From Sedimenticola thiotaurini (GTDB lineage Bacteria > Pseudomonadota > Gammaproteobacteria > Chromatiales > Chromatiaceae): a stretch of 64,000 bases of DNA. Of the stretch, positions 1 through 64,000 are shown one piece after another. A model generated the notes under the pieces. The model was not told where the DNA came from, did not search any database, and was given only the letters and a program-made list of their open reading frames with translations. The position numbers and the translations under genes were made by a program. Each line of letters starts with the position of its first letter. Position 1 is the stretch's first letter. The stretch spans positions 1 to 64,000 of the forward strand of contig VMRY01000009.1 in assembly GCA_007713595.1 (NCBI GenBank). Direction: 5' to 3'.

Positions 1-62
1 ATATCGCCAGCTTCTTCATCGGCCAGGATGAGCCTGAGGCTGTCGTCTCCGAACTTAAGTAA
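1..62 (+). CDS. 3' end of an unidentified protein (partial)
   Basis: The reading frame that is open from the window edge ends in TAA at 60-62 and gives a 19-residue C-terminus (IASFFIGQDEP..., ending SELK). It is followed at once by a strong terminator, which supports a real gene end. The amphipathic IASFF helix would fit the last helix of a small cytochrome c, but that is only a guess; too little is present to name the protein. Confidence 0.5.
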   Translation, partial: IASFFIGQDEPEAVVSELK

Positions 63-91
63 CATCATCCGGAGGCTTAACCCTCCAAACT

Positions 92-122
92 AAAGGCCGA
101 CTCGTTGAGTCGGCCTTTTTTT
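92..122 (+). terminator. Rho-independent terminator
   Basis: A perfect 9-bp stem, GGCCGACTC / GAGTCGGCC with a GTT loop, is extended by three A:T pairs and followed by seven T residues. It closes the partial gene at the window start and isolates it from the nor cluster. The 240 bp from here to norE hold no gene; a GGATT-AGC-AATCC palindrome at 316-328 lies just upstream of norE. Confidence 0.9.
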
Positions 123-363
123 GTCTGGGCATTGGTGTTTCTCGAAACCCTGAAAATCAGCTGCCGTGTCTCTCTTTTTCTGGCCTTCACGTCTTTACTT
201 GACTAAAATAGTTGGATAATTTACGTTGATTTAACATTCATCAATTCTTCAGCTGTTCCATTTCTGGTACCTTAACCGTCCAATATTATTAACCTGCTGA
301 TTTGTAAGATCTATTGGATTAGCAATCCGAAAAGGCAGCAGATTTTCCAATGGAATCAAACCG

Positions 364-957
364 ATGACACAAGCAGTGGAAGCCATCAAACTACACGATA
401 CTAACCGTTATCCACCAGGTGATCTGGCCATCTGGATTTTCATCCTCGCTGAATTATCAGTCTTTGCTGCCTTTTTTGGCGCTTACGCCTTTACCCGGAT
501 GAATAATGTAGCGCTGTTTAATGAGTTTCAGCACCATCTTGACCGGGAATCCGCCCTTATCAATACCCTGGCACTGATCACAAGCTCCTACTTTGTGGTT
601 CGTGCCGTGGCAGCTATTAAAGAGAATCATCACCAGCTCTGCTTCCGTTGGCTGATCGCTGCAATGGGAATGGGGGCGGTATTCCTGGTGGTCAAGGTAG
701 GCGAATATGCCCACCATTTCGGCCAGGGTATTAACCTAAGTACCAACACGTTCTATATGTTCTATCTCTCCCTAACAATATTCCATTTCATGCATGTCAT
801 TATGGGAATGGTGATACTCTCTGCGGTCGCTCTCAAGGCCAGAAGGGGGGGCTATAGCGCAGCCGAACATACAGGCGTTGAGACCGGGGCCTCTTATTGG
901 CATATGGTCGATCTGGTGTGGTTGATTCTTTTTCCGCTTGTCTACGTCATGCGCTAA
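364..957 (+). CDS. norE: NorE: cytochrome c oxidase subunit III-like NO reductase accessory protein
   Basis: This 197-aa integral membrane protein belongs to the heme-copper oxidase subunit III family. The N-terminal PPGDLAIWIFILAELSVF segment is typical of NorE, followed by about five hydrophobic helices ending at a VDLVWLILFPLVYVMR-type last helix. NorE is an accessory subunit that improves nitric oxide reductase activity or assembly; it is not catalytic. It heads a tight run norE-norF-norQ-polyferredoxin-norD, and norF begins 9 bp downstream. The catalytic norC and norB are not in this window, so the name rests on family plus context. No good ribosome-binding site precedes the ATG. An earlier in-frame start is not available. 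Confidence 0.85.
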   Translation: MTQAVEAIKLHDTNRYPPGDLAIWIFILAELSVFAAFFGAYAFTRMNNVALFNEFQHHLDRESALINTLALITSSYFVVRAVAAIKENHHQLCFRWLIAAMGMGAVFLVVKVGEYAHHFGQGINLSTNTFYMFYLSLTIFHFMHVIMGMVILSAVALKARRGGYSAAEHTGVETGASYWHMVDLVWLILFPLVYVMR

Positions 958-966
958 GGAGTTCTG

Positions 967-1242
967 ATGAGCAACAAACCATTTTTAGGTTTACGGCCCT
1001 GCACTTGGGTCTATATAACCCTGGTATCACTCACTTTTGTGACATTCTATATTGGCGAGAAAGAGATCGGCGGACTGTCTATTGCCCTCTTTGTACTTGG
1101 AATCGCCATGATTAAAGGGCATCTGGTAGGAGCCTATTTTATGGGGCTGGGCGGTCTGCGTGGTTTATGGCGCTGGCCAGTCTCCGTTTGGCTGATCGTA
1201 CCCGGTAGTTTAATTACAACTGCCTTCATTCTCTCTAGCTAA
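967..1242 (+). CDS. norF: NorF: small membrane subunit (COX4_pro-like)
   Basis: A 91-aa protein with three hydrophobic segments (about residues 12-28, 35-58 and 70-89), the usual size and topology of NorF / prokaryotic cytochrome oxidase subunit IV proteins. An AAGGAG ribosome-binding site overlaps the norE stop region and fixes the ATG. NorF works with NorE in nitric oxide reductase function in denitrifiers. The GHLVGAYFMGLGGLRG stretch resembles the conserved part of the family. The short spacing to norE and norQ indicates co-transcription. Confidence 0.82.
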   Translation: MSNKPFLGLRPCTWVYITLVSLTFVTFYIGEKEIGGLSIALFVLGIAMIKGHLVGAYFMGLGGLRGLWRWPVSVWLIVPGSLITTAFILSS

Positions 1243-1258
1243 CCACGGAATTTACCGC

Positions 1259-2077
1259 ATGACCAATGTGACCCAGACTGCCGAGCAGGCAGTGCAGAAT
1301 GAAGCCCCTTTTTATAAGCCACAAGGCAATGAGATCGAACTGTTCGAACACGCCTACAAACATCAATTACCGATGCTGATCAAGGGTCCAACCGGTTGCG
1401 GCAAGACCCGTTTCATCAACTACATGGCCGCACGCCTGGGACGCCCCGTCTACACGGTAGCCTGCCATGATGACCTCACCGCTGCCGATCTGGTTGGCCG
1501 GCACCTGATCGGGGATAGTGGAACCTACTGGAGCGACGGACCCTTGTCACGCGCAGTGAGGGAAGGAGCCATCTGTTATCTCGATGAGGTGGTAGAGGCA
1601 CGAAAAGACACCACGGTGGTACTGCACCCACTGACTGATGACAGACGCATTCTGCCGATCGAACGGACGGGTGAAATACTGCATGCACCGCCAGAATTCA
1701 TGCTGGTTGTATCCTACAATCCAGGCTACCAAAACCTACTCAAGGGAATGAAACCCAGTACCCGGCAACGCTTTGTTGCAGCTCGCTTTGATTTTCCCAA
1801 GGCGGAACTGGAGCAGGAAGTGATCATTGGCGAAACGGGCATTGATGAGATGATGGCCAAAAGATTGGTCAATCTGGCCAATTCACTACGGGCACTGAAA
1901 GATCATGATCTGGAAGAGGCGGCCTCTACCCGCCTGCTGGTCTACACGGCCACCCTGATACTGGGAGGCTATGATCCAGTAGAGGCCTGCCGTGCCGCCA
2001 TGGTGGAGCCGCTGACGGATGATGAAGAGACCACACGTGCACTCATGGAAGTAGTTGATATCGCATTCGGTCGCTGA
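1259..2077 (+). CDS. norQ: NorQ/CbbQ-type MoxR AAA+ ATPase
   Basis: A 272-aa AAA+ ATPase. Walker A GPTGCGKT is at residues 43-50 and a Walker B-like ICYLDEV near 103-109, with a later VVSYNPGYQ sensor region. This is the NirQ/NorQ/CbbQ type, which acts with a VWA-domain partner to remodel or activate a metalloenzyme, here nitric oxide reductase. The partner norD lies two genes downstream, which supports NorQ rather than the RuBisCO activase CbbQ. It probably acts in the cytoplasm. CbbQ is the alternative by sequence alone, but no cbbLS or cbbO is present. Confidence 0.88.
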   Translation: MTNVTQTAEQAVQNEAPFYKPQGNEIELFEHAYKHQLPMLIKGPTGCGKTRFINYMAARLGRPVYTVACHDDLTAADLVGRHLIGDSGTYWSDGPLSRAVREGAICYLDEVVEARKDTTVVLHPLTDDRRILPIERTGEILHAPPEFMLVVSYNPGYQNLLKGMKPSTRQRFVAARFDFPKAELEQEVIIGETGIDEMMAKRLVNLANSLRALKDHDLEEAASTRLLVYTATLILGGYDPVEACRAAMVEPLTDDEETTRALMEVVDIAFGR

Positions 2078-2083
2078 TCTGCC

Positions 2084-3100
2084 ATGAATCTTGCGAATCA
2101 AGCCACTAAGTTACAAAAAAAACGGTTCTGGTTTCAGGCCGGTTTTTTTATCCTGTTTGTGCTGGCCCCCCCACTGGATCTGTTTCGATTTGATCTGACC
2201 CAGAATCATTTCTTCTTTCTTGGCCAGCACTGGACGCTTGGGTTGGATGCCTTTATTGGTGGTGCGATCGGCCCCGGTGAGGCAGCCTTTAATCTGATTG
2301 TTCGTGGTTTTATCCCACTTGCATTGGTCGGTGGCGGCCTCATCTGGACCGCCTGGCGGTTTGGACGACTCTATTGCGGCTGGCTATGCCCCCACTTCTC
2401 TGTCGTTGAAATGATCAATAAGCTGATGACTCGTGCCAGTGGCAAGCCAAGCGTCTGGGAAAAAAATCCCCTGCCGGAGCTGCAGCCCAATGGCAGCATT
2501 CAGAAACCAGATCGACGCTTTTGGCCTGTCACAGCGTTGGCGGCCCTACTCTTCGCTTTTCTCTGGGCATTGTCACTGCTCACCTATCTACTACCACCAT
2601 TTGAGATATACCACAATCTGATTACCGCCTCACTGACCGGCAATCAGATGCGCTTTCTGGGCGTGGCGACACTGTTGCTGTTTATCGAGTTCATGTTTGC
2701 CCGGCATCTGTTCTGTCGCTTTGGTTGTGCCGTAGGCCTTTTTCAAAGCCTGGCCTGGATGGCAAATAACCGGGCGATGGTGGTCGGTTTTGAGCGCAAA
2801 CGCGCCAACCTCTGCTCAGATTGCAACAATGCCTGTGACAATGTCTGCCCTATGCGTCTGAAGCCTCGCTCAATTAAACGCAAGATGTTTACCTGTACCG
2901 AGTGCGCCCAGTGCATTTCGGCCTGCAACCAGGTTCAAGCACAGCAGAGTCGCCCTGGACTGCTGAAGTGGGTGGAACAGCTGGAAGCCATACCGGTAGT
3001 TACCGGCCGTGATAGCAACGCCAGAAGATCAACACAACCGACACCCCAAAGTAATCAAGCCGGCTCTCAGGACTGCAGCCAACCATCTGAAGAGGTCTGA
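2084..3100 (+). CDS. Membrane polyferredoxin (NapH/CcoG/NosR-like) in the nor cluster
   Basis: A 338-aa membrane iron-sulfur protein. There are about four transmembrane helices (near 15-35, 65-88, 143-168 and 183-203), two membrane-associated CxxxCP-type motifs (CGWLCP and CRFGC), and two C-terminal 4Fe-4S sites (CSDCNNACDNVCP and CTECAQCISAC). The layout is that of the NapH/CcoG/NosR polyferredoxin domain, which passes electrons across the membrane or aids metal-centre assembly. It sits 6 bp after norQ and 2 bp before norD, so it is probably part of the nitric oxide reductase maturation machinery. The exact role (electron supply or copper/iron handling) cannot be read from the sequence. The last 40 residues are low-complexity and polar. 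Confidence 0.75.
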   Translation: MNLANQATKLQKKRFWFQAGFFILFVLAPPLDLFRFDLTQNHFFFLGQHWTLGLDAFIGGAIGPGEAAFNLIVRGFIPLALVGGGLIWTAWRFGRLYCGWLCPHFSVVEMINKLMTRASGKPSVWEKNPLPELQPNGSIQKPDRRFWPVTALAALLFAFLWALSLLTYLLPPFEIYHNLITASLTGNQMRFLGVATLLLFIEFMFARHLFCRFGCAVGLFQSLAWMANNRAMVVGFERKRANLCSDCNNACDNVCPMRLKPRSIKRKMFTCTECAQCISACNQVQAQQSRPGLLKWVEQLEAIPVVTGRDSNARRSTQPTPQSNQAGSQDCSQPSEEV

Positions 3101-3102
3101 GC

Positions 3103-4938
3103 GTGGAAGAGAAGGTTGGAGAAATCTGGCATCGAATGATCACCCGGATGGCTGAGACCCGCTATCCTGATGCGGCCGTTCATCTGGAAGAGATCGAACT
3201 CACCATGGGCATTATGTTTCGCGCACTGGGTGGTGATGGCGGGCTTGAAGTCGCCGCAGCCAATGCCACCGAGCATGGGGCCCGTCGCGGCCTGTTACAG
3301 CGTATTGCCGGAAACAACAAGCGTATTGAATTAGCCTGGCGTGATGACCAGTCGCTTCGATTACCGGCCACAATCGACTACTTTCCTGAGCAACAGCTTA
3401 ATCACTATCTCTACACCTGGCTAGCAGCACTTGCCGTTGGCGATCACCAGGAAGAAGAGGCGTGGCTAAATAAAAATCAGCGGCTCACAGTGAAAACACT
3501 GCAAGCTTACCCGGGAATTGCCAAGCGCTATGAGTCACTGGTAGCCGCACACATTGCCGAACGCATGCCTATAGAGAAACTCCCAGCCGCTGAAGCGGCA
3601 CAGGAACAGGCAATCCGCCAGGCTCTGCTGCAACCCGGCAGCGTAGAAAAACTGCCAGCCGCCAAGCGTCCGCCTCAACCGGTGCCCCTCTGGTTACATC
3701 CCTTCCCACCCATATCTGCGCCCTCAACTGGCAGCTCAGGAGATGAACAGGGTGAGCGCGGAGAGGGCGAGACAAAAGAGATAGAAGACATGCAGCGCCA
3801 CAAGTCTGAGCGCGCAAAAAAACCGGAAAAAGAAGATCAGGGTCTGATAACCATCCGCATGGAGAATATCTTTACCTGGGGAGAGTTTGCCAACCTGGAT
3901 CGTGGCTCAGAAGAGAATGAAGACCTGGACAGCGCAGCCGATGCACTCAAGGATATGGACAACCTCAGCGTTAGCCGGGACGCCAAGGCCTCAGCTGGAA
4001 AGTTGCGTTTTGATCTGGACCTGCCCTCCGAGGCAAATGATGACTTGGTACTCAATGAAGGCATACTCTTACCGGAGTGGGACTTCAAGAAACAGAAGCT
4101 AATCCCAGATCACTGCCGTATACAACCGATGCTAGCAGCCGATGCCGTCCCGCGGGAACTCCCTGACTCACTGCGGAAGACAGCACGAAAACTACGGGCA
4201 CAATTCCAACACCTCATGCCCGCACGCATCTGGCATCGCTCTCAACAGGACGGCTGTGAAATCGACCTGGATGCCTATCTGCGATACGCCACTGACCGAG
4301 CCGCAGGCCACACATCAGCCAGCGACGGGCTGTATAAAGACCTTCGGGTAGGTGCCAGAGACCTGGCCTGTCTGCTACTGGCGGATCTATCCCTTTCAAC
4401 CGATACCTGGGTCAATAACCACGCACGCGTTATCGACGTGATTCGGGACTCTCTCTATCTGTTTGCTGAAAGCCTTGCTGCAACGGGTGATCAGTTTGCC
4501 ATGTATGGGTTCTCTTCCCGCAAACGTGATCCGGTTCGTGTCCATCAGCTCAAGACATTTGATGAACATTACACCGGTGCCATCAGAGGACGCATTGAAG
4601 CCATCAAACCGGGTTATTACACGCGCATGGGTGCAGCTATCAGATACAGTAGCGGTATCCTGAAAGATCAGCCCGCAGGGCGTAGATTACTTTTAATACT
4701 GACCGACGGAAAACCCAATGACCTGGATAAGTACGAAGGCCGCTACGGTATAGAAGATACCCGACGCGCCATCCATGAGGCACGTCAACTGGGGTTACAG
4801 CCGTTCTGTGTCACCATCGATGCACAGGCCAACGACTACCTACCACATCTATTTGGAACAGGCAGTTACGTCGTCATCCACAAGCCGTCACAACTGCCCC
4901 ACGAGTTGCCTCTTCTGTATGCGAAACTGACCGGATAA
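3103..4938 (+). CDS. norD: NorD: VWA-domain nitric oxide reductase activation protein
   Basis: A 611-aa cytoplasmic protein starting at GTG just after the polyferredoxin stop. The C-terminal 200 residues form a von Willebrand A domain with a MIDAS signature (LLADLSLSTDTW) and a later LILTDGKPND. A long charged linker, rich in Lys, Glu and Asp, occupies about residues 200-330. NorD/CbbO-type proteins work with NorQ AAA+ ATPases to insert or activate the iron centre of the target enzyme. This is the last gene of the nor run; a gap of almost 400 bp follows. The length matches NorD proteins. Confidence 0.87.
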   Translation: MEEKVGEIWHRMITRMAETRYPDAAVHLEEIELTMGIMFRALGGDGGLEVAAANATEHGARRGLLQRIAGNNKRIELAWRDDQSLRLPATIDYFPEQQLNHYLYTWLAALAVGDHQEEEAWLNKNQRLTVKTLQAYPGIAKRYESLVAAHIAERMPIEKLPAAEAAQEQAIRQALLQPGSVEKLPAAKRPPQPVPLWLHPFPPISAPSTGSSGDEQGERGEGETKEIEDMQRHKSERAKKPEKEDQGLITIRMENIFTWGEFANLDRGSEENEDLDSAADALKDMDNLSVSRDAKASAGKLRFDLDLPSEANDDLVLNEGILLPEWDFKKQKLIPDHCRIQPMLAADAVPRELPDSLRKTARKLRAQFQHLMPARIWHRSQQDGCEIDLDAYLRYATDRAAGHTSASDGLYKDLRVGARDLACLLLADLSLSTDTWVNNHARVIDVIRDSLYLFAESLAATGDQFAMYGFSSRKRDPVRVHQLKTFDEHYTGAIRGRIEAIKPGYYTRMGAAIRYSSGILKDQPAGRRLLLILTDGKPNDLDKYEGRYGIEDTRRAIHEARQLGLQPFCVTIDAQANDYLPHLFGTGSYVVIHKPSQLPHELPLLYAKLTG

Positions 4939-5332
4939 GAAACAGGATCGATTATACAAAAAGTCCATTTAATTTTCTGATTGATGCACAGTAAATTTGA
5001 ATAGTCTATAAAGCCCTAGACGCCCGTCACCATAATCTTAAGAAATTACAATTGATTAGGATATTTCTCAGCAATTCACTCAAGCATATTTCCTGGTAAA
5101 AACGTGAGTAGTGGAAAACCTTTAGTTGCTTTGCAATAATCCCTGATATCCCGTACCATCATTGTGAATAATAAAGATAAATTCCATATTGGGAGAGGTA
5201 GCACAAGCGGGGAATTCAAGGTTAACAGGGTTCTACGAATAGCTTAAACCGAACAAGTTTTTTGCCTCGGCCCGAACCAATCCCTCTTGTTACATCCCCT
5301 CTAAACCCATGGATACATATTGAGGCTAGTGT
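4939..5332. other. Intergenic region, no gene seen
   Basis: This 394-bp AT-rich stretch separates norD from the tetraheme cytochrome gene. I see no convincing open frame, no clean Rho-independent terminator and no full FNR box. A TTGAT-TAGG-ATATT string at 5052-5065 matches only the left FNR half. It presumably holds the promoter of the napC-like gene. Confidence 0.5.
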
Positions 5333-5905
5333 ATGGCAAGCAGTTCCACGGGGGGGAACACCTCACGGAAAAAATTCGTCCTCATTCTTGTGCTTGTATT
5401 CTCGGCAGGCGTACTCTTTACCGGTCTATTTAACTTCGGTCTCTCTGCAACCAATGAGATGGAGTTCTGTACCTCCTGCCACTCCATGAAAGTCAATCTG
5501 GAGGAGTATAAGGAGACAGTACACTACCAGAACACTTCGGGTGTTCGGGCTACCTGCTCTGATTGTCACGTACCCAAAGCATTTGGCCCTAAAATGGTTG
5601 CCAAGGTACTCGCGTATAAAGATGTGCTCCATGAAATTCTTGGCACAATCGATACCAAAGAGAAGTATGAAGCTCACCGCTGGGATATGGCCAGCCGCGT
5701 CTGGGCGAAAATGAAGGCTACCAATTCCCGTGAGTGCCGAAGCTGCCACGACTTTGATCAGATGGACTTGAGCTCACAGACACGAATGGCCAGGAAGCGC
5801 CATTCCAAAGCGGTCGATGAGGATGCAACTTGTATTGACTGCCATAAAGGCATTGCACACACAGAGCCTGACGAACCCGAAGAAGCCGAAGAGAATAAGG
5901 GTTGA
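5333..5905 (+). CDS. NapC/NirT-family tetraheme c-type cytochrome
   Basis: A 190-aa membrane-anchored cytochrome. One N-terminal hydrophobic helix (about residues 14-36) acts as uncleaved anchor. Four heme-binding CxxCH motifs follow (CTSCH, CSDCH, CRSCH, CIDCH), the standard NapC/NirT number, with SCHSM after the first. Such proteins oxidise membrane quinol and pass electrons to periplasmic reductases. The partner is not obvious here: no nap or nir gene is adjacent; nor genes lie upstream and fcc genes downstream. The start is supported by GAGG seven bases before the ATG. The C-terminus is very acidic. Confidence 0.85.
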   Translation: MASSSTGGNTSRKKFVLILVLVFSAGVLFTGLFNFGLSATNEMEFCTSCHSMKVNLEEYKETVHYQNTSGVRATCSDCHVPKAFGPKMVAKVLAYKDVLHEILGTIDTKEKYEAHRWDMASRVWAKMKATNSRECRSCHDFDQMDLSSQTRMARKRHSKAVDEDATCIDCHKGIAHTEPDEPEEAEENKG

Positions 5906-5942
5906 ACCATTCACGGTATAACGAGATAAGTGGTAGAGATCA

Positions 5943-6884
5943 ATGAAGCATAACTGGATCTTCGCCTTACTGTTTAGCCTAATCGTTTCTCAATCTGCTT
6001 TCGCAGGAGATAGCGCAAAAGAGGCTGAATACCGATTGGCAGCCAGTATCGGCGATACCGATACAGTAACCCGACTGCTGGATGAGGGGGTCGATGTCAA
6101 TACAGGTAATCAGTTCGGTGTAACTGCCCTGATGATGGCGATCCAAAATAATAATATTGAAACAACAGCATTACTGCTCACGCGAGGTGCTGATGTTAAC
6201 GCTAAAGCGGTGGCTGGGTGTACCGCCCTGACCTTTGCGGCTGAGAATGGGCACTCTGCCCTGACGGCCATGCTGCTTGAACGAGGCGCAGACATTAATG
6301 CGCGGACAAGAGCCGGCTGGGATTCGCTCATCATTGCCGCCCGCTACGGGTTGACCGACATGGTTGAGCAGCTACTGTATAAAGGAGCAAATCCAAACCA
6401 GGGTGACAAAGACGGTAAGACCGCCTTGATACATACCGCTGAAAAGGGGCATTTTGAAACAACCGCCCTGCTGATTGATCGCGGTGCTGATATTGAAGCA
6501 CGCGATAATCATGGTACAACGGCTCTGATCATGGCGGCCGACAAGGGAAATCTGCGTGTAATGGATGTGTTGCTGACACGAGGCGCCAATCCAAACGCAC
6601 ATGACTCTGATGGTGCAACGCCACTTATATGGGCAGTTGGGCAAGGTCACCTACAAGCCGTGGAGTTGTTGCTCCGGCGTAAGGCAGATGTCAATATGGC
6701 AGACAATGACGGTGTAACCGCTTTGATGGAAGCAGCAACCACACGTAATGAACAATTAGTGAAATTGCTATTGATTAATGGCGCCGATATCAATAAAAAA
6801 GATCATAGCGGCCGCACAGCAGCAGATATTGCAAAAAAGAAAAGAAATAAAAAAGTTATCACTCTCCTTAACGGGGAGTCTTAA
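5943..6884 (+). CDS. Secreted ankyrin-repeat protein
   Basis: A 313-aa protein with a signal peptide (about residues 1-21, ending SAFA) followed by eight to nine ankyrin repeats of 33 residues with the usual G-T-A-L-x-x-A and LLxxGADxN signatures. The repeats fill the entire mature protein. It is presumably a periplasmic protein-binding scaffold. It lies 38 bp after the tetraheme cytochrome gene and before fccAB. Periplasmic ankyrin proteins are known beside catalase and cytochrome genes in proteobacteria, so a chaperone-like or anchoring role for periplasmic redox proteins is possible but unproven. Confidence 0.85.
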   Translation: MKHNWIFALLFSLIVSQSAFAGDSAKEAEYRLAASIGDTDTVTRLLDEGVDVNTGNQFGVTALMMAIQNNNIETTALLLTRGADVNAKAVAGCTALTFAAENGHSALTAMLLERGADINARTRAGWDSLIIAARYGLTDMVEQLLYKGANPNQGDKDGKTALIHTAEKGHFETTALLIDRGADIEARDNHGTTALIMAADKGNLRVMDVLLTRGANPNAHDSDGATPLIWAVGQGHLQAVELLLRRKADVNMADNDGVTALMEAATTRNEQLVKLLLINGADINKKDHSGRTAADIAKKKRNKKVITLLNGES

Positions 6885-6965
6885 AGCAAAATCTGCCAAA
6901 AGAAATTGTACCTGAAATTATGGTACATCCAGGCATGAGAACCAAATATTCATGTCAATAAAGTG

Positions 6966-7034
6966 ATGCATGACACTGCAGCTGTTCTGCAGTTCATGCA
7001 TTGTAAAAAAAGAGAGCTACTACTCCCTCTTTTT
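6966..7034 (+). promoter_or_regulatory. Structured leader upstream of fccA (two hairpins)
   Basis: A long inverted repeat at 6966-7001 can pair TGCATGA and ACTGCAG with CTGCAGT and TCATGCA around a CTGTT loop, with one bulged C. A second stem follows at 7007-7034 (AAAAAGAG / CTCTTTTT). No run of T follows the first stem on the plus strand, so it is not a canonical terminator. It may end the ankyrin transcript or act as a stabilising 5' leader of the fcc mRNA. Confidence 0.45.
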
Positions 7035-7066
7035 AACAAAAAAGCCTGAAAACCAAAGGAGGTATC

Positions 7067-7690
7067 ATGGCGTATAAAACCTTAACGAAGGCCGCATTGT
7101 TTGCTGGATTAACGGTGGGTGCCGTTTTTTCAGCGTTTGCAGCCGATGATAAGCCAAAAATGATGATGGGCGCTGACGCATCTATGCTAGCCAATACCTG
7201 TGCCGGTTGTCATGGCACAGGCGGTAATAGCATGGGACCTGCAGCACCCTCTATCGCTGGCCTCTCTCCTACTTATTTCAATGAGACCATGGCCGGATTC
7301 GCCAGCGGCGAAATCCCCTCAACCATCATGGGTCGTATCGCCAAGGGCTACACCGAGGACGAGATCAAAGCGATTTCCAACTTCTACAGTGGCAAAAAGT
7401 TCATGAAGGCAAAACAGGACTTTGATCCTGCCTTAGCGGACAAAGGTGCCAAGCTGCATGACAAGTACTGCGAAAAATGTCATGCCGACGGCGGTCAATC
7501 AGCCGAAGATGATGCCGGCGTACTGGCTGGACAGTGGACCCCTTATGTCAACTGGACACTGGCGGACTACAAAGCAGGGGATCGCGAAGCCACCAAGAAA
7601 ATGAAGAAAAAGCTCGAGCAGATGTTAGAAAAAGAAGGCAGCGCTGGTGTTAGTGCACTGCTCAATTTCTACGCAAGCCAGCAGAAATAA
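7067..7690 (+). CDS. fccA: FccA: diheme cytochrome c subunit of sulfide dehydrogenase
   Basis: A 207-aa periplasmic diheme cytochrome c. There is a signal peptide of about 25 residues (…AVFSAFA) and two heme sites, CAGCH at 45-49 and CEKCH at 135-139, each with a distal Met candidate. It belongs to the cytochrome c4/FccA family. It is 18 bp upstream of fccB, and the pair forms flavocytochrome c, which oxidises sulfide to sulfur or polysulfide and delivers electrons to soluble cytochromes. An excellent AAAGGAGG site fixes the start and suggests high expression. By sequence alone it could be called cytochrome c4; the neighbour settles the name. Confidence 0.88.
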   Translation: MAYKTLTKAALFAGLTVGAVFSAFAADDKPKMMMGADASMLANTCAGCHGTGGNSMGPAAPSIAGLSPTYFNETMAGFASGEIPSTIMGRIAKGYTEDEIKAISNFYSGKKFMKAKQDFDPALADKGAKLHDKYCEKCHADGGQSAEDDAGVLAGQWTPYVNWTLADYKAGDREATKKMKKKLEQMLEKEGSAGVSALLNFYASQQK

Positions 7691-7708
7691 GGCAGGGGAC
7701 TATAGAAT

Positions 7709-8998
7709 ATGAAGATTACACGTCGAGGATTTATTCAAACGGCCGGTGCTGCCACTGCAGCCGGCATGATCGGTGTACCCTATATCGCACTGGGTGCCTC
7801 CAAAAAAGTGGTCGTTGTGGGTGGTGGTACGGCCGGTGCTACGGCTGCGAAATATATCCGCATGGCTGATCCCACAACGGATGTAACACTGATTGAAGCG
7901 AACAGCAATTACTACACCTGTTATATGAGTAACGAGGTATTAGGCGGCGAACGCTCCATCGATTCCATCAAATTTGGTTATACCGGACTGGGGAAACATG
8001 GCGTTAAAGTCGTTCAGGATAAAGTAACTGAAATAGATGCCAAAGCGAGGGTTGTCAAAACGGCCGGCGGCGGCTCTTACAACTATGATCGCTGCGTCGT
8101 TGCACCAGGTATCGATTTCCGTTGGGATAAGATCGAGGGATACGACGCTACCGTCGCAGAGAAGATCCCACACGCCTGGAAGGCGGGTCCTCAAACCGTT
8201 ATGCTACGCAAGCAACTGGAAGCAATGAAAGATGGTGGTACTGTAGTTATTGCTGCGCCACCGAATCCTTTCCGCTGTCCACCAGGACCCTACGAGCGTG
8301 CCAGTCAGATCGCCATGTACCTGAAAGAGCACAAGCCGAAATCAAAGGTAATGATCTTTGATCCAAAGCCGAAATTCTCCAAACAGGGCCTGTTCACCGG
8401 TGCCTGGAAGAAGATGTACGGCTACCAGAGCGACAACGCCATGATTGAGTGGCACGGTCAGCAGGAAGAGGCTGGTGTTGTGAAGGTGAACGCCGCCAAC
8501 AACTCTATCGTAACGGCCTTTGGTGATGAGATCAAAGCAGATGTTCTCAATGTCATCCCTCCACAAAAGGCAGGAGCTATCGCTTTTGCAGCAGGACTGA
8601 CCAACGACAGCGGCTGGTGTCCAGTTGACCTGGGTACTTTTGAATCAGCGATTCATCCCAACATCCACGTCATCGGTGATGCAAGCATCGCCACCGGCAT
8701 GCCTAAATCAGGTTACTCAGGTAACTCACAGGCCAAGGTCGTTGCAGCCGCAATCGTAGCCATGATGAATGGCCACGAGCCAGGCACACCTTCTTACGTC
8801 AACACCTGTTACTCCATTGCCGGTAAAGATTACGGCTTCTCGGTAGCGGCTGTTTACCGACTGGCAGAGGATCGTTCCAAGATCACTTCTGTCTCGGGAG
8901 GCCTGACACCTGGCGATTCCAGCCCTGAGGTCTTCAAACGAGAAGTGCTTTACGCCCACAGCTGGTTCAAAAATATCACTCACGATATCTTTGGTTGA
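7709..8998 (+). CDS. fccB: FccB: flavoprotein subunit of flavocytochrome c sulfide dehydrogenase
   Basis: A 429-aa Tat-exported flavoprotein. The twin-arginine signal is at residues 5-6 (RRGF), with a [18 protein letters not shown]-binding motif after it. Cys71 (in YYTCYMSN) corresponds to the cysteine that binds FAD covalently. Cys190 (in NPFRCPPGP) and Cys367 (in VNTCYS) match the redox-active cysteine pair. The spacing agrees with Allochromatium FccB once a leader of about 29 residues is removed. It oxidises sulfide in the periplasm and passes electrons to FccA. The pair is one operon, ended by the hairpin at 9022-9047. Confidence 0.95.
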
Positions 8999-9021
8999 TA
9001 ATCCCATTGTGGAAAAACAAA

Positions 9022-9047
9022 ACGGGGCCTAATGGCCCCGTTTTTTT
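9022..9047 (+). terminator. Bidirectional Rho-independent terminator after fccB
   Basis: ACGGGGCC / GGCCCCGT form a perfect 8-bp stem with a TAAT loop, followed by seven T. On the opposite strand the stem is followed by TTTTGTTTTT, so it can also end the convergent cytochrome gene. Confidence 0.93.
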
Positions 9048-9068
9048 ATACCGGTAATGCTCGCTGAA

Positions 9069-9857
9069 TTATCTAACCATTTGAGGCATCGGGGGCATAG
9101 GCATCTGCGGCATTTGCATTTGGGGTATTTGTGGCATCGGGACGCGCGCATAGTTTGGGAAATCAGGATTCAGCCAGCCTGGCTGAGCAAGCTTCTCTTC
9201 TGCTGGTCTGATCCTGGACACATAGTCCAATACGGCCAGTTCCTCACGTGGTGTAAAACGCTGAATCTGCCTAACCATTTTTTCGTCTGCATTGCGCCGC
9301 TTACCTGAGCGAATCCAGTCGAATTGACGAATAAGATAGTAATAGTTTTGACCTTGAATAAGTGGAATATGATCGGTTTTATCGCCCTCCCCCTGTTTGC
9401 CGTGGCACTCCGAACACTCTTCCATATACAAACGTTCACCCAATTCCAGATCAAAACCGGGCCCAAACGAGTTATTCGGACTCATTGGTAGCTTTGATAT
9501 ATAGGCGGCCACATCAGCAATCTCCTGGGCACCCCCCAAAAGTCGCGGAGAGGTAAATGGCAACATTGTTGGGTTATCTCTATTCCTGGCCCGGATGTCC
9601 GCCAACTGTTTTATAAGCACGCTCGCCTGCTGACCTGCGATCTGAGGATACATGCCATCCGGGCTAGCCCACCCCTCGGGTCGATGACACACGGTGCAGA
9701 TCATAAAGACCTTTTTACCATTCTCTATATTCGGCGTCAGGTGTATAGCCTTCTCAACCTCACGCGCAGCTTCTTCGGGACCCTGTGCAGATAGATAGCT
9801 GGCATTTACACTGAGTGCTGCAAAGAGAATGCTTTTAACGCTTTTTTTAAATACCAT
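9069..9857 (-). CDS. Periplasmic diheme cytochrome c with Met-rich tail
   Basis: A 262-aa protein, with the start placed at the ATG at 9857 because GGGAGG precedes it by six bases; an upstream ATG has no such site. A signal peptide (about residues 1-24) is followed by two cytochrome c domains with CTVCH and CSECH heme sites, the arrangement of cytochrome c4/c553. The last 24 residues are a repeat of Met, Pro and Gln (MPQIPQ, MQMPQ, MPMPPMPQ), unusual for this family and possibly metal-binding or surface-interacting. It converges on fccAB and may accept electrons from sulfide oxidation, but that is inference. Confidence 0.8.
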   Translation of the reverse strand: MVFKKSVKSILFAALSVNASYLSAQGPEEAAREVEKAIHLTPNIENGKKVFMICTVCHRPEGWASPDGMYPQIAGQQASVLIKQLADIRARNRDNPTMLPFTSPRLLGGAQEIADVAAYISKLPMSPNNSFGPGFDLELGERLYMEECSECHGKQGEGDKTDHIPLIQGQNYYYLIRQFDWIRSGKRRNADEKMVRQIQRFTPREELAVLDYVSRIRPAEEKLAQPGWLNPDFPNYARVPMPQIPQMQMPQMPMPPMPQMVR

Positions 9858-9942
9858 TTCTGCCTCCCTGTTGGCATACATCCCGTGCTGCTGCCTCTAT
9901 AACCATTAGGACAGTCTTATTAAAGATATACGGCAGTGAAGA

Positions 9943-9953
9943 GTAACTGTTAC
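9943..9953. promoter_or_regulatory. Palindrome between divergent cytochrome and kinase genes
   Basis: GTAAC-T-GTTAC is a perfect 11-bp palindrome in the gap between the minus-strand cytochrome and the plus-strand hybrid kinase. A regulator site is possible; nothing identifies the protein. Confidence 0.25.
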
Positions 9954-10053
9954 AAATAACGTACTTCAATAGGGTATTTCCCTTAACAGATAAATCAATA
10001 GAAATATCAAGAGGGCTTATCATCAAGTGAACCTCTGGTCCAGATAACTTCTG

Positions 10054-12102
10054 ATGTACACTGGGCTATCGAAATTAAGGATTAACCGTTCATACAATAT
10101 GAATATCCGCTGGAAACTATTCACTACCATTAGCACGGCTCTGGCTATAAACCTGGCCGTCGGTTATTACGCTGTAATCAGCTTAAAACAGGCTGCCGCA
10201 CATGCGAATCAGATTGCCGAACATACATTCCAGATTGTCACTGAAAGTCTGACCACACAGGTTCACTTCAAGAAACAGGTACAGGAGTGGAAAAACATTC
10301 TCATTAGAGGAGATCAACCCGAACTCTACCAAAAATATTTAGACCAGTTTCTTCATGAAGAGCAACAAACCCAAGAAAGCATAAATAAACTACTCACACA
10401 ATTGGAACCCAACACATCCTCCTGGGAGGCCGCCAGCGATTTCAAAAAATCCCACAAAACCCTGGGATTGCAGTATCGCCAAGCCTTAGATTCCATCGAC
10501 AGCATCAACAGCTTAACCTACATCGTAGTTGATAAGCAGGTCAGAGGCATTGACCGGCAGCCTACAGAGCTCATGGATCAGGTTGTCGAAGCCGCCAACC
10601 AGTACAAAAATGAAAACCTGGGGAAAATAATTCAACACCAGCATGCAATCGAACAGCGCATTCTTTTCGCTGTTATCGGTTTATTGACCCTGACCGTAGC
10701 AGCCCTTGTCTGGTTTGCTGATCGCAGCATTGCCCATCCAATTGTAGAAGCAACAAGGGTTGCCCGACGCATCACCATGGGAGACCTCACAGGGCCTATC
10801 CCTGGGCATGGCAGTGATGAAGCTGGTGAATTATTAAAAGCAATGAAAAGCATGCAGGAGAGCCTGGCCAGTTCGCAAAGTGAACTTAAGCAGGAGAAAT
10901 CGCTCCTAGCTGAACGCGTTAACAGGAGGACTCATGCCCTTAATATCGCCAATGCGGAACTGGCACAGGCAGCAAAAACCAAGGATATGTTCCTCGCAAC
11001 TATGAGCCATGAACTGCGAACCCCGTTGACAACCATCATGGGATTGACGGAAATGTTACAAGACGCCCTTTACGGACCAATCAATAGTGGACAAAAACGT
11101 TCACTTGCTACGGTACAGGAGAGCTCCCGACATCTTCTGACACTGATCAATGACATCCTTGATGTGGCCAAGGTCGAATCAGGAAAGATGGAATTGAAAT
11201 GGGACTATCTGCCTATTGAGCAGCTGGTTGAAGCAAGTCTAAGGCTGGTGCGTCAGCCCGCCAATACCAAAAAACATCATATCGAGCAGAAGATTGACCC
11301 AATGGTAAAACTCATCCATGGAGATGGGCGACGCTTGAAGCAGCTTCTGGTTAATCTATTGGGCAATGCCATCAAGTTCACACCGGAGGGTGGAAAGATC
11401 GGCCTCGAAATAAAGGGCAACGACGAGCTGGACCGGGTTGAGTTATCTGTATGGGATGACGGTATTGGAATCGAACCAATACAACAGACGCATCTCTTTG
11501 AGCCATTTGTACAGGTCGACAATGAATCTACCCGGCGATACAGCGGGACTGGATTGGGGCTGACCCTGGTCAAGCGAATGGCGCAGTTGCACGGCGGTGA
11601 TGTGAGTGTCAATAGTGATGTTGGCAAGGGCAGTCGCTTTACCGTCACCCTTCCCTGGAACAGAGATGATAACAACGCCCACTATCAAAAAATGGCGAAC
11701 GAACATGCCGCAGATTCGCCGGCGCAACACCAATCGATTCAGGGTGTCACCCTGCTATTGACCGAAGACAACCCGGCGAATCAAGCCATGATGAGTGATT
11801 TCCTGCGCCTTCAGGGATTCAATGTAGTGAGCGCGGGTAATGGCTTAGACGCACTCAAACTCGCTTATAAACACCTGCCCGCCATTATTCTTATGGATAT
11901 TCAGTTGAGTGATATGGATGGACTGGAGGTCACTCGTCAGCTGCGCAACCACCCAGTATTGGCCTCCATCCCCATAATTGCACTCACTGCCCTGGCAATG
12001 CCGGGTGATCGTGAACGCTGTCTTGAAGCAGGTATGGATGATTATCTCAGTAAACCTGTTGGGCTGAAGGAGATCTATCACAGACTGCTGACCTACCTGT
12101 AA
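10054..12102 (+). CDS. Hybrid sensor histidine kinase with C-terminal receiver
   Basis: A 682-aa protein. There are two transmembrane helices (about 27-45 and 205-228) around an all-helical periplasmic sensor region. After these come a HAMP domain, a HisKA domain (MSHELRTPL, the phospho-acceptor His), an HATPase domain with the usual N, G1 (DDGIGIE) and G2 (GTGLGLTLVK) boxes, and a receiver domain (about 565-682; ILMDIQL Asp and a late KP). It has no separate response regulator nearby; the attached receiver or the diguanylate cyclase downstream may be its output. Neither this ATG nor the one at 10099 (MNIRWKLF) has a good ribosome-binding site; the latter resembles usual kinase N-termini. Confidence 0.85.
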   Translation: MYTGLSKLRINRSYNMNIRWKLFTTISTALAINLAVGYYAVISLKQAAAHANQIAEHTFQIVTESLTTQVHFKKQVQEWKNILIRGDQPELYQKYLDQFLHEEQQTQESINKLLTQLEPNTSSWEAASDFKKSHKTLGLQYRQALDSIDSINSLTYIVVDKQVRGIDRQPTELMDQVVEAANQYKNENLGKIIQHQHAIEQRILFAVIGLLTLTVAALVWFADRSIAHPIVEATRVARRITMGDLTGPIPGHGSDEAGELLKAMKSMQESLASSQSELKQEKSLLAERVNRRTHALNIANAELAQAAKTKDMFLATMSHELRTPLTTIMGLTEMLQDALYGPINSGQKRSLATVQESSRHLLTLINDILDVAKVESGKMELKWDYLPIEQLVEASLRLVRQPANTKKHHIEQKIDPMVKLIHGDGRRLKQLLVNLLGNAIKFTPEGGKIGLEIKGNDELDRVELSVWDDGIGIEPIQQTHLFEPFVQVDNESTRRYSGTGLGLTLVKRMAQLHGGDVSVNSDVGKGSRFTVTLPWNRDDNNAHYQKMANEHAADSPAQHQSIQGVTLLLTEDNPANQAMMSDFLRLQGFNVVSAGNGLDALKLAYKHLPAIILMDIQLSDMDGLEVTRQLRNHPVLASIPIIALTALAMPGDRERCLEAGMDDYLSKPVGLKEIYHRLLTYL

Positions 12103-12169
12103 CTCTACCGGTCAAATCTGTGGTATACGATAGAGTGTCATGGAGAATAGTTCCAAGTGGGAATAGTAA

Positions 12170-13291
12170 ATGGATTATAAGGCGATTATAGCCGAGCATA
12201 ACAATACCAGCCGCCTGGAGGATCGCCAGCGCCTGCGTTTAAGGCGCTTTCTGATGGCTCTCGCCTCCTACTTCATAGGCACACTCATGATCGGCCTACT
12301 GGTATGGCTGGGCTATCTAACTCCCCAGCATTACCTGTTTTTTATTGGCTTGATGGTCTTCATTAATATTCTGTTTTTCGTTTTATTCAAAACGGGATTA
12401 AATCTGCATTTCAGTGATCCAAGCCTGACATCGCTACAGATCCTTGCCAGCACTATCCTCACGATTCAGATCTCTTATATGGCCACTGGTGGAAGAGGCA
12501 TGCTGCTGTTGCTCTATCTCACCAGTCATATCTTTGGGGTATTCAGGCTCACCTTCCGGCAATTCCTACTATTGGATGCTTTTACTATAGTGGCCTATGC
12601 CTTCATGCTCAGTCTACTGGTTCAGAATCGCCCTGAAGCAATTGATCTAAAACTCGAACTGCTGCATTGGGGTGCACTGAGTATCACATTGCCCTCCTTC
12701 GCTTTACTCGGCGCCTATCTCAACCGTTTAAGGGAACGCTTGCGTGAGAGAAACAATCGCCTCAATCAGGCATTGGAAAAGATTCAGGAGCTGGCCGTTA
12801 CCGATGAACTGACCAGCCTACCTAATCGGCGATCCATCATGGAACAGCTTTCGAAGGAGTGGGAACGTAGCAAACGAAACGGCAGTCATTTTTGTATCGC
12901 CCTGCTGGATCTCGACCTGTTCAAAGAGATTAATGATACCTATGGTCATCTCGCTGGCGATGCTGTGTTAAAGGAGTTTTCCAGTATAGTCACCACAGAG
13001 CTTCGCAGCCCGGACAGCATTGGACGGTATGGCGGAGAAGAGTTTTTGCTGATTATGCCAGACACGCAGATAACCGAGGCGCAAAAGGTAGCTGAGCGAA
13101 TTAGGGAGAGAATTGCCCGGCATGAATTCGTAGATATTGCTCCAGGAGTCACCATCCAGGTCTCTATCGGTTTAACAGAGCACGATGACCAACCCATTCA
13201 AGAACTGATTAAACGAGCCGATCTTGCACTCTACCAATCGAAGAAGAGCGGACGTAACAGGGTTTCAGTTCACTCATCAGCCGACGTTTAA
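12170..13291 (+). CDS. Membrane-bound diguanylate cyclase (GGDEF)
   Basis: A 373-aa protein. The first 200 residues form about six transmembrane helices. A short coiled segment (RERLRERNNRLNQALEKI) leads to a GGDEF domain with the intact active motif GGEEF (YGGEEFLLIMP) and the VTDELTSLPNRR start. It should make cyclic di-GMP. There is no obvious RxxD inhibitory site five residues before GGEEF, so feedback inhibition is uncertain. It lies 67 bp after the hybrid kinase gene and may be co-transcribed with it. It converges on the formate dehydrogenase operon. Confidence 0.88.
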   Translation: MDYKAIIAEHNNTSRLEDRQRLRLRRFLMALASYFIGTLMIGLLVWLGYLTPQHYLFFIGLMVFINILFFVLFKTGLNLHFSDPSLTSLQILASTILTIQISYMATGGRGMLLLLYLTSHIFGVFRLTFRQFLLLDAFTIVAYAFMLSLLVQNRPEAIDLKLELLHWGALSITLPSFALLGAYLNRLRERLRERNNRLNQALEKIQELAVTDELTSLPNRRSIMEQLSKEWERSKRNGSHFCIALLDLDLFKEINDTYGHLAGDAVLKEFSSIVTTELRSPDSIGRYGGEEFLLIMPDTQITEAQKVAERIRERIARHEFVDIAPGVTIQVSIGLTEHDDQPIQELIKRADLALYQSKKSGRNRVSVHSSADV

Positions 13292-13396
13292 CCGCGCCTT
13301 GGCAACACTGCAGCACTGCCTTTGATACTCCAGCCTTACTACGCCAACCAGCGATTTCACTTTCACAAATCATCTAGCTACCTGCTGATTTGGACA

Positions 13397-14668
13397 TTAC
13401 CCAGGAGTGACGTTATGGGAGAGATGCTCAGCCACTAACTCTGTAAGGCCGATCACTTGAACGTCCATTTCACGATCCTCAATCCCCTCTTCCAGTACAA
13501 TACGGCAGTTGGCGCAGGCGGTGACCATGGTCTTGACGCCCAGTGCCTCAATCTGTTTCCGTTTGCGGTCAAACACTTTGAGACGCAACTCCTCGGCACG
13601 CTCATTGGCACTGACACCGCCGCCGCCGCCGCAACACCAGTTCATCGTCCCATGGTCAGCCATCTCGACAAAGCCAGTGGCCACCTTGGCCAGCAGATCC
13701 CTGGGTGGTTCCACCACACCGCCGCGTCTTACAATCTGGCAGGGGTCATGAAAAGTCAGCGGTATATCTGTGTGACCTGACAGCAGCAGGCGTCCATCCT
13801 TTTGCAGTTGATCCAGCAGTTCCAGTATATGGATGATCTCGAACTTATAGGGCCGGCCAATAAGATTTGGACCCTCCCAGCGAATGGCAGTATAGGCATG
13901 CCCACACTCGGGGCTGATCACGTATTTGACACCCAGTGACTCGGCCGCATTGACCACCCGACTGACAATCTCCCTAGCCGCATCATGGCTGCCGATTTGG
14001 ATACCGCTATTGGTGGCTTCAAACGCTTCACTGCTGATAGTCCAGGAGACCTTGGCCGCGTCAAAGATACGGGCAATACTCTCGATGTATTCCGGGAAGT
14101 TCACCACCTCCATGGAGGAGAAGAGAGTCATGTAATCAGCCCCAGGCTGATCCATGGGTATTTTCAGGCCTGTGTTCTTCTCCACATGGATCAGGGCGGC
14201 CTGCAACGTCTTCAGGGTAATTCCCATCGGGCTGCCTATAGTCAGGGCACGATGTGTCGCCTCCTGCATACCGACCGGCGCATAGCCTGCAGCAGAGAAG
14301 CCCTCCCGCTCCTTGCGGATCATATAAGTGATATCGTTACCGACCGGGCAGACCATAGAGCAACGACCACACATAGTGCAGCTGTCATAAACCAGTTCCT
14401 CCCAGTCCGCAAAGTCCTGCTCGGTCAGCGGCTTACTCAATCCCATTTTGATGGCAAACTTGCCCCAGAAGGTGTGCTGCGCTTTCCACAATCGCCGCAT
14501 CGGTTCCAATTTGTAAATCGGTGTGTAGCGTGGATCATCGGTTTCGGTATAGAAAAGACATGCCTCGGCACAGAGTCCGCAGTGAACGCAAGCGGAAAAG
14601 TAGGCGGCGATCCGAGAATCTATCTGCCGACTCAGTACTTCCACCCCTTTTGCGAAATCATGACTCAT
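13397..14668 (-). CDS. HdrD/DsrK-like iron-sulfur protein with CCG domains
   Basis: A 423-aa soluble protein. Two 4Fe-4S ferredoxin sites lie in the first 125 residues (CVHCGLCAEAC and CTMCGRCSMVCP). Then come two cysteine-rich CCG-type regions: the first is degenerate (PECGHAYTA), the second complete (DPCQIVRR…NWCCGGGGG…ACANC). This is the architecture of HdrD, DsrK and TmcB, the catalytic cytoplasmic subunits of membrane disulfide-reductase-like complexes. It follows a NarI-like cytochrome b, as in DsrMK/HdrDE, and is the last gene of the formate dehydrogenase operon. It may connect quinone to a cytoplasmic thiol/disulfide or sulfur carrier. GGGAGA six bases upstream supports the ATG. Confidence 0.8.
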   Translation of the reverse strand: MSHDFAKGVEVLSRQIDSRIAAYFSACVHCGLCAEACLFYTETDDPRYTPIYKLEPMRRLWKAQHTFWGKFAIKMGLSKPLTEQDFADWEELVYDSCTMCGRCSMVCPVGNDITYMIRKEREGFSAAGYAPVGMQEATHRALTIGSPMGITLKTLQAALIHVEKNTGLKIPMDQPGADYMTLFSSMEVVNFPEYIESIARIFDAAKVSWTISSEAFEATNSGIQIGSHDAAREIVSRVVNAAESLGVKYVISPECGHAYTAIRWEGPNLIGRPYKFEIIHILELLDQLQKDGRLLLSGHTDIPLTFHDPCQIVRRGGVVEPPRDLLAKVATGFVEMADHGTMNWCCGGGGGVSANERAEELRLKVFDRKRKQIEALGVKTMVTACANCRIVLEEGIEDREMDVQVIGLTELVAEHLSHNVTPG

Positions 14669-14682
14669 AATCTCTCCCTGCC

Positions 14683-15324
14683 TCAGGCGTTAACACCTTT
14701 GCGACCCATAACAGCACCACTATAGCTACGGCTGAACACAAAGGTAAAAGCATGCATCAGGCTACTGAACGGAAAATAGATCAACAGCAGTTCAGCCAGA
14801 AACAGGTGCAGCAGACGCAACGGTTCGAATGCCTGCGCCAGTGCCAGACACCCGGTCAGCATCACCAGAAATACCAGACCAGTACCGATGTAATCATCGG
14901 CGTTTGAGAGCAGCCGCGTTACCGGGTGCAACAAACGGTGCAGCCAAAGCAGGAGCAAACCGATAAAGGCAATTTCGGCGCTGATGATAAATGCCCAATA
15001 AGGCAGCGCCGGCCAGGAAAATCCAGTGATCCGTTCAGCGATGAAGTCCACATGAGGCCGTGCAAAAAACAACAGTGCGAACAATCCAATATGAAACAGA
15101 TACCCTGCAACAAAGGTCAGTCTGCCGCGTGTTGCAACATCCCGCCGTGGTATAAAACGACTAAACAGGTTGCGCAGGGCGCCAGTTGACCCACCGGAAC
15201 GGGGCACGGCCAGATCCGGCTTCAACCCGGCACGCAGGATGGAAATCAACCGAAACAGCACACCAATACAGAACACAACCAGGGAGAAATACCAGAACGG
15301 CCCGTCAATCAATTCACCAATCAT
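14683..15324 (-). CDS. NarI/DsrM/HdrE-like membrane cytochrome b
   Basis: A 213-aa membrane protein with five hydrophobic segments and several His residues suitable as heme b ligands (for example GYLFHIG, LLWLHRLLH, LLHLFLAE and SSLMHAF). It resembles the NarI/DsrM/HdrE family that exchanges electrons with the quinone pool. It pairs with the HdrD-like protein 14 bp downstream, as DsrM pairs with DsrK. The start ATG overlaps the fdhC stop (TGATG), so the two are translationally coupled. Its place beside a second cytochrome b subunit (FdhC) is unusual. Confidence 0.78.
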   Translation of the reverse strand: MIGELIDGPFWYFSLVVFCIGVLFRLISILRAGLKPDLAVPRSGGSTGALRNLFSRFIPRRDVATRGRLTFVAGYLFHIGLFALLFFARPHVDFIAERITGFSWPALPYWAFIISAEIAFIGLLLLWLHRLLHPVTRLLSNADDYIGTGLVFLVMLTGCLALAQAFEPLRLLHLFLAELLLIYFPFSSLMHAFTFVFSRSYSGAVMGRKGVNA

Positions 15325-16418
15325 CAGCCTGTCTCCTGCGCACTGGTGGCTGCATGCTGTTGGGTATCCCCATCCCCACGCAACCGTGATACCTCGACAT
15401 CAGTAATCACCTTACCCTCCTGCTCACAGAGAGTGGCCCATTCAGCATGATGTTCCCGTGCCCAGTTCAGGTCACAATAACCGGTGGTCATACCATCCAG
15501 AGCCCCCTCCATACCGACCGATCCGATATAAATATGGCCCATGATCACCAGAATCATCAGCAGTGTGGTAAGCGCGTGGGAGACATGGGACAGTTCCATG
15601 GTTATCCGCGCCTGCCCGAAAACCGGAAACACCAGTATCAGACCGGAACCCACGATCACAGCACCCACCAGCACCAGCAACCAGAACATGCTTTTCTCGC
15701 CCATATTGAAAAAGTTCGAGGGCACATGCCCCTTGCCGATGATACCGCCACCTTTCAGCAGCCAAGTGAGATCACCTTTCTGGTAGATATTACGCCGGAC
15801 AAAGCGGATAAACACCAGCAACAGGGCTACGGCAAAAACCGGCCCGAACAGGTTGTGTCCCTCCTTACTGGCGGAGGCGAGCAACGAAAAAACCTCGGAG
15901 CCGATCCAGGGTAGTAGCAGCGATCGGCCAAACAGCAGAATCAGTCCGGTCAGTGCGAGAAACAGGAAAACCGAGGCAATGAACCAGTGAATCATCCGTT
16001 CATAAAGGGTATAGCGGAACAGTTTTTTATTGCTGATGCCTGCCTTGACCCTGATCTTGCCACGTACCAGAAAGAACAGGATCAGCAACAGCAGCATGCC
16101 GGCCAGCAGATAGCCACTGTAGGGAATCAGCTGTTTCATGCGGAAATTGCGCCATGTCTCACCATAGGGATTGATCAGAGTTCCGCTCTCCACTCCAGCT
16201 ATCTGCGATCTTCCTGAAGTCACACCATCACGTTGCCGTACTTCACGCCACAGATCAGTGCTGGGATTGGGCACCTGTATCGCAGGAGCGTTGCCCGCGG
16301 TTTCCGCCATGGCATGGGGAGCCATCAGCAGCAGGAAAGCCAGCACCAGAGTCAGCATGAGAACCGCAGAGAAACCTGCCGTCTCAACTCCCGCTGATGA
16401 AAATAATGCCCGTCTCAT
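15324..16418 (-). CDS. fdhC: FdhC: formate dehydrogenase cytochrome b556 (gamma) subunit
   Basis: A 364-aa protein. The start at 16418 is chosen because AGGAGAG precedes it; a longer frame upstream lacks a site. There is an N-terminal signal-like helix (ending HAMA), a periplasmic stretch, one single transmembrane helix, and then the four-helix cytochrome b domain that starts FRYTLYERMIHWF. The His residues in that segment and in LSHVSHALTTLL are heme-ligand candidates. It anchors FdhAB in the membrane and reduces quinone. It sits downstream of fdhA and fdhB in the usual order. Prediction for the family is strong; the signal-bearing N-terminal extension is common in FdoI-like proteins of this type. 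Confidence 0.88.
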   Translation of the reverse strand: MRRALFSSAGVETAGFSAVLMLTLVLAFLLLMAPHAMAETAGNAPAIQVPNPSTDLWREVRQRDGVTSGRSQIAGVESGTLINPYGETWRNFRMKQLIPYSGYLLAGMLLLLILFFLVRGKIRVKAGISNKKLFRYTLYERMIHWFIASVFLFLALTGLILLFGRSLLLPWIGSEVFSLLASASKEGHNLFGPVFAVALLLVFIRFVRRNIYQKGDLTWLLKGGGIIGKGHVPSNFFNMGEKSMFWLLVLVGAVIVGSGLILVFPVFGQARITMELSHVSHALTTLLMILVIMGHIYIGSVGMEGALDGMTTGYCDLNWAREHHAEWATLCEQEGKVITDVEVSRLRGDGDTQQHAATSAQETG

Positions 16419-16547
16419 CAATCTCTCCTGATAACCCATCCTGCAGAATAAATTCCCACTGCAGGAGGTGCTTCGCCTTTGCAAGACCGGTTGCCAGCAG
16501 AAAGCTGGCAACCGGTCTGCCTGAACCAACATCACTATCTTCGATGG

Positions 16548-17177
16548 CTATTTTTTGACGCTGCTTTTACCCTCCATTCCGCTTGATGCACGGAATGCGG
16601 CATTCTGATAGGAGACACCCCGGTTGAGTACACTGGCACCCCGGTTGATCACCCGTTCCCGATAGATATCCGAAATCACATTGGCATCACCAGCCAGCAG
16701 TGCCTTGGTGGAACACATTTCCGCACAGAGCGGTAGCTTGCCTTCTGCAAGCCGATTGGAACCGTACTTCCTGCGCTCATCGACGCTGTGATCCTCTTCC
16801 GGCCCACCAGCGCAGAAGGTACATTTGTCCATCTTGCCACGGGAGCCAAACGCCCCTTCCTGGGGAAACTGCGGTGCGCCGAATGGACAGGCGTAAAAAC
16901 AGTAACCGCAACCGATACAGATATCCTTATCATGCAGTACGACACCATCAATCGTATCGTAGATACAGTCGACCGGGCAGACAGCGATACAGGGGGCATC
17001 AGAGCAGTGCATGCAGGCCACCGAAAGTGAACGCTCTCCAGGCTCACCATCCTTGATGGTCACCACGCGACGGCGATTCACACCCCAGGGCACTTCATTC
17101 TCGTTTTTACAGGCTGTAACACAGGCGTTGCACTCAATGCAGCGTTCAGCGTCACAATAGAATTTCATTCGAGCCAT
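16548..17177 (-). CDS. fdhB: FdhB: formate dehydrogenase iron-sulfur (beta) subunit
   Basis: A 209-aa protein with four 4Fe-4S cysteine clusters (CIECNACVTAC, CMHCSDAPCIAVCPVDC, CIGCGYCFYACPFG and CTFCAGG...CAEMC), the pattern of FdnH/FdoH-type subunits. It passes electrons from FdhA to FdhC. The start at 17177 is supported by AGAGG ten bases upstream; a longer upstream frame overlaps fdhA and is rejected. There is no C-terminal transmembrane anchor of the FdnH type, so attachment must be through FdhA and FdhC. Confidence 0.92.
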   Translation of the reverse strand: MARMKFYCDAERCIECNACVTACKNENEVPWGVNRRRVVTIKDGEPGERSLSVACMHCSDAPCIAVCPVDCIYDTIDGVVLHDKDICIGCGYCFYACPFGAPQFPQEGAFGSRGKMDKCTFCAGGPEEDHSVDERRKYGSNRLAEGKLPLCAEMCSTKALLAGDANVISDIYRERVINRGASVLNRGVSYQNAAFRASSGMEGKSSVKK

Positions 17178-17193
17178 TGTTTTATCCTCTTGT

Positions 17194-20091
17194 CTACGCT
17201 TTGCTGATCTTGCACAGGCTACACTTGGTTTCCTGCATCTGGGTAACCGAGTCATAACCATAGGTCATGGCCGTGTTGCAGGCCTCGCCCAGCACATAGG
17301 GATCGGCGCCTTCCGGATATTTCGAACGGAGATCCTTGCCTTCAAAGTGGCCGCCAAAGTGGAATGGCATGAAGGCGACACCCGAAGCGACACGACGGGT
17401 CACCATCGCCTTCACTTTCACTTTCGCACCTTCGGCACCCTCTACCCAGACATCATCCCCGTCTCTGATGCCGGAATTATTCGCATCACGTGGGTGGACC
17501 TCCACGAACATATCCTGTTGCAGTTCCGCCAACCAGGGATTGGAACGAGTCTCCTCGCCTCCTCCCTCATACTCCACCAATCGCCCTGATGTGAGAATAA
17601 TTGGATACTCTTGGGAGTAGTCCTTAGCCTGGATCGAGGCGTAACGGGTAGGCAATCTGAAGAACGATTTGCGATCTTCATAGGTGGGATACTTCTCCAC
17701 CAGGTCGCGGCGACTGGTGTAGAGTGGCTCACGGTGTATCGGCACCGGATCAGGGAATGTCCAGACGATGGTACGCGCCTTGGCGTTTCCGAAGGGGGCA
17801 CAGCCATGTTTGATAGCGACCCGCTGTATGCCGCCAGACAGGTCGGTCTTCCAGTTTTTGCCTTCCGCCTGTTGCTGCTCCTCCGGAGTCAGATCACCCC
17901 ACCAGCCCAGCTTCTGTAACAGCTCACCGGTAAACTCCGGATAGCCATCCTTGATCTCGGACCCCTTTGAATAGGAGCCGTTGGCCAGCAGACTCTCGCC
18001 ATTACGCTCCACGCCGAAGCGGGCGCGGAAGGTGAGGCCGCCTTCGGCCACTGACTTGCTGGTGTCGTAGAGATTGGGTGTACCCGGATGCCCCATCTCA
18101 GCCGTTCCCCAACAGGGCCAGGGAAGTCCGAAAAACTCACCGTCACAGGGGCCACCCTCCGCCAGCAGGCTGTCGTAGTTGAAGGTTCCCCAGTTCTGCT
18201 GTTGCTTTTTCATACGCTCCGGGCTTTGCCCGGTATAGCCGATGGTCCACATGCCGCTATTGAACTCACGGGTGATATCCTCCACCAGCGGCTCTTCACC
18301 GTTGACCTTGATGTTTTTAAACAACTGCTCATCAAAGCCCAGTTTCCTGGCCAGCTTGTACATGATGGTGTGATCAGGCAAGGACTCAAACATCGGTTCA
18401 ATCACCCTGTCACGCCACTGCAGTGAGCGGTTGGATGCGGTGACCGAACCATAGGTCTCAAACTGAGTCGCAGCCGGCAGCAGATAGACACCGTCCGTAC
18501 GATCATGCATGACGGCGGAGACCGTAGGATAGGGATCGATAATCACCATCAGGTCCAGTTTCTCCATGGCGTTCTTCATCTCCTTGCCACGGGTTTGACT
18601 GTTTGGGGCATGGCCACAGAACACCATCGCCTTTACATTGTCCTTCTGGGCGATGTTCGCTTTGTCCTCCAGCACGCCATCGATCCAGCGCGAAACTGGA
18701 ATCCCGGTGGCGTTCATCGGACTCACCGGTTTGTCCTTGCTCTGCTCATAGCTATCACTATCAAAGCGCCCTTTGACCCAGTCATAATCGAGCCCCCATA
18801 CCTTGGCCCAATGTTTCCAGGCACCATCCGACAGGCCGTAATAACCTGGCAGGGTATCCACTAGAACGCCTAAATCGGTGGCACCCTGGACATTATCATG
18901 TCCGCGGAAAATGTTGGCGCCGCCACCCGATACGCCGATATTGCCCAGTGCCAGCTGGAAGGCGCAGTAGGCACGGGTATTGTTATTTCCAATAGAGTGC
19001 TGGGTTCCACCCATGCACCATATGAATGTTCCGGGACGGTTATCCGCCATCGCCCTTGTGGCGGCGAGGACCAAGTGTTCCGGCACACCAGTTACACGCT
19101 CGACCTCATCGGGCGTCCACTTGGCCACCTCTTTCTTCACCTCCTCCAGTCCATACACCCGTTGGCTGATGTACTCCTTGTCCTCCCAGCCATTCTTGAA
19201 AATATGCCAGAGCATGCCCCAGATAATGGGCACATCTGTGCCAGGCCGGATCTGCAGGAAGTGATCGGCATGGGCCGCAGTGCGGGTGAAACGTGGATCA
19301 ATGACAATAATCGGCGCGTTATTCCGCTCTTTTGCTCTTAGAATGTGTTGCAGCGATACGGGATGGGCCTCTGCCGGGTTACTGCCGATCAGCAGGATCG
19401 CCTGAGAGTGATGGATATCGTTATAGGAGTTGGTCATCGCCCCGTAGCCCCAGGTGTTGGCAACACCGGCCACTGTGGTGGAGTGACAGATACGGGCCTG
19501 ATGGTCTACGTTGTTAGTGCCCCACATGGCGGCAAACTTGCGAAACAGGTAGGCCTGTTCATTGCTGTGCTTGGCGGAACCGAGCCAGTAAACCGAATCG
19601 GGTCCTGAACTTTCTCGGATCTGCAGCATCTTGTCGCCGATCTCGTTGATCGCCTCATCCCAACTAATGCGTTTCCACTTCCCATCCACCAGTTTGGTCG
19701 GATACTTCAGGCGCCGCTCACCATGTCCATGTTCCCGTACCGAAGCACCCTTGGCGCAATGTGCACCCAGATTGAAGGGGTGATCAAAGGCCGGTTCCTG
19801 CCCGGTCCAAACACCATTCTGTACCTCGGCCACAATACCGCAGCCCACTGAACAGTGTGTACAGATAGTCTTTATCTGCTGGGTAGCAGCGCTACCCGCA
19901 TTGGTGGTTTCGGCCTGCACCCGTTTGATCATACCGGGTGTATAACCACTGGCCAGTACCGCACCACCTGCCATCAGGCTGGAGTTGCGCAGAAAGGCTC
20001 GGCGGCTGATGGCGCGTCCGCCAGAAGCGACTTCCCGACTGCTGTCGCTCGGCTGAGTGGATGTTTGCTCGGATCGTTTAGTCAGTTTCAT
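17194..20091 (-). CDS. fdhA: FdhA: molybdopterin formate dehydrogenase catalytic subunit
   Basis: A 965-aa Tat-exported molybdo- or tungsto-enzyme. The twin-arginine signal is at residues 30-31 (SRRAFLRN). The N-terminal 4Fe-4S ligands are Cys77, Cys80, Cys84 and Cys112. The metal ligand is Cys202 in ARICHSTTVAG, so this is the cysteine form and no selenocysteine is needed. The bis-MGD binding and C-terminal molydopterin-dinucleotide domains follow. It oxidises formate to CO2 on the periplasmic side. It ends in a Cys-containing tail (CSLCKISKA). moaA and mobB for cofactor synthesis lie nearby, and a TorD-like chaperone is encoded upstream in the same operon. Confidence 0.95.
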   Translation of the reverse strand: MKLTKRSEQTSTQPSDSSREVASGGRAISRRAFLRNSSLMAGGAVLASGYTPGMIKRVQAETTNAGSAATQQIKTICTHCSVGCGIVAEVQNGVWTGQEPAFDHPFNLGAHCAKGASVREHGHGERRLKYPTKLVDGKWKRISWDEAINEIGDKMLQIRESSGPDSVYWLGSAKHSNEQAYLFRKFAAMWGTNNVDHQARICHSTTVAGVANTWGYGAMTNSYNDIHHSQAILLIGSNPAEAHPVSLQHILRAKERNNAPIIVIDPRFTRTAAHADHFLQIRPGTDVPIIWGMLWHIFKNGWEDKEYISQRVYGLEEVKKEVAKWTPDEVERVTGVPEHLVLAATRAMADNRPGTFIWCMGGTQHSIGNNNTRAYCAFQLALGNIGVSGGGANIFRGHDNVQGATDLGVLVDTLPGYYGLSDGAWKHWAKVWGLDYDWVKGRFDSDSYEQSKDKPVSPMNATGIPVSRWIDGVLEDKANIAQKDNVKAMVFCGHAPNSQTRGKEMKNAMEKLDLMVIIDPYPTVSAVMHDRTDGVYLLPAATQFETYGSVTASNRSLQWRDRVIEPMFESLPDHTIMYKLARKLGFDEQLFKNIKVNGEEPLVEDITREFNSGMWTIGYTGQSPERMKKQQQNWGTFNYDSLLAEGGPCDGEFFGLPWPCWGTAEMGHPGTPNLYDTSKSVAEGGLTFRARFGVERNGESLLANGSYSKGSEIKDGYPEFTGELLQKLGWWGDLTPEEQQQAEGKNWKTDLSGGIQRVAIKHGCAPFGNAKARTIVWTFPDPVPIHREPLYTSRRDLVEKYPTYEDRKSFFRLPTRYASIQAKDYSQEYPIILTSGRLVEYEGGGEETRSNPWLAELQQDMFVEVHPRDANNSGIRDGDDVWVEGAEGAKVKVKAMVTRRVASGVAFMPFHFGGHFEGKDLRSKYPEGADPYVLGEACNTAMTYGYDSVTQMQETKCSLCKISKA

Positions 20092-20122
20092 TGGGTTCCC
20101 CCTGATGGGCGGCGGCTGCCGA

Positions 20123-20332
20123 TCAGCTTGCTGTGGTTTTGTAGTACTGCAGGATATGTGGGGTCAGGCGATAGCCTTTCTGTGTCTTCGTCTGGCCAGA
20201 CGACTCATCATCAGATGCCATTACCGCACCGGGTGCCACCGCGGCGGCGGCCACGCCCACACCTGTAACCAGCGAGCCTTTGATGAATCTCCGTCGTTCG
20301 CTATCAAGGTGTTTTTTCTTATCGTCTTTCAT
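20123..20332 (-). CDS. Small twin-arginine peptide of formate dehydrogenase operons
   Basis: A 69-aa protein with a twin-arginine signal (ERRRFIKG) and a hydrophobic segment, then a short polar tail ending HILQYYKTTAS. It matches the small Tat-target proteins found just upstream of fdhA in many proteobacteria (formate dehydrogenase region Tat target). AGGAG precedes the ATG at 20332. It may be a small partner or assembly factor of FdhA; its function is unknown. Confidence 0.82.
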   Translation of the reverse strand: MKDDKKKHLDSERRRFIKGSLVTGVGVAAAAVAPGAVMASDDESSGQTKTQKGYRLTPHILQYYKTTAS

Positions 20333-20371
20333 TGCATCTCCTCCCGCAGCTGGCAAAAAATTAGAGGCCAT

Positions 20372-21037
20372 TCAGACCTGCATGGCCAGGTAACGCTGTT
20401 CCATCTCCATGAAGGCAATACCAAAACGGCCTACCGCACGATAAAAAACGGCGGCCCGTGCTTCACTCAGGTCAACAAAAAAACGCTTGAACCAGTCTGC
20501 CATGTGCGTGTTGAAAAAAACGCCCTGACGCGCGTGGGGCAATCCGTCTGTAATCAACAAGTGCATCACTTCACAGAGCGCCGCCACATGGTCTTCCGGC
20601 TCATGCACCTGGGGATCACGCTGAAACCCCAGCACCGCGAGGTCATCCCGCAGTCTGCTCAGAGGCCGTTCCATAAGGAATCCAGTGAGATACCAGGAAC
20701 CATAGGGCACCAGCTCACCTCTGCCGAGACCTATAAACAGAGCATGATATTCATCTTCAATGGTTTCGGGCCGACAGCTTTTCGCCGCCAGTCCGAGCAT
20801 GGACATGGCAAGAGCCATCGCATCACCCTTCCGATCAACCGCAGCAAAACCGGATACCCAGTCAAGCCGCGCCTGGTCTGGCGGTGCGCCCAGTAGTGAA
20901 GCCAGCACACTGTAAGCGCCGGCACGATACTGCTGTTCCCGGGAGAGCCCGCAGTCATCCGTTGTGATAGGGGCCGTGCTGGTTTGTAATTGTTGTTCTG
21001 CCAACTCTGTCTGCATAGCCTCAACCTGAATCGCCAT
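20372..21037 (-). CDS. TorD/DmsD-family molybdoenzyme chaperone
   Basis: A 221-aa all-helical cytoplasmic protein of the TorD family. The EDEYHALFIGLGRGELVPYGSWYLTGFLMERPL region is the family hallmark (E-Y/F-x-x-L-F-x-G, then P-Y-x-S-x-Y). It should bind the twin-arginine leader of FdhA and hold the enzyme for cofactor insertion. The GAGGA site supports the ATG at 21037. That ATG overlaps the stop of the 32-aa ORF upstream (TAATG), so the two are translationally coupled. Confidence 0.85.
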   Translation of the reverse strand: MAIQVEAMQTELAEQQLQTSTAPITTDDCGLSREQQYRAGAYSVLASLLGAPPDQARLDWVSGFAAVDRKGDAMALAMSMLGLAAKSCRPETIEDEYHALFIGLGRGELVPYGSWYLTGFLMERPLSRLRDDLAVLGFQRDPQVHEPEDHVAALCEVMHLLITDGLPHARQGVFFNTHMADWFKRFFVDLSEARAAVFYRAVGRFGIAFMEMEQRYLAMQV

Positions 21038-21135
21038 TACACCGTCCTCGTATTAGCTATGAGCAATGCGCGGGCCAACCAGCCCGGGAGAAAAATAACC
21101 ATAAAGGAGTAATACAACCAAGCCAGTTCAGTCAT
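21037..21135 (-). CDS. 32-aa single-helix membrane peptide, coupled on both sides
   Basis: A 32-codon open frame fills the whole gap between the 4Fe-4S protein and the TorD-like gene. Its ATG overlaps the upstream stop (ATGA), and its TAA overlaps the downstream start (TAATG). The product begins MTELAWLYYSFMVIFLPGW and has one strongly hydrophobic helix and a basic, polar C-terminus. The perfect fit at both ends argues for real translation. I do not recognise a family; a small membrane partner of formate dehydrogenase, or a coupling peptide for the chaperone, would fit. Confidence 0.6.
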   Translation of the reverse strand: MTELAWLYYSFMVIFLPGWLARALLIANTRTV

Positions 21136-22751
21136 TGGAACGTTTCGCCCTTAACTCCCTGGGCCATTGCATCGGGGTCCTGCACAATATCCACCACCCG
21201 GCAATCCTCACACAGGGTCAATCGATGGCGCGCCTTGCCGTCCTGGAACATCCAGTGGCCTTCCAGTTTTTTCAGCATGTTCTCGATCACTGAGCGGGTG
21301 GCAAAGGGTTTGCCGCAGGCAGTGCAGCAGAAGGGCGGCTCTTCATGTAACAGACGCACCTTGTTGCGCTCCTCCCGATTGAATAGCAACCTCGGGGTAA
21401 TCCAGATAGCGTCTTCCGGGCAGGTGCGAGTACAGATCCCGCACTGCAGACAATTGGCCTCAATAAACCGCAACTGTGGTGCATCCTGTCCCGACATGAG
21501 TGCCTTACCGGGACAGGCACTGACACAGGCGAGGCAGAGCGTGCAGGCTTTCTCATCCACCTGGGCCGTACCAAAGGGTGCGCCGACGGTCAGATCGGCC
21601 ATCGGTCGTGCCCTTACTGACTGCTCGAACAGATGATCAATGGCCATGTAGGCAACCTGCCGCTTGCCACCGTTGGCAGAGAAATTGGCCGGCGTCAGCG
21701 TCAATCGCCCGGCTCCAATACCCTGCAAGGCAGCCTCGTTCACCAGCTGAACCGCCTCCTGAGAAAATCCGAGGGCTGTCAACAGCTCTCCAGCGGTAGT
21801 GACTTGCTGTTCAAGCGCCTCGACCACCCGGGCCGCCATACCACCACGATCCAGCAGCAGTACCGATCCAGCACCATAGGCAAGCGCCGTCAGCCAGACC
21901 TCCAGCCCGACACTGGCCAGCTCCTCGACCTGGAACGGTATCAGATTCGGTTCCAGAGATGGCGGGACGCCATCCACCTCCGCACAAATCACCAGTTGAG
22001 GATCCAGACCACCAGCCTGTCGATAGGTTTTAAGCAGTAGCCGGATCTGCTCCAGAGTATCCCTAGGCTGTGGATAGCTGTAGCGGATAGCACCGCTGGG
22101 ACAGACCGTAGCACAGGCACCACCACCCTGGCAGCGATAAGCATCCACGGTAACCTTTTCCACTAGTGATGTGATTGCCTCTGCCGGACAGGCATCGATA
22201 CAGCGAGTGCAGGCGATCTTTCCGGAGCGGCCATGGGCACAGATCGAGGGGTCGTAACTGAAATAACGCGGCTTGTCGAAAGTACCCACAAGTCCCTTGA
22301 GCTGCTCGACGGCGCGGTTGAGACTCGGCTCATCTGTGGCACTCACGAGATAACCCGGGGGTTTCATCGGCATGGCGAGCTGCGGCTCAGCACCCAGATC
22401 GAGGATCAGATCCGCCCTCAGGGATTCGGCATTTGATTTACCCGGTTCTCCCAACTGCAGAAGAAAGGCCCCCAGATACCCACTGATGCTCAGGCTCCGA
22501 CCGGCCTGAGAAATCACCGGCACACCCGGCAACTCTTCACCCTCAATCAGCAGCACCTGCGCCTGCAAGGGCGTATCCAGCCGGGTGGCAAACTCCAGCG
22601 CTTCAGGACCGCCAATGACCAACACCCGTCCCCGTGACTGAAATTCAACCAGGTCAGTGGTCTCTACCACCACACTGCCGAGTGCGGCCAAGGCCGCTTC
22701 GCGGGCACGGCTGTTTCTTACCCGGATTGCATCGGTTATCTGTTCGTTCAT
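21132..22751 (-). CDS. Multi-cluster 4Fe-4S ferredoxin-like protein of the fdh operon
   Basis: A 539-aa soluble iron-sulfur protein. Residues 1-165 have no cysteine cluster. Two 4Fe-4S sites lie near 170-220 (CTRCIDACP and CQGGGACATVCP), two more near 405-450 (CTLCLACVSACP and CLQCGICTRTCP), and a C-terminal CCTACGKPF…CEDC site looks zinc-binding. Proteins of this type recur next to DUF3305/DUF3306 and TorD-like genes in proteobacterial formate dehydrogenase operons; the role is probably electron transfer or cluster delivery during maturation. It overlaps both neighbours by ATGA junctions. Confidence 0.75.
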   Translation of the reverse strand: MNEQITDAIRVRNSRAREAALAALGSVVVETTDLVEFQSRGRVLVIGGPEALEFATRLDTPLQAQVLLIEGEELPGVPVISQAGRSLSISGYLGAFLLQLGEPGKSNAESLRADLILDLGAEPQLAMPMKPPGYLVSATDEPSLNRAVEQLKGLVGTFDKPRYFSYDPSICAHGRSGKIACTRCIDACPAEAITSLVEKVTVDAYRCQGGGACATVCPSGAIRYSYPQPRDTLEQIRLLLKTYRQAGGLDPQLVICAEVDGVPPSLEPNLIPFQVEELASVGLEVWLTALAYGAGSVLLLDRGGMAARVVEALEQQVTTAGELLTALGFSQEAVQLVNEAALQGIGAGRLTLTPANFSANGGKRQVAYMAIDHLFEQSVRARPMADLTVGAPFGTAQVDEKACTLCLACVSACPGKALMSGQDAPQLRFIEANCLQCGICTRTCPEDAIWITPRLLFNREERNKVRLLHEEPPFCCTACGKPFATRSVIENMLKKLEGHWMFQDGKARHRLTLCEDCRVVDIVQDPDAMAQGVKGETFQ

Positions 22752-23326
22752 GATACTGCTCCAGAGTCACCAACTGAATTGGATTCTCTATTGGCAACCA
22801 AATCTTCCGGGCCACTTCCGGAAGGTGACCGGTCTGCATCGGCTACAGCAGGTTCCACCGCAACTGTATGTTCCGACTCCCCGCTCTCATGCTGACTTGT
22901 TTGCGGCACCAGCATGGCTTCCAGTTTCGCCTCCGCCATGGCCAGTTGATGACGCATGTCAGCGGTAACAATGTCCCCCAACCCGGCAAAGTTGGTGTAA
23001 TCGCCATCATAATCATCCAGGCCATCACAGACATTGAACGCGGCGCTGTGAAACAGCTTCCGCAGCGCCTGCCGGCGCAGTGACTCACTTACCTTTTCCG
23101 ACAGAAACCCGCTGTAATCCGAGTGTTCATCCAGTGATTCGATTGGTGGCATGTCGCTGTCACAGAGCGGCTCTGCAACAATCTCATTATCATCGTTTGC
23201 CGCTATTTCATGCGGGCTATCCGATGATTCAGTGGGTAATGCCGCCTCCTGCTTCAGACGGGACCAGCGGGAGATGAAACTGTCCGAGCCACCTGCATCC
23301 CGATCCATTTTTATATGGCTTGTCAT
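22748..23326 (-). CDS. DUF3306 family protein
   Basis: A 192-aa acidic protein. The FISRWSRLK N-terminal motif, the central LRRQALRKLFHSAAFNVCDGLDDYDGDYTNF region and the disordered acidic tail are typical of DUF3306. The start at 23326 has a strong GGAGGAGAG site; the longer upstream frame overlaps DUF3305 and has no site. DUF3305 and DUF3306 genes occur as a pair in formate dehydrogenase operons. The function is unknown, probably enzyme maturation in the cytoplasm. Confidence 0.82.
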   Translation of the reverse strand: MTSHIKMDRDAGGSDSFISRWSRLKQEAALPTESSDSPHEIAANDDNEIVAEPLCDSDMPPIESLDEHSDYSGFLSEKVSESLRRQALRKLFHSAAFNVCDGLDDYDGDYTNFAGLGDIVTADMRHQLAMAEAKLEAMLVPQTSQHESGESEHTVAVEPAVADADRSPSGSGPEDLVANRESNSVGDSGAVS

Positions 23327-23850
23327 GCTCTCTCTCCTCCATCGGCCGCCTTTTTTCGCCAATCTTTCAACCGGCGCTTTTTCTTCTGTTCCGGCACATA
23401 GTGGTTTAGCACGAACAACTCGCACCAACGGTAAAGCTCAGGCGGCATAGCGACCGCATAGACTATTTCATCGCCTTCCTGATAGGCATTGGCCGCATCA
23501 AAACTGAGACTGACCAGAAAGGGTATGGGACTGCCATCTCCCTTATCATGGGCAATCACAAAACAGCTTGGGGAGGGTGAGCACAGATTCTGGTAATAAC
23601 TTTCACACTCATCAGCATATAACTGCAGTCGGAAACCACTGTTCAGATATTGCTTTGTCTCCTCCTGCTCATGGATCAGGGAGACTTGGCGTTTGGGGAT
23701 TGCGCCATCCCATAATTGAGCGGTCACGCCGACTGCTTCCCAACTGGTATCCAACCAGGGGTTATTCGAGGGCGCAGACTGCATAATCACCGAGATTAAG
23801 AATTCAGCAGGTACCTTCGCATCTAAATCCTCAACAGGCTCTTGAAACAT
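23323..23850 (-). CDS. DUF3305 family protein, first gene of the fdh operon
   Basis: A 175-aa protein with the DUF3305 features: an FLISVIMQ…NPW…SWEAVGV N-terminal part, a central YYQNLCSPSPSCFVI segment and a basic C-terminus with VLNHYVPEQKKKRRL. The start at 23850 has an AGAGGTGG site. It is 29 bp below the transcription start expected from the sigma-54 promoter at 23890-23904, which fits a first gene. Its stop overlaps the DUF3306 start (ATGA). The molecular function is unknown. Confidence 0.82.
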   Translation of the reverse strand: MFQEPVEDLDAKVPAEFLISVIMQSAPSNNPWLDTSWEAVGVTAQLWDGAIPKRQVSLIHEQEETKQYLNSGFRLQLYADECESYYQNLCSPSPSCFVIAHDKGDGSPIPFLVSLSFDAANAYQEGDEIVYAVAMPPELYRWCELFVLNHYVPEQKKKRRLKDWRKKAADGGERA

Positions 23851-23889
23851 GACCGCCCACCTCTTATTGCACGATGTGTCATATATGCA

Positions 23890-23904
23890 AGGCAAAGACC
23901 GTAC
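23890..23904 (-). promoter_or_regulatory. Sigma-54 promoter of the fdh operon
   Basis: On the minus strand the sequence reads TGGTACGGTCTTTGC: GG and GC separated by exactly ten bases, with the ACG and TTGC blocks of the -24/-12 consensus. Transcription would begin about 12 bases after the GC, near 23879, leaving a leader of about 29 bases before DUF3305. Confidence 0.72.
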
Positions 23905-23985
23905 CAGCACAGTTCAATGGCAACCATGCACAAGTTATCGAGGACTAACTCTGATTCCTCATTAAAGAGGGATACTGAAAATTGC

Positions 23986-23996
23986 GGCAAAATGTC
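23986..23996. promoter_or_regulatory. Candidate enhancer site 1 (GGCA-AAA-TGTC)
   Basis: An 11-bp imperfect palindrome GRCA-N3-TGTC, about 110 bp upstream of the fdh start and 140 bp upstream of the moaA start, the normal range for binding of a sigma-54 activator. Confidence 0.5.
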
Positions 23997-24062
23997 ACAG
24001 TCAGCCGGATCATCTGGGACAAATAGAACCATGCGGTGAGGATCAATTCAGCTAAATGCCGC

Positions 24063-24073
24063 GACAATTTGTC
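24063..24073. promoter_or_regulatory. Candidate enhancer site 2 (GACA-ATT-TGTC)
   Basis: A perfect half-site palindrome GACA/TGTC with a three-base spacer, the same geometry as the copy at 23986. It lies about 65 bp upstream of the predicted moaA start. Confidence 0.5.
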
Positions 24074-24108
24074 TAATCAGGAGAGACTAAACAATAACCC
24101 CAGTAAAT

Positions 24109-24123
24109 AGGTATGGTATTTGC
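24109..24123 (+). promoter_or_regulatory. Sigma-54 promoter of moaA
   Basis: AGGTATGGTATTTGC has GG and GC exactly ten bases apart and an intact TTGC. It shares the AGGTATG-N4-TTGCGT skeleton with the promoter at 30708-30722. The start would lie near 24135, 26 bases before the moaA ATG. Confidence 0.62.
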
Positions 24124-24160
24124 GTGCTGCGCACTCTAAACTCATTTAAAAGGAGCGCGT

Positions 24161-25186
24161 ATGCACGAAACCCAGACAGACAGTGCCAGCCATCCAGCAA
24201 CACCCCTGGTAGACCGATATGGTCGGCAGATCAAATACCTCCGGATCTCGGTAACAGACCGCTGCGATCTGCGCTGTGTCTACTGTATGTCTGAAGAGAT
24301 GCAGTTTGTGCCACGCTCTCAGTTACTAACGCTGGAAGAGTTGCAACGTATCGGACAGACATTTGTCGAGCTAGGGGTAAACAAAATCCGAATAACGGGC
24401 GGTGAACCGCTGACCCGGCGCAATATTATTCAGTTGTTTGATTCATTGGGACAACTGGATGGCCTGAACGATTTCACCCTGACCACCAATGGGACGCTTC
24501 TGCCGCAATACGCCGCAGCACTCAAGAGAGCCGGTGTCACCCGCATTAACATCAGCCTGGATACGTTAAAACCGGACCGGTTCCATGAAATTACCCGGGT
24601 AGGCGAATTAAGAAGAACGCTGGATGGCATTGAAGCCGCACGCACAGTCGGTTTTAAGCGCATCAAGATCAACTCAGTTATTCTGAAAAACCGCAACCAC
24701 GATGAGGTCAACGACCTGGTTCAGTTTACTCTCGATCGGGGTATGGATATCAGTTTTATTGAAGAGATGCCGCTCGGTATCATCAGTGAACATAATCGGG
24801 CAGATGCCTACTATTCGAGCGATCAAATCCTGCAGGATATTGAAAAACAGCACAGCCTGATCCCAACCACCGAGACCACGGGAGGCCCTTCTCGCTATTA
24901 TCGGATTGATGGGACAGATACTCGGATTGGATTCATCTCACCTCACAGCCACAACTTCTGCGATAGCTGCAATCGGGTTCGCCTGACGGCTGAGGGGCGA
25001 CTCCTACTTTGCCTTGGACAGGAGCATTCAGTAGATCTGCGCCGCATTCTGCGGGCGTACCCCCTGGATAACAGACCACTGCGCGAAGCCATCATCCAGT
25101 CAATGGATATAAAACCAAAAGGCCACGATTTCGATCTCACATCACAACCGGTTCTATTCAGGCACATGAATGCCACAGGCGGTTAA
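24161..25186 (+). CDS. moaA: MoaA: GTP 3',8-cyclase (molybdenum cofactor step 1)
   Basis: A 341-aa radical SAM enzyme. The N-terminal CxxxCxxC site is CDLRCVYC, a GGEPL SAM-binding motif follows, and the C-terminal second cluster site is NFCDSCNRVRLTAEGRLLLC. With MoaC it makes cyclic pyranopterin from GTP. AAAGGAG lies six bases before the ATG. The C-terminus differs from the usual terminal GlyGly-R form, ending NATGG. It is divergent from the formate dehydrogenase operon and shares its regulatory region, which suggests a dedicated cofactor supply for that enzyme. Confidence 0.93.
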   Translation: MHETQTDSASHPATPLVDRYGRQIKYLRISVTDRCDLRCVYCMSEEMQFVPRSQLLTLEELQRIGQTFVELGVNKIRITGGEPLTRRNIIQLFDSLGQLDGLNDFTLTTNGTLLPQYAAALKRAGVTRINISLDTLKPDRFHEITRVGELRRTLDGIEAARTVGFKRIKINSVILKNRNHDEVNDLVQFTLDRGMDISFIEEMPLGIISEHNRADAYYSSDQILQDIEKQHSLIPTTETTGGPSRYYRIDGTDTRIGFISPHSHNFCDSCNRVRLTAEGRLLLCLGQEHSVDLRRILRAYPLDNRPLREAIIQSMDIKPKGHDFDLTSQPVLFRHMNATGG

Positions 25187-25238
25187 TTCTCTGGAAGAAA
25201 GCAACTCAAATGCTTCTGATGATTTGCATCAACGCAAT

Positions 25239-25251
25239 GATGATTATCATC
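25239..25251. promoter_or_regulatory. GATGAT-T-ATCATC palindrome
   Basis: A perfect 13-bp palindrome 46 bp upstream of the 91-aa gene. It partly resembles a Fur-type TGAT/ATCA repeat but not enough to assign one. Probably an operator of unknown type. Confidence 0.3.
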
Positions 25252-25296
25252 TGACATAGTTAGACTAAGAGAGAAACCAACTGGAGGGATCAGATC

Positions 25297-25572
25297 ATGT
25301 TAACACTTGAAGACTGCCTGGGATTATGTGAACTTGATGAAGATGAGATCCTGGCCATCGCCGAACATGAACATATTCCAGAGATTATAGCCTTGGAGAT
25401 GGCACAATACATGGTGCATCTGCCAGAAGGGACTATCATGATCAAACGGATGATCCTGGAAGATATTCAGCACGCCAAGCAGAATAACAATCAGACACAT
25501 GCGGATGTGCTTGAGCGGGTACTAAAGCACTTCATCGTCAATCACCCTGAGTTTAATGGACCGAATAAGTGA
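25297..25572 (+). CDS. Conserved hypothetical small helical protein
   Basis: A 91-aa acidic, predicted all-helical cytoplasmic protein beginning MLTLEDCLGLCELDEDEI and containing AEHEHIPEI. A strong GGAGGGATC site lies before the ATG. It has two N-terminal cysteines four residues apart (CLGLC). I do not recognise a function. It stands alone between moaA and the ZIP-like gene and ends 220 bp before the next open frame. Confidence 0.72.
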   Translation: MLTLEDCLGLCELDEDEILAIAEHEHIPEIIALEMAQYMVHLPEGTIMIKRMILEDIQHAKQNNNQTHADVLERVLKHFIVNHPEFNGPNK

Positions 25573-25602
25573 GTAAAACATGAACCCGAGAGCGCAGCCT
25601 GT

Positions 25603-25617
25603 TGTATACGTTATACA
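25603..25617. promoter_or_regulatory. TGTATA-CGT-TATACA inverted repeat
   Basis: A perfect 6-3-6 inverted repeat in the 320-bp gap before the ZIP-like gene. It may be a repressor site. Nothing else in the gap is recognisable. Confidence 0.3.
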
Positions 25618-25893
25618 TGTTTGTCTTGCTGCCTCGGACGGTTTGTAACCGACCTATTTTTAAACCAGTTCTCTGCCGTTTAGCGCCCCATAAAAAAATC
25701 GACTGATGCCATACTCCCAGCACCATCCCTTTTTCAATGCAATAATGGTCTGAATAGTTAAGGAACCTCCGGCATAACCGGTAAGTTTCCAATGATTACT
25801 TACCAGCTAACTTTCTACCATTGTCTTGACAGATTGCGTGTACCTGGAACCGAGACTCACTATACTAATAAAAAATCCCGCGAGACCCCAGGC

Positions 25894-26619
25894 ATGGATG
25901 AACTAACAAAAATTATTCTATACACCCTTGGCGCAGGCGCATGCATTCCTCTGGGAGGGATACTTGCCAATAGAGAGAAGATCCACCCGAACTGGTTAGA
26001 AAATGAGTTCCGACATGCGGTCATAGCATTTGGAGGTGGCATTCTAATCGCAGCAGTTGCCTTGGTATTGGTACCTGAGGGCATTAAATATGTAAATCAT
26101 TCCGCCTTGAGTGCAATTACCCTGTTATGTGGCGGCATCAGTTTCTTTGCTCTGGAGCGCTATCTGGGCGCTCACCGCAGAGAGAAGCCACAGTTCACGG
26201 CGATGCTACTGGACTATGTACCGGAATCATTGGCGTTAGGTGGTGCCTTCGCGGTCGGTGCGCACTCAGCACCTTTACTTGCCATGTTCATAGGTTTGCA
26301 GAACCTACCCGAAGGCTTCAACGCATACCGTGAATTGAACCACTCAAAAGTATCGAGCCCACAGAAAATCTTAACTTTTATGTTGCTACTTGTCCCTATA
26401 GGACCGGTTATTGCCATCTTTGGTTGGGTATATTTCAGCCATAACAGTCTGCTTTTAGGGGCTACCATGCTATACGCATCAGGCGGTATTCTTTATCTGA
26501 TATTTCAGGACATTGCCCCTCAAGCCCATATGAAAAGACACTGGGCCCCACCCTTGGGTGCTGTAATTGGTTTTAGCGTGGGGATGCTGGGTAGCAACAT
26601 TGTTGAGGGAAATCTATAA
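25894..26619 (+). CDS. ZIP-family-like membrane transporter
   Basis: A 241-aa protein with about eight hydrophobic helices and the ZIP fold order. The start is placed at the ATG at 25894 (MDELTKII); the open frame extends 34 codons further upstream but that part is polar and unlike the family. In the two metal-site helices the usual HNxPEG and H-x-x-P-E-G are changed to DYVPESLALG and LQNLPEGFNAY, so canonical histidine ligands are replaced by Asp and Gln. It may move another cation or have a changed metal preference. Divalent metal import (zinc, iron) is the default guess. Confidence 0.72.
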   Translation: MDELTKIILYTLGAGACIPLGGILANREKIHPNWLENEFRHAVIAFGGGILIAAVALVLVPEGIKYVNHSALSAITLLCGGISFFALERYLGAHRREKPQFTAMLLDYVPESLALGGAFAVGAHSAPLLAMFIGLQNLPEGFNAYRELNHSKVSSPQKILTFMLLLVPIGPVIAIFGWVYFSHNSLLLGATMLYASGGILYLIFQDIAPQAHMKRHWAPPLGAVIGFSVGMLGSNIVEGNL

Positions 26620-26742
26620 ATAGTAATAATAGCAATTTTTACCTTATCTCCCGCATAAATTTTATAGCAGTCAGTTCTTTTCAATCTCCAATTTTACCTA
26701 TCGCCTGAGACCAAGATACACTTTTCACTAAATACCATTTAA

Positions 26743-27336
26743 TTACAGCAGTACTGACTTCATTAGCTTATTTTGGGAAACAGGTATAGCCCGTATAACA
26801 AACCGCTCAGGACCACCGGGTATCAAGGCATCAAACGGATAACAGGTTATAAGGGTTAATCCATCTTCGCTCTGATCAAGCACCCAGGTATCCTGCTTAT
26901 CATGGACCTCACCGGTAATAACCGCATACATCAGCGTTTCACCTGTTGCTGGCGTTATCTTTATCTGATCACCGGGCTCTAAGTATTGAAGGAATCGAAA
27001 GTGTGTATCACGATGGCCGCTTACAGCACTGTTACCCAATCCACCCAGTGGCGCTGTTCCAGCGATATGTCCAGGGGCAAAAGCAAGTGATCTTCCACTT
27101 GAACCTTCAAGTACAATCTGATCAATTCCAAGCCGTTCAATCTCCATCCTTGCTACGGGCCAGGTATCTGCCCAAGGCCAGGGCACTACCCGTTTTTTTC
27201 CTGACAAACTCTCTTGCCATGCAGACTGAAGAAGGTGTTGTGCCAGCAGGGCTTTGGCCTTAATGTAGCCTCCTTCACTCATCTGCCAAAGCCCCGCTAT
27301 TACCAGAAATATGCTTACTGATGTTGACCATCTCAT
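26743..27336 (-). CDS. Class GN sortase of the proteobacterial dedicated sortase system
   Basis: A 197-aa transpeptidase. One N-terminal membrane helix is followed by the sortase domain with catalytic His in SGHRDTHF, Cys in TLITCYPF and Arg in GPERFVIR. The gene starts 13 bp after the stop of its predicted substrate. Gram-negative sortases of this type occur with a single LPxTG-like target, an OmpA-like protein and a two-component system. All of these are present here, the last one 7 kb away. The start at 27336 is preferred to a longer frame because the helix then begins at the N-terminus. Confidence 0.85.
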   Translation of the reverse strand: MRWSTSVSIFLVIAGLWQMSEGGYIKAKALLAQHLLQSAWQESLSGKKRVVPWPWADTWPVARMEIERLGIDQIVLEGSSGRSLAFAPGHIAGTAPLGGLGNSAVSGHRDTHFRFLQYLEPGDQIKITPATGETLMYAVITGEVHDKQDTWVLDQSEDGLTLITCYPFDALIPGGPERFVIRAIPVSQNKLMKSVLL

Positions 27337-27349
27337 CGGCTCATTCTCT

Positions 27350-29530
27350 TTAGCTTCTGCCGGCGACCAGTTGGAAGTCACCTTTCATGCTTCGCCGACT
27401 TCGAGATATCCACTTTAGTGCGCCTGCAAGAATTAACAGAAACATCCCTACCAGCAGATTGATTTCAGAGGCCGTGGCTGTCTGTGGCAAGGTACCAAAC
27501 ACTTTCTCGGCACTCCAACCCTTGGGTAGATTGGTTGGCACGGCTTTGCTGTTAAACGCATCATCAACCGGTCGTGAGGGCGTCTTATCCACTGCGACCA
27601 GACTGGTGTATTGACTAACCAGTTTATGGGACAACGCTACTGCCAGGACTTCATCACGGACTTTTGATTCATCCCGCCCTCTTGCCTTTTCATTCATCAG
27701 CTCTGCAATTTTTCGTCGCGCCCAAAGCAGGTGAACCCCCGACTCAACGGCACCGCCTTTTAAAAGAACCTGTTGTTTCCATGCGTTGTCGGCAACTTGT
27801 CCGGTAATAGTCAATTGCTTTGCGGGCTTTTGCATTTTTACTGCCAGCACGATGGGCTCGCCCGCATACAGATCAGGAACTCTGGATGGCCACATCTCGA
27901 CGCTTTGTCCATCGGGCCACTGCACAGTGATATTGGTCAGGATGGGGGTCTCGAGTTTGGCAAACAGGGCGGCCATCTTCTCGCCCACCTCTTCCACTTT
28001 TCCTATATAGGTAAATGTGCCGCGCCCAAACTCAGCCGCGCGAGTCATGAAAAAGCTGTTGGGTGCTGATCCAATGCCGATGGTGAAGAGACGACTCTCA
28101 CCCAACTGTTCATGGATCAGTTTAAACAGTGCCTGTTCGTTACCCACGCTACCATCGGTAAGAAACACTACCTGTCGCAATACGCCCTTTTCTGTCGTTT
28201 GTCTCAATGCCAGCTTCAGTGCAGGTAACATCTCAGTGCCACCATCCGCTATCAATCCATTGACATATTTTGTTGCCCACTTCAGGTTTCTTGCATTGGC
28301 TTCTACAGCCTGGGGAAACAAGGCGTCCGTCTGATGGTTGAATTGGATAACATTAAATCGATCAGTCGGTGCTAACCGTTGCAGTGCCAGTTTAAGTGCT
28401 TCCCGGGCTTGTATGATGGACTCACCGTGCATGGAGCCGGAGGTATCGATGACATAGATGACCTCTCTTGGCAGCGGATTGGTTGTTGCCTGTTGATTGG
28501 CCGGTGGCATCACCATTAACAACGCATAGCCACTGTTATCCCACTGCTCGGTAAACAGGGCAGCATGGGGTGCCGCTTCAATGTGCGGTACCCAGTGCAG
28601 TTCAAAATCACGCTCGGCAGGGACAGAACCTTGTTGCAGGGACACATGGTAAATTCCTGTTTCATCCTGCTGAACTGTGATGGGATGATAAATGCTCTCA
28701 AGCTTTTCCAGCGGCATGCCAGCATCCAGCCTTATGTTGATATGTACCGGATTAATCGCGCCTTCAGCAGGATCAACCACTGGTGGTGTAATACGCGAGG
28801 CGTCGGGTACCTGTGTGGTATCGCTGGCCCAACCGTTCCCCTGGAATGCAACAACCTCGGATGGACCTATAGGTGTACCCGGGATATAGCGGGGCGCTAC
28901 CACCAGTGGAAAACGCAACCTGAATCCACCCTGGTCATAATGCAGTGTCAGCTGATACTCGATCTCTACCTGCACCATTTCTCCCGGTGCAATATTGGCG
29001 ACAGCGGTGGTGAAAATATTGGGCCGCTCCTGACTCAACAGACTGGCTTTACGGCCTTCACGTCTTGCTTTTTCATAGGTCTTCTTCGCCTGCGCCTTCT
29101 CCTGAATCTCTCCCTCAATAAACCGTTCGCCTATACGCAGACGCATGCGGTCAACCGCAGCATCCTCAGGCAGGGGAAATACGTAGGTACCCTCCACCCA
29201 CTCCTGGGATGGATTTTTAAACTGCTGCTTTACCACGACGCGCGCCATCATTCCGCTGATCACCATCTCTACATCGGTATCCAGCAGTGGCGCATCCACG
29301 GCCATACCACCACTGGCCAGATTCATCAGGAGAGCGCCACGCTTTACCTCTTCAACACTGGTTCGTTGATAGCTTGAATGACTATCTGATTCAGCCGCCG
29401 CGACACTGTTGCTCCAGATAAAAACCAGCAACCCCAGAAGCAGGGCTGTTACCATTCCTGCAAGCAGTGATGCCAGCGAGGTAAACAGCATGTCCCTGCC
29501 AAGTTGATTAATCTGTTTTTGATTTTCCAT
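27350..29530 (-). CDS. Sortase target protein with VIT and VWA domains
   Basis: A 726-aa protein matching the marine proteobacterial sortase target family. An N-terminal membrane helix (about 15-40) is followed by a VIT domain (about 60-190), a VWA domain (about 355-520) with MIDAS motif DTSGSMHGES and LTDGSVGNE, and a C-terminal sorting signal. The signal is LPQTA near residue 681, followed by a hydrophobic helix and the basic RSRRSMK tail. The adjacent sortase is expected to cleave at LPQTA in the periplasm. The family resembles inter-alpha-trypsin inhibitor heavy chains; its role on the surface is unknown. Confidence 0.88.
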   Translation of the reverse strand: MENQKQINQLGRDMLFTSLASLLAGMVTALLLGLLVFIWSNSVAAAESDSHSSYQRTSVEEVKRGALLMNLASGGMAVDAPLLDTDVEMVISGMMARVVVKQQFKNPSQEWVEGTYVFPLPEDAAVDRMRLRIGERFIEGEIQEKAQAKKTYEKARREGRKASLLSQERPNIFTTAVANIAPGEMVQVEIEYQLTLHYDQGGFRLRFPLVVAPRYIPGTPIGPSEVVAFQGNGWASDTTQVPDASRITPPVVDPAEGAINPVHINIRLDAGMPLEKLESIYHPITVQQDETGIYHVSLQQGSVPAERDFELHWVPHIEAAPHAALFTEQWDNSGYALLMVMPPANQQATTNPLPREVIYVIDTSGSMHGESIIQAREALKLALQRLAPTDRFNVIQFNHQTDALFPQAVEANARNLKWATKYVNGLIADGGTEMLPALKLALRQTTEKGVLRQVVFLTDGSVGNEQALFKLIHEQLGESRLFTIGIGSAPNSFFMTRAAEFGRGTFTYIGKVEEVGEKMAALFAKLETPILTNITVQWPDGQSVEMWPSRVPDLYAGEPIVLAVKMQKPAKQLTITGQVADNAWKQQVLLKGGAVESGVHLLWARRKIAELMNEKARGRDESKVRDEVLAVALSHKLVSQYTSLVAVDKTPSRPVDDAFNSKAVPTNLPKGWSAEKVFGTLPQTATASEINLLVGMFLLILAGALKWISRSRRSMKGDFQLVAGRS

Positions 29531-29669
29531 GATGCACTCCCGCTACCTTTTTCTGCTGGTCTCTTTCACTCTTACCCGTGGGCCTATACTGTTTGTAAAG
29601 ATCACGGCACATCGCCTCCGGTGAGCAATAGAGAAAATTCTCACTTAGAGGCTGAATTACTCTGTTCAT
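29508..29669 (-). CDS. 53-aa ORF between pdsO and sortase target
   Basis: A 53-codon frame starting MNRVIQPLSENFLYC. Its ATG overlaps the pdsO stop (ATGA), and AAGGAG lies five bases before it, better than many sites here. Its end overlaps the first 23 bases of the sortase target gene. The product is polar and basic with two cysteines, with no signal peptide and no membrane helix. I do not recognise a family. It may be a small real protein or a coupling frame that hands ribosomes to the target gene. Confidence 0.5.
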   Translation of the reverse strand: MNRVIQPLSENFLYCSPEAMCRDLYKQYRPTGKSERDQQKKVAGVHHGKSKTD

Positions 29670-30421
29670 GAGTTCTCCTTGAGATGGAAACGGACCACTA
29701 CCTGACGGTCATAACCCAGACCTTCTGTGTCACTCTGTGGATAATGTGCATTCGCTTCACCATAGCTACGTAATTCAATGCGTTCTGCAGCCACCCCCGA
29801 TGCAGTTAACTGATCTTTGACCGCGCTGGCACGCGCCTCACTCAATGCCTGGTTCTGATCTTTTCTGCCCCGTCTGTCAGCAAAGGCATGGATATGGACT
29901 TTAAGTGTGTGGAGTGTTGCCAGTGCTTGTGACAACGCTTGCAACGCCAGTTGATCATGCGCTTCCAGCGCGCTCTGATTTGAACGGAACTGGATTCGAT
30001 AGAGAAAACCGGAGGCTATGGCCTGCAACTGTTGCTGGTTATCAAATTGAACAACGGCCAGCCTTTTCTGCAGACGCACCATCTCTTCGGCGTCGATTTT
30101 TTGCTGACGCTTTAGCAACTCCACCTCCTGCCGCGTGGTGTGCAGATCAGATTCCATTCCGGAATTCCGTCCAGCCAACACACCACCTACGGCACCGATA
30201 ATAAACCCTGGCGGTCCGGCCAATAGCGCGCCCGTAATACTCCCTATTCCCGCTCCCTGCCACTCTTCTTTATAGGTCTGATCGGTTGCATTCTGCTCAA
30301 AATGACCTCCTTGCCACTGCTCAATAGCCAGATCTGACGTGAGATAGTAGGACTCATAGGCACTGGCACTGTCGCCCCACGTCAATCCTGCTATCAGAGA
30401 TAAAAGTACTGCTCGGTTCAT
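29666..30421 (-). CDS. pdsO: PdsO: sortase-associated OmpA-like protein
   Basis: A 251-aa protein. It has a signal peptide (about 1-20), a glycine-zipper hydrophobic segment (GSITGALLAGPPGFIIG...), a coiled coil (LKRQQKIDAEEMVRLQKRL) and a C-terminal OmpA peptidoglycan-binding domain (SALEAHDQLALQALS, then LSEARASAVKDQL and RIELRSYGEANAHYP). The start at 30421 is preferred because GGAG precedes it and it begins the signal peptide. It leads the operon pdsO-53-aa ORF-target-sortase. Its likely job is to link the sortase product or the outer membrane to peptidoglycan. Confidence 0.83.
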   Translation of the reverse strand: MNRAVLLSLIAGLTWGDSASAYESYYLTSDLAIEQWQGGHFEQNATDQTYKEEWQGAGIGSITGALLAGPPGFIIGAVGGVLAGRNSGMESDLHTTRQEVELLKRQQKIDAEEMVRLQKRLAVVQFDNQQQLQAIASGFLYRIQFRSNQSALEAHDQLALQALSQALATLHTLKVHIHAFADRRGRKDQNQALSEARASAVKDQLTASGVAAERIELRSYGEANAHYPQSDTEGLGYDRQVVVRFHLKENS

Positions 30422-30576
30422 TGCATACTCCAGATTGGTCCAGCGCACCTTCCCTGGTGTCTCAGTCATCCAGACTTGCGCCGGTTGCTTGTTATCTGTG
30501 GTCTATTAAATGTCAGGCAGATGGCAAAAGACTTTCGCAAGAGGGGCAGAGCAGTGGCAGATTCGGGCAAAATTGT

Positions 30577-30587
30577 GGCAATTTGTC
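30577..30587. promoter_or_regulatory. Candidate enhancer site 3 (GGCA-ATT-TGTC)
   Basis: The same GRCA-N3-TGTC palindrome as at 23986 and 24063, about 150 bp upstream of the predicted start of the HTH-PBP gene. An adjoining looser copy (GGCA-AAAT-TGTG) lies at 30566-30577. Confidence 0.48.
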
Positions 30588-30707
30588 CATCTCAGCCGCT
30601 GCTTTTGGTACAAATCAGACCACATCAGTAATTTTAATTACACGTAAGTGAACCTCGGATCGCTGTCACAGTAAGGATGGATGATTTAGAGTCATACCCG
30701 ATATGGC

Positions 30708-30722
30708 AGGTATGAATATTGC
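30708..30722 (+). promoter_or_regulatory. Sigma-54 promoter of the HTH-PBP regulator
   Basis: AGGTATGAATATTGC has GG and GC exactly ten bases apart and differs from the moaA promoter only in the N4 spacer region. Transcription would start near 30734. This decides the protein start: a TTG at 30719 lies inside the promoter, so translation must begin at the ATG at 30767. Confidence 0.62.
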
Positions 30723-30766
30723 GTAAAGAATTGGTGGAACCAGCCTATCGAGAAGGGAAGAAACTG

Positions 30767-31681
30767 ATGGCAGCAGTGATGTCACACCCTAGTGATATCT
30801 TCATGAGCGTCAAGCAGGTTGCTGAATACCTGCATCTGAACGAGAAGAAAATCTATGCACTGGTCAATGAAGGTGGCATACCGGCCACCAAAGTGACCGG
30901 GAAATGGATGTTTCCGCGCGAACTGGTCGACCGTTGGATGCTGGACTCAACACATGGGGGCTTGCTGACTGATCGACTGGTCATCTCGGGCGGTGAAGAT
31001 CCGTTGCTCTATCATCTGATCCAGGATTTCGCCCGCCATGCAGGTGCCCATGCACTCATCAGCTACACCCCCACAGGTACTCGACTTGGTCTCGAACTAC
31101 TCCAGGCCAACCGCATTGATGCCTGTGGTATACACTGGGGTCCGGATAGCGAGAGTCATCTTCGTCACCCCGCTCTGTTGAGCCAATATTCGCAACATCA
31201 TCAATGGGTATTGATTCGGGCTTTTCGCCGTGAACAGGGACTGATGATTCATGCTGAACTGGCCGCAAAAACCAGAGAGATCACTTCACTTTTTAATAGC
31301 CGTTATCGCTGGGCCATACGCCAGAGCGGATCAGGTAGCCAGCGTTTCCTGCTTGAGCTTCTGAGTCATTACGGCATCAGCAAAGATGAATTGAATAACC
31401 AGGTGAATGCCTTATCTGAACGTGAAGCCGCTGCTGCCATTGTCATGAAAAAGAGCGATGTGGCACCTGGTGCTCGCGCTACCGCCAAGGAGTATGGATT
31501 GGAGTTTATCCCATTCGGCTGGGAATCATTTGATATTGCACTGCCAAGAAACATCTGGTTCAGGCGTCTGTTCCAGGATCTGATTTCACGCCTTAAATCA
31601 CAGCCCTGCCAGGCCATGTCTGAACGACTGACCGGCTATAACCTGGAAGGTGCGGGAGATCTGGTCTGGGGGGATGATTAA
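30767..31681 (+). CDS. HTH regulator with periplasmic-binding-like sensor domain
   Basis: A 304-aa protein. The N-terminal 60 residues form a MerR/excisionase-type winged HTH (SVKQVAEYLHLNEKKIYALVNE…). The rest is a substrate-binding-like domain related to the PBP domains that follow HTHs in ModE-type and molybdate-linked proteins. It probably binds a small ligand, such as an oxyanion or a pterin, in the cytoplasm and tunes DNA binding. GAAGGGAAG precedes the ATG at 30767. Its promoter matches those of the formate dehydrogenase operon, moaA and mobB, so I infer a role in molybdenum or formate control. The ligand cannot be read from sequence. Confidence 0.75.
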   Translation: MAAVMSHPSDIFMSVKQVAEYLHLNEKKIYALVNEGGIPATKVTGKWMFPRELVDRWMLDSTHGGLLTDRLVISGGEDPLLYHLIQDFARHAGAHALISYTPTGTRLGLELLQANRIDACGIHWGPDSESHLRHPALLSQYSQHHQWVLIRAFRREQGLMIHAELAAKTREITSLFNSRYRWAIRQSGSGSQRFLLELLSHYGISKDELNNQVNALSEREAAAAIVMKKSDVAPGARATAKEYGLEFIPFGWESFDIALPRNIWFRRLFQDLISRLKSQPCQAMSERLTGYNLEGAGDLVWGDD

Positions 31682-31699
31682 ACCAAGGGGACTTCTGGA

Positions 31700-31948
31700 T
31701 TATTCAGGTCTATTCAATCCTTTCAATGCGCTTTCAAGCTTGGTTCCCTCCAGATATTGGAAACAGCGAGTACTCCACTCATCTACAGTCATACTGCCAT
31801 CCGCAATCATCGCTGCAACCACCTGCCCCCACTGGATAAGGTAAGCGTTCTTCTCAAGCAGTCTAGTGTGTTGCTCAAGGATTTCCCGGCGCTTTTCATC
31901 CAGTTTCTCAAGCTCTTTCTCAACAAACAAACCATGCTCGTCGGTCAT
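31700..31948 (-). CDS. Hypothetical coiled-coil protein
   Basis: An 82-aa protein. The first half is a charged heptad coil (LEKLDEKRREILEQHTRLLEK), the second a mixed region with AAMIADGSMTVDEWSTRCFQYLEG. GAGGTGCGG precedes the ATG. No membrane helix or signal peptide. It converges on the HTH-PBP gene and stands 118 bp downstream of the kinase gene in minus-strand order. I do not recognise a family. Confidence 0.62.
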   Translation of the reverse strand: MTDEHGLFVEKELEKLDEKRREILEQHTRLLEKNAYLIQWGQVVAAMIADGSMTVDEWSTRCFQYLEGTKLESALKGLNRPE

Positions 31949-32066
31949 AACCGCACCTCAATCCTATCTGTAACTTTGCCAGCCTTGCTGCAGATCATAG
32001 CTCAAAGAGCCAGCATACGCCTACCCTTATAGACTATAGCAAACAGCCTCACAGATGCCGACTCCA

Positions 32067-34193
32067 TCATAAAAACGCTTCCAATGATGTCTCATCTTCC
32101 AAACTCTGCTGCCGGTGCATGGAATGCAGCTGCTCTTCTATAGTCTCTTCATCACTTGCCATCACCGGTTCAGTCAGCAGCCAGACGGTAAAGCTGGAAC
32201 CTTTTCCCACCACAGACTCAACGGTTATGTTCCCACCATAACGCCGGATCAAACCATAGCTGACAGAGAGACCCAGCCCAGTACCTTCTCCCTGCTGCTT
32301 GGTGCTGTAAAAGGGATTAAAAATACGCCCCATCTGATCATCATCCATTCCGGCGCCGTTGTCCTGCACCTGTATCTGGATGCCTTTATCGCTCCAGTTT
32401 CGGCTGCTGATTTTGATCACCCCCACACTGCCTTTGAGGGAATGGATCGCATTTACTACCAGATTAACCAGCACCTGCTGTAGCTCCTGCTCATTGAGCT
32501 CGACCTGACGATCTGCCTCTAATGCGAGGCTAATCTCAAACTCTACCTTCTTGCGTAAATGACGCACCAGAGCGAGGGTATGCTCAATGACTTCATTTAC
32601 ATCTATATGGGAAAGGTAGCCGGCATACTCATCTGGTCTGGAGTACTGCAACAGATTGTTGACGATATCTCTAATCCGGTAAATCTGCTCAACAACCAGT
32701 TGAATTTCATTTTGAACCGGTTGCAAGGCTGCACCTAGTTCATCTCTGATCACATCCAGGTTACCCAACATTACAGCAGTCGGATTATTGATCTCATGAG
32801 CAACTCCCGCCGTCAACTCACCCAGTGCAGCCAGCTTTTCAGCAACAACCAGCTGCTGGCGGGTTTCACGTAACGCACGAATCGTGCGCTGCAAATCCTG
32901 ATTTTTACTCTGTAACTCAGCAGTACGCTCTTTTACCTTATCTTCCAGTTGATCAGCCCATATCTGGATTTGTTGATTTCGCTCTGCCAACAGATCCAAC
33001 ATGGCATCAAATTCACGCGCCAACTCACCAATTTCATCACGCGACAAAACAGGCCCAATGCGCTTTGCCTTACCTGCGCGGGTCGCCCTGACGACTCGAC
33101 TCATCGTCTCCAGCGGTTTGAATATTGATTTGGCACCCTGTACAGCAAGCAGAGAAGAGAGTCCCATAAGAACCAGAAATAACAGCACCAGTATGGCAAG
33201 GGCCTGCCAAAGTTGATTACGAAAAGGCTTTTCCAGAAAACCGGCGTATAACATACCGACCCGGTTACCGTAGACGTCGACAATAGGTTCATAGGCAGAG
33301 AGATACCAGTCATTCACCACAAAGGCACGATCAATCCAGGTCTCTCCACGATCCAGCACATTGGTACGCACCTCGTTTGATACCCGGGTACCCAGTGCCC
33401 GTTCACCAGGACGCAACGGCACGTTAGTGGTAATACGCACATCATCAATAAACACCGTCACCGTGCCTATACTGCCTTTTGGCAAACTGCCAGGCCCATA
33501 CACCAGATCGCTGATGGTATCGACAAAACTAAAGTTATCGTTGAGTGACACGCCTCCATCGACTACAGCTACCAGCTTGCCACTCAGATCACGTACCGGA
33601 TGCACAGCGCGAATCATCATCGCCCGGTCTTCAACTGTTCTTTTGGTTGGTCGCGCCTTGGGCGTAGGTACAAGAGGTAGTTGATACTGTTTGGCAAACG
33701 CAGCTGAGAGCCGTTGCAATTCAGTCTGATTGAATATCTCAATACCTACCCTTGGCTCACCCTGAAGTGCCGCCTGCAGAGATGGAGAGAGGGCATATCC
33801 CGGGTCGGCAGTCTGCTGTGATAGTGCGTCCTGACCGCGCTGATCAAGTAGACGAAGATAGCTGAAACCAGATGTCATCTTGAGTGTGTGTAACTGTGCC
33901 GTTACCGATACAGAATCCTTCGCCTCCAGTGCGGTACGGAAGGCATAGGACTCAGTCAGACGACCAAGTTGGCCAAGATAGTCCTGGCGAATACGGCGAA
34001 AAATATCATGTGAAACTGAAAGATCTGTATTCACCTTCAGATAGAGTTGATCATAGGTGGTATTGGCGCCCCAGTAGATCGCTAGGACCAGTGCGATTGG
34101 CATAATCAGCAGAATCGGGAACAGTACCAGAGCCAGCAGTTTATAACGCAGGGACCCCTTGATTCGGTCAAGTACCTGCGGGAATAGGCTCAC
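32067..34193 (-). CDS. NtrB-type sensor histidine kinase with periplasmic Cache-like sensor
   Basis: A 708-aa kinase. Two membrane helices (about 17-42 and 338-360) flank a periplasmic sensor of about 295 residues that resembles a double Cache domain (for example AVVDGGVSLNDNF and YLSAYEPIVDVYGNRVGMLYAG). Then come HAMP, a coiled coil, HisKA (VAHEINNPTAVML, the NtrB/ZraS type) and HATPase with DNGAGMD and GTGLGLSVSYG. It lies 12 bp after the sigma-54 response regulator gene, in the same operon. It should phosphorylate that regulator on binding a periplasmic ligand. Formate or a small carboxylate is a plausible signal, but this is inference. Confidence 0.85.
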   Translation of the reverse strand: MSLFPQVLDRIKGSLRYKLLALVLFPILLIMPIALVLAIYWGANTTYDQLYLKVNTDLSVSHDIFRRIRQDYLGQLGRLTESYAFRTALEAKDSVSVTAQLHTLKMTSGFSYLRLLDQRGQDALSQQTADPGYALSPSLQAALQGEPRVGIEIFNQTELQRLSAAFAKQYQLPLVPTPKARPTKRTVEDRAMMIRAVHPVRDLSGKLVAVVDGGVSLNDNFSFVDTISDLVYGPGSLPKGSIGTVTVFIDDVRITTNVPLRPGERALGTRVSNEVRTNVLDRGETWIDRAFVVNDWYLSAYEPIVDVYGNRVGMLYAGFLEKPFRNQLWQALAILVLLFLVLMGLSSLLAVQGAKSIFKPLETMSRVVRATRAGKAKRIGPVLSRDEIGELAREFDAMLDLLAERNQQIQIWADQLEDKVKERTAELQSKNQDLQRTIRALRETRQQLVVAEKLAALGELTAGVAHEINNPTAVMLGNLDVIRDELGAALQPVQNEIQLVVEQIYRIRDIVNNLLQYSRPDEYAGYLSHIDVNEVIEHTLALVRHLRKKVEFEISLALEADRQVELNEQELQQVLVNLVVNAIHSLKGSVGVIKISSRNWSDKGIQIQVQDNGAGMDDDQMGRIFNPFYSTKQQGEGTGLGLSVSYGLIRRYGGNITVESVVGKGSSFTVWLLTEPVMASDEETIEEQLHSMHRQQSLEDETSLEAFL

Positions 34194-34205
34194 TGTAAAA
34201 TATGC

Positions 34206-35597
34206 CTACTCACACTCTCCCCAGGTTTGCACTTTACGCTCCAGGGTTTTTCGTGAGATGCCCAGTAGTCGGGCCGCCGCCGATTTATTGCCCCCCTCAC
34301 CCTCCAATACACGAAGAATGTGACGCTTCTCAACCTGTTCCAGCTGCAAATCATCAACACCATTCTCACTATCTGACTGATCTTCGGAGAGTGAAAGTTT
34401 CGTCAGGCATTGACTGGGACTGCTGTTAAGCAATAAGCAGCGCTCAATGACATTTTTCAATTCGCGCACATTGCCTGGCCAATCATAATTGCGTAGACAG
34501 GCGAGGTCAGCAGCCGAGAGTTGCGGTGGTTCTACACCCAGTTCGGCAGCCAGAGATTTACTGAAGTGAGCCGTAAGTTTAGGTATATCTTCAAGACGCT
34601 CACGTAACGATGGCATACGAATAGAGAGTACATTCAGACGATAAAAGAGATCTTCCCGGAACTCACCGTTGCGAACCTGCTCACTTAGATCCCTATTCGT
34701 CGCTGCGATGATACGAACCGCTACCGGTACCTCTTTATTGGAACCCACTGGTCGAACTGTCCGTTCCTCCAGCACTCTGAGCATATGAGCCTGCATTGAG
34801 AGCGGCATCTCACCTATCTCATCAAGAAAAAGGGTTCCCTCATTGGCATAGGTAAACAGACCTTCGCGCGCTTGGTGCGCCCCAGTGAAAGCGCCTTTGA
34901 TGTGACCGAACAGTTCACTCTCCAGCAGCTCAGCGGAGATCGCACCACAGTTAACTGGGACAAAACTGCCTATCCGACCACTCCATTCATGAATCGCACG
35001 GGCAGCCAGCTCCTTACCCGTACCTGATTCCCCTTCAATCAGCACAGTAGAAGGCATTGGAGCAACCCGTTTAATAACCTGACAGAGGTTCTTGATCAAT
35101 TCGCATTCACCCACCATGCCTGACTTGTCAAAAAGATGGTCCACCTGTCGGCGCAGAACAAAATTCTCGCGCTGCATCTTCTGCCGATCCATATAGCGTT
35201 TTACTGAGGCCATCATCTGCTCCATGCGAAACGGCTTCATAATGAAATCCTCCGCACCGGCCCGCAGTGCAGCAATAGCCGTCTCCAGATCCGCATAGGC
35301 GGTCATAAAAATCACACCGGTGGGGGCTCCCTGTTCACGTAGTTCAGTCACCCACTCAACACCGGAACGCCCTGGTAAGCGTATATCCGCAATGATCAGG
35401 TCAAAATAACAACGTTCATGCAAAATCTCAGCGGCCGTGGCATTTTCAGCAGTTTCAACCAATCCGAAATACTTCTGTAATCCTCGTTGCAGAAAACTGC
35501 GGATACCGGGTTCATCATCCACAATCAATACTGACGTCATGCGTGTATTTGATTCGGCCGCTTGCTGATCCATTACCTGCTCTGCCACACTCACCAC
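34206..35597 (-). CDS. Sigma-54-dependent NtrC-type response regulator
   Basis: A 463-aa activator. It has a receiver domain (about 20-135; phospho-site in IIADIRLPG), an AAA+ sigma-54 activation domain with Walker A GESGTGKE and the sigma-54-contacting GAFTGA, and a C-terminal Fis-type HTH (KSAAARLLGISRKTLERKV). It is the only GAFTGA protein in the window, and four sigma-54 promoters sit around it. The first codon is uncertain: GTG codons at 35597 and 35588 and ATG codons at 35573 and 35540 are all in frame; AAAGG fits the GTG at 35588 best. Confidence 0.9.
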   Translation of the reverse strand: MVSVAEQVMDQQAAESNTRMTSVLIVDDEPGIRSFLQRGLQKYFGLVETAENATAAEILHERCYFDLIIADIRLPGRSGVEWVTELREQGAPTGVIFMTAYADLETAIAALRAGAEDFIMKPFRMEQMMASVKRYMDRQKMQRENFVLRRQVDHLFDKSGMVGECELIKNLCQVIKRVAPMPSTVLIEGESGTGKELAARAIHEWSGRIGSFVPVNCGAISAELLESELFGHIKGAFTGAHQAREGLFTYANEGTLFLDEIGEMPLSMQAHMLRVLEERTVRPVGSNKEVPVAVRIIAATNRDLSEQVRNGEFREDLFYRLNVLSIRMPSLRERLEDIPKLTAHFSKSLAAELGVEPPQLSAADLACLRNYDWPGNVRELKNVIERCLLLNSSPSQCLTKLSLSEDQSDSENGVDDLQLEQVEKRHILRVLEGEGGNKSAAARLLGISRKTLERKVQTWGECE

Positions 35598-35606
35598 CCT
35601 TTAGAA

Positions 35607-35622
35607 GATTTCCAGTTTAAAC
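35607..35622. repeat. Direct repeat copy 1, GATTTCCAGTTTAAAC
   Basis: A 16-bp word that recurs with a single change (T to C) at 35747-35762. It is ten bases upstream of the response-regulator start, suitable for autoregulation. Confidence 0.5.
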
Positions 35623-35733
35623 TTTAGATTGCGATGTACTTGTGCATCTCCGCCTTACGTGAAAATAGTCGTCCATTCGGCATCCACAACTGATTGAGAC
35701 CAACAACTTTCATCCTGTGTTCACTCAGTATGG

Positions 35734-35744
35734 GACATTTTGAC
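35734..35744. promoter_or_regulatory. Candidate enhancer site 4 (GACA-TTT-TGAC)
   Basis: A GRCA-N3-TGTC-like site with one mismatch in the right half (TGAC). It is extended to GGGACA-TTT-TGACCC. It lies about 225 bp upstream of the predicted mobB start, directly before the second direct repeat. Confidence 0.4.
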
Positions 35745-35746
35745 CC

Positions 35747-35762
35747 GATTTCCAGTCTAAAC
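35747..35762. repeat. Direct repeat copy 2, GATTTCCAGTCTAAAC
   Basis: The second copy of the 16-bp word at 35607, 140 bp away in the same orientation, one base different. Confidence 0.5.
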
Positions 35763-35939
35763 GGTGAGACAGTTTGGCGTTAAGGAGGTGAAAAGTATCG
35801 ACCCAAAAGCAGTTAATGGATGACAAAACTGACCATTTCTTGCATCCAGCTCTGACAAACAGCCCTTTTTAGTGATTTTATTCTCATTTGCAAGAGGATA
35901 TCGAAGGCAAAAATCGATCCACTTTTTACATCATTTGAT

Positions 35940-35954
35940 TGGCACCCTAATTGC
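35940..35954 (+). promoter_or_regulatory. Sigma-54 promoter of mobB
   Basis: TGGCACCCTAATTGC, preceded by T and followed by T, is almost the full -24/-12 consensus (TGGCAC, ten bases from GG to GC, TTGCT). The start would be near 35966, about 80 bases before the mobB ATG. Confidence 0.78.
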
Positions 35955-36045
35955 TGACAAGGTTACATAGAGTGCAGGCATTGATACCGGATCAGTAGAA
36001 ACTCGGATCGCTATGCACAATTAAAATACCAATGGAGGCTCATGA

Positions 36046-36624
36046 ATGATCGCTTTCCCGCTACCACTTATCGGATTCAGTGCTTTCAGTGGCACAGGGA
36101 AAACCACCTTATTAACCCGGTTATTGCCGTTACTGAAGCAACAGGGCTTTCGTGTTGGTGCCATTAAACACGCCCACCACAGGTTTGAGATCGACCATCC
36201 ACACAAGGACAGCTATCGGCTTCGCAAATCGGGGGCTGACCAGATGCTGGTAGCCTCGCGCAACTGTATTGCCATGATCACGGAACGGGAAGATCAACAA
36301 GCAGAACCCGAACTGGCTGATCTCCTGAAAGCCCTCGACAGTAGCACCCTGGACCTGGTCCTTGTTGAGGGTTTTAAACAAGAACATTTTCCCAAGATAG
36401 AGTTGCATAGACCCTCACTGGGCAAAAAACTGCTCTACCCGGATGATCCAAATATCATTGCCATTGCCACGGACGACCGACTCTCCACTACACCCTGCCA
36501 CATTCCAGTACTGGATCTTAATAATCCTTCAGAGATTATTGCGTTCCTGATCAGTCACTTCTTCCAACCAGATAAACAACCGGTGAGTGCCTATCCACTG
36601 CAAGCGCAACAGCGCGTTCAATAG
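36046..36624 (+). CDS. mobB: MobB: molybdopterin-guanine dinucleotide biosynthesis GTPase
   Basis: A 192-aa P-loop protein. Walker A is GFSAFSGTGKTT near the N-terminus, followed by GAIKHAHHRFEIDHPHKDSYRLRKSGA, the MobB signature, and VEGFKQEHFPKIEL. It assists MobA in making the bis-MGD cofactor that FdhA needs. GGAGG seven bases before the ATG supports the start. Unlike most genomes it is not next to mobA or moeA here; instead it follows a sigma-54 promoter in front of the divergent two-component genes. Confidence 0.9.
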   Translation: MIAFPLPLIGFSAFSGTGKTTLLTRLLPLLKQQGFRVGAIKHAHHRFEIDHPHKDSYRLRKSGADQMLVASRNCIAMITEREDQQAEPELADLLKALDSSTLDLVLVEGFKQEHFPKIELHRPSLGKKLLYPDDPNIIAIATDDRLSTTPCHIPVLDLNNPSEIIAFLISHFFQPDKQPVSAYPLQAQQRVQ

Positions 36625-36710
36625 GCGGCAATCTACCTCCCCTCGCTGGCTAATAGTCCGCATCAACATTTTTACAGACAAAATCAACAGCAAAGGTTTT
36701 ATTCAGCCCG

Positions 36711-36743
36711 GGTTTTTGGTGTAGAGTTAACCAACCAAAAACC
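36711..36743. promoter_or_regulatory. Inverted repeat upstream of pdsR
   Basis: GGTTTTTGGT (36711-36720) and ACCAAAAACC (36734-36743) form a perfect 10-bp inverted repeat with a 13-base spacer, ending 13 bases before the pdsR ATG. The position suits an autoregulatory operator or a leader hairpin that hides the start. No copy is visible upstream of pdsO. Confidence 0.45.
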
Positions 36744-36756
36744 TGCCTGAAGCCAA

Positions 36757-37473
36757 ATGAAAAGACAGATAGCCATTGTTGAGGATGAACCTGCAATCCT
36801 GGAAAACTATTCCGATCTGTTAACCCGACAAGGATATCAGGTGAATGGTTTTGCCTGTCGGGAAGCGGCCCTAACGGCCTTTCATAAACAGCTTCCGGAT
36901 CTGGCCATTCTGGATATCGGACTGAATGATGAGATAGAGGGGGGTTTCGAGCTCTGCCGGGAGCTTCGCGCACTCTCAAAAACTCTGCCAATTATCTTTC
37001 TCACCGCCAGGGACAGCGAACTGGACACCGTATCCGGTCTACGACTAGGTGCAGATGACTACCTCACCAAGGATATCAGTCTGGCCCATCTTGCCGCCCG
37101 CATAGCAGCGCTGTTCCGGCGTATGGATGCCCTCAAACAACCCCTGCAACTAGAGAAAGTGGTACGGCGGGGAGCCCTTACACTCGATCTTGATCGCTAC
37201 CAGGTGAGCTGGCAGGATACACCCCTTGATTTAACCTTGACCGAATTCTGGTTTGTACACGCACTCTGCAATCACCCGGGTCATGTCCGCAGTCGGGACC
37301 AGCTGATGGATGCTGCCAATATTCTGGTGGATGCCACCAGTATCAGCACCCACATCAAAAGATTACGGCGCAAGTTTGAGGAGATCGACAGCCACTTCGA
37401 CGCTATCGAGACTGTCTATGGATTGGGTTATCGCTGGAACACCATTACCCCTGCAACTACCCCAATAGAATGA
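36757..37473 (+). CDS. pdsR: PdsR: response regulator of the dedicated sortase system
   Basis: A 238-aa OmpR-type regulator. It has a receiver domain (about 1-120; phospho-site in LAILDIGLND, KDISL near the end) and a winged-helix DNA-binding domain (LTLTEFWFVHALCNHPGHVRSRDQLMD, then RRKFEEID and YGLGYRW). Its stop overlaps the start of the kinase gene by four bases (ATGA). It belongs to the response-regulator family that accompanies proteobacterial sortases, which should control the sortase operon at 26.7-30.4 kb. Confidence 0.83.
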   Translation: MKRQIAIVEDEPAILENYSDLLTRQGYQVNGFACREAALTAFHKQLPDLAILDIGLNDEIEGGFELCRELRALSKTLPIIFLTARDSELDTVSGLRLGADDYLTKDISLAHLAARIAALFRRMDALKQPLQLEKVVRRGALTLDLDRYQVSWQDTPLDLTLTEFWFVHALCNHPGHVRSRDQLMDAANILVDATSISTHIKRLRRKFEEIDSHFDAIETVYGLGYRWNTITPATTPIE

Positions 37474-39578
37474 ATCGAGAGCGCCGCTTTTTTCACAGCA
37501 TTCGGTTCAAACTGTTACTGGTCTCGCTAACGCTACTGGCCATCCCCTGGGCAGGTTATCGTTACATTCAGGAGACCGAGCGCTTTCTTCGCCAGACTCA
37601 GGAGACCATGCTGCTGGGTACAGCCCAGGCGGTCGCTGCCATCTTGCATAACAGCGAGGCGTTGATGAATGGGTCCCAGAATAGTGTGGAGGCATCTAGC
37701 GAGCCACTGATCTATCTGAATCCACTCTCCCGGCCAATACAATTGGATGGTTATAGCGAAGAGTGGCTACCTTACCTGGGAAATCTGGAACGCTATCCCG
37801 ATCAGGGTGAGTGGCAATTCGAGACAATCCTGGGAGAGTATGGCAACCATCTCTATCTGTTTATCCGGGTCAGAGATGAGCAGGTAGTGCACATGACACC
37901 TGGTTCCAGTCGATTGGATAAGGGGGACTATGTTCAACTCAGCATACAACAAACGAGTGGCCAGCAAGTTGAATACCGTATAGCGACAACGGCTCCCGGT
38001 TGGGTCACTGCGCAGCAGATGCCCTCGCGCAGTGATGACCCCTATCCTATTCGCAGAGAAGACAGAATACAGGGTGAATGGCAGACATCTGAAAATGGCT
38101 ACACCCTGGAGTTACGCATTCCGCAATACCTGCTGGGTGATCGCATGGCTATTACTGTGGCTGACATTGATGATCCTGCGAACCCAGAAAGGCGCCAACT
38201 CACTTCCACATCTCAGCAGGGCGTCCTAAGCCGACTCATCAGACCCGACCCTGAAATTGGCCGACTTATAGGTGGGCTTCAGCATGAGAACGCACGCATC
38301 TGGGTACTCAACAACCAGCAGTTAGTGTTGGCCAGACGGGGTCGATTACAGGCGCCCGACGATGACGCTGTTCCGTCGGAAAGGTCACTGGACTCACCTC
38401 TGCAGCCATTGCTGCGCCTGATACTGGATCAACCAAACGATCATTTTGAAGATGAATTCAGCCGCAGCGCCCGCTTAAAAGGCAGTGAAATAGATGCGGC
38501 ACTGGCAGGCAATCCACAGGCACTACGTCGCAACACGCCCGACAACAAGGCCGTAATCCTCTCGGCCGCTTGGCCTATCGAGTCAGATAAAGGGATAGTA
38601 GGTGCGGTGTTGGTGGAGCAGAGTACCAATCAGATCTTAACCCTGCAGAATCAAGCGCTAGAGAAGATAACCGGCATCACTCTGTTGCTGTTTCTATTCA
38701 CCGGCCTGGCGATTCTAGGATTTGCAACAATGTTGACACGACGTATTCGGCGACTCAGTAGCAATATTGATGTAGCCGTATCCGCAGAGGGACGTATTCA
38801 AGGAATTTTGAAACCTGATCGGTCGGAGGACGAGATCGGTGATCTGGCGAGAAGCTTTTCAAGTGTTCTTAACAGGCTGACCGAATACAACCGTTATCTT
38901 GAGGCCATGGCTTCAAGGCTTGCCCATGAGTTCCGGACACCGCTAACCATTGTCAAATCCTCGCTTGAAAATTTGAATGACACTCACGATCCCGAATCTC
39001 AGTCACGCTACCTGCAGCGTGCTGAGCAGGGTATTGATCGATTGGGTTTAATACTTCACCGGATGCAGGAAGCCACTCGCCTTGAACAACAGATGTTACA
39101 GACCGAGCTCGAAACATTCGACCTGCATGCCATGCTCAAATCATCATTGGAAGGTTATCGACTGGCGTTCAATGAAGTGTCTTTCAAGCTGAACAGTGCA
39201 GAAGAACCGCTACTGATAAATGGGGCACCCGACCTGATCAGTCAGGCACTGGACAAACTAATCAGTAATGCCGTCGACTTCCATCAACCGGAAACAGCCA
39301 TTGAAGTGAAGCTCGCCAAACCAATCAATGGGCAAACAACATTGTCTGTCATTAACCAAGGCCCACAACTTCCATCAGGAATGGAGCAAGAGCTCTTTGC
39401 ATCCATGGTCTCAATACGAGACAAAAAACAGGGTGAGCCACATCTGGGTCTGGGACTCTATCTGGTGAGATTGATCTGCGAGTTCCACGGCGGGCAGGCC
39501 GTGGCAGGCAACTTAACATCGGGAAGCGGTGTAGTGGTCAGCTTAATCCTGCCTGTTTCTATCAAAAAGCAGTTATAG
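37470..39578 (+). CDS. pdsS: PdsS: sensor kinase of the dedicated sortase system
   Basis: A 702-aa kinase. A membrane helix lies near 12-28. A large periplasmic region follows whose first half looks like a CBM9/DOMON-type beta-sandwich (IYLNPLSRPIQLDGYSEEWL, FETILGEYGNHLYLFIRVRD). A second helix is near 400-420. HAMP, HisKA (LAHEFRTPLTIVKSS) and HATPase (HLGLGLYLVRLICEFHGG) end it. The carbohydrate-binding-like sensor suggests a cell-surface or glycan signal. The neighbour pdsR and the family likeness support the name; it is separated from the sortase genes by seven kilobases. Confidence 0.82.
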   Translation: MNRERRFFHSIRFKLLLVSLTLLAIPWAGYRYIQETERFLRQTQETMLLGTAQAVAAILHNSEALMNGSQNSVEASSEPLIYLNPLSRPIQLDGYSEEWLPYLGNLERYPDQGEWQFETILGEYGNHLYLFIRVRDEQVVHMTPGSSRLDKGDYVQLSIQQTSGQQVEYRIATTAPGWVTAQQMPSRSDDPYPIRREDRIQGEWQTSENGYTLELRIPQYLLGDRMAITVADIDDPANPERRQLTSTSQQGVLSRLIRPDPEIGRLIGGLQHENARIWVLNNQQLVLARRGRLQAPDDDAVPSERSLDSPLQPLLRLILDQPNDHFEDEFSRSARLKGSEIDAALAGNPQALRRNTPDNKAVILSAAWPIESDKGIVGAVLVEQSTNQILTLQNQALEKITGITLLLFLFTGLAILGFATMLTRRIRRLSSNIDVAVSAEGRIQGILKPDRSEDEIGDLARSFSSVLNRLTEYNRYLEAMASRLAHEFRTPLTIVKSSLENLNDTHDPESQSRYLQRAEQGIDRLGLILHRMQEATRLEQQMLQTELETFDLHAMLKSSLEGYRLAFNEVSFKLNSAEEPLLINGAPDLISQALDKLISNAVDFHQPETAIEVKLAKPINGQTTLSVINQGPQLPSGMEQELFASMVSIRDKKQGEPHLGLGLYLVRLICEFHGGQAVAGNLTSGSGVVVSLILPVSIKKQL

Positions 39579-39647
39579 TTTCACTCCTCAGCTGCTATAT
39601 TTTACTGTACAGGAAAACGCGTGCTCAATTAATGCGCACTGGAGAGA

Positions 39648-40394
39648 ATGCAAATGATCAGAATAACCTTCTGCCATTCCTCATATTGCATATCATTTAT
39701 CTTCTTGCTGAGCTTTTCCCTATTATGCAGCGCAGAGGATGCGCTACCCGAGATTGAATATGCCTACCCTAATCAATCCGTCTGGACTATTTACAAGGAT
39801 GAGAATGGGGTATTAAAAAATCCGCTTCTTGAATTCGCATCGGCCCTTTTCCAACAGGCCAATATGAAATGGCATGCAGCACCTTATCCCGCAAAGAGAC
39901 TCTTTAATAATCTCAGAAAAGGCGTTTCAAACTTCTCAATATTAGTGCGTGCTGCATCGCTACAGGATTGCTGCATCTTCAGTAAAGAGCCTGTCACCAG
40001 TACTGAATTGCGCGTGTACAGGTTAAGTAGTGCGCCACCCATTCAGAACAAGCAGGACTTAATCGAAAAACGTGTCATCACTATTCTTGGCTACAGTTAT
40101 GGCGAGCTGGGTCGATTCATCAGAAACAAGGATAACCATATCGAGATTTTCAACGCACCCAATCATCAGAGCGCCTTCGCCATGCTCGAGCACAAACGCG
40201 CTGAATATGTTCTTGATTACACCGGCCCCTCAATAGAGGTTCTCACAGAAAAACCCATTACCGGTATTCAGGATCATGTGCTAAGCCAATTAAATGTCTA
40301 TCTGATACTCAACAAAAACTATCCGAATGCTCAAGAAGTCATGGATAAACTGGAAACACTCTCACGTGATATTACACTAAAAATAAACCAATAA
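39648..40394 (+). CDS. Periplasmic amino-acid-type solute-binding protein
   Basis: A 248-aa protein with a signal peptide (residues about 1-28, ending LLCSAE) and the fold of bacterial extracellular solute-binding family 3. A second ATG at 39654 has the better-spaced GGAGAG site. It has no ABC permease or ATPase of the uptake type next to it; the genes after it are an exporter on the other strand. Orphan proteins like this often act as sensors or as remnants of transporters. The ligand is unknown. Confidence 0.68.
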   Translation: MQMIRITFCHSSYCISFIFLLSFSLLCSAEDALPEIEYAYPNQSVWTIYKDENGVLKNPLLEFASALFQQANMKWHAAPYPAKRLFNNLRKGVSNFSILVRAASLQDCCIFSKEPVTSTELRVYRLSSAPPIQNKQDLIEKRVITILGYSYGELGRFIRNKDNHIEIFNAPNHQSAFAMLEHKRAEYVLDYTGPSIEVLTEKPITGIQDHVLSQLNVYLILNKNYPNAQEVMDKLETLSRDITLKINQ

Positions 40395-40405
40395 ACAAAT
40401 AAACC

Positions 40406-41182
40406 TCAACTCTTGATGCCAATGCCCCGGTTCAACAACATGAGGCTAAAGGTCGTAAGCGCCACAATAAACAGCACCACAATACCCAGTGCCACGCCCA
40501 TTGAGATATCAGAAACCCCAAGCAGACCATAACGGAAGGCATTGACCATATAGAGTATGGGATTGGCCAGAGACAACTTCTGCCAGAACTCAGGCAGCAT
40601 GTTGATCGAATAGAACACACCACCCAGATAGGTTAAGGGGGTCAGAATAAATGTCGGAACAATAGTGATGTCATCAAAGCTGTTAGCATAGACCGCATTA
40701 ATAAACCCGGCCAGTGAAAAGAGAATCGATGTCAGCACAAAAACCGTCAGGGTCCAGCCATAACTTTGCACCTGGATATCGGTAAAAAACAGCGATACGA
40801 TGGTAACGGTAATGCCTACCAAGACACCCCGTGATACACCGCCGGCCACATAACCGGCCAGAATAATCCAGTTCGGCACGGGCGATATGATCAACTCCTC
40901 TACATGACGCTGAAACTTACTACTAAAGAAAGAAGAGACCACATTGGAATAGGAGTTGGTGATTACGGCCATCAGGATCAAGCCTGGCACGATAAAGTCG
41001 ATATAGCTGTACCCATCCATCTTACCAATACGTGAACCGATAAGATTTCCGAAGATAATGTAATAGAGCGTCGTGGTTATCGCAGGCGGCAGAATTGTTT
41101 GTAACCAGATCCGGGCAAAACGCAGAAATTCCTTAGTAAAAATGGTAACGAAGGCGGTCCAATAACGACTATAGCGGGTCAT
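40406..41182 (-). CDS. ABC-2 type transporter permease
   Basis: A 258-aa membrane protein with six hydrophobic helices, of the ABC-2 family used for export of polysaccharides, lipids or drugs (NodJ/YadH-like). Its ATG overlaps the ATPase stop by four bases. With the ATPase upstream it forms a complete exporter. The FLTPLTYLGGVFYSINMLPEFWQ region is typical of YadH. The substrate cannot be told. Confidence 0.85.
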   Translation of the reverse strand: MTRYSRYWTAFVTIFTKEFLRFARIWLQTILPPAITTTLYYIIFGNLIGSRIGKMDGYSYIDFIVPGLILMAVITNSYSNVVSSFFSSKFQRHVEELIISPVPNWIILAGYVAGGVSRGVLVGITVTIVSLFFTDIQVQSYGWTLTVFVLTSILFSLAGFINAVYANSFDDITIVPTFILTPLTYLGGVFYSINMLPEFWQKLSLANPILYMVNAFRYGLLGVSDISMGVALGIVVLFIVALTTFSLMLLNRGIGIKS

Positions 41183-42108
41183 TGTGACGCTCCATTGCGT
41201 GAGTTCTCCACCATGTTCATGAACAGCTGTTCCAGTCGATTCTGTTTATTGCGCATAGAGGTGATGCCTACCCCTTTTGCTGAGAGTCGCTCAAACAACT
41301 GGTTGATACTTTGATCACTGTTGATCGCCACCTCTATACGCTGCTCATCCAACTGCTTCAGCTGGAAATTCTCCAGTACCGGCAGCTCGGATAACGGATC
41401 CCGCAGATTCAGCACAAAGGTCTCTGTACGAAGTTGCTGCAGCAGCCGGTCCATACGGGTATTTTCAACAATACGTCCCTGATTGATGATCGCAATATTT
41501 CGGCAGAGACTTTCTGCCTCTTCCAGATAATGCGTGGTGAGAATGATGGTGGTTCCCTGTGCATTGAGTTCAACCATAAACTCCCACATGGAGCGGCGTA
41601 TCTCGATATCCACACCCGCGGTCGGTTCATCCAATATTAAAAGTTTCGGCCTATGCACCAGGGCACGGGCAATCATCAGTCTGCGTTTCATACCACCCGA
41701 AAGGGTTCTGGACATCTGATTCCGTTTATCCCACAAATCCAGTTGCTTCAGACTCGCCTCGGCTCGCCGCCACGCCTCCTTCCTTGGGATTCCGTAAAAT
41801 CCGGCCTGGTTGACGATTATCTCGCCAATGCGTTCCCACATATTGAAATTGAATTCTTGCGGTACCAGGCCGATACAGGACTTTACCGCCTCCGGATCCT
41901 TATCCAGGTCGTGTCCAAACACCTCTACCTTTCCAGATGTCTTCGTGACCAATGAACTGATAATGCCAATCGCCGTCGACTTGCCAGCGCCATTAGGACC
42001 AAGCAGAGCAAAAAAATCACCTTCTGCCACATTGAAATCGATCCCCTTGAGGGCTTCAAATCCGTTCTTGTAGACCTTTCTCAGATCCGTAATAGCAAGT
42101 GCATTCAT
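41179..42108 (-). CDS. ABC exporter ATPase (YadG-like)
   Basis: A 309-aa ATP-binding protein. Walker A GPNGAGKST is near residue 37, signature LSGGMKRR near 140 and Walker B LLILDEPTAGVD near 160, followed by an H-loop. The C-terminal 80 residues match the extra domain of YadG/CcmA-type ATPases. It works with the permease downstream. About 275 bp without a gene separate it from the next, divergent gene. Confidence 0.88.
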   Translation of the reverse strand: MNALAITDLRKVYKNGFEALKGIDFNVAEGDFFALLGPNGAGKSTAIGIISSLVTKTSGKVEVFGHDLDKDPEAVKSCIGLVPQEFNFNMWERIGEIIVNQAGFYGIPRKEAWRRAEASLKQLDLWDKRNQMSRTLSGGMKRRLMIARALVHRPKLLILDEPTAGVDIEIRRSMWEFMVELNAQGTTIILTTHYLEEAESLCRNIAIINQGRIVENTRMDRLLQQLRTETFVLNLRDPLSELPVLENFQLKQLDEQRIEVAINSDQSINQLFERLSAKGVGITSMRNKQNRLEQLFMNMVENSRNGASQ

Positions 42109-42338
42109 GGGTTAAACATATCCAGGTATCGTTTTGAGCGCCAGCTGTACAACGCTCTATTATGCGCTATCTGAACAACCGAACGAATCAATCGAGATGT
42201 AGCAAGAATTATAAGCACTATATGGAGTCACTGCGTTTGAAATCAACCGCCTCCTGAATGATCGATGTAGCTAACGACAAACCCCACCAGTGATAAGGAA
42301 ATGATGCGCAAAAACAAGATATAATACGGCAAAAGCAT

Positions 42339-42353
42339 CAGGAGAGCCTCCTG
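42339..42353 (+). promoter_or_regulatory. Small hairpin upstream of the SQR-like gene
   Basis: CAGGAG-AGC-CTCCTG is a perfect 6-bp stem thirty bases before the ATG. It contains a GGAG sequence that it would hide. A TATAAT box lies at 42320-42325 with no clear -35 element. Confidence 0.3.
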
Positions 42354-42382
42354 TTGAAAACAATATTCTTGAGGTATACGAC

Positions 42383-43510
42383 ATGAAAAGAGTCACTCTG
42401 GTTGGTGCCGGTTTTGCGGCACTGACGGCAGTACAGAAGCTGCGCGCGGCTGATTCGTCACTGGAGATAACCCTGGTAGCACCAGCGCCTGAGTTCTCCT
42501 ACCTCCCGGGTACCATCTGGATTCCATCCGGTCTGCGCAAACCGGAAGAGCTGAAGATTGATCTGAACAACTTTTTTCAACGTCAGAATGTCAACTTCTT
42601 CCAGGGTTCAGCAACCGGACTGAAGAAGGGTGGCCGCATCTTGGTAACCGACCAGGGGGAGATCGAAAATGACGGCCTGATCATCTGTTCCGGTGGTCGG
42701 TTCATTAAGAAACTCCCAGGCATTGAGCACGCCATCACCCCCTGTGAAGGCATCCCTGCTGCAGTTAAGATCCGTGATCGGCTTAAGGAGATGAACCAGG
42801 GCACCATTGCCGTGGGATTTTCCGGCAACCCAAAGGAGCCCTCCGCCATGCGTGGGGGGCCGATGTTCGAATTCCTGTTCGGCATTGACCAGCAGCTACG
42901 TCGGGAAGGACGACGTGAAAAATTCAAACTGATCTTCTTCACCCCGGCTGCTGAACCAGGCAAAAGGTTGGGACCTAAGGCGGTCAAGGGACTGCTTCAC
43001 GAGATGGATAAACGCGGCATAGAGACCCATCTGGGGCACAAGATGAAGCAGTTCACCGATACCAAGGTGATAACTGAAGGGGGCGAGTTTGATGCTGACC
43101 TGATCCTGTTCATGCCAGGCATGACAGGTAATCTATGGTTTGATAATACCGAATTACCCCGCTCAGAAGGGGGCCTGATCAAGGCGGATAAGCTGTGCCG
43201 GGTTGAGGGTATGCCACGTGTCTATGTGGCGGGAGACTCCGGCAGCTACCCGGGTCCAGAGTGGATGCCAAAGCAAGCGCATATGGCAGACCTTCAAGCT
43301 GAAGCCGCCGCCTTAAACCTGCTGGCCGAGCTGGAAGGTAAAGAGCCAACTCACACATTTAAAGTGGAACTGTTCTGTATTGTCGATAGCCAGAGCAGCG
43401 GCAGTCTGGTAGCCAGAACACCTAACTACAATATTGCTTTGCCACAGATGCGCTTATTCCACTGGCTGAAACGTCTGTTTGAGTGGTGGTATCTGCGTCA
43501 GTATCGTTAG
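42383..43510 (+). CDS. Sulfide:quinone reductase-like FAD oxidoreductase
   Basis: A 375-aa flavoprotein. The N-terminal FAD motif is VTLVGAGFAALTAV, the second flavin motif is PRVYVAGDSG, and the overall fold is of the SQR/NDH-2 type. Cysteines lie at 102 and 121 and in KLCRV and ELFCIVD. The GATQGASCFGP-type segment that carries a catalytic cysteine in classical SQR is replaced by a cysteine-free stretch (VGFSGNPKEPSAMRGGP). It may reduce quinone with another donor or have a different mechanism. GAGG supports the start. It stands alone. Confidence 0.72.
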   Translation: MKRVTLVGAGFAALTAVQKLRAADSSLEITLVAPAPEFSYLPGTIWIPSGLRKPEELKIDLNNFFQRQNVNFFQGSATGLKKGGRILVTDQGEIENDGLIICSGGRFIKKLPGIEHAITPCEGIPAAVKIRDRLKEMNQGTIAVGFSGNPKEPSAMRGGPMFEFLFGIDQQLRREGRREKFKLIFFTPAAEPGKRLGPKAVKGLLHEMDKRGIETHLGHKMKQFTDTKVITEGGEFDADLILFMPGMTGNLWFDNTELPRSEGGLIKADKLCRVEGMPRVYVAGDSGSYPGPEWMPKQAHMADLQAEAAALNLLAELEGKEPTHTFKVELFCIVDSQSSGSLVARTPNYNIALPQMRLFHWLKRLFEWWYLRQYR

Positions 43511-43519
43511 GCCGTGGGG

Positions 43520-45784
43520 CTATTTACCTGGGCGTATCAGCCCGCCCAGGCCCATATCATCGAGCGCCTTCTCCATTAAATCTCGAACTTGGCGGGCATC
43601 CGTCATGCGCAGTGCGGCCTGTAGCAGGCTCTTTGCCCGGGCACGACTAAAACTGCGAATGACCCACTTGATCTTGAGCAGGCTCCCACCACTCATACTG
43701 AGACTATTGATCCCCATACCGAGTAATAGAATGGCGGCCAGCGGATTACCGGCCAATTCGCCGCACACACTGACAGGTCTGCGGTAAAGGGCGGCACCCT
43801 CCACAATCTGGCTAATCGCACGCAGCACGGCGGGGTGCATATCATCAAAAATGTCGGCGACGCGGGGATTGTTCCGGTCAACAGCCAGCAGATACTGCGT
43901 GAGATCATTGGTTCCAACCGAGAGAAAATCAACCCGCCGGGCAATCTCATCAATCTGATAGACGGCCGCAGGCACCTCAATCATCACACCCACAGGCGGC
44001 ATGGATACCAAAAACTCCTCTTCAACCAGTTCATCGTAGGCGCGCTGGATCAGCATCTGCAGCTCATCAACTTCAGAAACCATGCTTACCATTGGTAACA
44101 TGATCTGCAGATTATTCAGGCCGATATTGGCACGCATCATGGCGCGTATCTGGGTCAGAAAGATCTCGGGATGATCCAGGGAGATTCTCACCCCACGCCA
44201 ACCCAGGAATGGATTGGACTCGGTGAAAGGAAAATAGGGTAGCGGTTTATCACCGCCAATATCCAGGGTACGCAGTATAACCGGACGCGGATTAAACGAG
44301 CTCAGTAACTGCCGATAGCTTTCGACCTGAACATCCTCGCCGGGAAACCGATCACGGGTAATATAGAGCAGCTCGGTACGATGCAGGCCTACACCCTCGG
44401 ACTCCTCCAGGCCAACCGTCATGACATCTGAGATCAAACCGGTATTCAGGTACAGGGGAATCGCTGTGCCATCGGTTGTCTCGGCCTTCAGTCCCTTCAT
44501 CGCCTCAAGTTCTACGGCGATTTCAGTCTCTTCCTTGGCGAGGCGGGCATACTCATCCCTGACTGAAGGGTCTGGCGTGACATAGACACGACCGCGATAG
44601 CCATCAATGATGACATCAAGCCCCTCTAAACGCCCGACCGGCAGATCAGTCACACCCATTACCGCAGGGATACCCATAGCACGGGCCAGAATGGCCACAT
44701 GGGATGAACTGGAGCCCATGGCCGAGACAATGCCGGTTAGTCGCTCAATCGGCACTTCGGCTAACTGTACGGCGCTGATATCTCCGCCTACCAGGATCGT
44801 CTTGTCTGGATAGAGTACCTCTCTGGGCTTATCCATCTGCAGATGCATAAGGACGCGTCGCCCCAGATCCCGAATATCCGATGCACGTTCGCGCAGATAG
44901 ACATCGTCCATGTTGTCGAACACCTTGGCATGGACTTCAATGGTGTGGTGCAGAGCACCCTGTGCCCATTGGCCCTGCTCAATACGTTCGATCGTCTGGC
45001 TGATCAGGGTATCACTGCCTAGCATTAACAAAAGGGCATCAAACAGTGCCTGCTCTTCCACTGGCAGCTCTGCTGAGAGCCGCTCCTTCAAGCTTTTTAG
45101 TTCTTGTTGTGTGCGGTCCACCGCCTCCCTCAAGGCGGCAATTTCTGCAGCGGGGTCATCTGTCGTGCGATCCGGTACGGCATCCAGATCTGCCATCTGA
45201 TAGGCCACAACCGCCTGCCCCGTGGCTACACCCGGCGCACTCGGTTGGCCACTGAGATAGCGATTCAACGGACTGCGGGTATGCTGTATCTGATTCAGTT
45301 CACCGCTGGCCTGGGCATAGGTGATTGCACCTGCCAGTTGAGCCGCCAGAGTGAACAGAAAGGTAACCTCATCATCATCAAACTTGCGTGGTTCTACCTG
45401 CCGGACAACCAACACTCCAAGTACTTTTCGATTCTGGATGATAGGTACGCCAAGAAAACCCCGATACTGGGTTTCACCGGTGGCATGAATAAAGAGATAG
45501 CGCGGATGCTGGGTTGCATCATCAAGATTGACCGGCTCTGCACGTTCGCATACCAAGCCCACCAGACCACGATGCATGGGCAAGCTGACCTTGCCTACGG
45601 CATCAGGATTGAGACCTTCTGTGGCCAACAGTACATGTTCCCGACGATCAAAATCGGTCAGATAAACAGAACAGACATCGGTGCCGATCGCCTGCTTCAC
45701 CCGCTGCACAATCAGCCTCAGCGCTTCTCCCAAGTCAGGAGCAGCATTGACCTCCTGAACAATCCGGTGGAGAATTTCAAGCAC
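43520..45784 (-). CDS. ptsP: PtsP: enzyme I of the nitrogen PTS (GAF plus EI)
   Basis: A 754-aa protein. The N-terminal GAF domain (about 1-165) precedes the EI domain. The active histidine is in SSSSHVAILARAMGIP, and the PEP-binding barrel contains RTLDIGGDKPLPYFP and the conserved VCGELAGNPLA region. It transfers phosphate from PEP to NPr. The GAF domain probably senses glutamine or alpha-ketoglutarate. It starts at GTG, six bp after rppH, the same order as in E. coli. Confidence 0.93.
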   Translation of the reverse strand: MLEILHRIVQEVNAAPDLGEALRLIVQRVKQAIGTDVCSVYLTDFDRREHVLLATEGLNPDAVGKVSLPMHRGLVGLVCERAEPVNLDDATQHPRYLFIHATGETQYRGFLGVPIIQNRKVLGVLVVRQVEPRKFDDDEVTFLFTLAAQLAGAITYAQASGELNQIQHTRSPLNRYLSGQPSAPGVATGQAVVAYQMADLDAVPDRTTDDPAAEIAALREAVDRTQQELKSLKERLSAELPVEEQALFDALLLMLGSDTLISQTIERIEQGQWAQGALHHTIEVHAKVFDNMDDVYLRERASDIRDLGRRVLMHLQMDKPREVLYPDKTILVGGDISAVQLAEVPIERLTGIVSAMGSSSSHVAILARAMGIPAVMGVTDLPVGRLEGLDVIIDGYRGRVYVTPDPSVRDEYARLAKEETEIAVELEAMKGLKAETTDGTAIPLYLNTGLISDVMTVGLEESEGVGLHRTELLYITRDRFPGEDVQVESYRQLLSSFNPRPVILRTLDIGGDKPLPYFPFTESNPFLGWRGVRISLDHPEIFLTQIRAMMRANIGLNNLQIMLPMVSMVSEVDELQMLIQRAYDELVEEEFLVSMPPVGVMIEVPAAVYQIDEIARRVDFLSVGTNDLTQYLLAVDRNNPRVADIFDDMHPAVLRAISQIVEGAALYRRPVSVCGELAGNPLAAILLLGMGINSLSMSGGSLLKIKWVIRSFSRARAKSLLQAALRMTDARQVRDLMEKALDDMGLGGLIRPGK

Positions 45785-45790
45785 GATTAG

Positions 45791-46315
45791 TTACCGCCTA
45801 TTCTGACGCAGGTAGTTAGCCTGAGATCGATTGGGCGCGCCATCTGGAAACAACAGCGGTGCCAACTCCTCAAGAGCCTGCACATAGACCTTGCGCTTGA
45901 AATAGACTACCTCTCGCAGCGGATGCCAATATTTTACCCAACGCCAACCGTCAAATTCCGGCTTAGGTGCATGATCGAGACAGAAGTCCGTCTCATCACA
46001 CAACACCCTAAGCAGATACCAGAGCTGTTTCTGGCCGATGCAAAGCGGCTTGCAGTGATGCCTTAGAAATCGCTTTGGAAGGCGATACTTTAGCCAACTG
46101 GAGGTGACACCAACCAACTCAACCTGATGTTGTTTCAGTCCCACTTCCTCTTCCAGTTCACGGTACATCGCCTGTTCAGGCGTCTCTCCATCGTTTATAC
46201 CGCCTTGGGGGAACTGCCAGGCATCCTGCCCTATACGTCTACCCCAGAAAAGCTGTCGCTGCTGATTGCAAAGTATGATACCAACGTTAGGTCTATAACC
46301 TTCTGAATCAATCAA
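45791..46315 (-). CDS. rppH: RppH: RNA pyrophosphohydrolase
   Basis: A 174-aa Nudix hydrolase that removes pyrophosphate from mRNA 5' ends. The family N-terminus is [17 protein letters not shown]; here the sequence [16 protein letters not shown] begins after a TTG codon at 46315 with AGG upstream, so that TTG is chosen, not the far-upstream ATG. The Nudix box is [23 protein letters not shown]. rppH-ptsP is a conserved gammaproteobacterial pair. Confidence 0.92.
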
Positions 46316-46500
46316 AAGAAAACCTATTAAGAATCTATAAACTGCCTTGATTGTTCCACAAGTAACCATTCAACAGCAACCACTTGTCATCCGGGCTTAA
46401 TATAAGCCCTCTCAGCGGCAACCCAGTAATGCCCTCAGGTTATACTCACCCCCCATTTCCGGGTTAAAATAGCCGTTTCATAGCGTCGGGAGTAGTTACA

Positions 46501-47157
46501 TTGCCTTTAGCCATTTTTGATCTTGACAACACCCTGTTGAATGGAGATTCAGACCACCTCTGGGGGGTATTCCTGGCAGAGAAGGGCATTGTGGACGGCG
46601 CCTGGTATGAAAGGGAAAACGACCGGTTTTATCAGGAGTACAAAGAGGGTCGGCTGGATATCCATGAGTTTCTGCGTTTTTCCCTCAAACCACTGAGCCA
46701 GCACTCTGTGGAACAGCTACAGGCATGGCATCACGACTTCATGCAGCAGAAGATTGAACCGATTCTGTTACCCGCCGCGCGACTGCTGGTAGAACGCCAC
46801 AGAAAAGCGGGAGACACCCTGATGATCATTACCGCCACCAATGCTTTCGTGACGGCCCCAATCGCCGCAGCCTTTGGCATTGAGCATCTGATAGCTACAG
46901 ACCCGGAGATGATCGATGGCCGTTACACCGGTGAAGTTGCCGGTACACCAAGCTTCCGTGAGGGCAAGGTGACGCGCCTGAATCTCTGGCTAAAAGCACA
47001 TCAGCAGGATCTTACAGGAAGCAGCTTCTACAGCGACTCCCAAAATGATCTGCCTCTGCTGGAACAGGTGGAGTGTCCCGTAGCCGTCGACCCCGATGAG
47101 ACACTCGCCCAAATCGCCCGCGAACGTAGCTGGCCGATCATTAGCCTGCGAGAGTAA
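46501..47157 (+). CDS. HAD-IB family phosphatase (SerB-like)
   Basis: A 218-aa haloacid dehalogenase-type phosphatase. Motif I is IFDLDNTLL at the N-terminus, motif II is in IITATNAF, and motif IV is YSDSQNDLPLL. The family includes phosphoserine phosphatase and small-molecule phosphatases; the substrate is not certain. It starts at TTG with GGGAG eight bases before. It is divergent from rppH and adjoins a small membrane protein gene. Confidence 0.85.
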   Translation: MPLAIFDLDNTLLNGDSDHLWGVFLAEKGIVDGAWYERENDRFYQEYKEGRLDIHEFLRFSLKPLSQHSVEQLQAWHHDFMQQKIEPILLPAARLLVERHRKAGDTLMIITATNAFVTAPIAAAFGIEHLIATDPEMIDGRYTGEVAGTPSFREGKVTRLNLWLKAHQQDLTGSSFYSDSQNDLPLLEQVECPVAVDPDETLAQIARERSWPIISLRE

Positions 47158-47204
47158 GCGTATTGGTGTATTCTGAGGAGAAGCATGGAGACCGGACAGA
47201 CGTT

Positions 47205-47411
47205 ATGGAACAGAAACCCTTTCTGCTGATTGTGGCCGTCCTGATCGGCGTCGTGATCTATGCCTACTATGCACCGAAAGAGGCACCGGAGCGCGCTGCC
47301 ACCCTCACGCCAAAGCAGTACATTGAGCTGGTTGAGCAGAAAAAACAGGAGCGCAAACAAGAAGCCGCTGAACAGGCAAGAAAGGAAGCGTCACAAAAAG
47401 CCGCGAAATAA
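47205..47411 (+). CDS. Small single-pass membrane protein with charged tail
   Basis: A 68-aa protein beginning MEQKPFLLIVAVLIGVVIY: one membrane helix followed by a Lys/Glu/Ala-rich coil (KKQERKQEAAEQARKEASQKAAK). The reading frame is open a further 14 codons upstream to a TTG, but the ATG at 47205 starts the helix. GGAC lies eleven bases upstream, a weak site. It follows the HAD gene by 48 bp. Function unknown. Confidence 0.62.
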   Translation: MEQKPFLLIVAVLIGVVIYAYYAPKEAPERAATLTPKQYIELVEQKKQERKQEAAEQARKEASQKAAK

Positions 47412-47465
47412 TCGTCATACTGTCAGGTTGTGTTGATCTACCAAAATACGTTCGATATCTCACGC

Positions 47466-47873
47466 TTACATCCGCCGGCAGACAGAACGCTCATCCGGAT
47501 TTTCCACAGCATCTACAATAGAGTTGATAAACTGACCCAATTCGTCCGTGCTCAACACATCGAGGATACGGTTGAGTAATGCCGGATCAACCACCGCCTG
47601 TACCGTCCGGCCATCACTCAGATTGACGCTGACTCCAGCCGCATGCTTATGCTCTGAAGGGTCTGCCTGCTCGATGAACAGCGCCTCATTCATATCCAGC
47701 ATCTCATCATAGTAGGCTTCAATGTCATCCATGAGTGCATCGTCCGTATCTTCCGGCAGACGCACCATGAAACCCTGATCCTCCTGGGCTGAGAGTGGCT
47801 GAAGCCCCCTGGCTGTTAAATAATCAATGAACAGCTGCCACGGACGTTCATCAAAGAAGATATATTCCAACAT
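47466..47873 (-). CDS. Conserved hypothetical acidic protein
   Basis: A 135-aa acidic cytoplasmic protein beginning MLEYIFFDERPWQLF, with acidic DTDDALMDDIEAYYDEMLDMNEALFIEQ in the middle and a C-terminal SIVDAVENPDERSVCRRM. AAGG precedes the ATG. I do not recognise a named family. It follows the kinase-HDOD gene in minus-strand order, with a 44-bp gap. Confidence 0.65.
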   Translation of the reverse strand: MLEYIFFDERPWQLFIDYLTARGLQPLSAQEDQGFMVRLPEDTDDALMDDIEAYYDEMLDMNEALFIEQADPSEHKHAAGVSVNLSDGRTVQAVVDPALLNRILDVLSTDELGQFINSIVDAVENPDERSVCRRM

Positions 47874-47917
47874 ACTGAACTACCTTATCCCTGCCCTGAT
47901 ATTGAGCGGTTAAGATT

Positions 47918-50305
47918 TCACATTCGCGCACGGAAGGCAAGAATCACCTGGTTTCTGAGGGCCTTGATAAGGTTGAGCTGCTTGGCAGTCAATACCACTC
48001 CATTTGGCTGTGAGTGATCAGCATAGATCAGCCCCAGAGGACGTTGCTTAACAACCAGAGGAAAAACCAAAAATGAGCCGGCGTTAGCGATCTTTTTATA
48101 CCACTCCGGCATGTCGGACTGTATTTTTTCATCATGGGCATCAGATATCGCCAGATCCACGCCGTTCTTCAGGGCCGCATGGAATACATCAGCGCTGTAC
48201 TGCCGCTGGAAATGGAATTTGCTGATAAAGTTCTCGATATCATTTCCAAAACCCAGCTTGGCTTTTATCTGATTGGTTGCACGATCCTGCAGACAAAGCA
48301 CTACCCGGTCAAAAGCGAGGGCACGATACAGGGTTTCCAGCACCACATTAAAAATCTGTACCACATTGGTATCATCATCCACCAACATGCCAGTCACCTC
48401 CTGCAACCCCTCTGTCAATACAATCTCAGCATTTATGGCCGGGTCATTCGGTGCAACCTCCATAATCAATGAGCTTGATGGGGGAAGGTTCGCTGCCTGC
48501 TCCAGTGCAAGCGTAGTGGTAATATCCTCTTTGCGGCCCTTGCCTTTAGTGACATGCGAGGTGTCCGTTTTGGCCGGGCGGGATAAGCGGCGCATAAAGG
48601 GATCATTAGCGGTATTGGAGCCCAGGCTATTGCTTAACTCAACAAACTCACGCCGCGCCTCCTCAAGCATCTTTTCAAAACGCTTCTCACTGATCGCAAG
48701 ACCGCGTCTATAGCGTCTCAGTAACTGTTTAATCTTCGGCTCACTCCCCTCATCAGCATCCCCAATAATCCGGGTTGCTTCATTTGAGAAGTTGGCGATA
48801 AGTCGCAATTTCACATCCGTCTTTTTCAGTTCGCCCGGAGATGCAGGATCAACCTTGACCATGCCCTGGATAATGGCCGTCGGGAAATTCCACTGTTTAG
48901 CAATGGCTACACCAACATCCTGAAAGGACATACCCAATACCCGTTGTTCCGCATTCTCCTGCGATACCGACTCCATCTTAACCAGCCGCTGAATCTCTTC
49001 ACTCTCATCATTCAGGTAGTAGGTCACCAGGATCTTGCCCAGAGTATGTAACATGCCACAGAGGAAGCCCTCTTCCACATGTTCCATCTCGGCATCTTCC
49101 GCCGCCTGCCGGGCCAATGTGGCACTAAAGATGGCCGCTGCAATCTCATTCTTCAGCCGAACAACCTGGGTTTTGTTATGCAAATGCTCAAAGAAGATCA
49201 GTGATGCCGCAATTGAACGGATAGTCTGGATACCCAGCACCACAATGGCCCGGGAGATGGTGCCAATGCGGCCGGAAAAATGGCTGTAGTAGGCTGAATT
49301 GACTACCTTAAGAATCTTGCTGGCAAGGGCGTAATCACGAATAATAATACTGGCCAGCTGATCCATACCCTTATTCTCTGACCCGGCCAGACGATTGAGG
49401 GTGCGAATGGATTCAGAGAGTACTGGAAAATCACTTTTATGCTGCATCCGACGTAGCAGAAAATCGACCGTACCCTTGGTCACCTGCCCTGTCACCTCAT
49501 CCATGCTCTTACGATAATCACTGATCGCAACGAGCATCTCACCAGCGTTGATAAATCGCTGATCGGGGTCTTTTTCCAGTGATTTCTGAATAATAGAATC
49601 AAGCTGCTGATCAATTTCAGGATTCAGGCTCGACGGAATCTCAACCGCCTTATCACGCACACAGGCCAATAATGTTTGCTGGTCGGGGGCATCGAATGCC
49701 ACCTTACCGGTTAACAGTTCAAACAGAATGGCACCCAGGGCAAATACGTCAGCCTGGGGACTGACTTTTCCCTCACCGATATATTCCGGGGCCATGTAAC
49801 GGGGCGTACCGGTCAGTTCTACATCATGATTCATCCCGGTTGTAATCAAGCGGGCAATACCGAAATCCATGATCTTGGGTATGCCATCACTATTGAGAAT
49901 GATATTCGCCGGCTTCAGATCACGATGGACAATGCCCTTGCGATGCACCTGATCAATACCTGACAATATGCCGACAATAATATCCAGCGCCCCCGGCAAG
50001 GTCAGGTCAGCGCGTTTCATCCGATCCGACAGCAACTCACCCTGAACATATTCAAACACCAGATAGGGGCGCTTTCTCTCATTTCCAACATCGAATATGG
50101 AAACGATATTCGGATGCTGGATCTGGCTGATTGTTCTGGCCTCGCTCAGCAGGTTATCAACAGTCTGCGCAACTCCTGACATCTCACGATTGAGCAATTT
50201 GATTGCAACCGGGCGGCGCAATTCGGAATCAATACAGCGATATACCGTCCCCTGACTGCCGGCACCCAGCTTCTCTTTAATTTCAAACCGACCAATTTGT
50301 GGCAT
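47918..50305 (-). CDS. Ser/Thr protein kinase-HDOD-GAF fusion
   Basis: A 795-aa cytoplasmic protein. It has an eukaryotic-type kinase domain (about 1-270; GAGSQGTVY, HRDLKPANI, DFGIARL), an HDOD domain (about 290-500; LNRLAGSENKGMDQLASIIIRDYALASKILKVVNSAYYS), and a C-terminal GAF-like domain (about 620-795; NQIKAKLGFGNDIENF, LIYADHSQPNGV). The start at 50305 has an AGGA site; a longer frame reads into the divergent hox promoter. HDOD proteins control signal transduction and c-di-GMP-linked behaviour. The combination suggests phospho-signalling with a ligand-sensing output. Confidence 0.85.
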   Translation of the reverse strand: MPQIGRFEIKEKLGAGSQGTVYRCIDSELRRPVAIKLLNREMSGVAQTVDNLLSEARTISQIQHPNIVSIFDVGNERKRPYLVFEYVQGELLSDRMKRADLTLPGALDIIVGILSGIDQVHRKGIVHRDLKPANIILNSDGIPKIMDFGIARLITTGMNHDVELTGTPRYMAPEYIGEGKVSPQADVFALGAILFELLTGKVAFDAPDQQTLLACVRDKAVEIPSSLNPEIDQQLDSIIQKSLEKDPDQRFINAGEMLVAISDYRKSMDEVTGQVTKGTVDFLLRRMQHKSDFPVLSESIRTLNRLAGSENKGMDQLASIIIRDYALASKILKVVNSAYYSHFSGRIGTISRAIVVLGIQTIRSIAASLIFFEHLHNKTQVVRLKNEIAAAIFSATLARQAAEDAEMEHVEEGFLCGMLHTLGKILVTYYLNDESEEIQRLVKMESVSQENAEQRVLGMSFQDVGVAIAKQWNFPTAIIQGMVKVDPASPGELKKTDVKLRLIANFSNEATRIIGDADEGSEPKIKQLLRRYRRGLAISEKRFEKMLEEARREFVELSNSLGSNTANDPFMRRLSRPAKTDTSHVTKGKGRKEDITTTLALEQAANLPPSSSLIMEVAPNDPAINAEIVLTEGLQEVTGMLVDDDTNVVQIFNVVLETLYRALAFDRVVLCLQDRATNQIKAKLGFGNDIENFISKFHFQRQYSADVFHAALKNGVDLAISDAHDEKIQSDMPEWYKKIANAGSFLVFPLVVKQRPLGLIYADHSQPNGVVLTAKQLNLIKALRNQVILAFRARM

Positions 50306-50458
50306 GTTGTTCCTACAAAAACCTCTTTTACATGTAAACATAGCGGCCACACTGGAAAAAACTTTCCAAAAAACTCTGGCACAGATGACAAGCCGCAATT
50401 TACGTTATATTGATTTCAGCTACAGTAGGACTATTGACGAGTCATAACTCTGAAATTA

Positions 50459-52267
50459 ATGGATGTCATAATGGTTCACGATGAGCTACAGCAAAGTAAA
50501 TTAAGTATGCCCGACTCAGAAAACGGAGCGCCGTTCAGCGTTCTGCAGCAATTGATAGGGCTGCAGCAGGAGTACCACTATGTACCGAGGCATGAGATAG
50601 ATCGGCTTGCCGTATCATCTGGAGTGAGTGAATCCCATATCATCGGCTTGATCGAGTTTTATGGTTTCCTGCACACTACACCTCGTGGTGAGTATGACAT
50701 TCTGTTCAGCGACAACATCACTGAACAGATGCAGGGCAGTCACCTACTGGCTGACCTGCTCTCGAAAGGGCTTGGCGTTGCCATCGGCACCACCCGGGAA
50801 GATCGGCGCGTCAGTCTGGACTATACATCCTGTATCGGCATGGGTGATCAAGGCCCTGCCGCGCTGATTAATGGGCAGACCATTACCCGTCTCACAACCA
50901 ACCGTATTGGCCAGATTATCCAGCTGATAGAGGCCTCCACACCCCTGAGCCAGTGGCCCAAAACCCTGTTTGAGGTGGAAAGCAGGGCAGAGCGAAGAGA
51001 TATAGTACTTAACAGCGAGTATCAGCCAGCCGCCGCCATCGAAGCCTGCCTGAAAAAAGGACCCGCAGCCATCTTTAGTCAACTGGAGCAAGCCGGACTG
51101 CGCGGTTGTGGCGGAGCAGGTTTCAGCACGGCAGCAAAGTGGCGCTTCTGTGCCTCAGCGGCGGCGGAAGAGCGCTTTGTGGTCTGCAATGCGGATGAAG
51201 GCGAGCCCGGCACATTCAAGGATCGGTTTTTGCTTCAATCCCACGCGGAGCGCCTGATCGAAGGGATGACCCTCTGCGCCGCCGCGATTGGTGCCAGGAC
51301 CGGCTTTATCTACCTTCGGGGCGAGTACCGCTATCTCCTGGATTCATTGCAGCGTGTCCTTGATCAGCGACGAAAAGAGAGATTACTGGGAAATGCCATC
51401 CTCGCTCACGACGATTTCAATTTTGACATCACCATTCACCTCGGTGCCGGGGCCTATATCTGCGGCGAAGAGTCGGCACTTATTGAATCACTTGAGGGAA
51501 AACGGGGCATTCCCCGTCCCCGTCCACCGTTCCCGGTCACTGAGGGTTATAGCGGCTTCCCCACCGTCGTCAATAATGTAGAGACTTTCTGTAATGCAGC
51601 CCTGATTATCCAGCAGGGTCCGGAGTGGTACAGGCAGGTAGGAACAACCGCTTCACCCGGTACTAAACTGCTCAGTATCTCGGGTGATTGTGACCGTCCT
51701 GGTATCTATGAATTTCCATTTGGGACGGCTATCGCTGAGATCCTGAGTCAATGCGGGGCGCATCAAACAATGGCGGTTCAGGTGGGTGGGGCCGCAGGCC
51801 GATTGATTCCAGAGACTGAATTTAATCGCACCATCGCCTTTGAGGATATTTCAACCGGCGGCTCATTTATGATCTTTAATCAGAATCGTGAATTATTGAG
51901 GGTCATTGAGAATTTCACCCAATTTTTCCGCCATGAGAGCTGTGGCTTCTGCACACCTTGCCGGGTAGGTAGCTCGCTCCTGGTAAAACAGCTGAATAAA
52001 GTCATGGTGGGCCATGCCACAACCAAAGACCTGGAAGAGATGAGTATCCTCGGCAGCCTGATGCAGAAGACCAGCCATTGTGGACTGGGCCAGACTGCGG
52101 CCAATCCAATCCTTGATGGACTGGGTAAATTCCCCAAACTGTTTCAATCCCGGCTTCGCGCCACCAGCTTTGAGCCGGCGTTTGATCTGGACGCTTCACT
52201 GGAAGAGGCTCGTCTGCTAACGGGGCGCGATGACCCGGAGGCCCATCTGGAGGGAGGCGGCGTATGA
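50459..52267 (+). CDS. hoxF: HoxF: diaphorase (FMN) subunit of NAD-reducing hydrogenase
   Basis: A 602-aa protein that fuses NuoE-like and NuoF-like domains. The C-terminal NuoF part carries the NADH-binding GCGGAGF, FMN site and a 4Fe-4S site CGFCTPCR…C, and exchanges electrons with NAD. The N-terminal NuoE-like part (about 20-160) has only one cysteine (SCIGMGDQ) of the four expected for its 2Fe-2S cluster. The start at 50459 has no strong ribosome site; ATG at 50471 is an alternative. It heads hoxFUYH and its stop overlaps hoxU. Confidence 0.92.
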   Translation: MDVIMVHDELQQSKLSMPDSENGAPFSVLQQLIGLQQEYHYVPRHEIDRLAVSSGVSESHIIGLIEFYGFLHTTPRGEYDILFSDNITEQMQGSHLLADLLSKGLGVAIGTTREDRRVSLDYTSCIGMGDQGPAALINGQTITRLTTNRIGQIIQLIEASTPLSQWPKTLFEVESRAERRDIVLNSEYQPAAAIEACLKKGPAAIFSQLEQAGLRGCGGAGFSTAAKWRFCASAAAEERFVVCNADEGEPGTFKDRFLLQSHAERLIEGMTLCAAAIGARTGFIYLRGEYRYLLDSLQRVLDQRRKERLLGNAILAHDDFNFDITIHLGAGAYICGEESALIESLEGKRGIPRPRPPFPVTEGYSGFPTVVNNVETFCNAALIIQQGPEWYRQVGTTASPGTKLLSISGDCDRPGIYEFPFGTAIAEILSQCGAHQTMAVQVGGAAGRLIPETEFNRTIAFEDISTGGSFMIFNQNRELLRVIENFTQFFRHESCGFCTPCRVGSSLLVKQLNKVMVGHATTKDLEEMSILGSLMQKTSHCGLGQTAANPILDGLGKFPKLFQSRLRATSFEPAFDLDASLEEARLLTGRDDPEAHLEGGGV

Positions 52268-52986
52268 ATAATCAATTCAAACTGGATGGCATCACGGTCC
52301 CCTTCAGCGCAGGAGAGACCATCATGGATGCGGCGTTAGCCGCCGGCATCTATATACCTCATCTCTGTCACAACCCGGAGTTCAAACCGCACGGCAGTTG
52401 CCGACTCTGCACTGTCAATGCCAATGGTCGCACTGTTGCAGCCTGTACAACCCCTGCTAGTGAAGGAATGGAGGTTGAAAATGCAACCCATGAACTCACC
52501 ACACAGCGTCGGTTATTACTAAAACTGCTGTTTGTTGAAGGCAATCACGTCTGTCCCGCCTGCGAGAAGAGTGGCGCCTGCCAGCTGCAGGCCGTGGCCT
52601 ATCACTGTGGCATGTTGGCACCGGAGTTCGTCCACTTCTATCCCAAACGTGCCGTGGATGCATCCCATCCGGAGATGATCATCGACTTCAATCGTTGCAT
52701 CCTTTGTGAGCTGTGCGTTCGGGCCAGTCGGGATAGCGATAATAAAAATGTTTTTTCCATCAGTGGCCGTGGCATTCAGGCGCATCTTGCTATCAATTCA
52801 ACCAGTGGCAAACTGGCTGATTCCAGTTTCACCAGCAGCGACAAAGCTGCACGGGTCTGCCCGGTAGGTGCCATCCTGCCCAAACACAAGGGGTATAACA
52901 TACCGATTGGCCAACGACTCTATGATCAAGCCCCCATCAGCCAGGTCGGCGATGTTGCAAAACATCAGGAGTTGGCTGATGAGTAG
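52264..52986 (+). CDS. hoxU: HoxU: iron-sulfur subunit of NAD-reducing hydrogenase
   Basis: A 240-aa protein homologous to the N-terminal part of NuoG. It has a 2Fe-2S ferredoxin domain (CHNPEFKPHGSCRLC…C), a His-Cys3 4Fe-4S site (HVCPACEKSGACQLQ) and a C-terminal 4Fe-4S site (CILCELCVRA and CPVGAI). It carries electrons from the hydrogenase to the diaphorase. It overlaps hoxF by four bases and hoxY by eight. Confidence 0.93.
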   Translation: MNNQFKLDGITVPFSAGETIMDAALAAGIYIPHLCHNPEFKPHGSCRLCTVNANGRTVAACTTPASEGMEVENATHELTTQRRLLLKLLFVEGNHVCPACEKSGACQLQAVAYHCGMLAPEFVHFYPKRAVDASHPEMIIDFNRCILCELCVRASRDSDNKNVFSISGRGIQAHLAINSTSGKLADSSFTSSDKAARVCPVGAILPKHKGYNIPIGQRLYDQAPISQVGDVAKHQELADE

Positions 52987-53518
52987 CCCGATTAAGGTTG
53001 CCACTGCCTCACTGGCCGGTTGCTTCGGCTGCCACATGTCGATACTGGATATCGATGAAAGACTCATCGATCTGGTTGGGCACATTCAATTTGACCGATC
53101 ACCGCTGACGGATATCAAAAAAGTGGGCCCATGCGATCTGGGACTGATTGAAGGCGGCGTCTGTAATGCCGAGAACGTCGAGGTATTGAAGGCCTTTCGA
53201 CGCCAGTGCAAGATTCTGGTGGCCGTCGGGGCCTGCGCCATCAATGGCGGCGTTCCTGCCATGCGGAATCAATACTCTCTGGCCGACTGCCTGGAAGAGG
53301 CCTATCTTCATGGTGCCGGGATCGATAACCCACAGATCCCCAATGACCCTGAACTCCCCCTGTTGCTGAACCAGGTACACCCAATCCATGAGGTGGTCTG
53401 GATCGACTATTTCCTGCCCGGCTGTCCCCCTTCTGCCGACACCATTTTCACTTTTCTAGATGAGCTGCTCTCCGGCAGACCCATTCAGTTCGCCTATCAG
53501 CAGATTCACTATGATTGA
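52979..53518 (+). CDS. hoxY: HoxY: [NiFe] hydrogenase small subunit
   Basis: A 179-aa protein. The proximal 4Fe-4S ligands begin in AGCFGCHMSILD, and further cysteines lie in GGVCNAENV, GACAING and PGCPPSADT. The start at 52979, inside the hoxU end, is preferred because AGGAG stands seven bases upstream; a longer frame reads into hoxU. It takes electrons from HoxH to HoxU. Confidence 0.92.
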   Translation: MSSPIKVATASLAGCFGCHMSILDIDERLIDLVGHIQFDRSPLTDIKKVGPCDLGLIEGGVCNAENVEVLKAFRRQCKILVAVGACAINGGVPAMRNQYSLADCLEEAYLHGAGIDNPQIPNDPELPLLLNQVHPIHEVVWIDYFLPGCPPSADTIFTFLDELLSGRPIQFAYQQIHYD

Positions 53519-55016
53519 GCAAAGACCTGTAACTATCGAACAGCTGGAAACCGCAGCACAGCCGGAAAAACTGCGCCGCATCGCCATTGAGCCACTGACC
53601 CGGGTTGAAGGCCATGGCAAGGTGACGCTTCTGCTGGATGATGAAAACCGTATCCAGCAGGCGCGCCTGCATATCGTCGAGTTTCGCGGCTTTGAAAAAT
53701 TTATCCAGGGCCGTCCCTACTGGGAACTGCCGGTACTGGTTCAGCGACTCTGCGGCATCTGCCCGGTCAGCCATCATCTGGCCGCAGGCAAGGCGATTGA
53801 TCAACTGGTGGGTGTTGATCAGCTCACCCCGACTGCCGAAAAAGTCCGGCGGCTGATGCACTACGGTCAGCTGCTTCAGTCACATGCCCTGCATTTCTTT
53901 CACCTCTCTTCACCCGATCTGCTGTTTGGCTTTGACAGTCAAATCAGTCAGCGCAATATCGTCGGATTGATTAACGCGCACCCGGATCTGGCAAAACAGG
54001 GGGTGCTACTGCGCAAGTTTGGTCAGGAGGTGATCCGGGTTACCGCTGGGAAACGGATACATGGCACCTGTGCAATTCCCGGCGGGGTAAACAAGGCGCT
54101 GGACAGCAGTGAGCGTGATTATCTGCAGCAGGATATTCGCCAGATCGTTTCATGGGGCGAGAGTGCACTCCAACTGGCCAGGAAACTTTTCATGGAATCC
54201 CTGGAGCAGAATCAGCAGTTCGCCCGAATCGATACGCACATGATGAGTCTCTGCCAGGATGACGGTGCACTGGAACTGTATCATGGCGGGCTGCGGGTCA
54301 CGGCCATCGATGGCCATCGCATAATGGATCATGTCGACTACCGGGGATATGACCAACACATACGTGAAGAGGTCAAATCCTGGAGCTATATGAAATTCCC
54401 GTATCTGCAGCAACTCGGGCCAGATGAGGGGAGCTACCGGGTGGGACCGCTGGCCCGAATCAATAACTGCGATTACATAGATACGCCATTAGCAGAAAAG
54501 GCCAGGATCGAATTTAGATCGCTCAACAGGCATGGCCTGGTTCAATCGACCCTGGCTTATCACTGGGCGCGGATGATTGAACTATTGCACTGTGCCGAAA
54601 AAATCGAACAACTGCTGGGTGACCCTGACCTGCTTGGCCATGACCTGAAGCAGACCGGTGAGATGCGTCAACGTGGTATCGGTGTCATTGAAGCACCTCG
54701 GGGAACCCTGATTCATGATTATGAAATCGATGCAGATGGACTGGTCAGCAGAGCCAATCTGATCGTCTCCACCACCCACAACAACCGTGCGATGAATGAA
54801 TCCGTAAGGAGAGTGGCGTCTGATCTGTTCAACGGTCAGGAGATCACCGAGGGCATGCTAAACCATATCGAGGTCGCGATACGCGCCTATGACCCCTGCC
54901 TCTCCTGCGCTACCCACGCCCTGGGCAAAATGCCGCTAGTAATCGAACTTCAGCAGCCGGATGGTCAGATTGTTGACCGACTGATCAAGGATACCCAGGG
55001 TGAGCTGAAACGGTGA
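53511..55016 (+). CDS. hoxH: HoxH: [NiFe] hydrogenase large subunit (Group 3d)
   Basis: A 501-aa catalytic subunit. The N-terminal TRVEGHG and the L1 motif RLCGICPVSHH hold the first cysteine pair; the C-terminal L2 motif DPCLSCATHALG holds the second. The four cysteines bind Ni-Fe. After L2 a tail of about 30 residues ends ELKR and would be removed by the protease encoded next. It reduces NAD through HoxFU. The start at 53511 overlaps the hoxY stop. Group 3d is supported by the gene set, with a soluble, bidirectional enzyme expected. Confidence 0.94.
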   Translation: MIEQRPVTIEQLETAAQPEKLRRIAIEPLTRVEGHGKVTLLLDDENRIQQARLHIVEFRGFEKFIQGRPYWELPVLVQRLCGICPVSHHLAAGKAIDQLVGVDQLTPTAEKVRRLMHYGQLLQSHALHFFHLSSPDLLFGFDSQISQRNIVGLINAHPDLAKQGVLLRKFGQEVIRVTAGKRIHGTCAIPGGVNKALDSSERDYLQQDIRQIVSWGESALQLARKLFMESLEQNQQFARIDTHMMSLCQDDGALELYHGGLRVTAIDGHRIMDHVDYRGYDQHIREEVKSWSYMKFPYLQQLGPDEGSYRVGPLARINNCDYIDTPLAEKARIEFRSLNRHGLVQSTLAYHWARMIELLHCAEKIEQLLGDPDLLGHDLKQTGEMRQRGIGVIEAPRGTLIHDYEIDADGLVSRANLIVSTTHNNRAMNESVRRVASDLFNGQEITEGMLNHIEVAIRAYDPCLSCATHALGKMPLVIELQQPDGQIVDRLIKDTQGELKR

Positions 55017-55501
55017 ACAGGCCACCTATTGTGATAATAGGCTATGGCAATCCATCCCGGGGCGATGATGCAGTTGGGCCTCTGCTGATTGAAGAGCTAG
55101 AACAGGAAGAGCGGGTAATCAACAGCCCATCAGAGTATGAACTAATTACAGACTTTCAGTTGCAGATTGAGCATGTCACCGATCTTGAAGAGAGAAAGTT
55201 ATTACTCTTTGTCGATGCATCCCTGTCTGCAAAACCACCTTTTGAATTCTCCAGGCTTACACCGGGAATGGATCACAGTTACACTAGCCACAGCTTAACT
55301 CCAGCCACCTTATTGAGTATCTTTGAAACTGTATTCAAACAACCATCTCCTCCTGCTTATCTCCTGAAAATTCCAGGATATCAGTTTGATCTCGGCATGC
55401 CACTCAGTCAGAAATCAAGCCATCATTTAAAGCAGGCAAAGCATTTTATTCACACACTCATTAAAGATCCAAGACAAGAGTCATGGGAGCATCAACTGTA
55501 A
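55013..55501 (+). CDS. hoxW: HoxW: hydrogenase maturation protease
   Basis: A 162-aa member of the HycI/HoxW endopeptidase family. It begins IVIIGYGNPSRGDDAVGPLL with the Glu/Asp-type nickel-binding residues, and FVDAS and SHSLTP follow the family order. It should trim the HoxH C-terminus after nickel insertion. It starts at GTG, overlapping the hoxH stop by four bases (GTGA). Confidence 0.9.
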   Translation: MNRPPIVIIGYGNPSRGDDAVGPLLIEELEQEERVINSPSEYELITDFQLQIEHVTDLEERKLLLFVDASLSAKPPFEFSRLTPGMDHSYTSHSLTPATLLSIFETVFKQPSPPAYLLKIPGYQFDLGMPLSQKSSHHLKQAKHFIHTLIKDPRQESWEHQL

Positions 55502-55507
55502 AAATAA

Positions 55508-55530
55508 AACGCCGGCAGCATGCCGGCGTT
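55508..55530 (-). terminator. Terminator of the TonB receptor gene
   Basis: AACGCCGGCA and TGCCGGCGTT form a perfect 10-bp stem with a three-base loop, 27 bp beyond the receptor stop on the minus strand. On that strand it is followed by TTTTATTTTT, the usual U tract. It also lies 7 bp after hoxW on the plus strand, where the U tract is absent but A-rich sequence precedes it. Confidence 0.78.
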
Positions 55531-55556
55531 AATCACTCCGATGACAAAGTAACAGG

Positions 55557-57842
55557 TTAGAACTTGTAGTTCACGCCTGCATAGATCGATCGTCCCGCGC
55601 CGGGAACAGGAACACCCCAAGGCACATCAGTACCTGACATGGTCTTACCCTGTCCTGTGTAAGCACCACCCAGGGGATGGTTGTAGAACTTGTCAAAAAC
55701 ATTTTCTATTCCAAAATCAATGCCTACCTGTTTCCATTCATAACGGCTACGCAGATGCAGCAGGCCATACGACTTGGTTTCAAGTTCATTTCTCACTTGC
55801 GACACATCATCCTTCCCATCAACCAGCTCAACTTCCAGGGTGTTTTTCCAATGCCCTGTGCTTTGTACGACAGCCAGCTTGGCATTTAATGGCATGATGT
55901 TATAAAGATTATCATCAGTAGTCCGGTTCTTACCACGAACGTAACTCAGCACACCTGTCGCTGTAAAATCACCGTAAGGAGTATTCTCTGCTAGCGGATA
56001 ATGACCTGAAACATCCAGTCCATACATATGTGCAGACTGGTTAACAAACTGTAAGTAGACGAAGGCTTTAGTAGCCGTCTGATTAGCAGCCCCGCAGTTA
56101 CTATTTGCTGAAACACAACGCTGGGCATCAATATAATCATTAACATAGGTATAGTACGGGGTGACTTTCAGGCCCCATTTATCCTGTGCGGGATTATGCC
56201 AGTCAAACGTAGTACTAATGGTATGTGCCACTTCGGGTTCCAGGTTAAGATTACCTACATAGCCATTGCCATCACCTGCCATGTTGATCATGCGCATCGC
56301 CATACCACCTGTTGACCAGGTGTAACGTTCATAGAGATTAGGGGACCGGGTCTTTCTGGCATAACCGAATTCAAGAGAACGCGTGTCATCCAACTTTAAA
56401 CGAGCCAAAGCCGTAAGATCGATATTATGGTCCGTTTTTTCCCGGTCAGTGGCATTGAACGCAGCCGATTCAGCCGCATATTGGGCTGAAGTGGTATTGT
56501 ACCCCTGCACCTCTCCAGTGTTCATATCGACTTTCTCATAACGCAATCCGAACTGCGTCAGCCACCTGGGATTCCATTGCGCTTCCCACTCAGCAAAGGC
56601 CGCCAATCGATCACGCTCACCATTATTGATATTCCAGAACGTGTTCGGCCACATCCCCTTACCTGAAGGATCCCACCAATCATCCAATCTATAACGCTGT
56701 GCTTCACCGCCAACCCGAAGCAGATCACGATCTGAAATAGGTAGTTCAGCCTTAAGTACCAGTCCACTGTTGTTACCTTCCGTATCCATCGGCATGCCGG
56801 CGGCACATCCGTTCATACCCGCCGTAGGGGGACAGGGCACACCGTCAGTGAATGGGGCACCCATATTAGATCCGTACCAGAAGAGTTTATCTTCACCAAA
56901 CTGCATGACATGGCGGGTATGCTCCCGATAGGCGCGCGCCTCCAGTCCACCCCAGTCAAACTCACCCTCATATCGAAGATTCACTTGGGTACTGTCGTTT
57001 CCTGTCATATCCATGCGCTGATTAGGCCAGCCCTGATAGGGTATATCCTGCAGCCCGAGTTTCAGCTCCATTAGATGATTTTCATGACGCATCGCCAAAG
57101 CCAGCGAATGATTTATCGACTTGTACATACTGGAGCCGACTTCATCACCATCCAGCCATCCTCTGCCAGCAGCAGCAAGACCCGCAGGTTTAAAATCATC
57201 ACCCGCCTTGTAGTCATCCGCTTGTGCGGTCGATCCACGATAGGTAAGGCTGATTTTTTCATTGGCCAGCGTCGCAGACAAATTACCACCATGGGCATCG
57301 CCATTACTCCGATAAAAAGCACCAACCTCACCCTTCTGCAATAACCCCTCATCAGCTTGGGCAAACTCTGGATCTGCTGAATCTACCAGAATGGCACCAC
57401 CAATACTGTCACCTCCTACACTGACCGGCGTAATCCCAGCAAACACTTCAGCACTTCCAACACTGGTCGGATCAATATAGGAGAGAGGGGGGTTCATATG
57501 ATTTCCGCAGGCAGAAATCAGATCCATTCCATCGACCTTGATGCGCAGACGATCATCTGCAAGGCCATGTATTACAGGCAAGCTGGAGACACCACCAGCA
57601 CCATAAAGATTGACACCTGGAATGTTTTTCAGCAGGGAAGCGGTATCACTGGTTGCCGGTCGCAGGGACTGCAAGGTATTGGCATTTACTTTGGTCGAGT
57701 TTATCGCCTGCTCTTTCTGCAGAGGTTCAGCAGTGACTGTAATACTCGGTAATACCTTCTCTTCTGCAATCACACCTTGAGCAAGTGCAGTCGCAAGGGT
57801 TGCTAGAACGGTACGTTTAATTGGGAACCGGTGATACTTCAT
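55557..57842 (-). CDS. OprC/NosA-type copper TonB-dependent receptor
   Basis: A 761-aa outer-membrane receptor with signal peptide (about 1-26), a TonB box region (LPSITVTAE), plug and 22-strand barrel, ending in an aromatic KF. The plug loop contains CGNHMNPPLSY: Cys112 and Met116 form the CxxxM motif, and His311-x-Met313 (RHVMQF) the HxM motif of the OprC copper site. This points to copper import, as NosA serves nitrous oxide reductase. AGGAG supports the start. It is separate from hox genes and likely controlled by the inverted repeat at 57920-57956. Confidence 0.85.
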   Translation of the reverse strand: MKYHRFPIKRTVLATLATALAQGVIAEEKVLPSITVTAEPLQKEQAINSTKVNANTLQSLRPATSDTASLLKNIPGVNLYGAGGVSSLPVIHGLADDRLRIKVDGMDLISACGNHMNPPLSYIDPTSVGSAEVFAGITPVSVGGDSIGGAILVDSADPEFAQADEGLLQKGEVGAFYRSNGDAHGGNLSATLANEKISLTYRGSTAQADDYKAGDDFKPAGLAAAGRGWLDGDEVGSSMYKSINHSLALAMRHENHLMELKLGLQDIPYQGWPNQRMDMTGNDSTQVNLRYEGEFDWGGLEARAYREHTRHVMQFGEDKLFWYGSNMGAPFTDGVPCPPTAGMNGCAAGMPMDTEGNNSGLVLKAELPISDRDLLRVGGEAQRYRLDDWWDPSGKGMWPNTFWNINNGERDRLAAFAEWEAQWNPRWLTQFGLRYEKVDMNTGEVQGYNTTSAQYAAESAAFNATDREKTDHNIDLTALARLKLDDTRSLEFGYARKTRSPNLYERYTWSTGGMAMRMINMAGDGNGYVGNLNLEPEVAHTISTTFDWHNPAQDKWGLKVTPYYTYVNDYIDAQRCVSANSNCGAANQTATKAFVYLQFVNQSAHMYGLDVSGHYPLAENTPYGDFTATGVLSYVRGKNRTTDDNLYNIMPLNAKLAVVQSTGHWKNTLEVELVDGKDDVSQVRNELETKSYGLLHLRSRYEWKQVGIDFGIENVFDKFYNHPLGGAYTGQGKTMSGTDVPWGVPVPGAGRSIYAGVNYKF

Positions 57843-57919
57843 GATTGCTCCTGGTGCGGATACTTCTAACTTCAGGGGTAAGTTCTTTTAAAACCACAAC
57901 CATCTTGAATTCTTTTCAA

Positions 57920-57956
57920 GCTTAAATTGACTTGCATACGTATGGTCAATTTAAGC
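57920..57956. promoter_or_regulatory. 12-bp perfect inverted repeat upstream of the copper receptor
   Basis: GCTTAAATTGAC (57920-57931) and GTCAATTTAAGC (57945-57956) are exact reverse complements separated by 13 bases. The spacer itself holds CATACGTATG, a 10-bp palindrome. On the minus strand a TTGACC / TTTAAG pair with 17-bp spacing overlaps it, so a repressor bound here would block a promoter. The cognate protein is not identified. Confidence 0.55.
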
Positions 57957-58138
57957 AGCTTCAATCAAGTCGGTTTTTGTTGGCGAAGAAAGGTACTCTC
58001 TTTAGCAGAAGTGTCACAGGGAGCTTTTAGTAGAATGGGCCAATACGCTGCTAGGATAGCCAGCATCCACGCACGCCAGAGGTATTTGACATAAATATCA
58101 GGTGAAATAACACAATAAAAAAGGCGGGTGATTAAAGA

Positions 58139-58172
58139 TGCTCTTGCACAGCCATTGCTGTACAAGAGCATA
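58139..58172 (-). terminator. Hairpin after clpB
   Basis: ATGCTCTTG and CAAGAGCAT pair over nine bases; an inner ACAGC / GCTGT stem adds five after one mismatch. It begins 6 bp after the clpB stop on the minus strand. The U tract is weak (CTTTAATC), with TTTTTT further on. Confidence 0.6.
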
Positions 58173-58177
58173 GGCAG

Positions 58178-60754
<2,577 letters not shown>

Positions 60755-60788
60755 GGAAATTACTCCGATATTTGTAAGGTTACCTAGC

Positions 60789-60817
60789 AGATGGGGTACC
60801 TGATATCGAAATTCAAT
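60789..60817 (-). promoter_or_regulatory. Sigma-32 heat-shock promoter of clpB
   Basis: On the minus strand ATTGAAT and CCCCATCT are 14 bases apart. The -10 block matches the CCCCATNT consensus; the -35 keeps TTGAA of CTTGAAA. The start would lie about 29 bases before the clpB ATG. Confidence 0.68.
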
Positions 60818-60824
60818 AGAGCTT

Positions 60825-61535
60825 TCAGCCCGTTATCGATTCCTCATCCCTGTATTTATTGTCTAGAATCGCCTCAACCTGGATCTGCAACTGATCCCTG
60901 CCCCACTCCTCTGGGTAGAGTGCAGAACTGGCCTTGATACGCGCCCTGCTTCTTAGCAGGACACCTCCAATCACACCACCCTCGCCCCGGATACCGCTGA
61001 TACGATGAGGGAAAATGGGCGCACCGGTAATCTGGGAAAGACGAATAGCACCGGCTTTAATGCGCCGAGGTGGGTCACTGTCGAGATGAATCTTTCCATG
61101 CGGGAACAGTGCCACCACTTCCCCTTGACGCAGGCAACGTAGCGCCTCACGCAGTGCCTGTTCCGGTCTTCTTTCCCTATCAACCGGTATACACCCAATC
61201 GCCCGAAACAGCCAGTTCAGACCGAACCGTTCATACTCTTCTCGTGCAATAATAAAGCGTAGAGGACGTCTGGCCGAGGCCAGTAGAAGCATCGGGTCGA
61301 GTCCCGATACATGGTTGGCCACCACGATGGCCGGACCACTCTTGGGAAGACGCATGCCGAGTACATTCAGGCGGTGGTAGCGATAACAGAAAAGACGGTT
61401 AAGGCCATCCAGGAGGTTCATCCAACGCGGCCCCCACTCGACCCGATTGGCACGATGACAGGCATTGCGAAGCCGATAGAGCTGCCATAGCAACACAACC
61501 AGCAGGAGTGACAGGGCAACAGCTAAAGCCGACAT
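60825..61535 (-). CDS. 1-acyl-glycerol-3-phosphate-type acyltransferase (PlsC family)
   Basis: A 236-aa acyltransferase with one N-terminal membrane helix. The catalytic NHVSGLD motif (HxxxxD) is near residue 75, the [10 protein letters not shown] and FPHGK regions follow. It transfers acyl groups to lysophospholipid or a related glycerol substrate. The FPEGT box is FPHGK here. It precedes clpB in minus-strand order with its own spacing. The substrate is not certain. Confidence 0.85.
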
Positions 61536-61559
61536 GCTGCGACCTCACTGTTCTCCTGT

Positions 61560-62084
61560 TTATTTTTTAGCCTTGCCACCCTTTTGATACACCTTGCGCT
61601 GAAAGAGATCAGTTCGGCGGCTTACAACACGGTCAATAAACAGCATGCCATCAATATGATCGAGCTCATGCTGAACCGCGCGGGCTTCATAGCCCTCCAT
61701 CTCATACTCCAGCGGGTTACCCCAGGAATCCTGTGCTCGGATCTTTATGTGGGTTGCTCTGATTACATTACCAGTGTAATCCGGCACTGAGAGACACCCC
61801 TCACGCCCCATCTCAAACCCTTCCCAATGGGTGATCTCAGGATTCACCAAGATCATATGTCCATGATTAGGGACCGGTTTGCGCGTATTGGAGACATCCA
61901 CAATCACAATGCGCTGAAAATGACCCACTTGAGGCGCAGCAATACCCACTGCGGCAGGGCCGTCGCAACGCGTCTCTTCAAGATCATCGATAAATGCCCG
62001 TAGTGCGTCATCAAACTGTTCAACCGGTTGTGAAATCTGCTTCAACCGATCATCAGGGATTTTCAATATTTCCAGTACTGCCAT
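61560..62084 (-). CDS. def: Peptide deformylase
   Basis: A 174-aa metalloprotease with all three motifs: GIAAPQVGH (motif 1), EGCLSVPDY (motif 2, Cys metal ligand) and HELDHIDG (motif 3, HExxH). It removes the formyl group from N-terminal methionine. It is the class I iron type. A second def gene with fmt usually exists elsewhere; the gene here sits with an ACT-domain regulator and an acyltransferase. Confidence 0.93.
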   Translation of the reverse strand: MAVLEILKIPDDRLKQISQPVEQFDDALRAFIDDLEETRCDGPAAVGIAAPQVGHFQRIVIVDVSNTRKPVPNHGHMILVNPEITHWEGFEMGREGCLSVPDYTGNVIRATHIKIRAQDSWGNPLEYEMEGYEARAVQHELDHIDGMLFIDRVVSRRTDLFQRKVYQKGGKAKK

Positions 62085-62086
62085 TT

Positions 62087-62593
62087 TTATCCAATCAGCG
62101 TCTCTATGGACGATACATTGACATCGATATCGCCCAGGTTATCCAGTGCCTCTTCCAACGTCTCCAACGGGTGATCGGAGTAACCCTGAATATGCATAAT
62201 GTAAACCGGCTTCTCGCTGGATCCCGCCACATCTGACTCCAGCTCCAGAATGTTGCAGCCCTGCTCGGCCAGCACAGCTGTCACCTGAGCCACAATACCG
62301 GCCCGATCCGCACCGGCCACACGCACCTGAATATTCGGTACCAGGTGTTGGTGCAGTGAACCGGCGATATCATCCACATGCAGATGCAGACCGAGTTCAT
62401 CTGCCACCGGCTGCAGTACCGGCTCAACCGTACCCGTCCCGGTTACCATCATCATGATAGTAAAGTTACCACCCAGGCGGATCATGGAGGCCTCACCCAG
62501 GTTCCAGCCCTCCTGATAGAGGGCATTGGTCACACGCCCAACAATCCCCGGCTGATCCTCGCCAACCAACGTCAGCATTTTCCATTCACTCAT
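62087..62593 (-). CDS. GcvR-like protein with two ACT domains
   Basis: A 168-aa protein with two ACT domains (MLTLVGEDQPGIVGRVTNALY near the start and VRVAGADRAGIVAQVTAVL in the second half). It resembles GcvR, the glycine cleavage system regulator, which acts with GcvA; no gcv gene is visible here, so the role is unproven. It precedes def by two bp on the same strand, probably in one operon. Confidence 0.8.
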   Translation of the reverse strand: MSEWKMLTLVGEDQPGIVGRVTNALYQEGWNLGEASMIRLGGNFTIMMMVTGTGTVEPVLQPVADELGLHLHVDDIAGSLHQHLVPNIQVRVAGADRAGIVAQVTAVLAEQGCNILELESDVAGSSEKPVYIMHIQGYSDHPLETLEEALDNLGDIDVNVSSIETLIG

Positions 62594-62681
62594 CTATTCA
62601 ACCCTCCGCGGTTAAACGGATCGCATATAAAAAAGGTCTTAAACATGGCACTGGCCGTTTGTAGTATTGACGCTCAGAAAG

Positions 62682-63425
62682 CTACTCCATCCAGATCAGC
62701 GAGGCCATGCGTCCCGTGACACCATCCCTACGATAGGAAAAAAAGCGTTTATGGTCGGTTACTGTACAGTAATCCCCGCCCCCAATAAAACCAACTCCAG
62801 CCCGCTCCAGTCTAATTCGGGCAAGCTGATAGATATCTGCCAACCAGTGCCCCGGTCTCCCTGGCACAAAGGCACCAGCGGACTGCGGCTCAGCCTGAAT
62901 AAACCGCTCACGAACCTCAGGACCCACTTCAAAGGCATCCGGGCCAATGGCGGGACCCAGCCACGCCAGAATTTTATCGGCCGGATCCTTGAAACGTGAC
63001 AGCGTTACCTCAACCACACCATCGACAAGACCGCGCCAACCAGCATGGACCGCTGCCACCTGTGTTCCCGTGCTGTTGCAGAGAAGCACTGGCAGACAAT
63101 CCGCTGTCATCACCACACACACCTGTCCCGGCTGATCGGCCAACACCGCATCTGCCGTTCTATCCTGACCTGAAACAGCGCAGTCCAGCACCCGGGTACC
63201 GTGCACCTGATTGAGCCAGAAAGGTGCGCCTGGTATTCCAGCGCAGGCAATCAGCAGATTCCGGTTTTTCTCGACTGACTGCGGGTCATCGCCAACATGC
63301 TCACCGAGATTCAGGCTCTCATAGGGGGCCTTGCTGACACCCCCCAAACGCGTCGTCATAACAGCCCGGATATTTCCAGGCGCAGGCCAATCCGGGGTGA
63401 GCAACAGGGGTCCATCACCCGACAT
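62682..63425 (-). CDS. pgeF: PgeF/YfiH family laccase-domain protein
   Basis: A 247-aa protein of the YfiH family, now known to repair peptidoglycan precursors by removing wrongly added amino acids. The metal-site motifs are NQVHGT, TADCLPVLL and AVHAGWRGL. The older name is polyphenol oxidase/laccase. It overlaps rluD by eleven bases, the same neighbour order as in E. coli. Confidence 0.9.
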   Translation of the reverse strand: MSGDGPLLLTPDWPAPGNIRAVMTTRLGGVSKAPYESLNLGEHVGDDPQSVEKNRNLLIACAGIPGAPFWLNQVHGTRVLDCAVSGQDRTADAVLADQPGQVCVVMTADCLPVLLCNSTGTQVAAVHAGWRGLVDGVVEVTLSRFKDPADKILAWLGPAIGPDAFEVGPEVRERFIQAEPQSAGAFVPGRPGHWLADIYQLARIRLERAGVGFIGGGDYCTVTDHKRFFSYRRDGVTGRMASLIWME

Positions 63426-64000
63426 GGATTAGATCCTCGCGCAGAACATCCAGCAGCTGCTGCATATCATCCGGCAAGGGCGACTCCCACTCGATCCACT
63501 CACCACTCTCCGGATGGGTCAAACCCAACCGCTTTGCATGCAGCGCCTGACGATGAAAATGGCGCAGCTTTTCCCGCAGCTGCTCGGTCGCCCCTGCTGG
63601 TTGGCGCAGACGACCAGCGTAGACCGGATCACCCACCAGTGGATAGCGGATATGGGCCATGTGGACGCGAATCTGATGTGTCCTGCCGGTCTCCAGCTTT
63701 ACTTTCAGGTAGGTATGGGCGCGAAAGCGTTCCAGTACCCGATAGTGGGTGACCGCCTCTTTCCCGGAGTGGTTGACCGCCATTTTGATTCGTTGCGTGG
63801 GGTGACGACCAATCGGCTCATCCACTGAACCACCCGCCGTCATGACACCCATCGCAATAGCGCGGTACTCGCGATCAAACGCCCTCTCCTGCAGCTGCTC
63901 GACGAGTGCCCGGTGAGCACCCGGTGTTTTGGCTATCACCAGCAGTCCGGTGGTCTCTTTGTCGAGTCTGTGGATAATGCCGGCCCGGGGCAGTTGTATC
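63415..64000 (-). CDS. rluD: RluD: 23S rRNA pseudouridine synthase (5' end outside window)
   Basis: The C-terminal 195 residues of a pseudouridine synthase, open to the window edge. The catalytic motif GIIHRLDKETTGLLV is read from 63949-63993, and the LETGRTHQIRVHMAHI region follows. It modifies helix 69 of 23S rRNA. The missing N-terminus should contain the S4-like domain. The pair rluD-pgeF is standard for gammaproteobacteria. Confidence 0.92.
   Translation of the reverse strand, partial: IQLPRAGIIHRLDKETTGLLVIAKTPGAHRALVEQLQERAFDREYRAIAMGVMTAGGSVDEPIGRHPTQRIKMAVNHSGKEAVTHYRVLERFRAHTYLKVKLETGRTHQIRVHMAHIRYPLVGDPVYAGRLRQPAGATEQLREKLRHFHRQALHAKRLGLTHPESGEWIEWESPLPDDMQQLLDVLREDLIHVG

Follow-up and report, generated by a model that had tools for sequence, protein, structure and literature searches.

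A candidate sigma-54 switch shared by the formate dehydrogenase operon and moaA of Sedimenticola thiotaurini

Introduction

The window analysed here, the whole stretch of 64,000 nucleotides from Sedimenticola thiotaurini, contains a 310-base region (positions 23851 to 24160) from which the first gene of a formate dehydrogenase (fdh) operon and the molybdenum cofactor gene moaA are read in opposite directions. This arrangement raises the question of whether both sides are turned on by one switch and, if so, which protein works it. A preliminary description of the region had proposed divergent sigma-54 promoters and a single activator that switches formate dehydrogenase and moaA together.

RpoN dependence of an fdh cluster is known from Vibrio parahaemolyticus. 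According to the available text of PMC9817140, an rpoN mutant showed decreased expression of VP1510-VP1515 (fdh) by log2 3.2-4.8, of VP1501 by 1.45 and of VP1508 by 1.84, and RpoN sites were predicted at VP1501, VP1508 and VP1510; purified RpoN gave no shift of the VP1510 promoter and the effect was called indirect by its authors. In our opinion, RpoN without core polymerase makes for a weak binding test. VP1501 is TupA in the accessible part of PMC5517513, and that of PMC10469919 gives VP1502/VP1503 as an NtrC-type regulator and kinase, which a STRING analysis ties to the ABC genes VP1498/VP1499. While sigma-54 switches of this sort are already known, the assignment of activator, motif and gene set was not found described: in a literature search limited to papers available without subscription, no publication was found that assigns the activator or the motif, describes the gene set of the regulator or joins moaA to it.

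Materials and methods

The -24/-12 elements were scored with a position weight matrix (PWM) of approximate weights. The cut-offs of 9.5 for -24/-12 sites and 7.5 for enhancer sites were chosen after the scores were known and were the same for targets and controls; at the cut-off used, the chance rate of a -24/-12 site is about 1.6% of 60-base single-strand stretches. A promoter-enhancer pair was defined as a -24/-12 site of at least 9.5 with an enhancer site of at least 7.5 placed 60-260 bases upstream. The family loci (n=41) comprised 40 fetched stretches and the window, and one genome added later (G131) was kept outside the 41. As contigs end within several of these stretches, they are incomplete; the regulator was matched in 26 of the 41. 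The enhancer motif GGGACA-N3-TGTCCC was learned by a palindrome finder from 27 regions between moaA and DUF3305 in other genera, with the own genus of the window excluded. The likelihood of this motif is inflated by kinship, and therefore it was tested on other regions.

Results and discussion

Gene organization on both sides of the intergenic region

To the left of the intergenic region, eight genes on the minus strand form a probable operon which starts with a DUF3305 gene, and to the right moaA is located on the plus strand:

23323..23850 (-), DUF3305 protein, opening the fdh operon
22748..23428 (-), DUF3306 protein (open frame, probably with an internal true start)
21132..22751 (-), 4Fe-4S ferredoxin-type protein
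20372..21037 (-), TorD/NarJ-type chaperone (Pfam Nitrate_red_del)
20123..20371 (-), formate dehydrogenase region TAT target protein (TIGR02811)
17194..20091 (-), formate dehydrogenase alpha subunit, FdhA (from family matches below curated cut-offs and context)
16548..17177 (-), formate dehydrogenase iron-sulfur subunit, FdhB (named from sequence)
15324..16535 (-), formate dehydrogenase cytochrome b subunit, FdhC (named from sequence)
24161..25186 (+), moaA (the genome has a second MoaA-type gene elsewhere)

DUF3305 was found in 42 of 147 genomes searched in the order, all 42 belonging to one family. In the usual neighbourhood, as seen in stretches of sufficient length, tupABC (named from sequence; one TupA was checked and scored below the cut-off of its model) and mobB are divergent from a response regulator and a kinase, followed by a regulator with HTH_17 and PBP_like domains (HTH/PBP) and then by moaA facing DUF3305.

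Two divergent -24/-12 elements

Each side of the intergenic region carries a predicted sigma-54 element:

23892..23906 (-), TGGTACGGTCTTTGC, -24/-12 element of the DUF3305-DUF3306-FeS-TorD-FdhABC operon, PWM score 14.7
24109..24123 (+), AGGTATGGTATTTGC, -24/-12 element of moaA, PWM score 10.2

GG-N10-GC is present in both elements, and both fit a TGGCAC-N5-TTGC-like pattern. They face away from each other on opposite strands and lie where the preliminary description had placed them. The earlier distance of 25-30 bases upstream of the genes fits the predicted start sites of transcription, about 12 bases beyond the element, but not the elements themselves, in which the C of the -12 part lies 42 bases from the start codon of DUF3305 (ATG at 23850) and 38 from that of moaA (24161). 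In the alignment of six own-genus genomes, 12/15 and 11/15 columns of the two elements are invariant, and one rpoN match is present in the genome of the window (G000:C79:168182-168658, E 2.1e-70). The motifs taken singly are as frequent as expected by chance in the window: GG-N10-GC was observed 639 times (619 expected), TGGYAYRNNNNTTGC with up to two mismatches 111 times (111 expected) and GRCA-N3-TGTC six times (4.8 expected). Single motifs stay at the level of shuffled sequence; the evidence lies in their position, conservation and combination.

Two other kinds of control were considered for the region and dropped. A simple consensus scan found no sigma-70-like site in the intergenic region, and the closest match to the FNR-type sequence TTGATNNNNATCAA carries 3 mismatches.

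A symmetric pair of candidate enhancer sites

Between the two promoters, three palindromes were located:

23984..23998, GCGGCAAAATGTCAC, candidate enhancer UAS1, its centre at distances of 99 and 132 bases from the -12 of the left and the right promoter, 15/15 columns invariant in the genus
24016..24030, GGGACAAATAGAACC, candidate enhancer UAS2, its centre at distances of 131 and 100 bases from the same two -12 parts, 11/15 columns invariant
24061..24075, GCGACAATTTGTCTA, weaker third palindrome, common to the nearest sister (L140) and variant in L153

The centres of UAS1 and UAS2 are 32 bases apart and the pair is symmetric between both promoters. The right half of UAS2 is poor. Outside the elements, 38 of the 217 remaining intergenic columns are invariant in the six own-genus genomes. 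Both copies of GRCA-N3-TGTC that the preliminary description had reported exist (23986-23996 and 24063-24073), but only the first is conserved; the second, which lies within the third palindrome, was discarded as second enhancer with 1/11 invariant columns, and 24016-24030 takes its place. In many relatives, too, two sites occur 32-34 bases apart, the second of them often being weak, and tandem sites with this spacing are used by NtrC-type proteins.

The motif was applied unchanged to 31 intergenic regions between tupA or mobB and the regulator, including those of Thiothrix, Shewanella, Aeromonas and Vibrionaceae (two of the loci, L017 and L129, are apparently the same contig), and in each of them five or fewer of 200 dinucleotide shuffles equalled the score of the best site or exceeded it. 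Upstream of the HTH/PBP gene of the own genus, five of six regions have an enhancer site reached by at most 7/200 shuffles, while L142 fails (67/200). Genome-wide, GRCAAWWTGTC was not enriched (9 forward and 2 reverse matches vs 7 and 10 for a backward control), and GGGACAWWWTGTCCC with up to three mismatches gave 184 matches per strand vs 328 for its control. As the motif does not exceed its control genome-wide, it is meaningful only together with a promoter. Among 15 loci taken from the GGGACAWWWTGTCCC list (L163-L177, L163 being the mobB site), only L175 besides mobB has a -24/-12 site of at least 10 within reach. Exact copies of TGGYAYRNNNNTTGCW occur at eight places in the genome, none of them among the four window promoters, and one (L203) has an enhancer-like site nearby (10.4).

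Conservation of the promoters and the status of the moaA element

The comparison of upstream regions in relatives, which had been suggested as a check, showed that a -24/-12 site of at least 9.5 within 300 bases upstream is conserved before DUF3305 in 39/41, before moaA in 32/35 and before tupA in 17/19 loci (window included), while the same scan of control upstream regions gave 3/41 for DUF3306, 1/39 for fer, 1/23 for the kinase, 5/26 for the response regulator, 1/19 for tupB, 2/23 for tupC and 0/3 for fdhA; due to the kinship among the genomes, these counts are not independent. The additional genome G131 scored 13.1 for DUF3305 and 9.9 for moaA. Two further sites are features of the own genus: a -24/-12 site precedes the HTH/PBP gene in 6/6 own-genus loci and 0/29 others, and a mobB site adjoining the regulator is present in 6/6 and 1/20, respectively.

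The three misses at moaA are L142 (GG of the -24 part changed to AG), L148 (-24 and -12 changed) and L159 (no site). The bases flanking the damaged elements of L142 and L148 stay conserved, as would be expected if moaA of the window were transcribed mainly from another promoter, its -24/-12 element were a weakening relic and only the fdh side were truly switched. Such a reading, which we regard as unlikely, is also favoured by the lower score of the moaA element compared with the fdh element (10.2 vs 14.7) and by the second MoaA-type gene of the genome, which has no -24/-12 site upstream (best score 5.8). It is opposed by the retention of the element in most family loci, by the result of the sigma-70 consensus scan and by the location of UAS2 at 100 bases from the -12 of moaA.

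The candidate activator

The window also encodes a two-component system and the HTH/PBP regulator:

34206..35597 (-), proposed activator, NtrC-family response regulator (Response_reg, Sigma54_activat with GAFTGA, HTH_8)
32067..34193 (-), partner sensor histidine kinase (sCache_3, HAMP, HisKA, HATPase_c)
30767..31681 (+), HTH_17 and PBP_like regulator, of a putative metal- or cofactor-sensing type judging by its domains

The gene of the response regulator lies 10 kb from the promoter pair. In its product, receiver, AAA+ domain with GAFTGA and Fis-type HTH are all present and the phospho-acceptor pocket is intact (DD, D, T, K in VDDEPG, DLIIADIRLP, MTAYAD and MKPF). The protein scores below the cut-offs of the models for NtrC proper (NCBIfam ntrC, 395.3 bits vs 558.6) and for FhlA (NCBIfam FhlA, 273.5 bits vs 830). 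Matches of at least 58% identity, a line drawn after the list was known, were present in 39/42 DUF3305-positive vs 3/105 DUF3305-negative genomes of the order, those in G048 and G142 being partial; counting six further negatives at 53-54% identity, the activator is present in 9/105 DUF3305-negative genomes.

The DUF3305-positive genomes without an activator match are G017, G050 and G105. Although rpoN is present in G017 and G050, their sites score 3.6 and 4.1 at DUF3305 and 3.2 and 8.4 at tupA, all below the cut-off of 9.5 (the value of 8.4, that of the tupA site in L127, is close to it), and these two genomes are the sole misses for both genes. G105, a genome 92% complete, kept both sites. 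Altogether, the genomic association suggests that the response regulator at 34206-35597 is most likely the activator of the promoter pair.

It is also conceivable that the HTH/PBP protein, acting as a one-component sensor for a metal or cofactor, binds the palindromes and that another NtrC-type protein activates the promoters, which would still be sigma-54 dependent. The HTH/PBP protein is matched in 35/41 family stretches, and its gene itself belongs to the proposed regulon. Its PBP domain is similar to a portion of a molybdopterin biosynthesis protein, with a score below the cut-off. Moreover, G017 and G050 have no HTH/PBP gene either, and these two genomes alone cannot tell which regulator the sites need. 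Twelve genomes, however, have the regulator and no HTH/PBP match (1e-20), and all of them carry promoter-enhancer pairs; as these represent eleven distinct genomes (G103 and G151 are apparently the same record) and as a tandem spacing of 32-34 bases is an NtrC-type habit, the HTH/PBP protein is quite improbable as enhancer binder.

Promoter-enhancer pairs and the proposed gene set

Two further predicted promoters of the window combine a -24/-12 element with a candidate enhancer:

30708..30722 (+), AGGTATGAATATTGC, -24/-12 element of the HTH_17/PBP_like gene
30575..30589, GTGGCAATTTGTCCA, candidate enhancer of the HTH_17/PBP_like gene, 140 bases upstream of the -12
36046..36624 (+), mobB (named from sequence; matches near the activator in relatives)
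35940..35954 (+), TGGCACCCTAATTGC, -24/-12 element upstream of mobB
35732..35746, GGGACATTTTGACCC, candidate enhancer of mobB, sole place in the genome with at most one mismatch to GGGACAWWWTGTCCC

The mobB enhancer has a weaker partner 34 bases on (35766-35780, score 4.6). The scan of the window returned four pairs, located before DUF3305, moaA, the HTH/PBP gene (30722) and mobB (35954), and that of L023-L090 around other NtrC-type genes five pairs in 1,037,327 bases. From 39 family loci (without L129) 90 pairs were obtained, 81 of which precede tupA (16), moaA (22), DUF3305 (34), the HTH/PBP gene (4) or mobB (5), and the remaining nine other or unassigned genes. Twelve loci (L011-L022) gave 22 pairs, with nine before tupA, three before fer, two before moaA, one each before torD and DUF3305, and six before other or unassigned genes. 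These distributions suggest a gene set wider than the one proposed in the preliminary description, with mobB and the HTH/PBP regulator in the window and tupABC in relatives.

The members of this set are arranged differently between genomes. In L124, the HTH/PBP gene follows moaA and an FdhD-like gene (FdhD matches below cut-off); the own genus is rewired in that this gene lies kilobases from moaA and has its own -24/-12 site. The tupABC genes of the window's genome are no longer neighbours of the regulator but are located on another contig (G000:C110:47947-48663, L185), where they adjoin the gene of a 4Fe-4S protein. An enhancer-like site (11.9) lies about 190 bases upstream of tupA; no -24/-12 site was found within 300 bases, the nearest -24/-12-like sequence being about 850 bases upstream. 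In Agrobacterium and Rhizobium (L021 and L022) a promoter-enhancer pair follows the kinase, and the gene after it in L021 encodes a transporter with relatives among the oxalate/formate antiporters and the lactate transporters, with scores below the cut-offs of the models. Within the group of 53-54% identity (L211-L216), a pair precedes moaA in 6/6 loci, and L211 and L214 contain another pair about 600-800 bases before a NarK-like gene, which was matched below the cut-offs in the copy of L020 (L214 and L020 are apparently the same contig).

At this Thiocystis locus (L020/L214; L020 about 13560-13830), the divergent partner of moaA resembles, by eye, a gene of the NADH-dehydrogenase-L type. A large open frame comes after it, and the two may form a bicarbonate uptake pair; -24/-12-like sites and an enhancer site are located at the 5′-end of this divergent partner. 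A further -24/-12-like site of the window (TGGCCCGCGCATTGCT, 21077..21062 on the minus strand, score 15.4) has its -12 about 26 bases ahead of the torD start, and no enhancer site was found within its reach in the window; in Thiothrix (L011), a promoter-enhancer pair is located at torD.

That GG-N10-GC and short palindromes are common and that ordinary sigma-70 promoters serve the region is suggested by the chance-level counts of single motifs, but the position and conservation of the sites, their pairing with enhancers and their joint loss with the activator leave this explanation next to no probability.

Proposed mechanism

From the conserved promoters and enhancer, the presence of rpoN and the co-occurrence of the activator, it appears highly probable that two sigma-54 promoters stand back to back in the 310-base region and share a single enhancer, which is worked by the response regulator at 34206-35597. 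The same observations lend support to the earlier proposal of divergent sigma-54 promoters through which one activator turns on fdh and moaA together. In the proposed mechanism, the kinase (32067-34193) would phosphorylate the response regulator, which would then bind the tandem palindromes 23984-23998 and 24016-24030, three helical turns apart. The bound protein would loop to sigma-54 RNA polymerase at either promoter, where its GAFTGA ATPase would open the promoter. Because the pair is symmetric and offers equal geometry to both promoters, joint induction of the fdh operon and moaA is probable. The same arrangement is found upstream of mobB and of the HTH/PBP gene in the window, and upstream of tupA in relatives. 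The output would be a formate dehydrogenase programme of enzyme, maturation proteins and cofactor synthesis, complemented in relatives by tungstate uptake. As to the signal, formate or a related small acid is our guess.

The comparison thus proposes an activator, together with its DNA motif and gene set, for a sigma-54 fdh system whose RpoN dependence is known from the available Vibrio account. One switch would tie together tungstate uptake (in relatives), cofactor synthesis and the enzyme, and with a single switch for the gene set, the rule of promoter plus motif would be usable to seek the regulon in other genomes.

Comparison with known systems

The proposed switch resembles glnAp2 with NtrC, where an activator of the same family binds a pair of palindromes that are separated by three turns and located about 110 and 140 bases ahead of the start. 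It differs in its DNA motif, in the use of one pair of sites for two divergent promoters and in a regulator scoring far below the NtrC cut-off. Like the proposed activator, FhlA of E. coli is a sigma-54 activator that switches formate dehydrogenase and helpers in the formate hydrogenlyase regulon; it is a one-component formate sensor, in contrast to the receiver and kinase found here, and the match to its model is below the cut-off.

The Vibrio cluster VP1510-VP1515, with VP1501 and VP1502/VP1503, shares with the present system counterpart genes by description and order as well as RpoN dependence, as far as the available text of the source goes. In L015 and L019, both from Vibrio, the regulator orthologue adjoins tupA; L013, L016 and L019 have promoter-enhancer pairs before the 4Fe-4S gene. 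Differences are that the available text of PMC9817140 names no fdh activator, that moaA is absent from its main text and that the Vibrionaceae loci (L013-L016 and L019) contain no moaA match. In Geobacter sulfurreducens, formate dehydrogenase is likewise expressed from a sigma-54 promoter, the RpoN promoter of the fdnG operon (GSU0777-0781) being backed by primer extension in the accessible text of PMC2725144; different from the present system, moaA and tungsten or tungstate terms are absent from the main text of that paper.

Lineages without the kinase

In four of the 11 genomes searched (G046 with L148, G127 with L153, G014 with L151 and G137 with L160), the kinase is missing from locus and genome at E <= 1e-60, a threshold at which a less similar replacement kinase would escape. 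The four kinase-less regulators occupy three places in the regulator tree, the positions of L151 and L160 being unsure due to long branches. The acidic pair of the receiver is altered in all four (VDHE, VDHE, VDAD and VDAQ instead of VDDE), and the regulator of L160 is additionally without the phospho-acceptor Asp. By comparison, DD is kept in 33/33 regulators with kinase and readable pocket (that of L018 is unreadable, and L129 and L017 are both counted). GAFTGA and the -24/-12 site of DUF3305 are retained in 4/4 kinase-less genomes and the first enhancer site in L148 and L153. The moaA element of L148 is lost. In L151, no enhancer site of at least 5 was found in the moaA/DUF3305 region, and the tupA/regulator region has one of 11.8.

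According to the available text of PMC12632262, about 80% of pseudo-receivers carry a non-acidic residue at the second acidic position, and those characterised are mostly orphans. The kinase-less regulators fit this pattern. The joint reading, namely that the kinase-regulator pair is an unrecognised dedicated activator of fdh and Mo/W cofactor supply from Gammaproteobacteria to Rhizobiales and that it became phosphorylation-independent in about three lineages, is in our estimate equally likely to be right or wrong. Its second part would mean that the kinase was lost and the second acidic residue changed from D to H in one clade and from D to A in two others, while regulator, GAFTGA and fdh promoter stayed. 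If true, a sigma-54 two-component activator was repeatedly converted by nature into a pseudo-receiver activator. The recurrent kinase absence together with the altered receiver pocket provides a natural test of how an NtrC-type activator functions in the absence of phosphorylation.

Several minor observations concern the regulator and its neighbours. The regulator of L139 (G059) has GAFTDA in place of GAFTGA. After the kinase gene of the window, an 82-aa protein without Pfam match is encoded (31700-31948), which was matched only in own-genus loci among the loci searched and is still encoded in the kinase-less loci L148 and L153. Finally, the kinase frame of another own-genus genome (G083:C61:13669-15747, L194) contains one in-frame TAG, perhaps another loss in progress.
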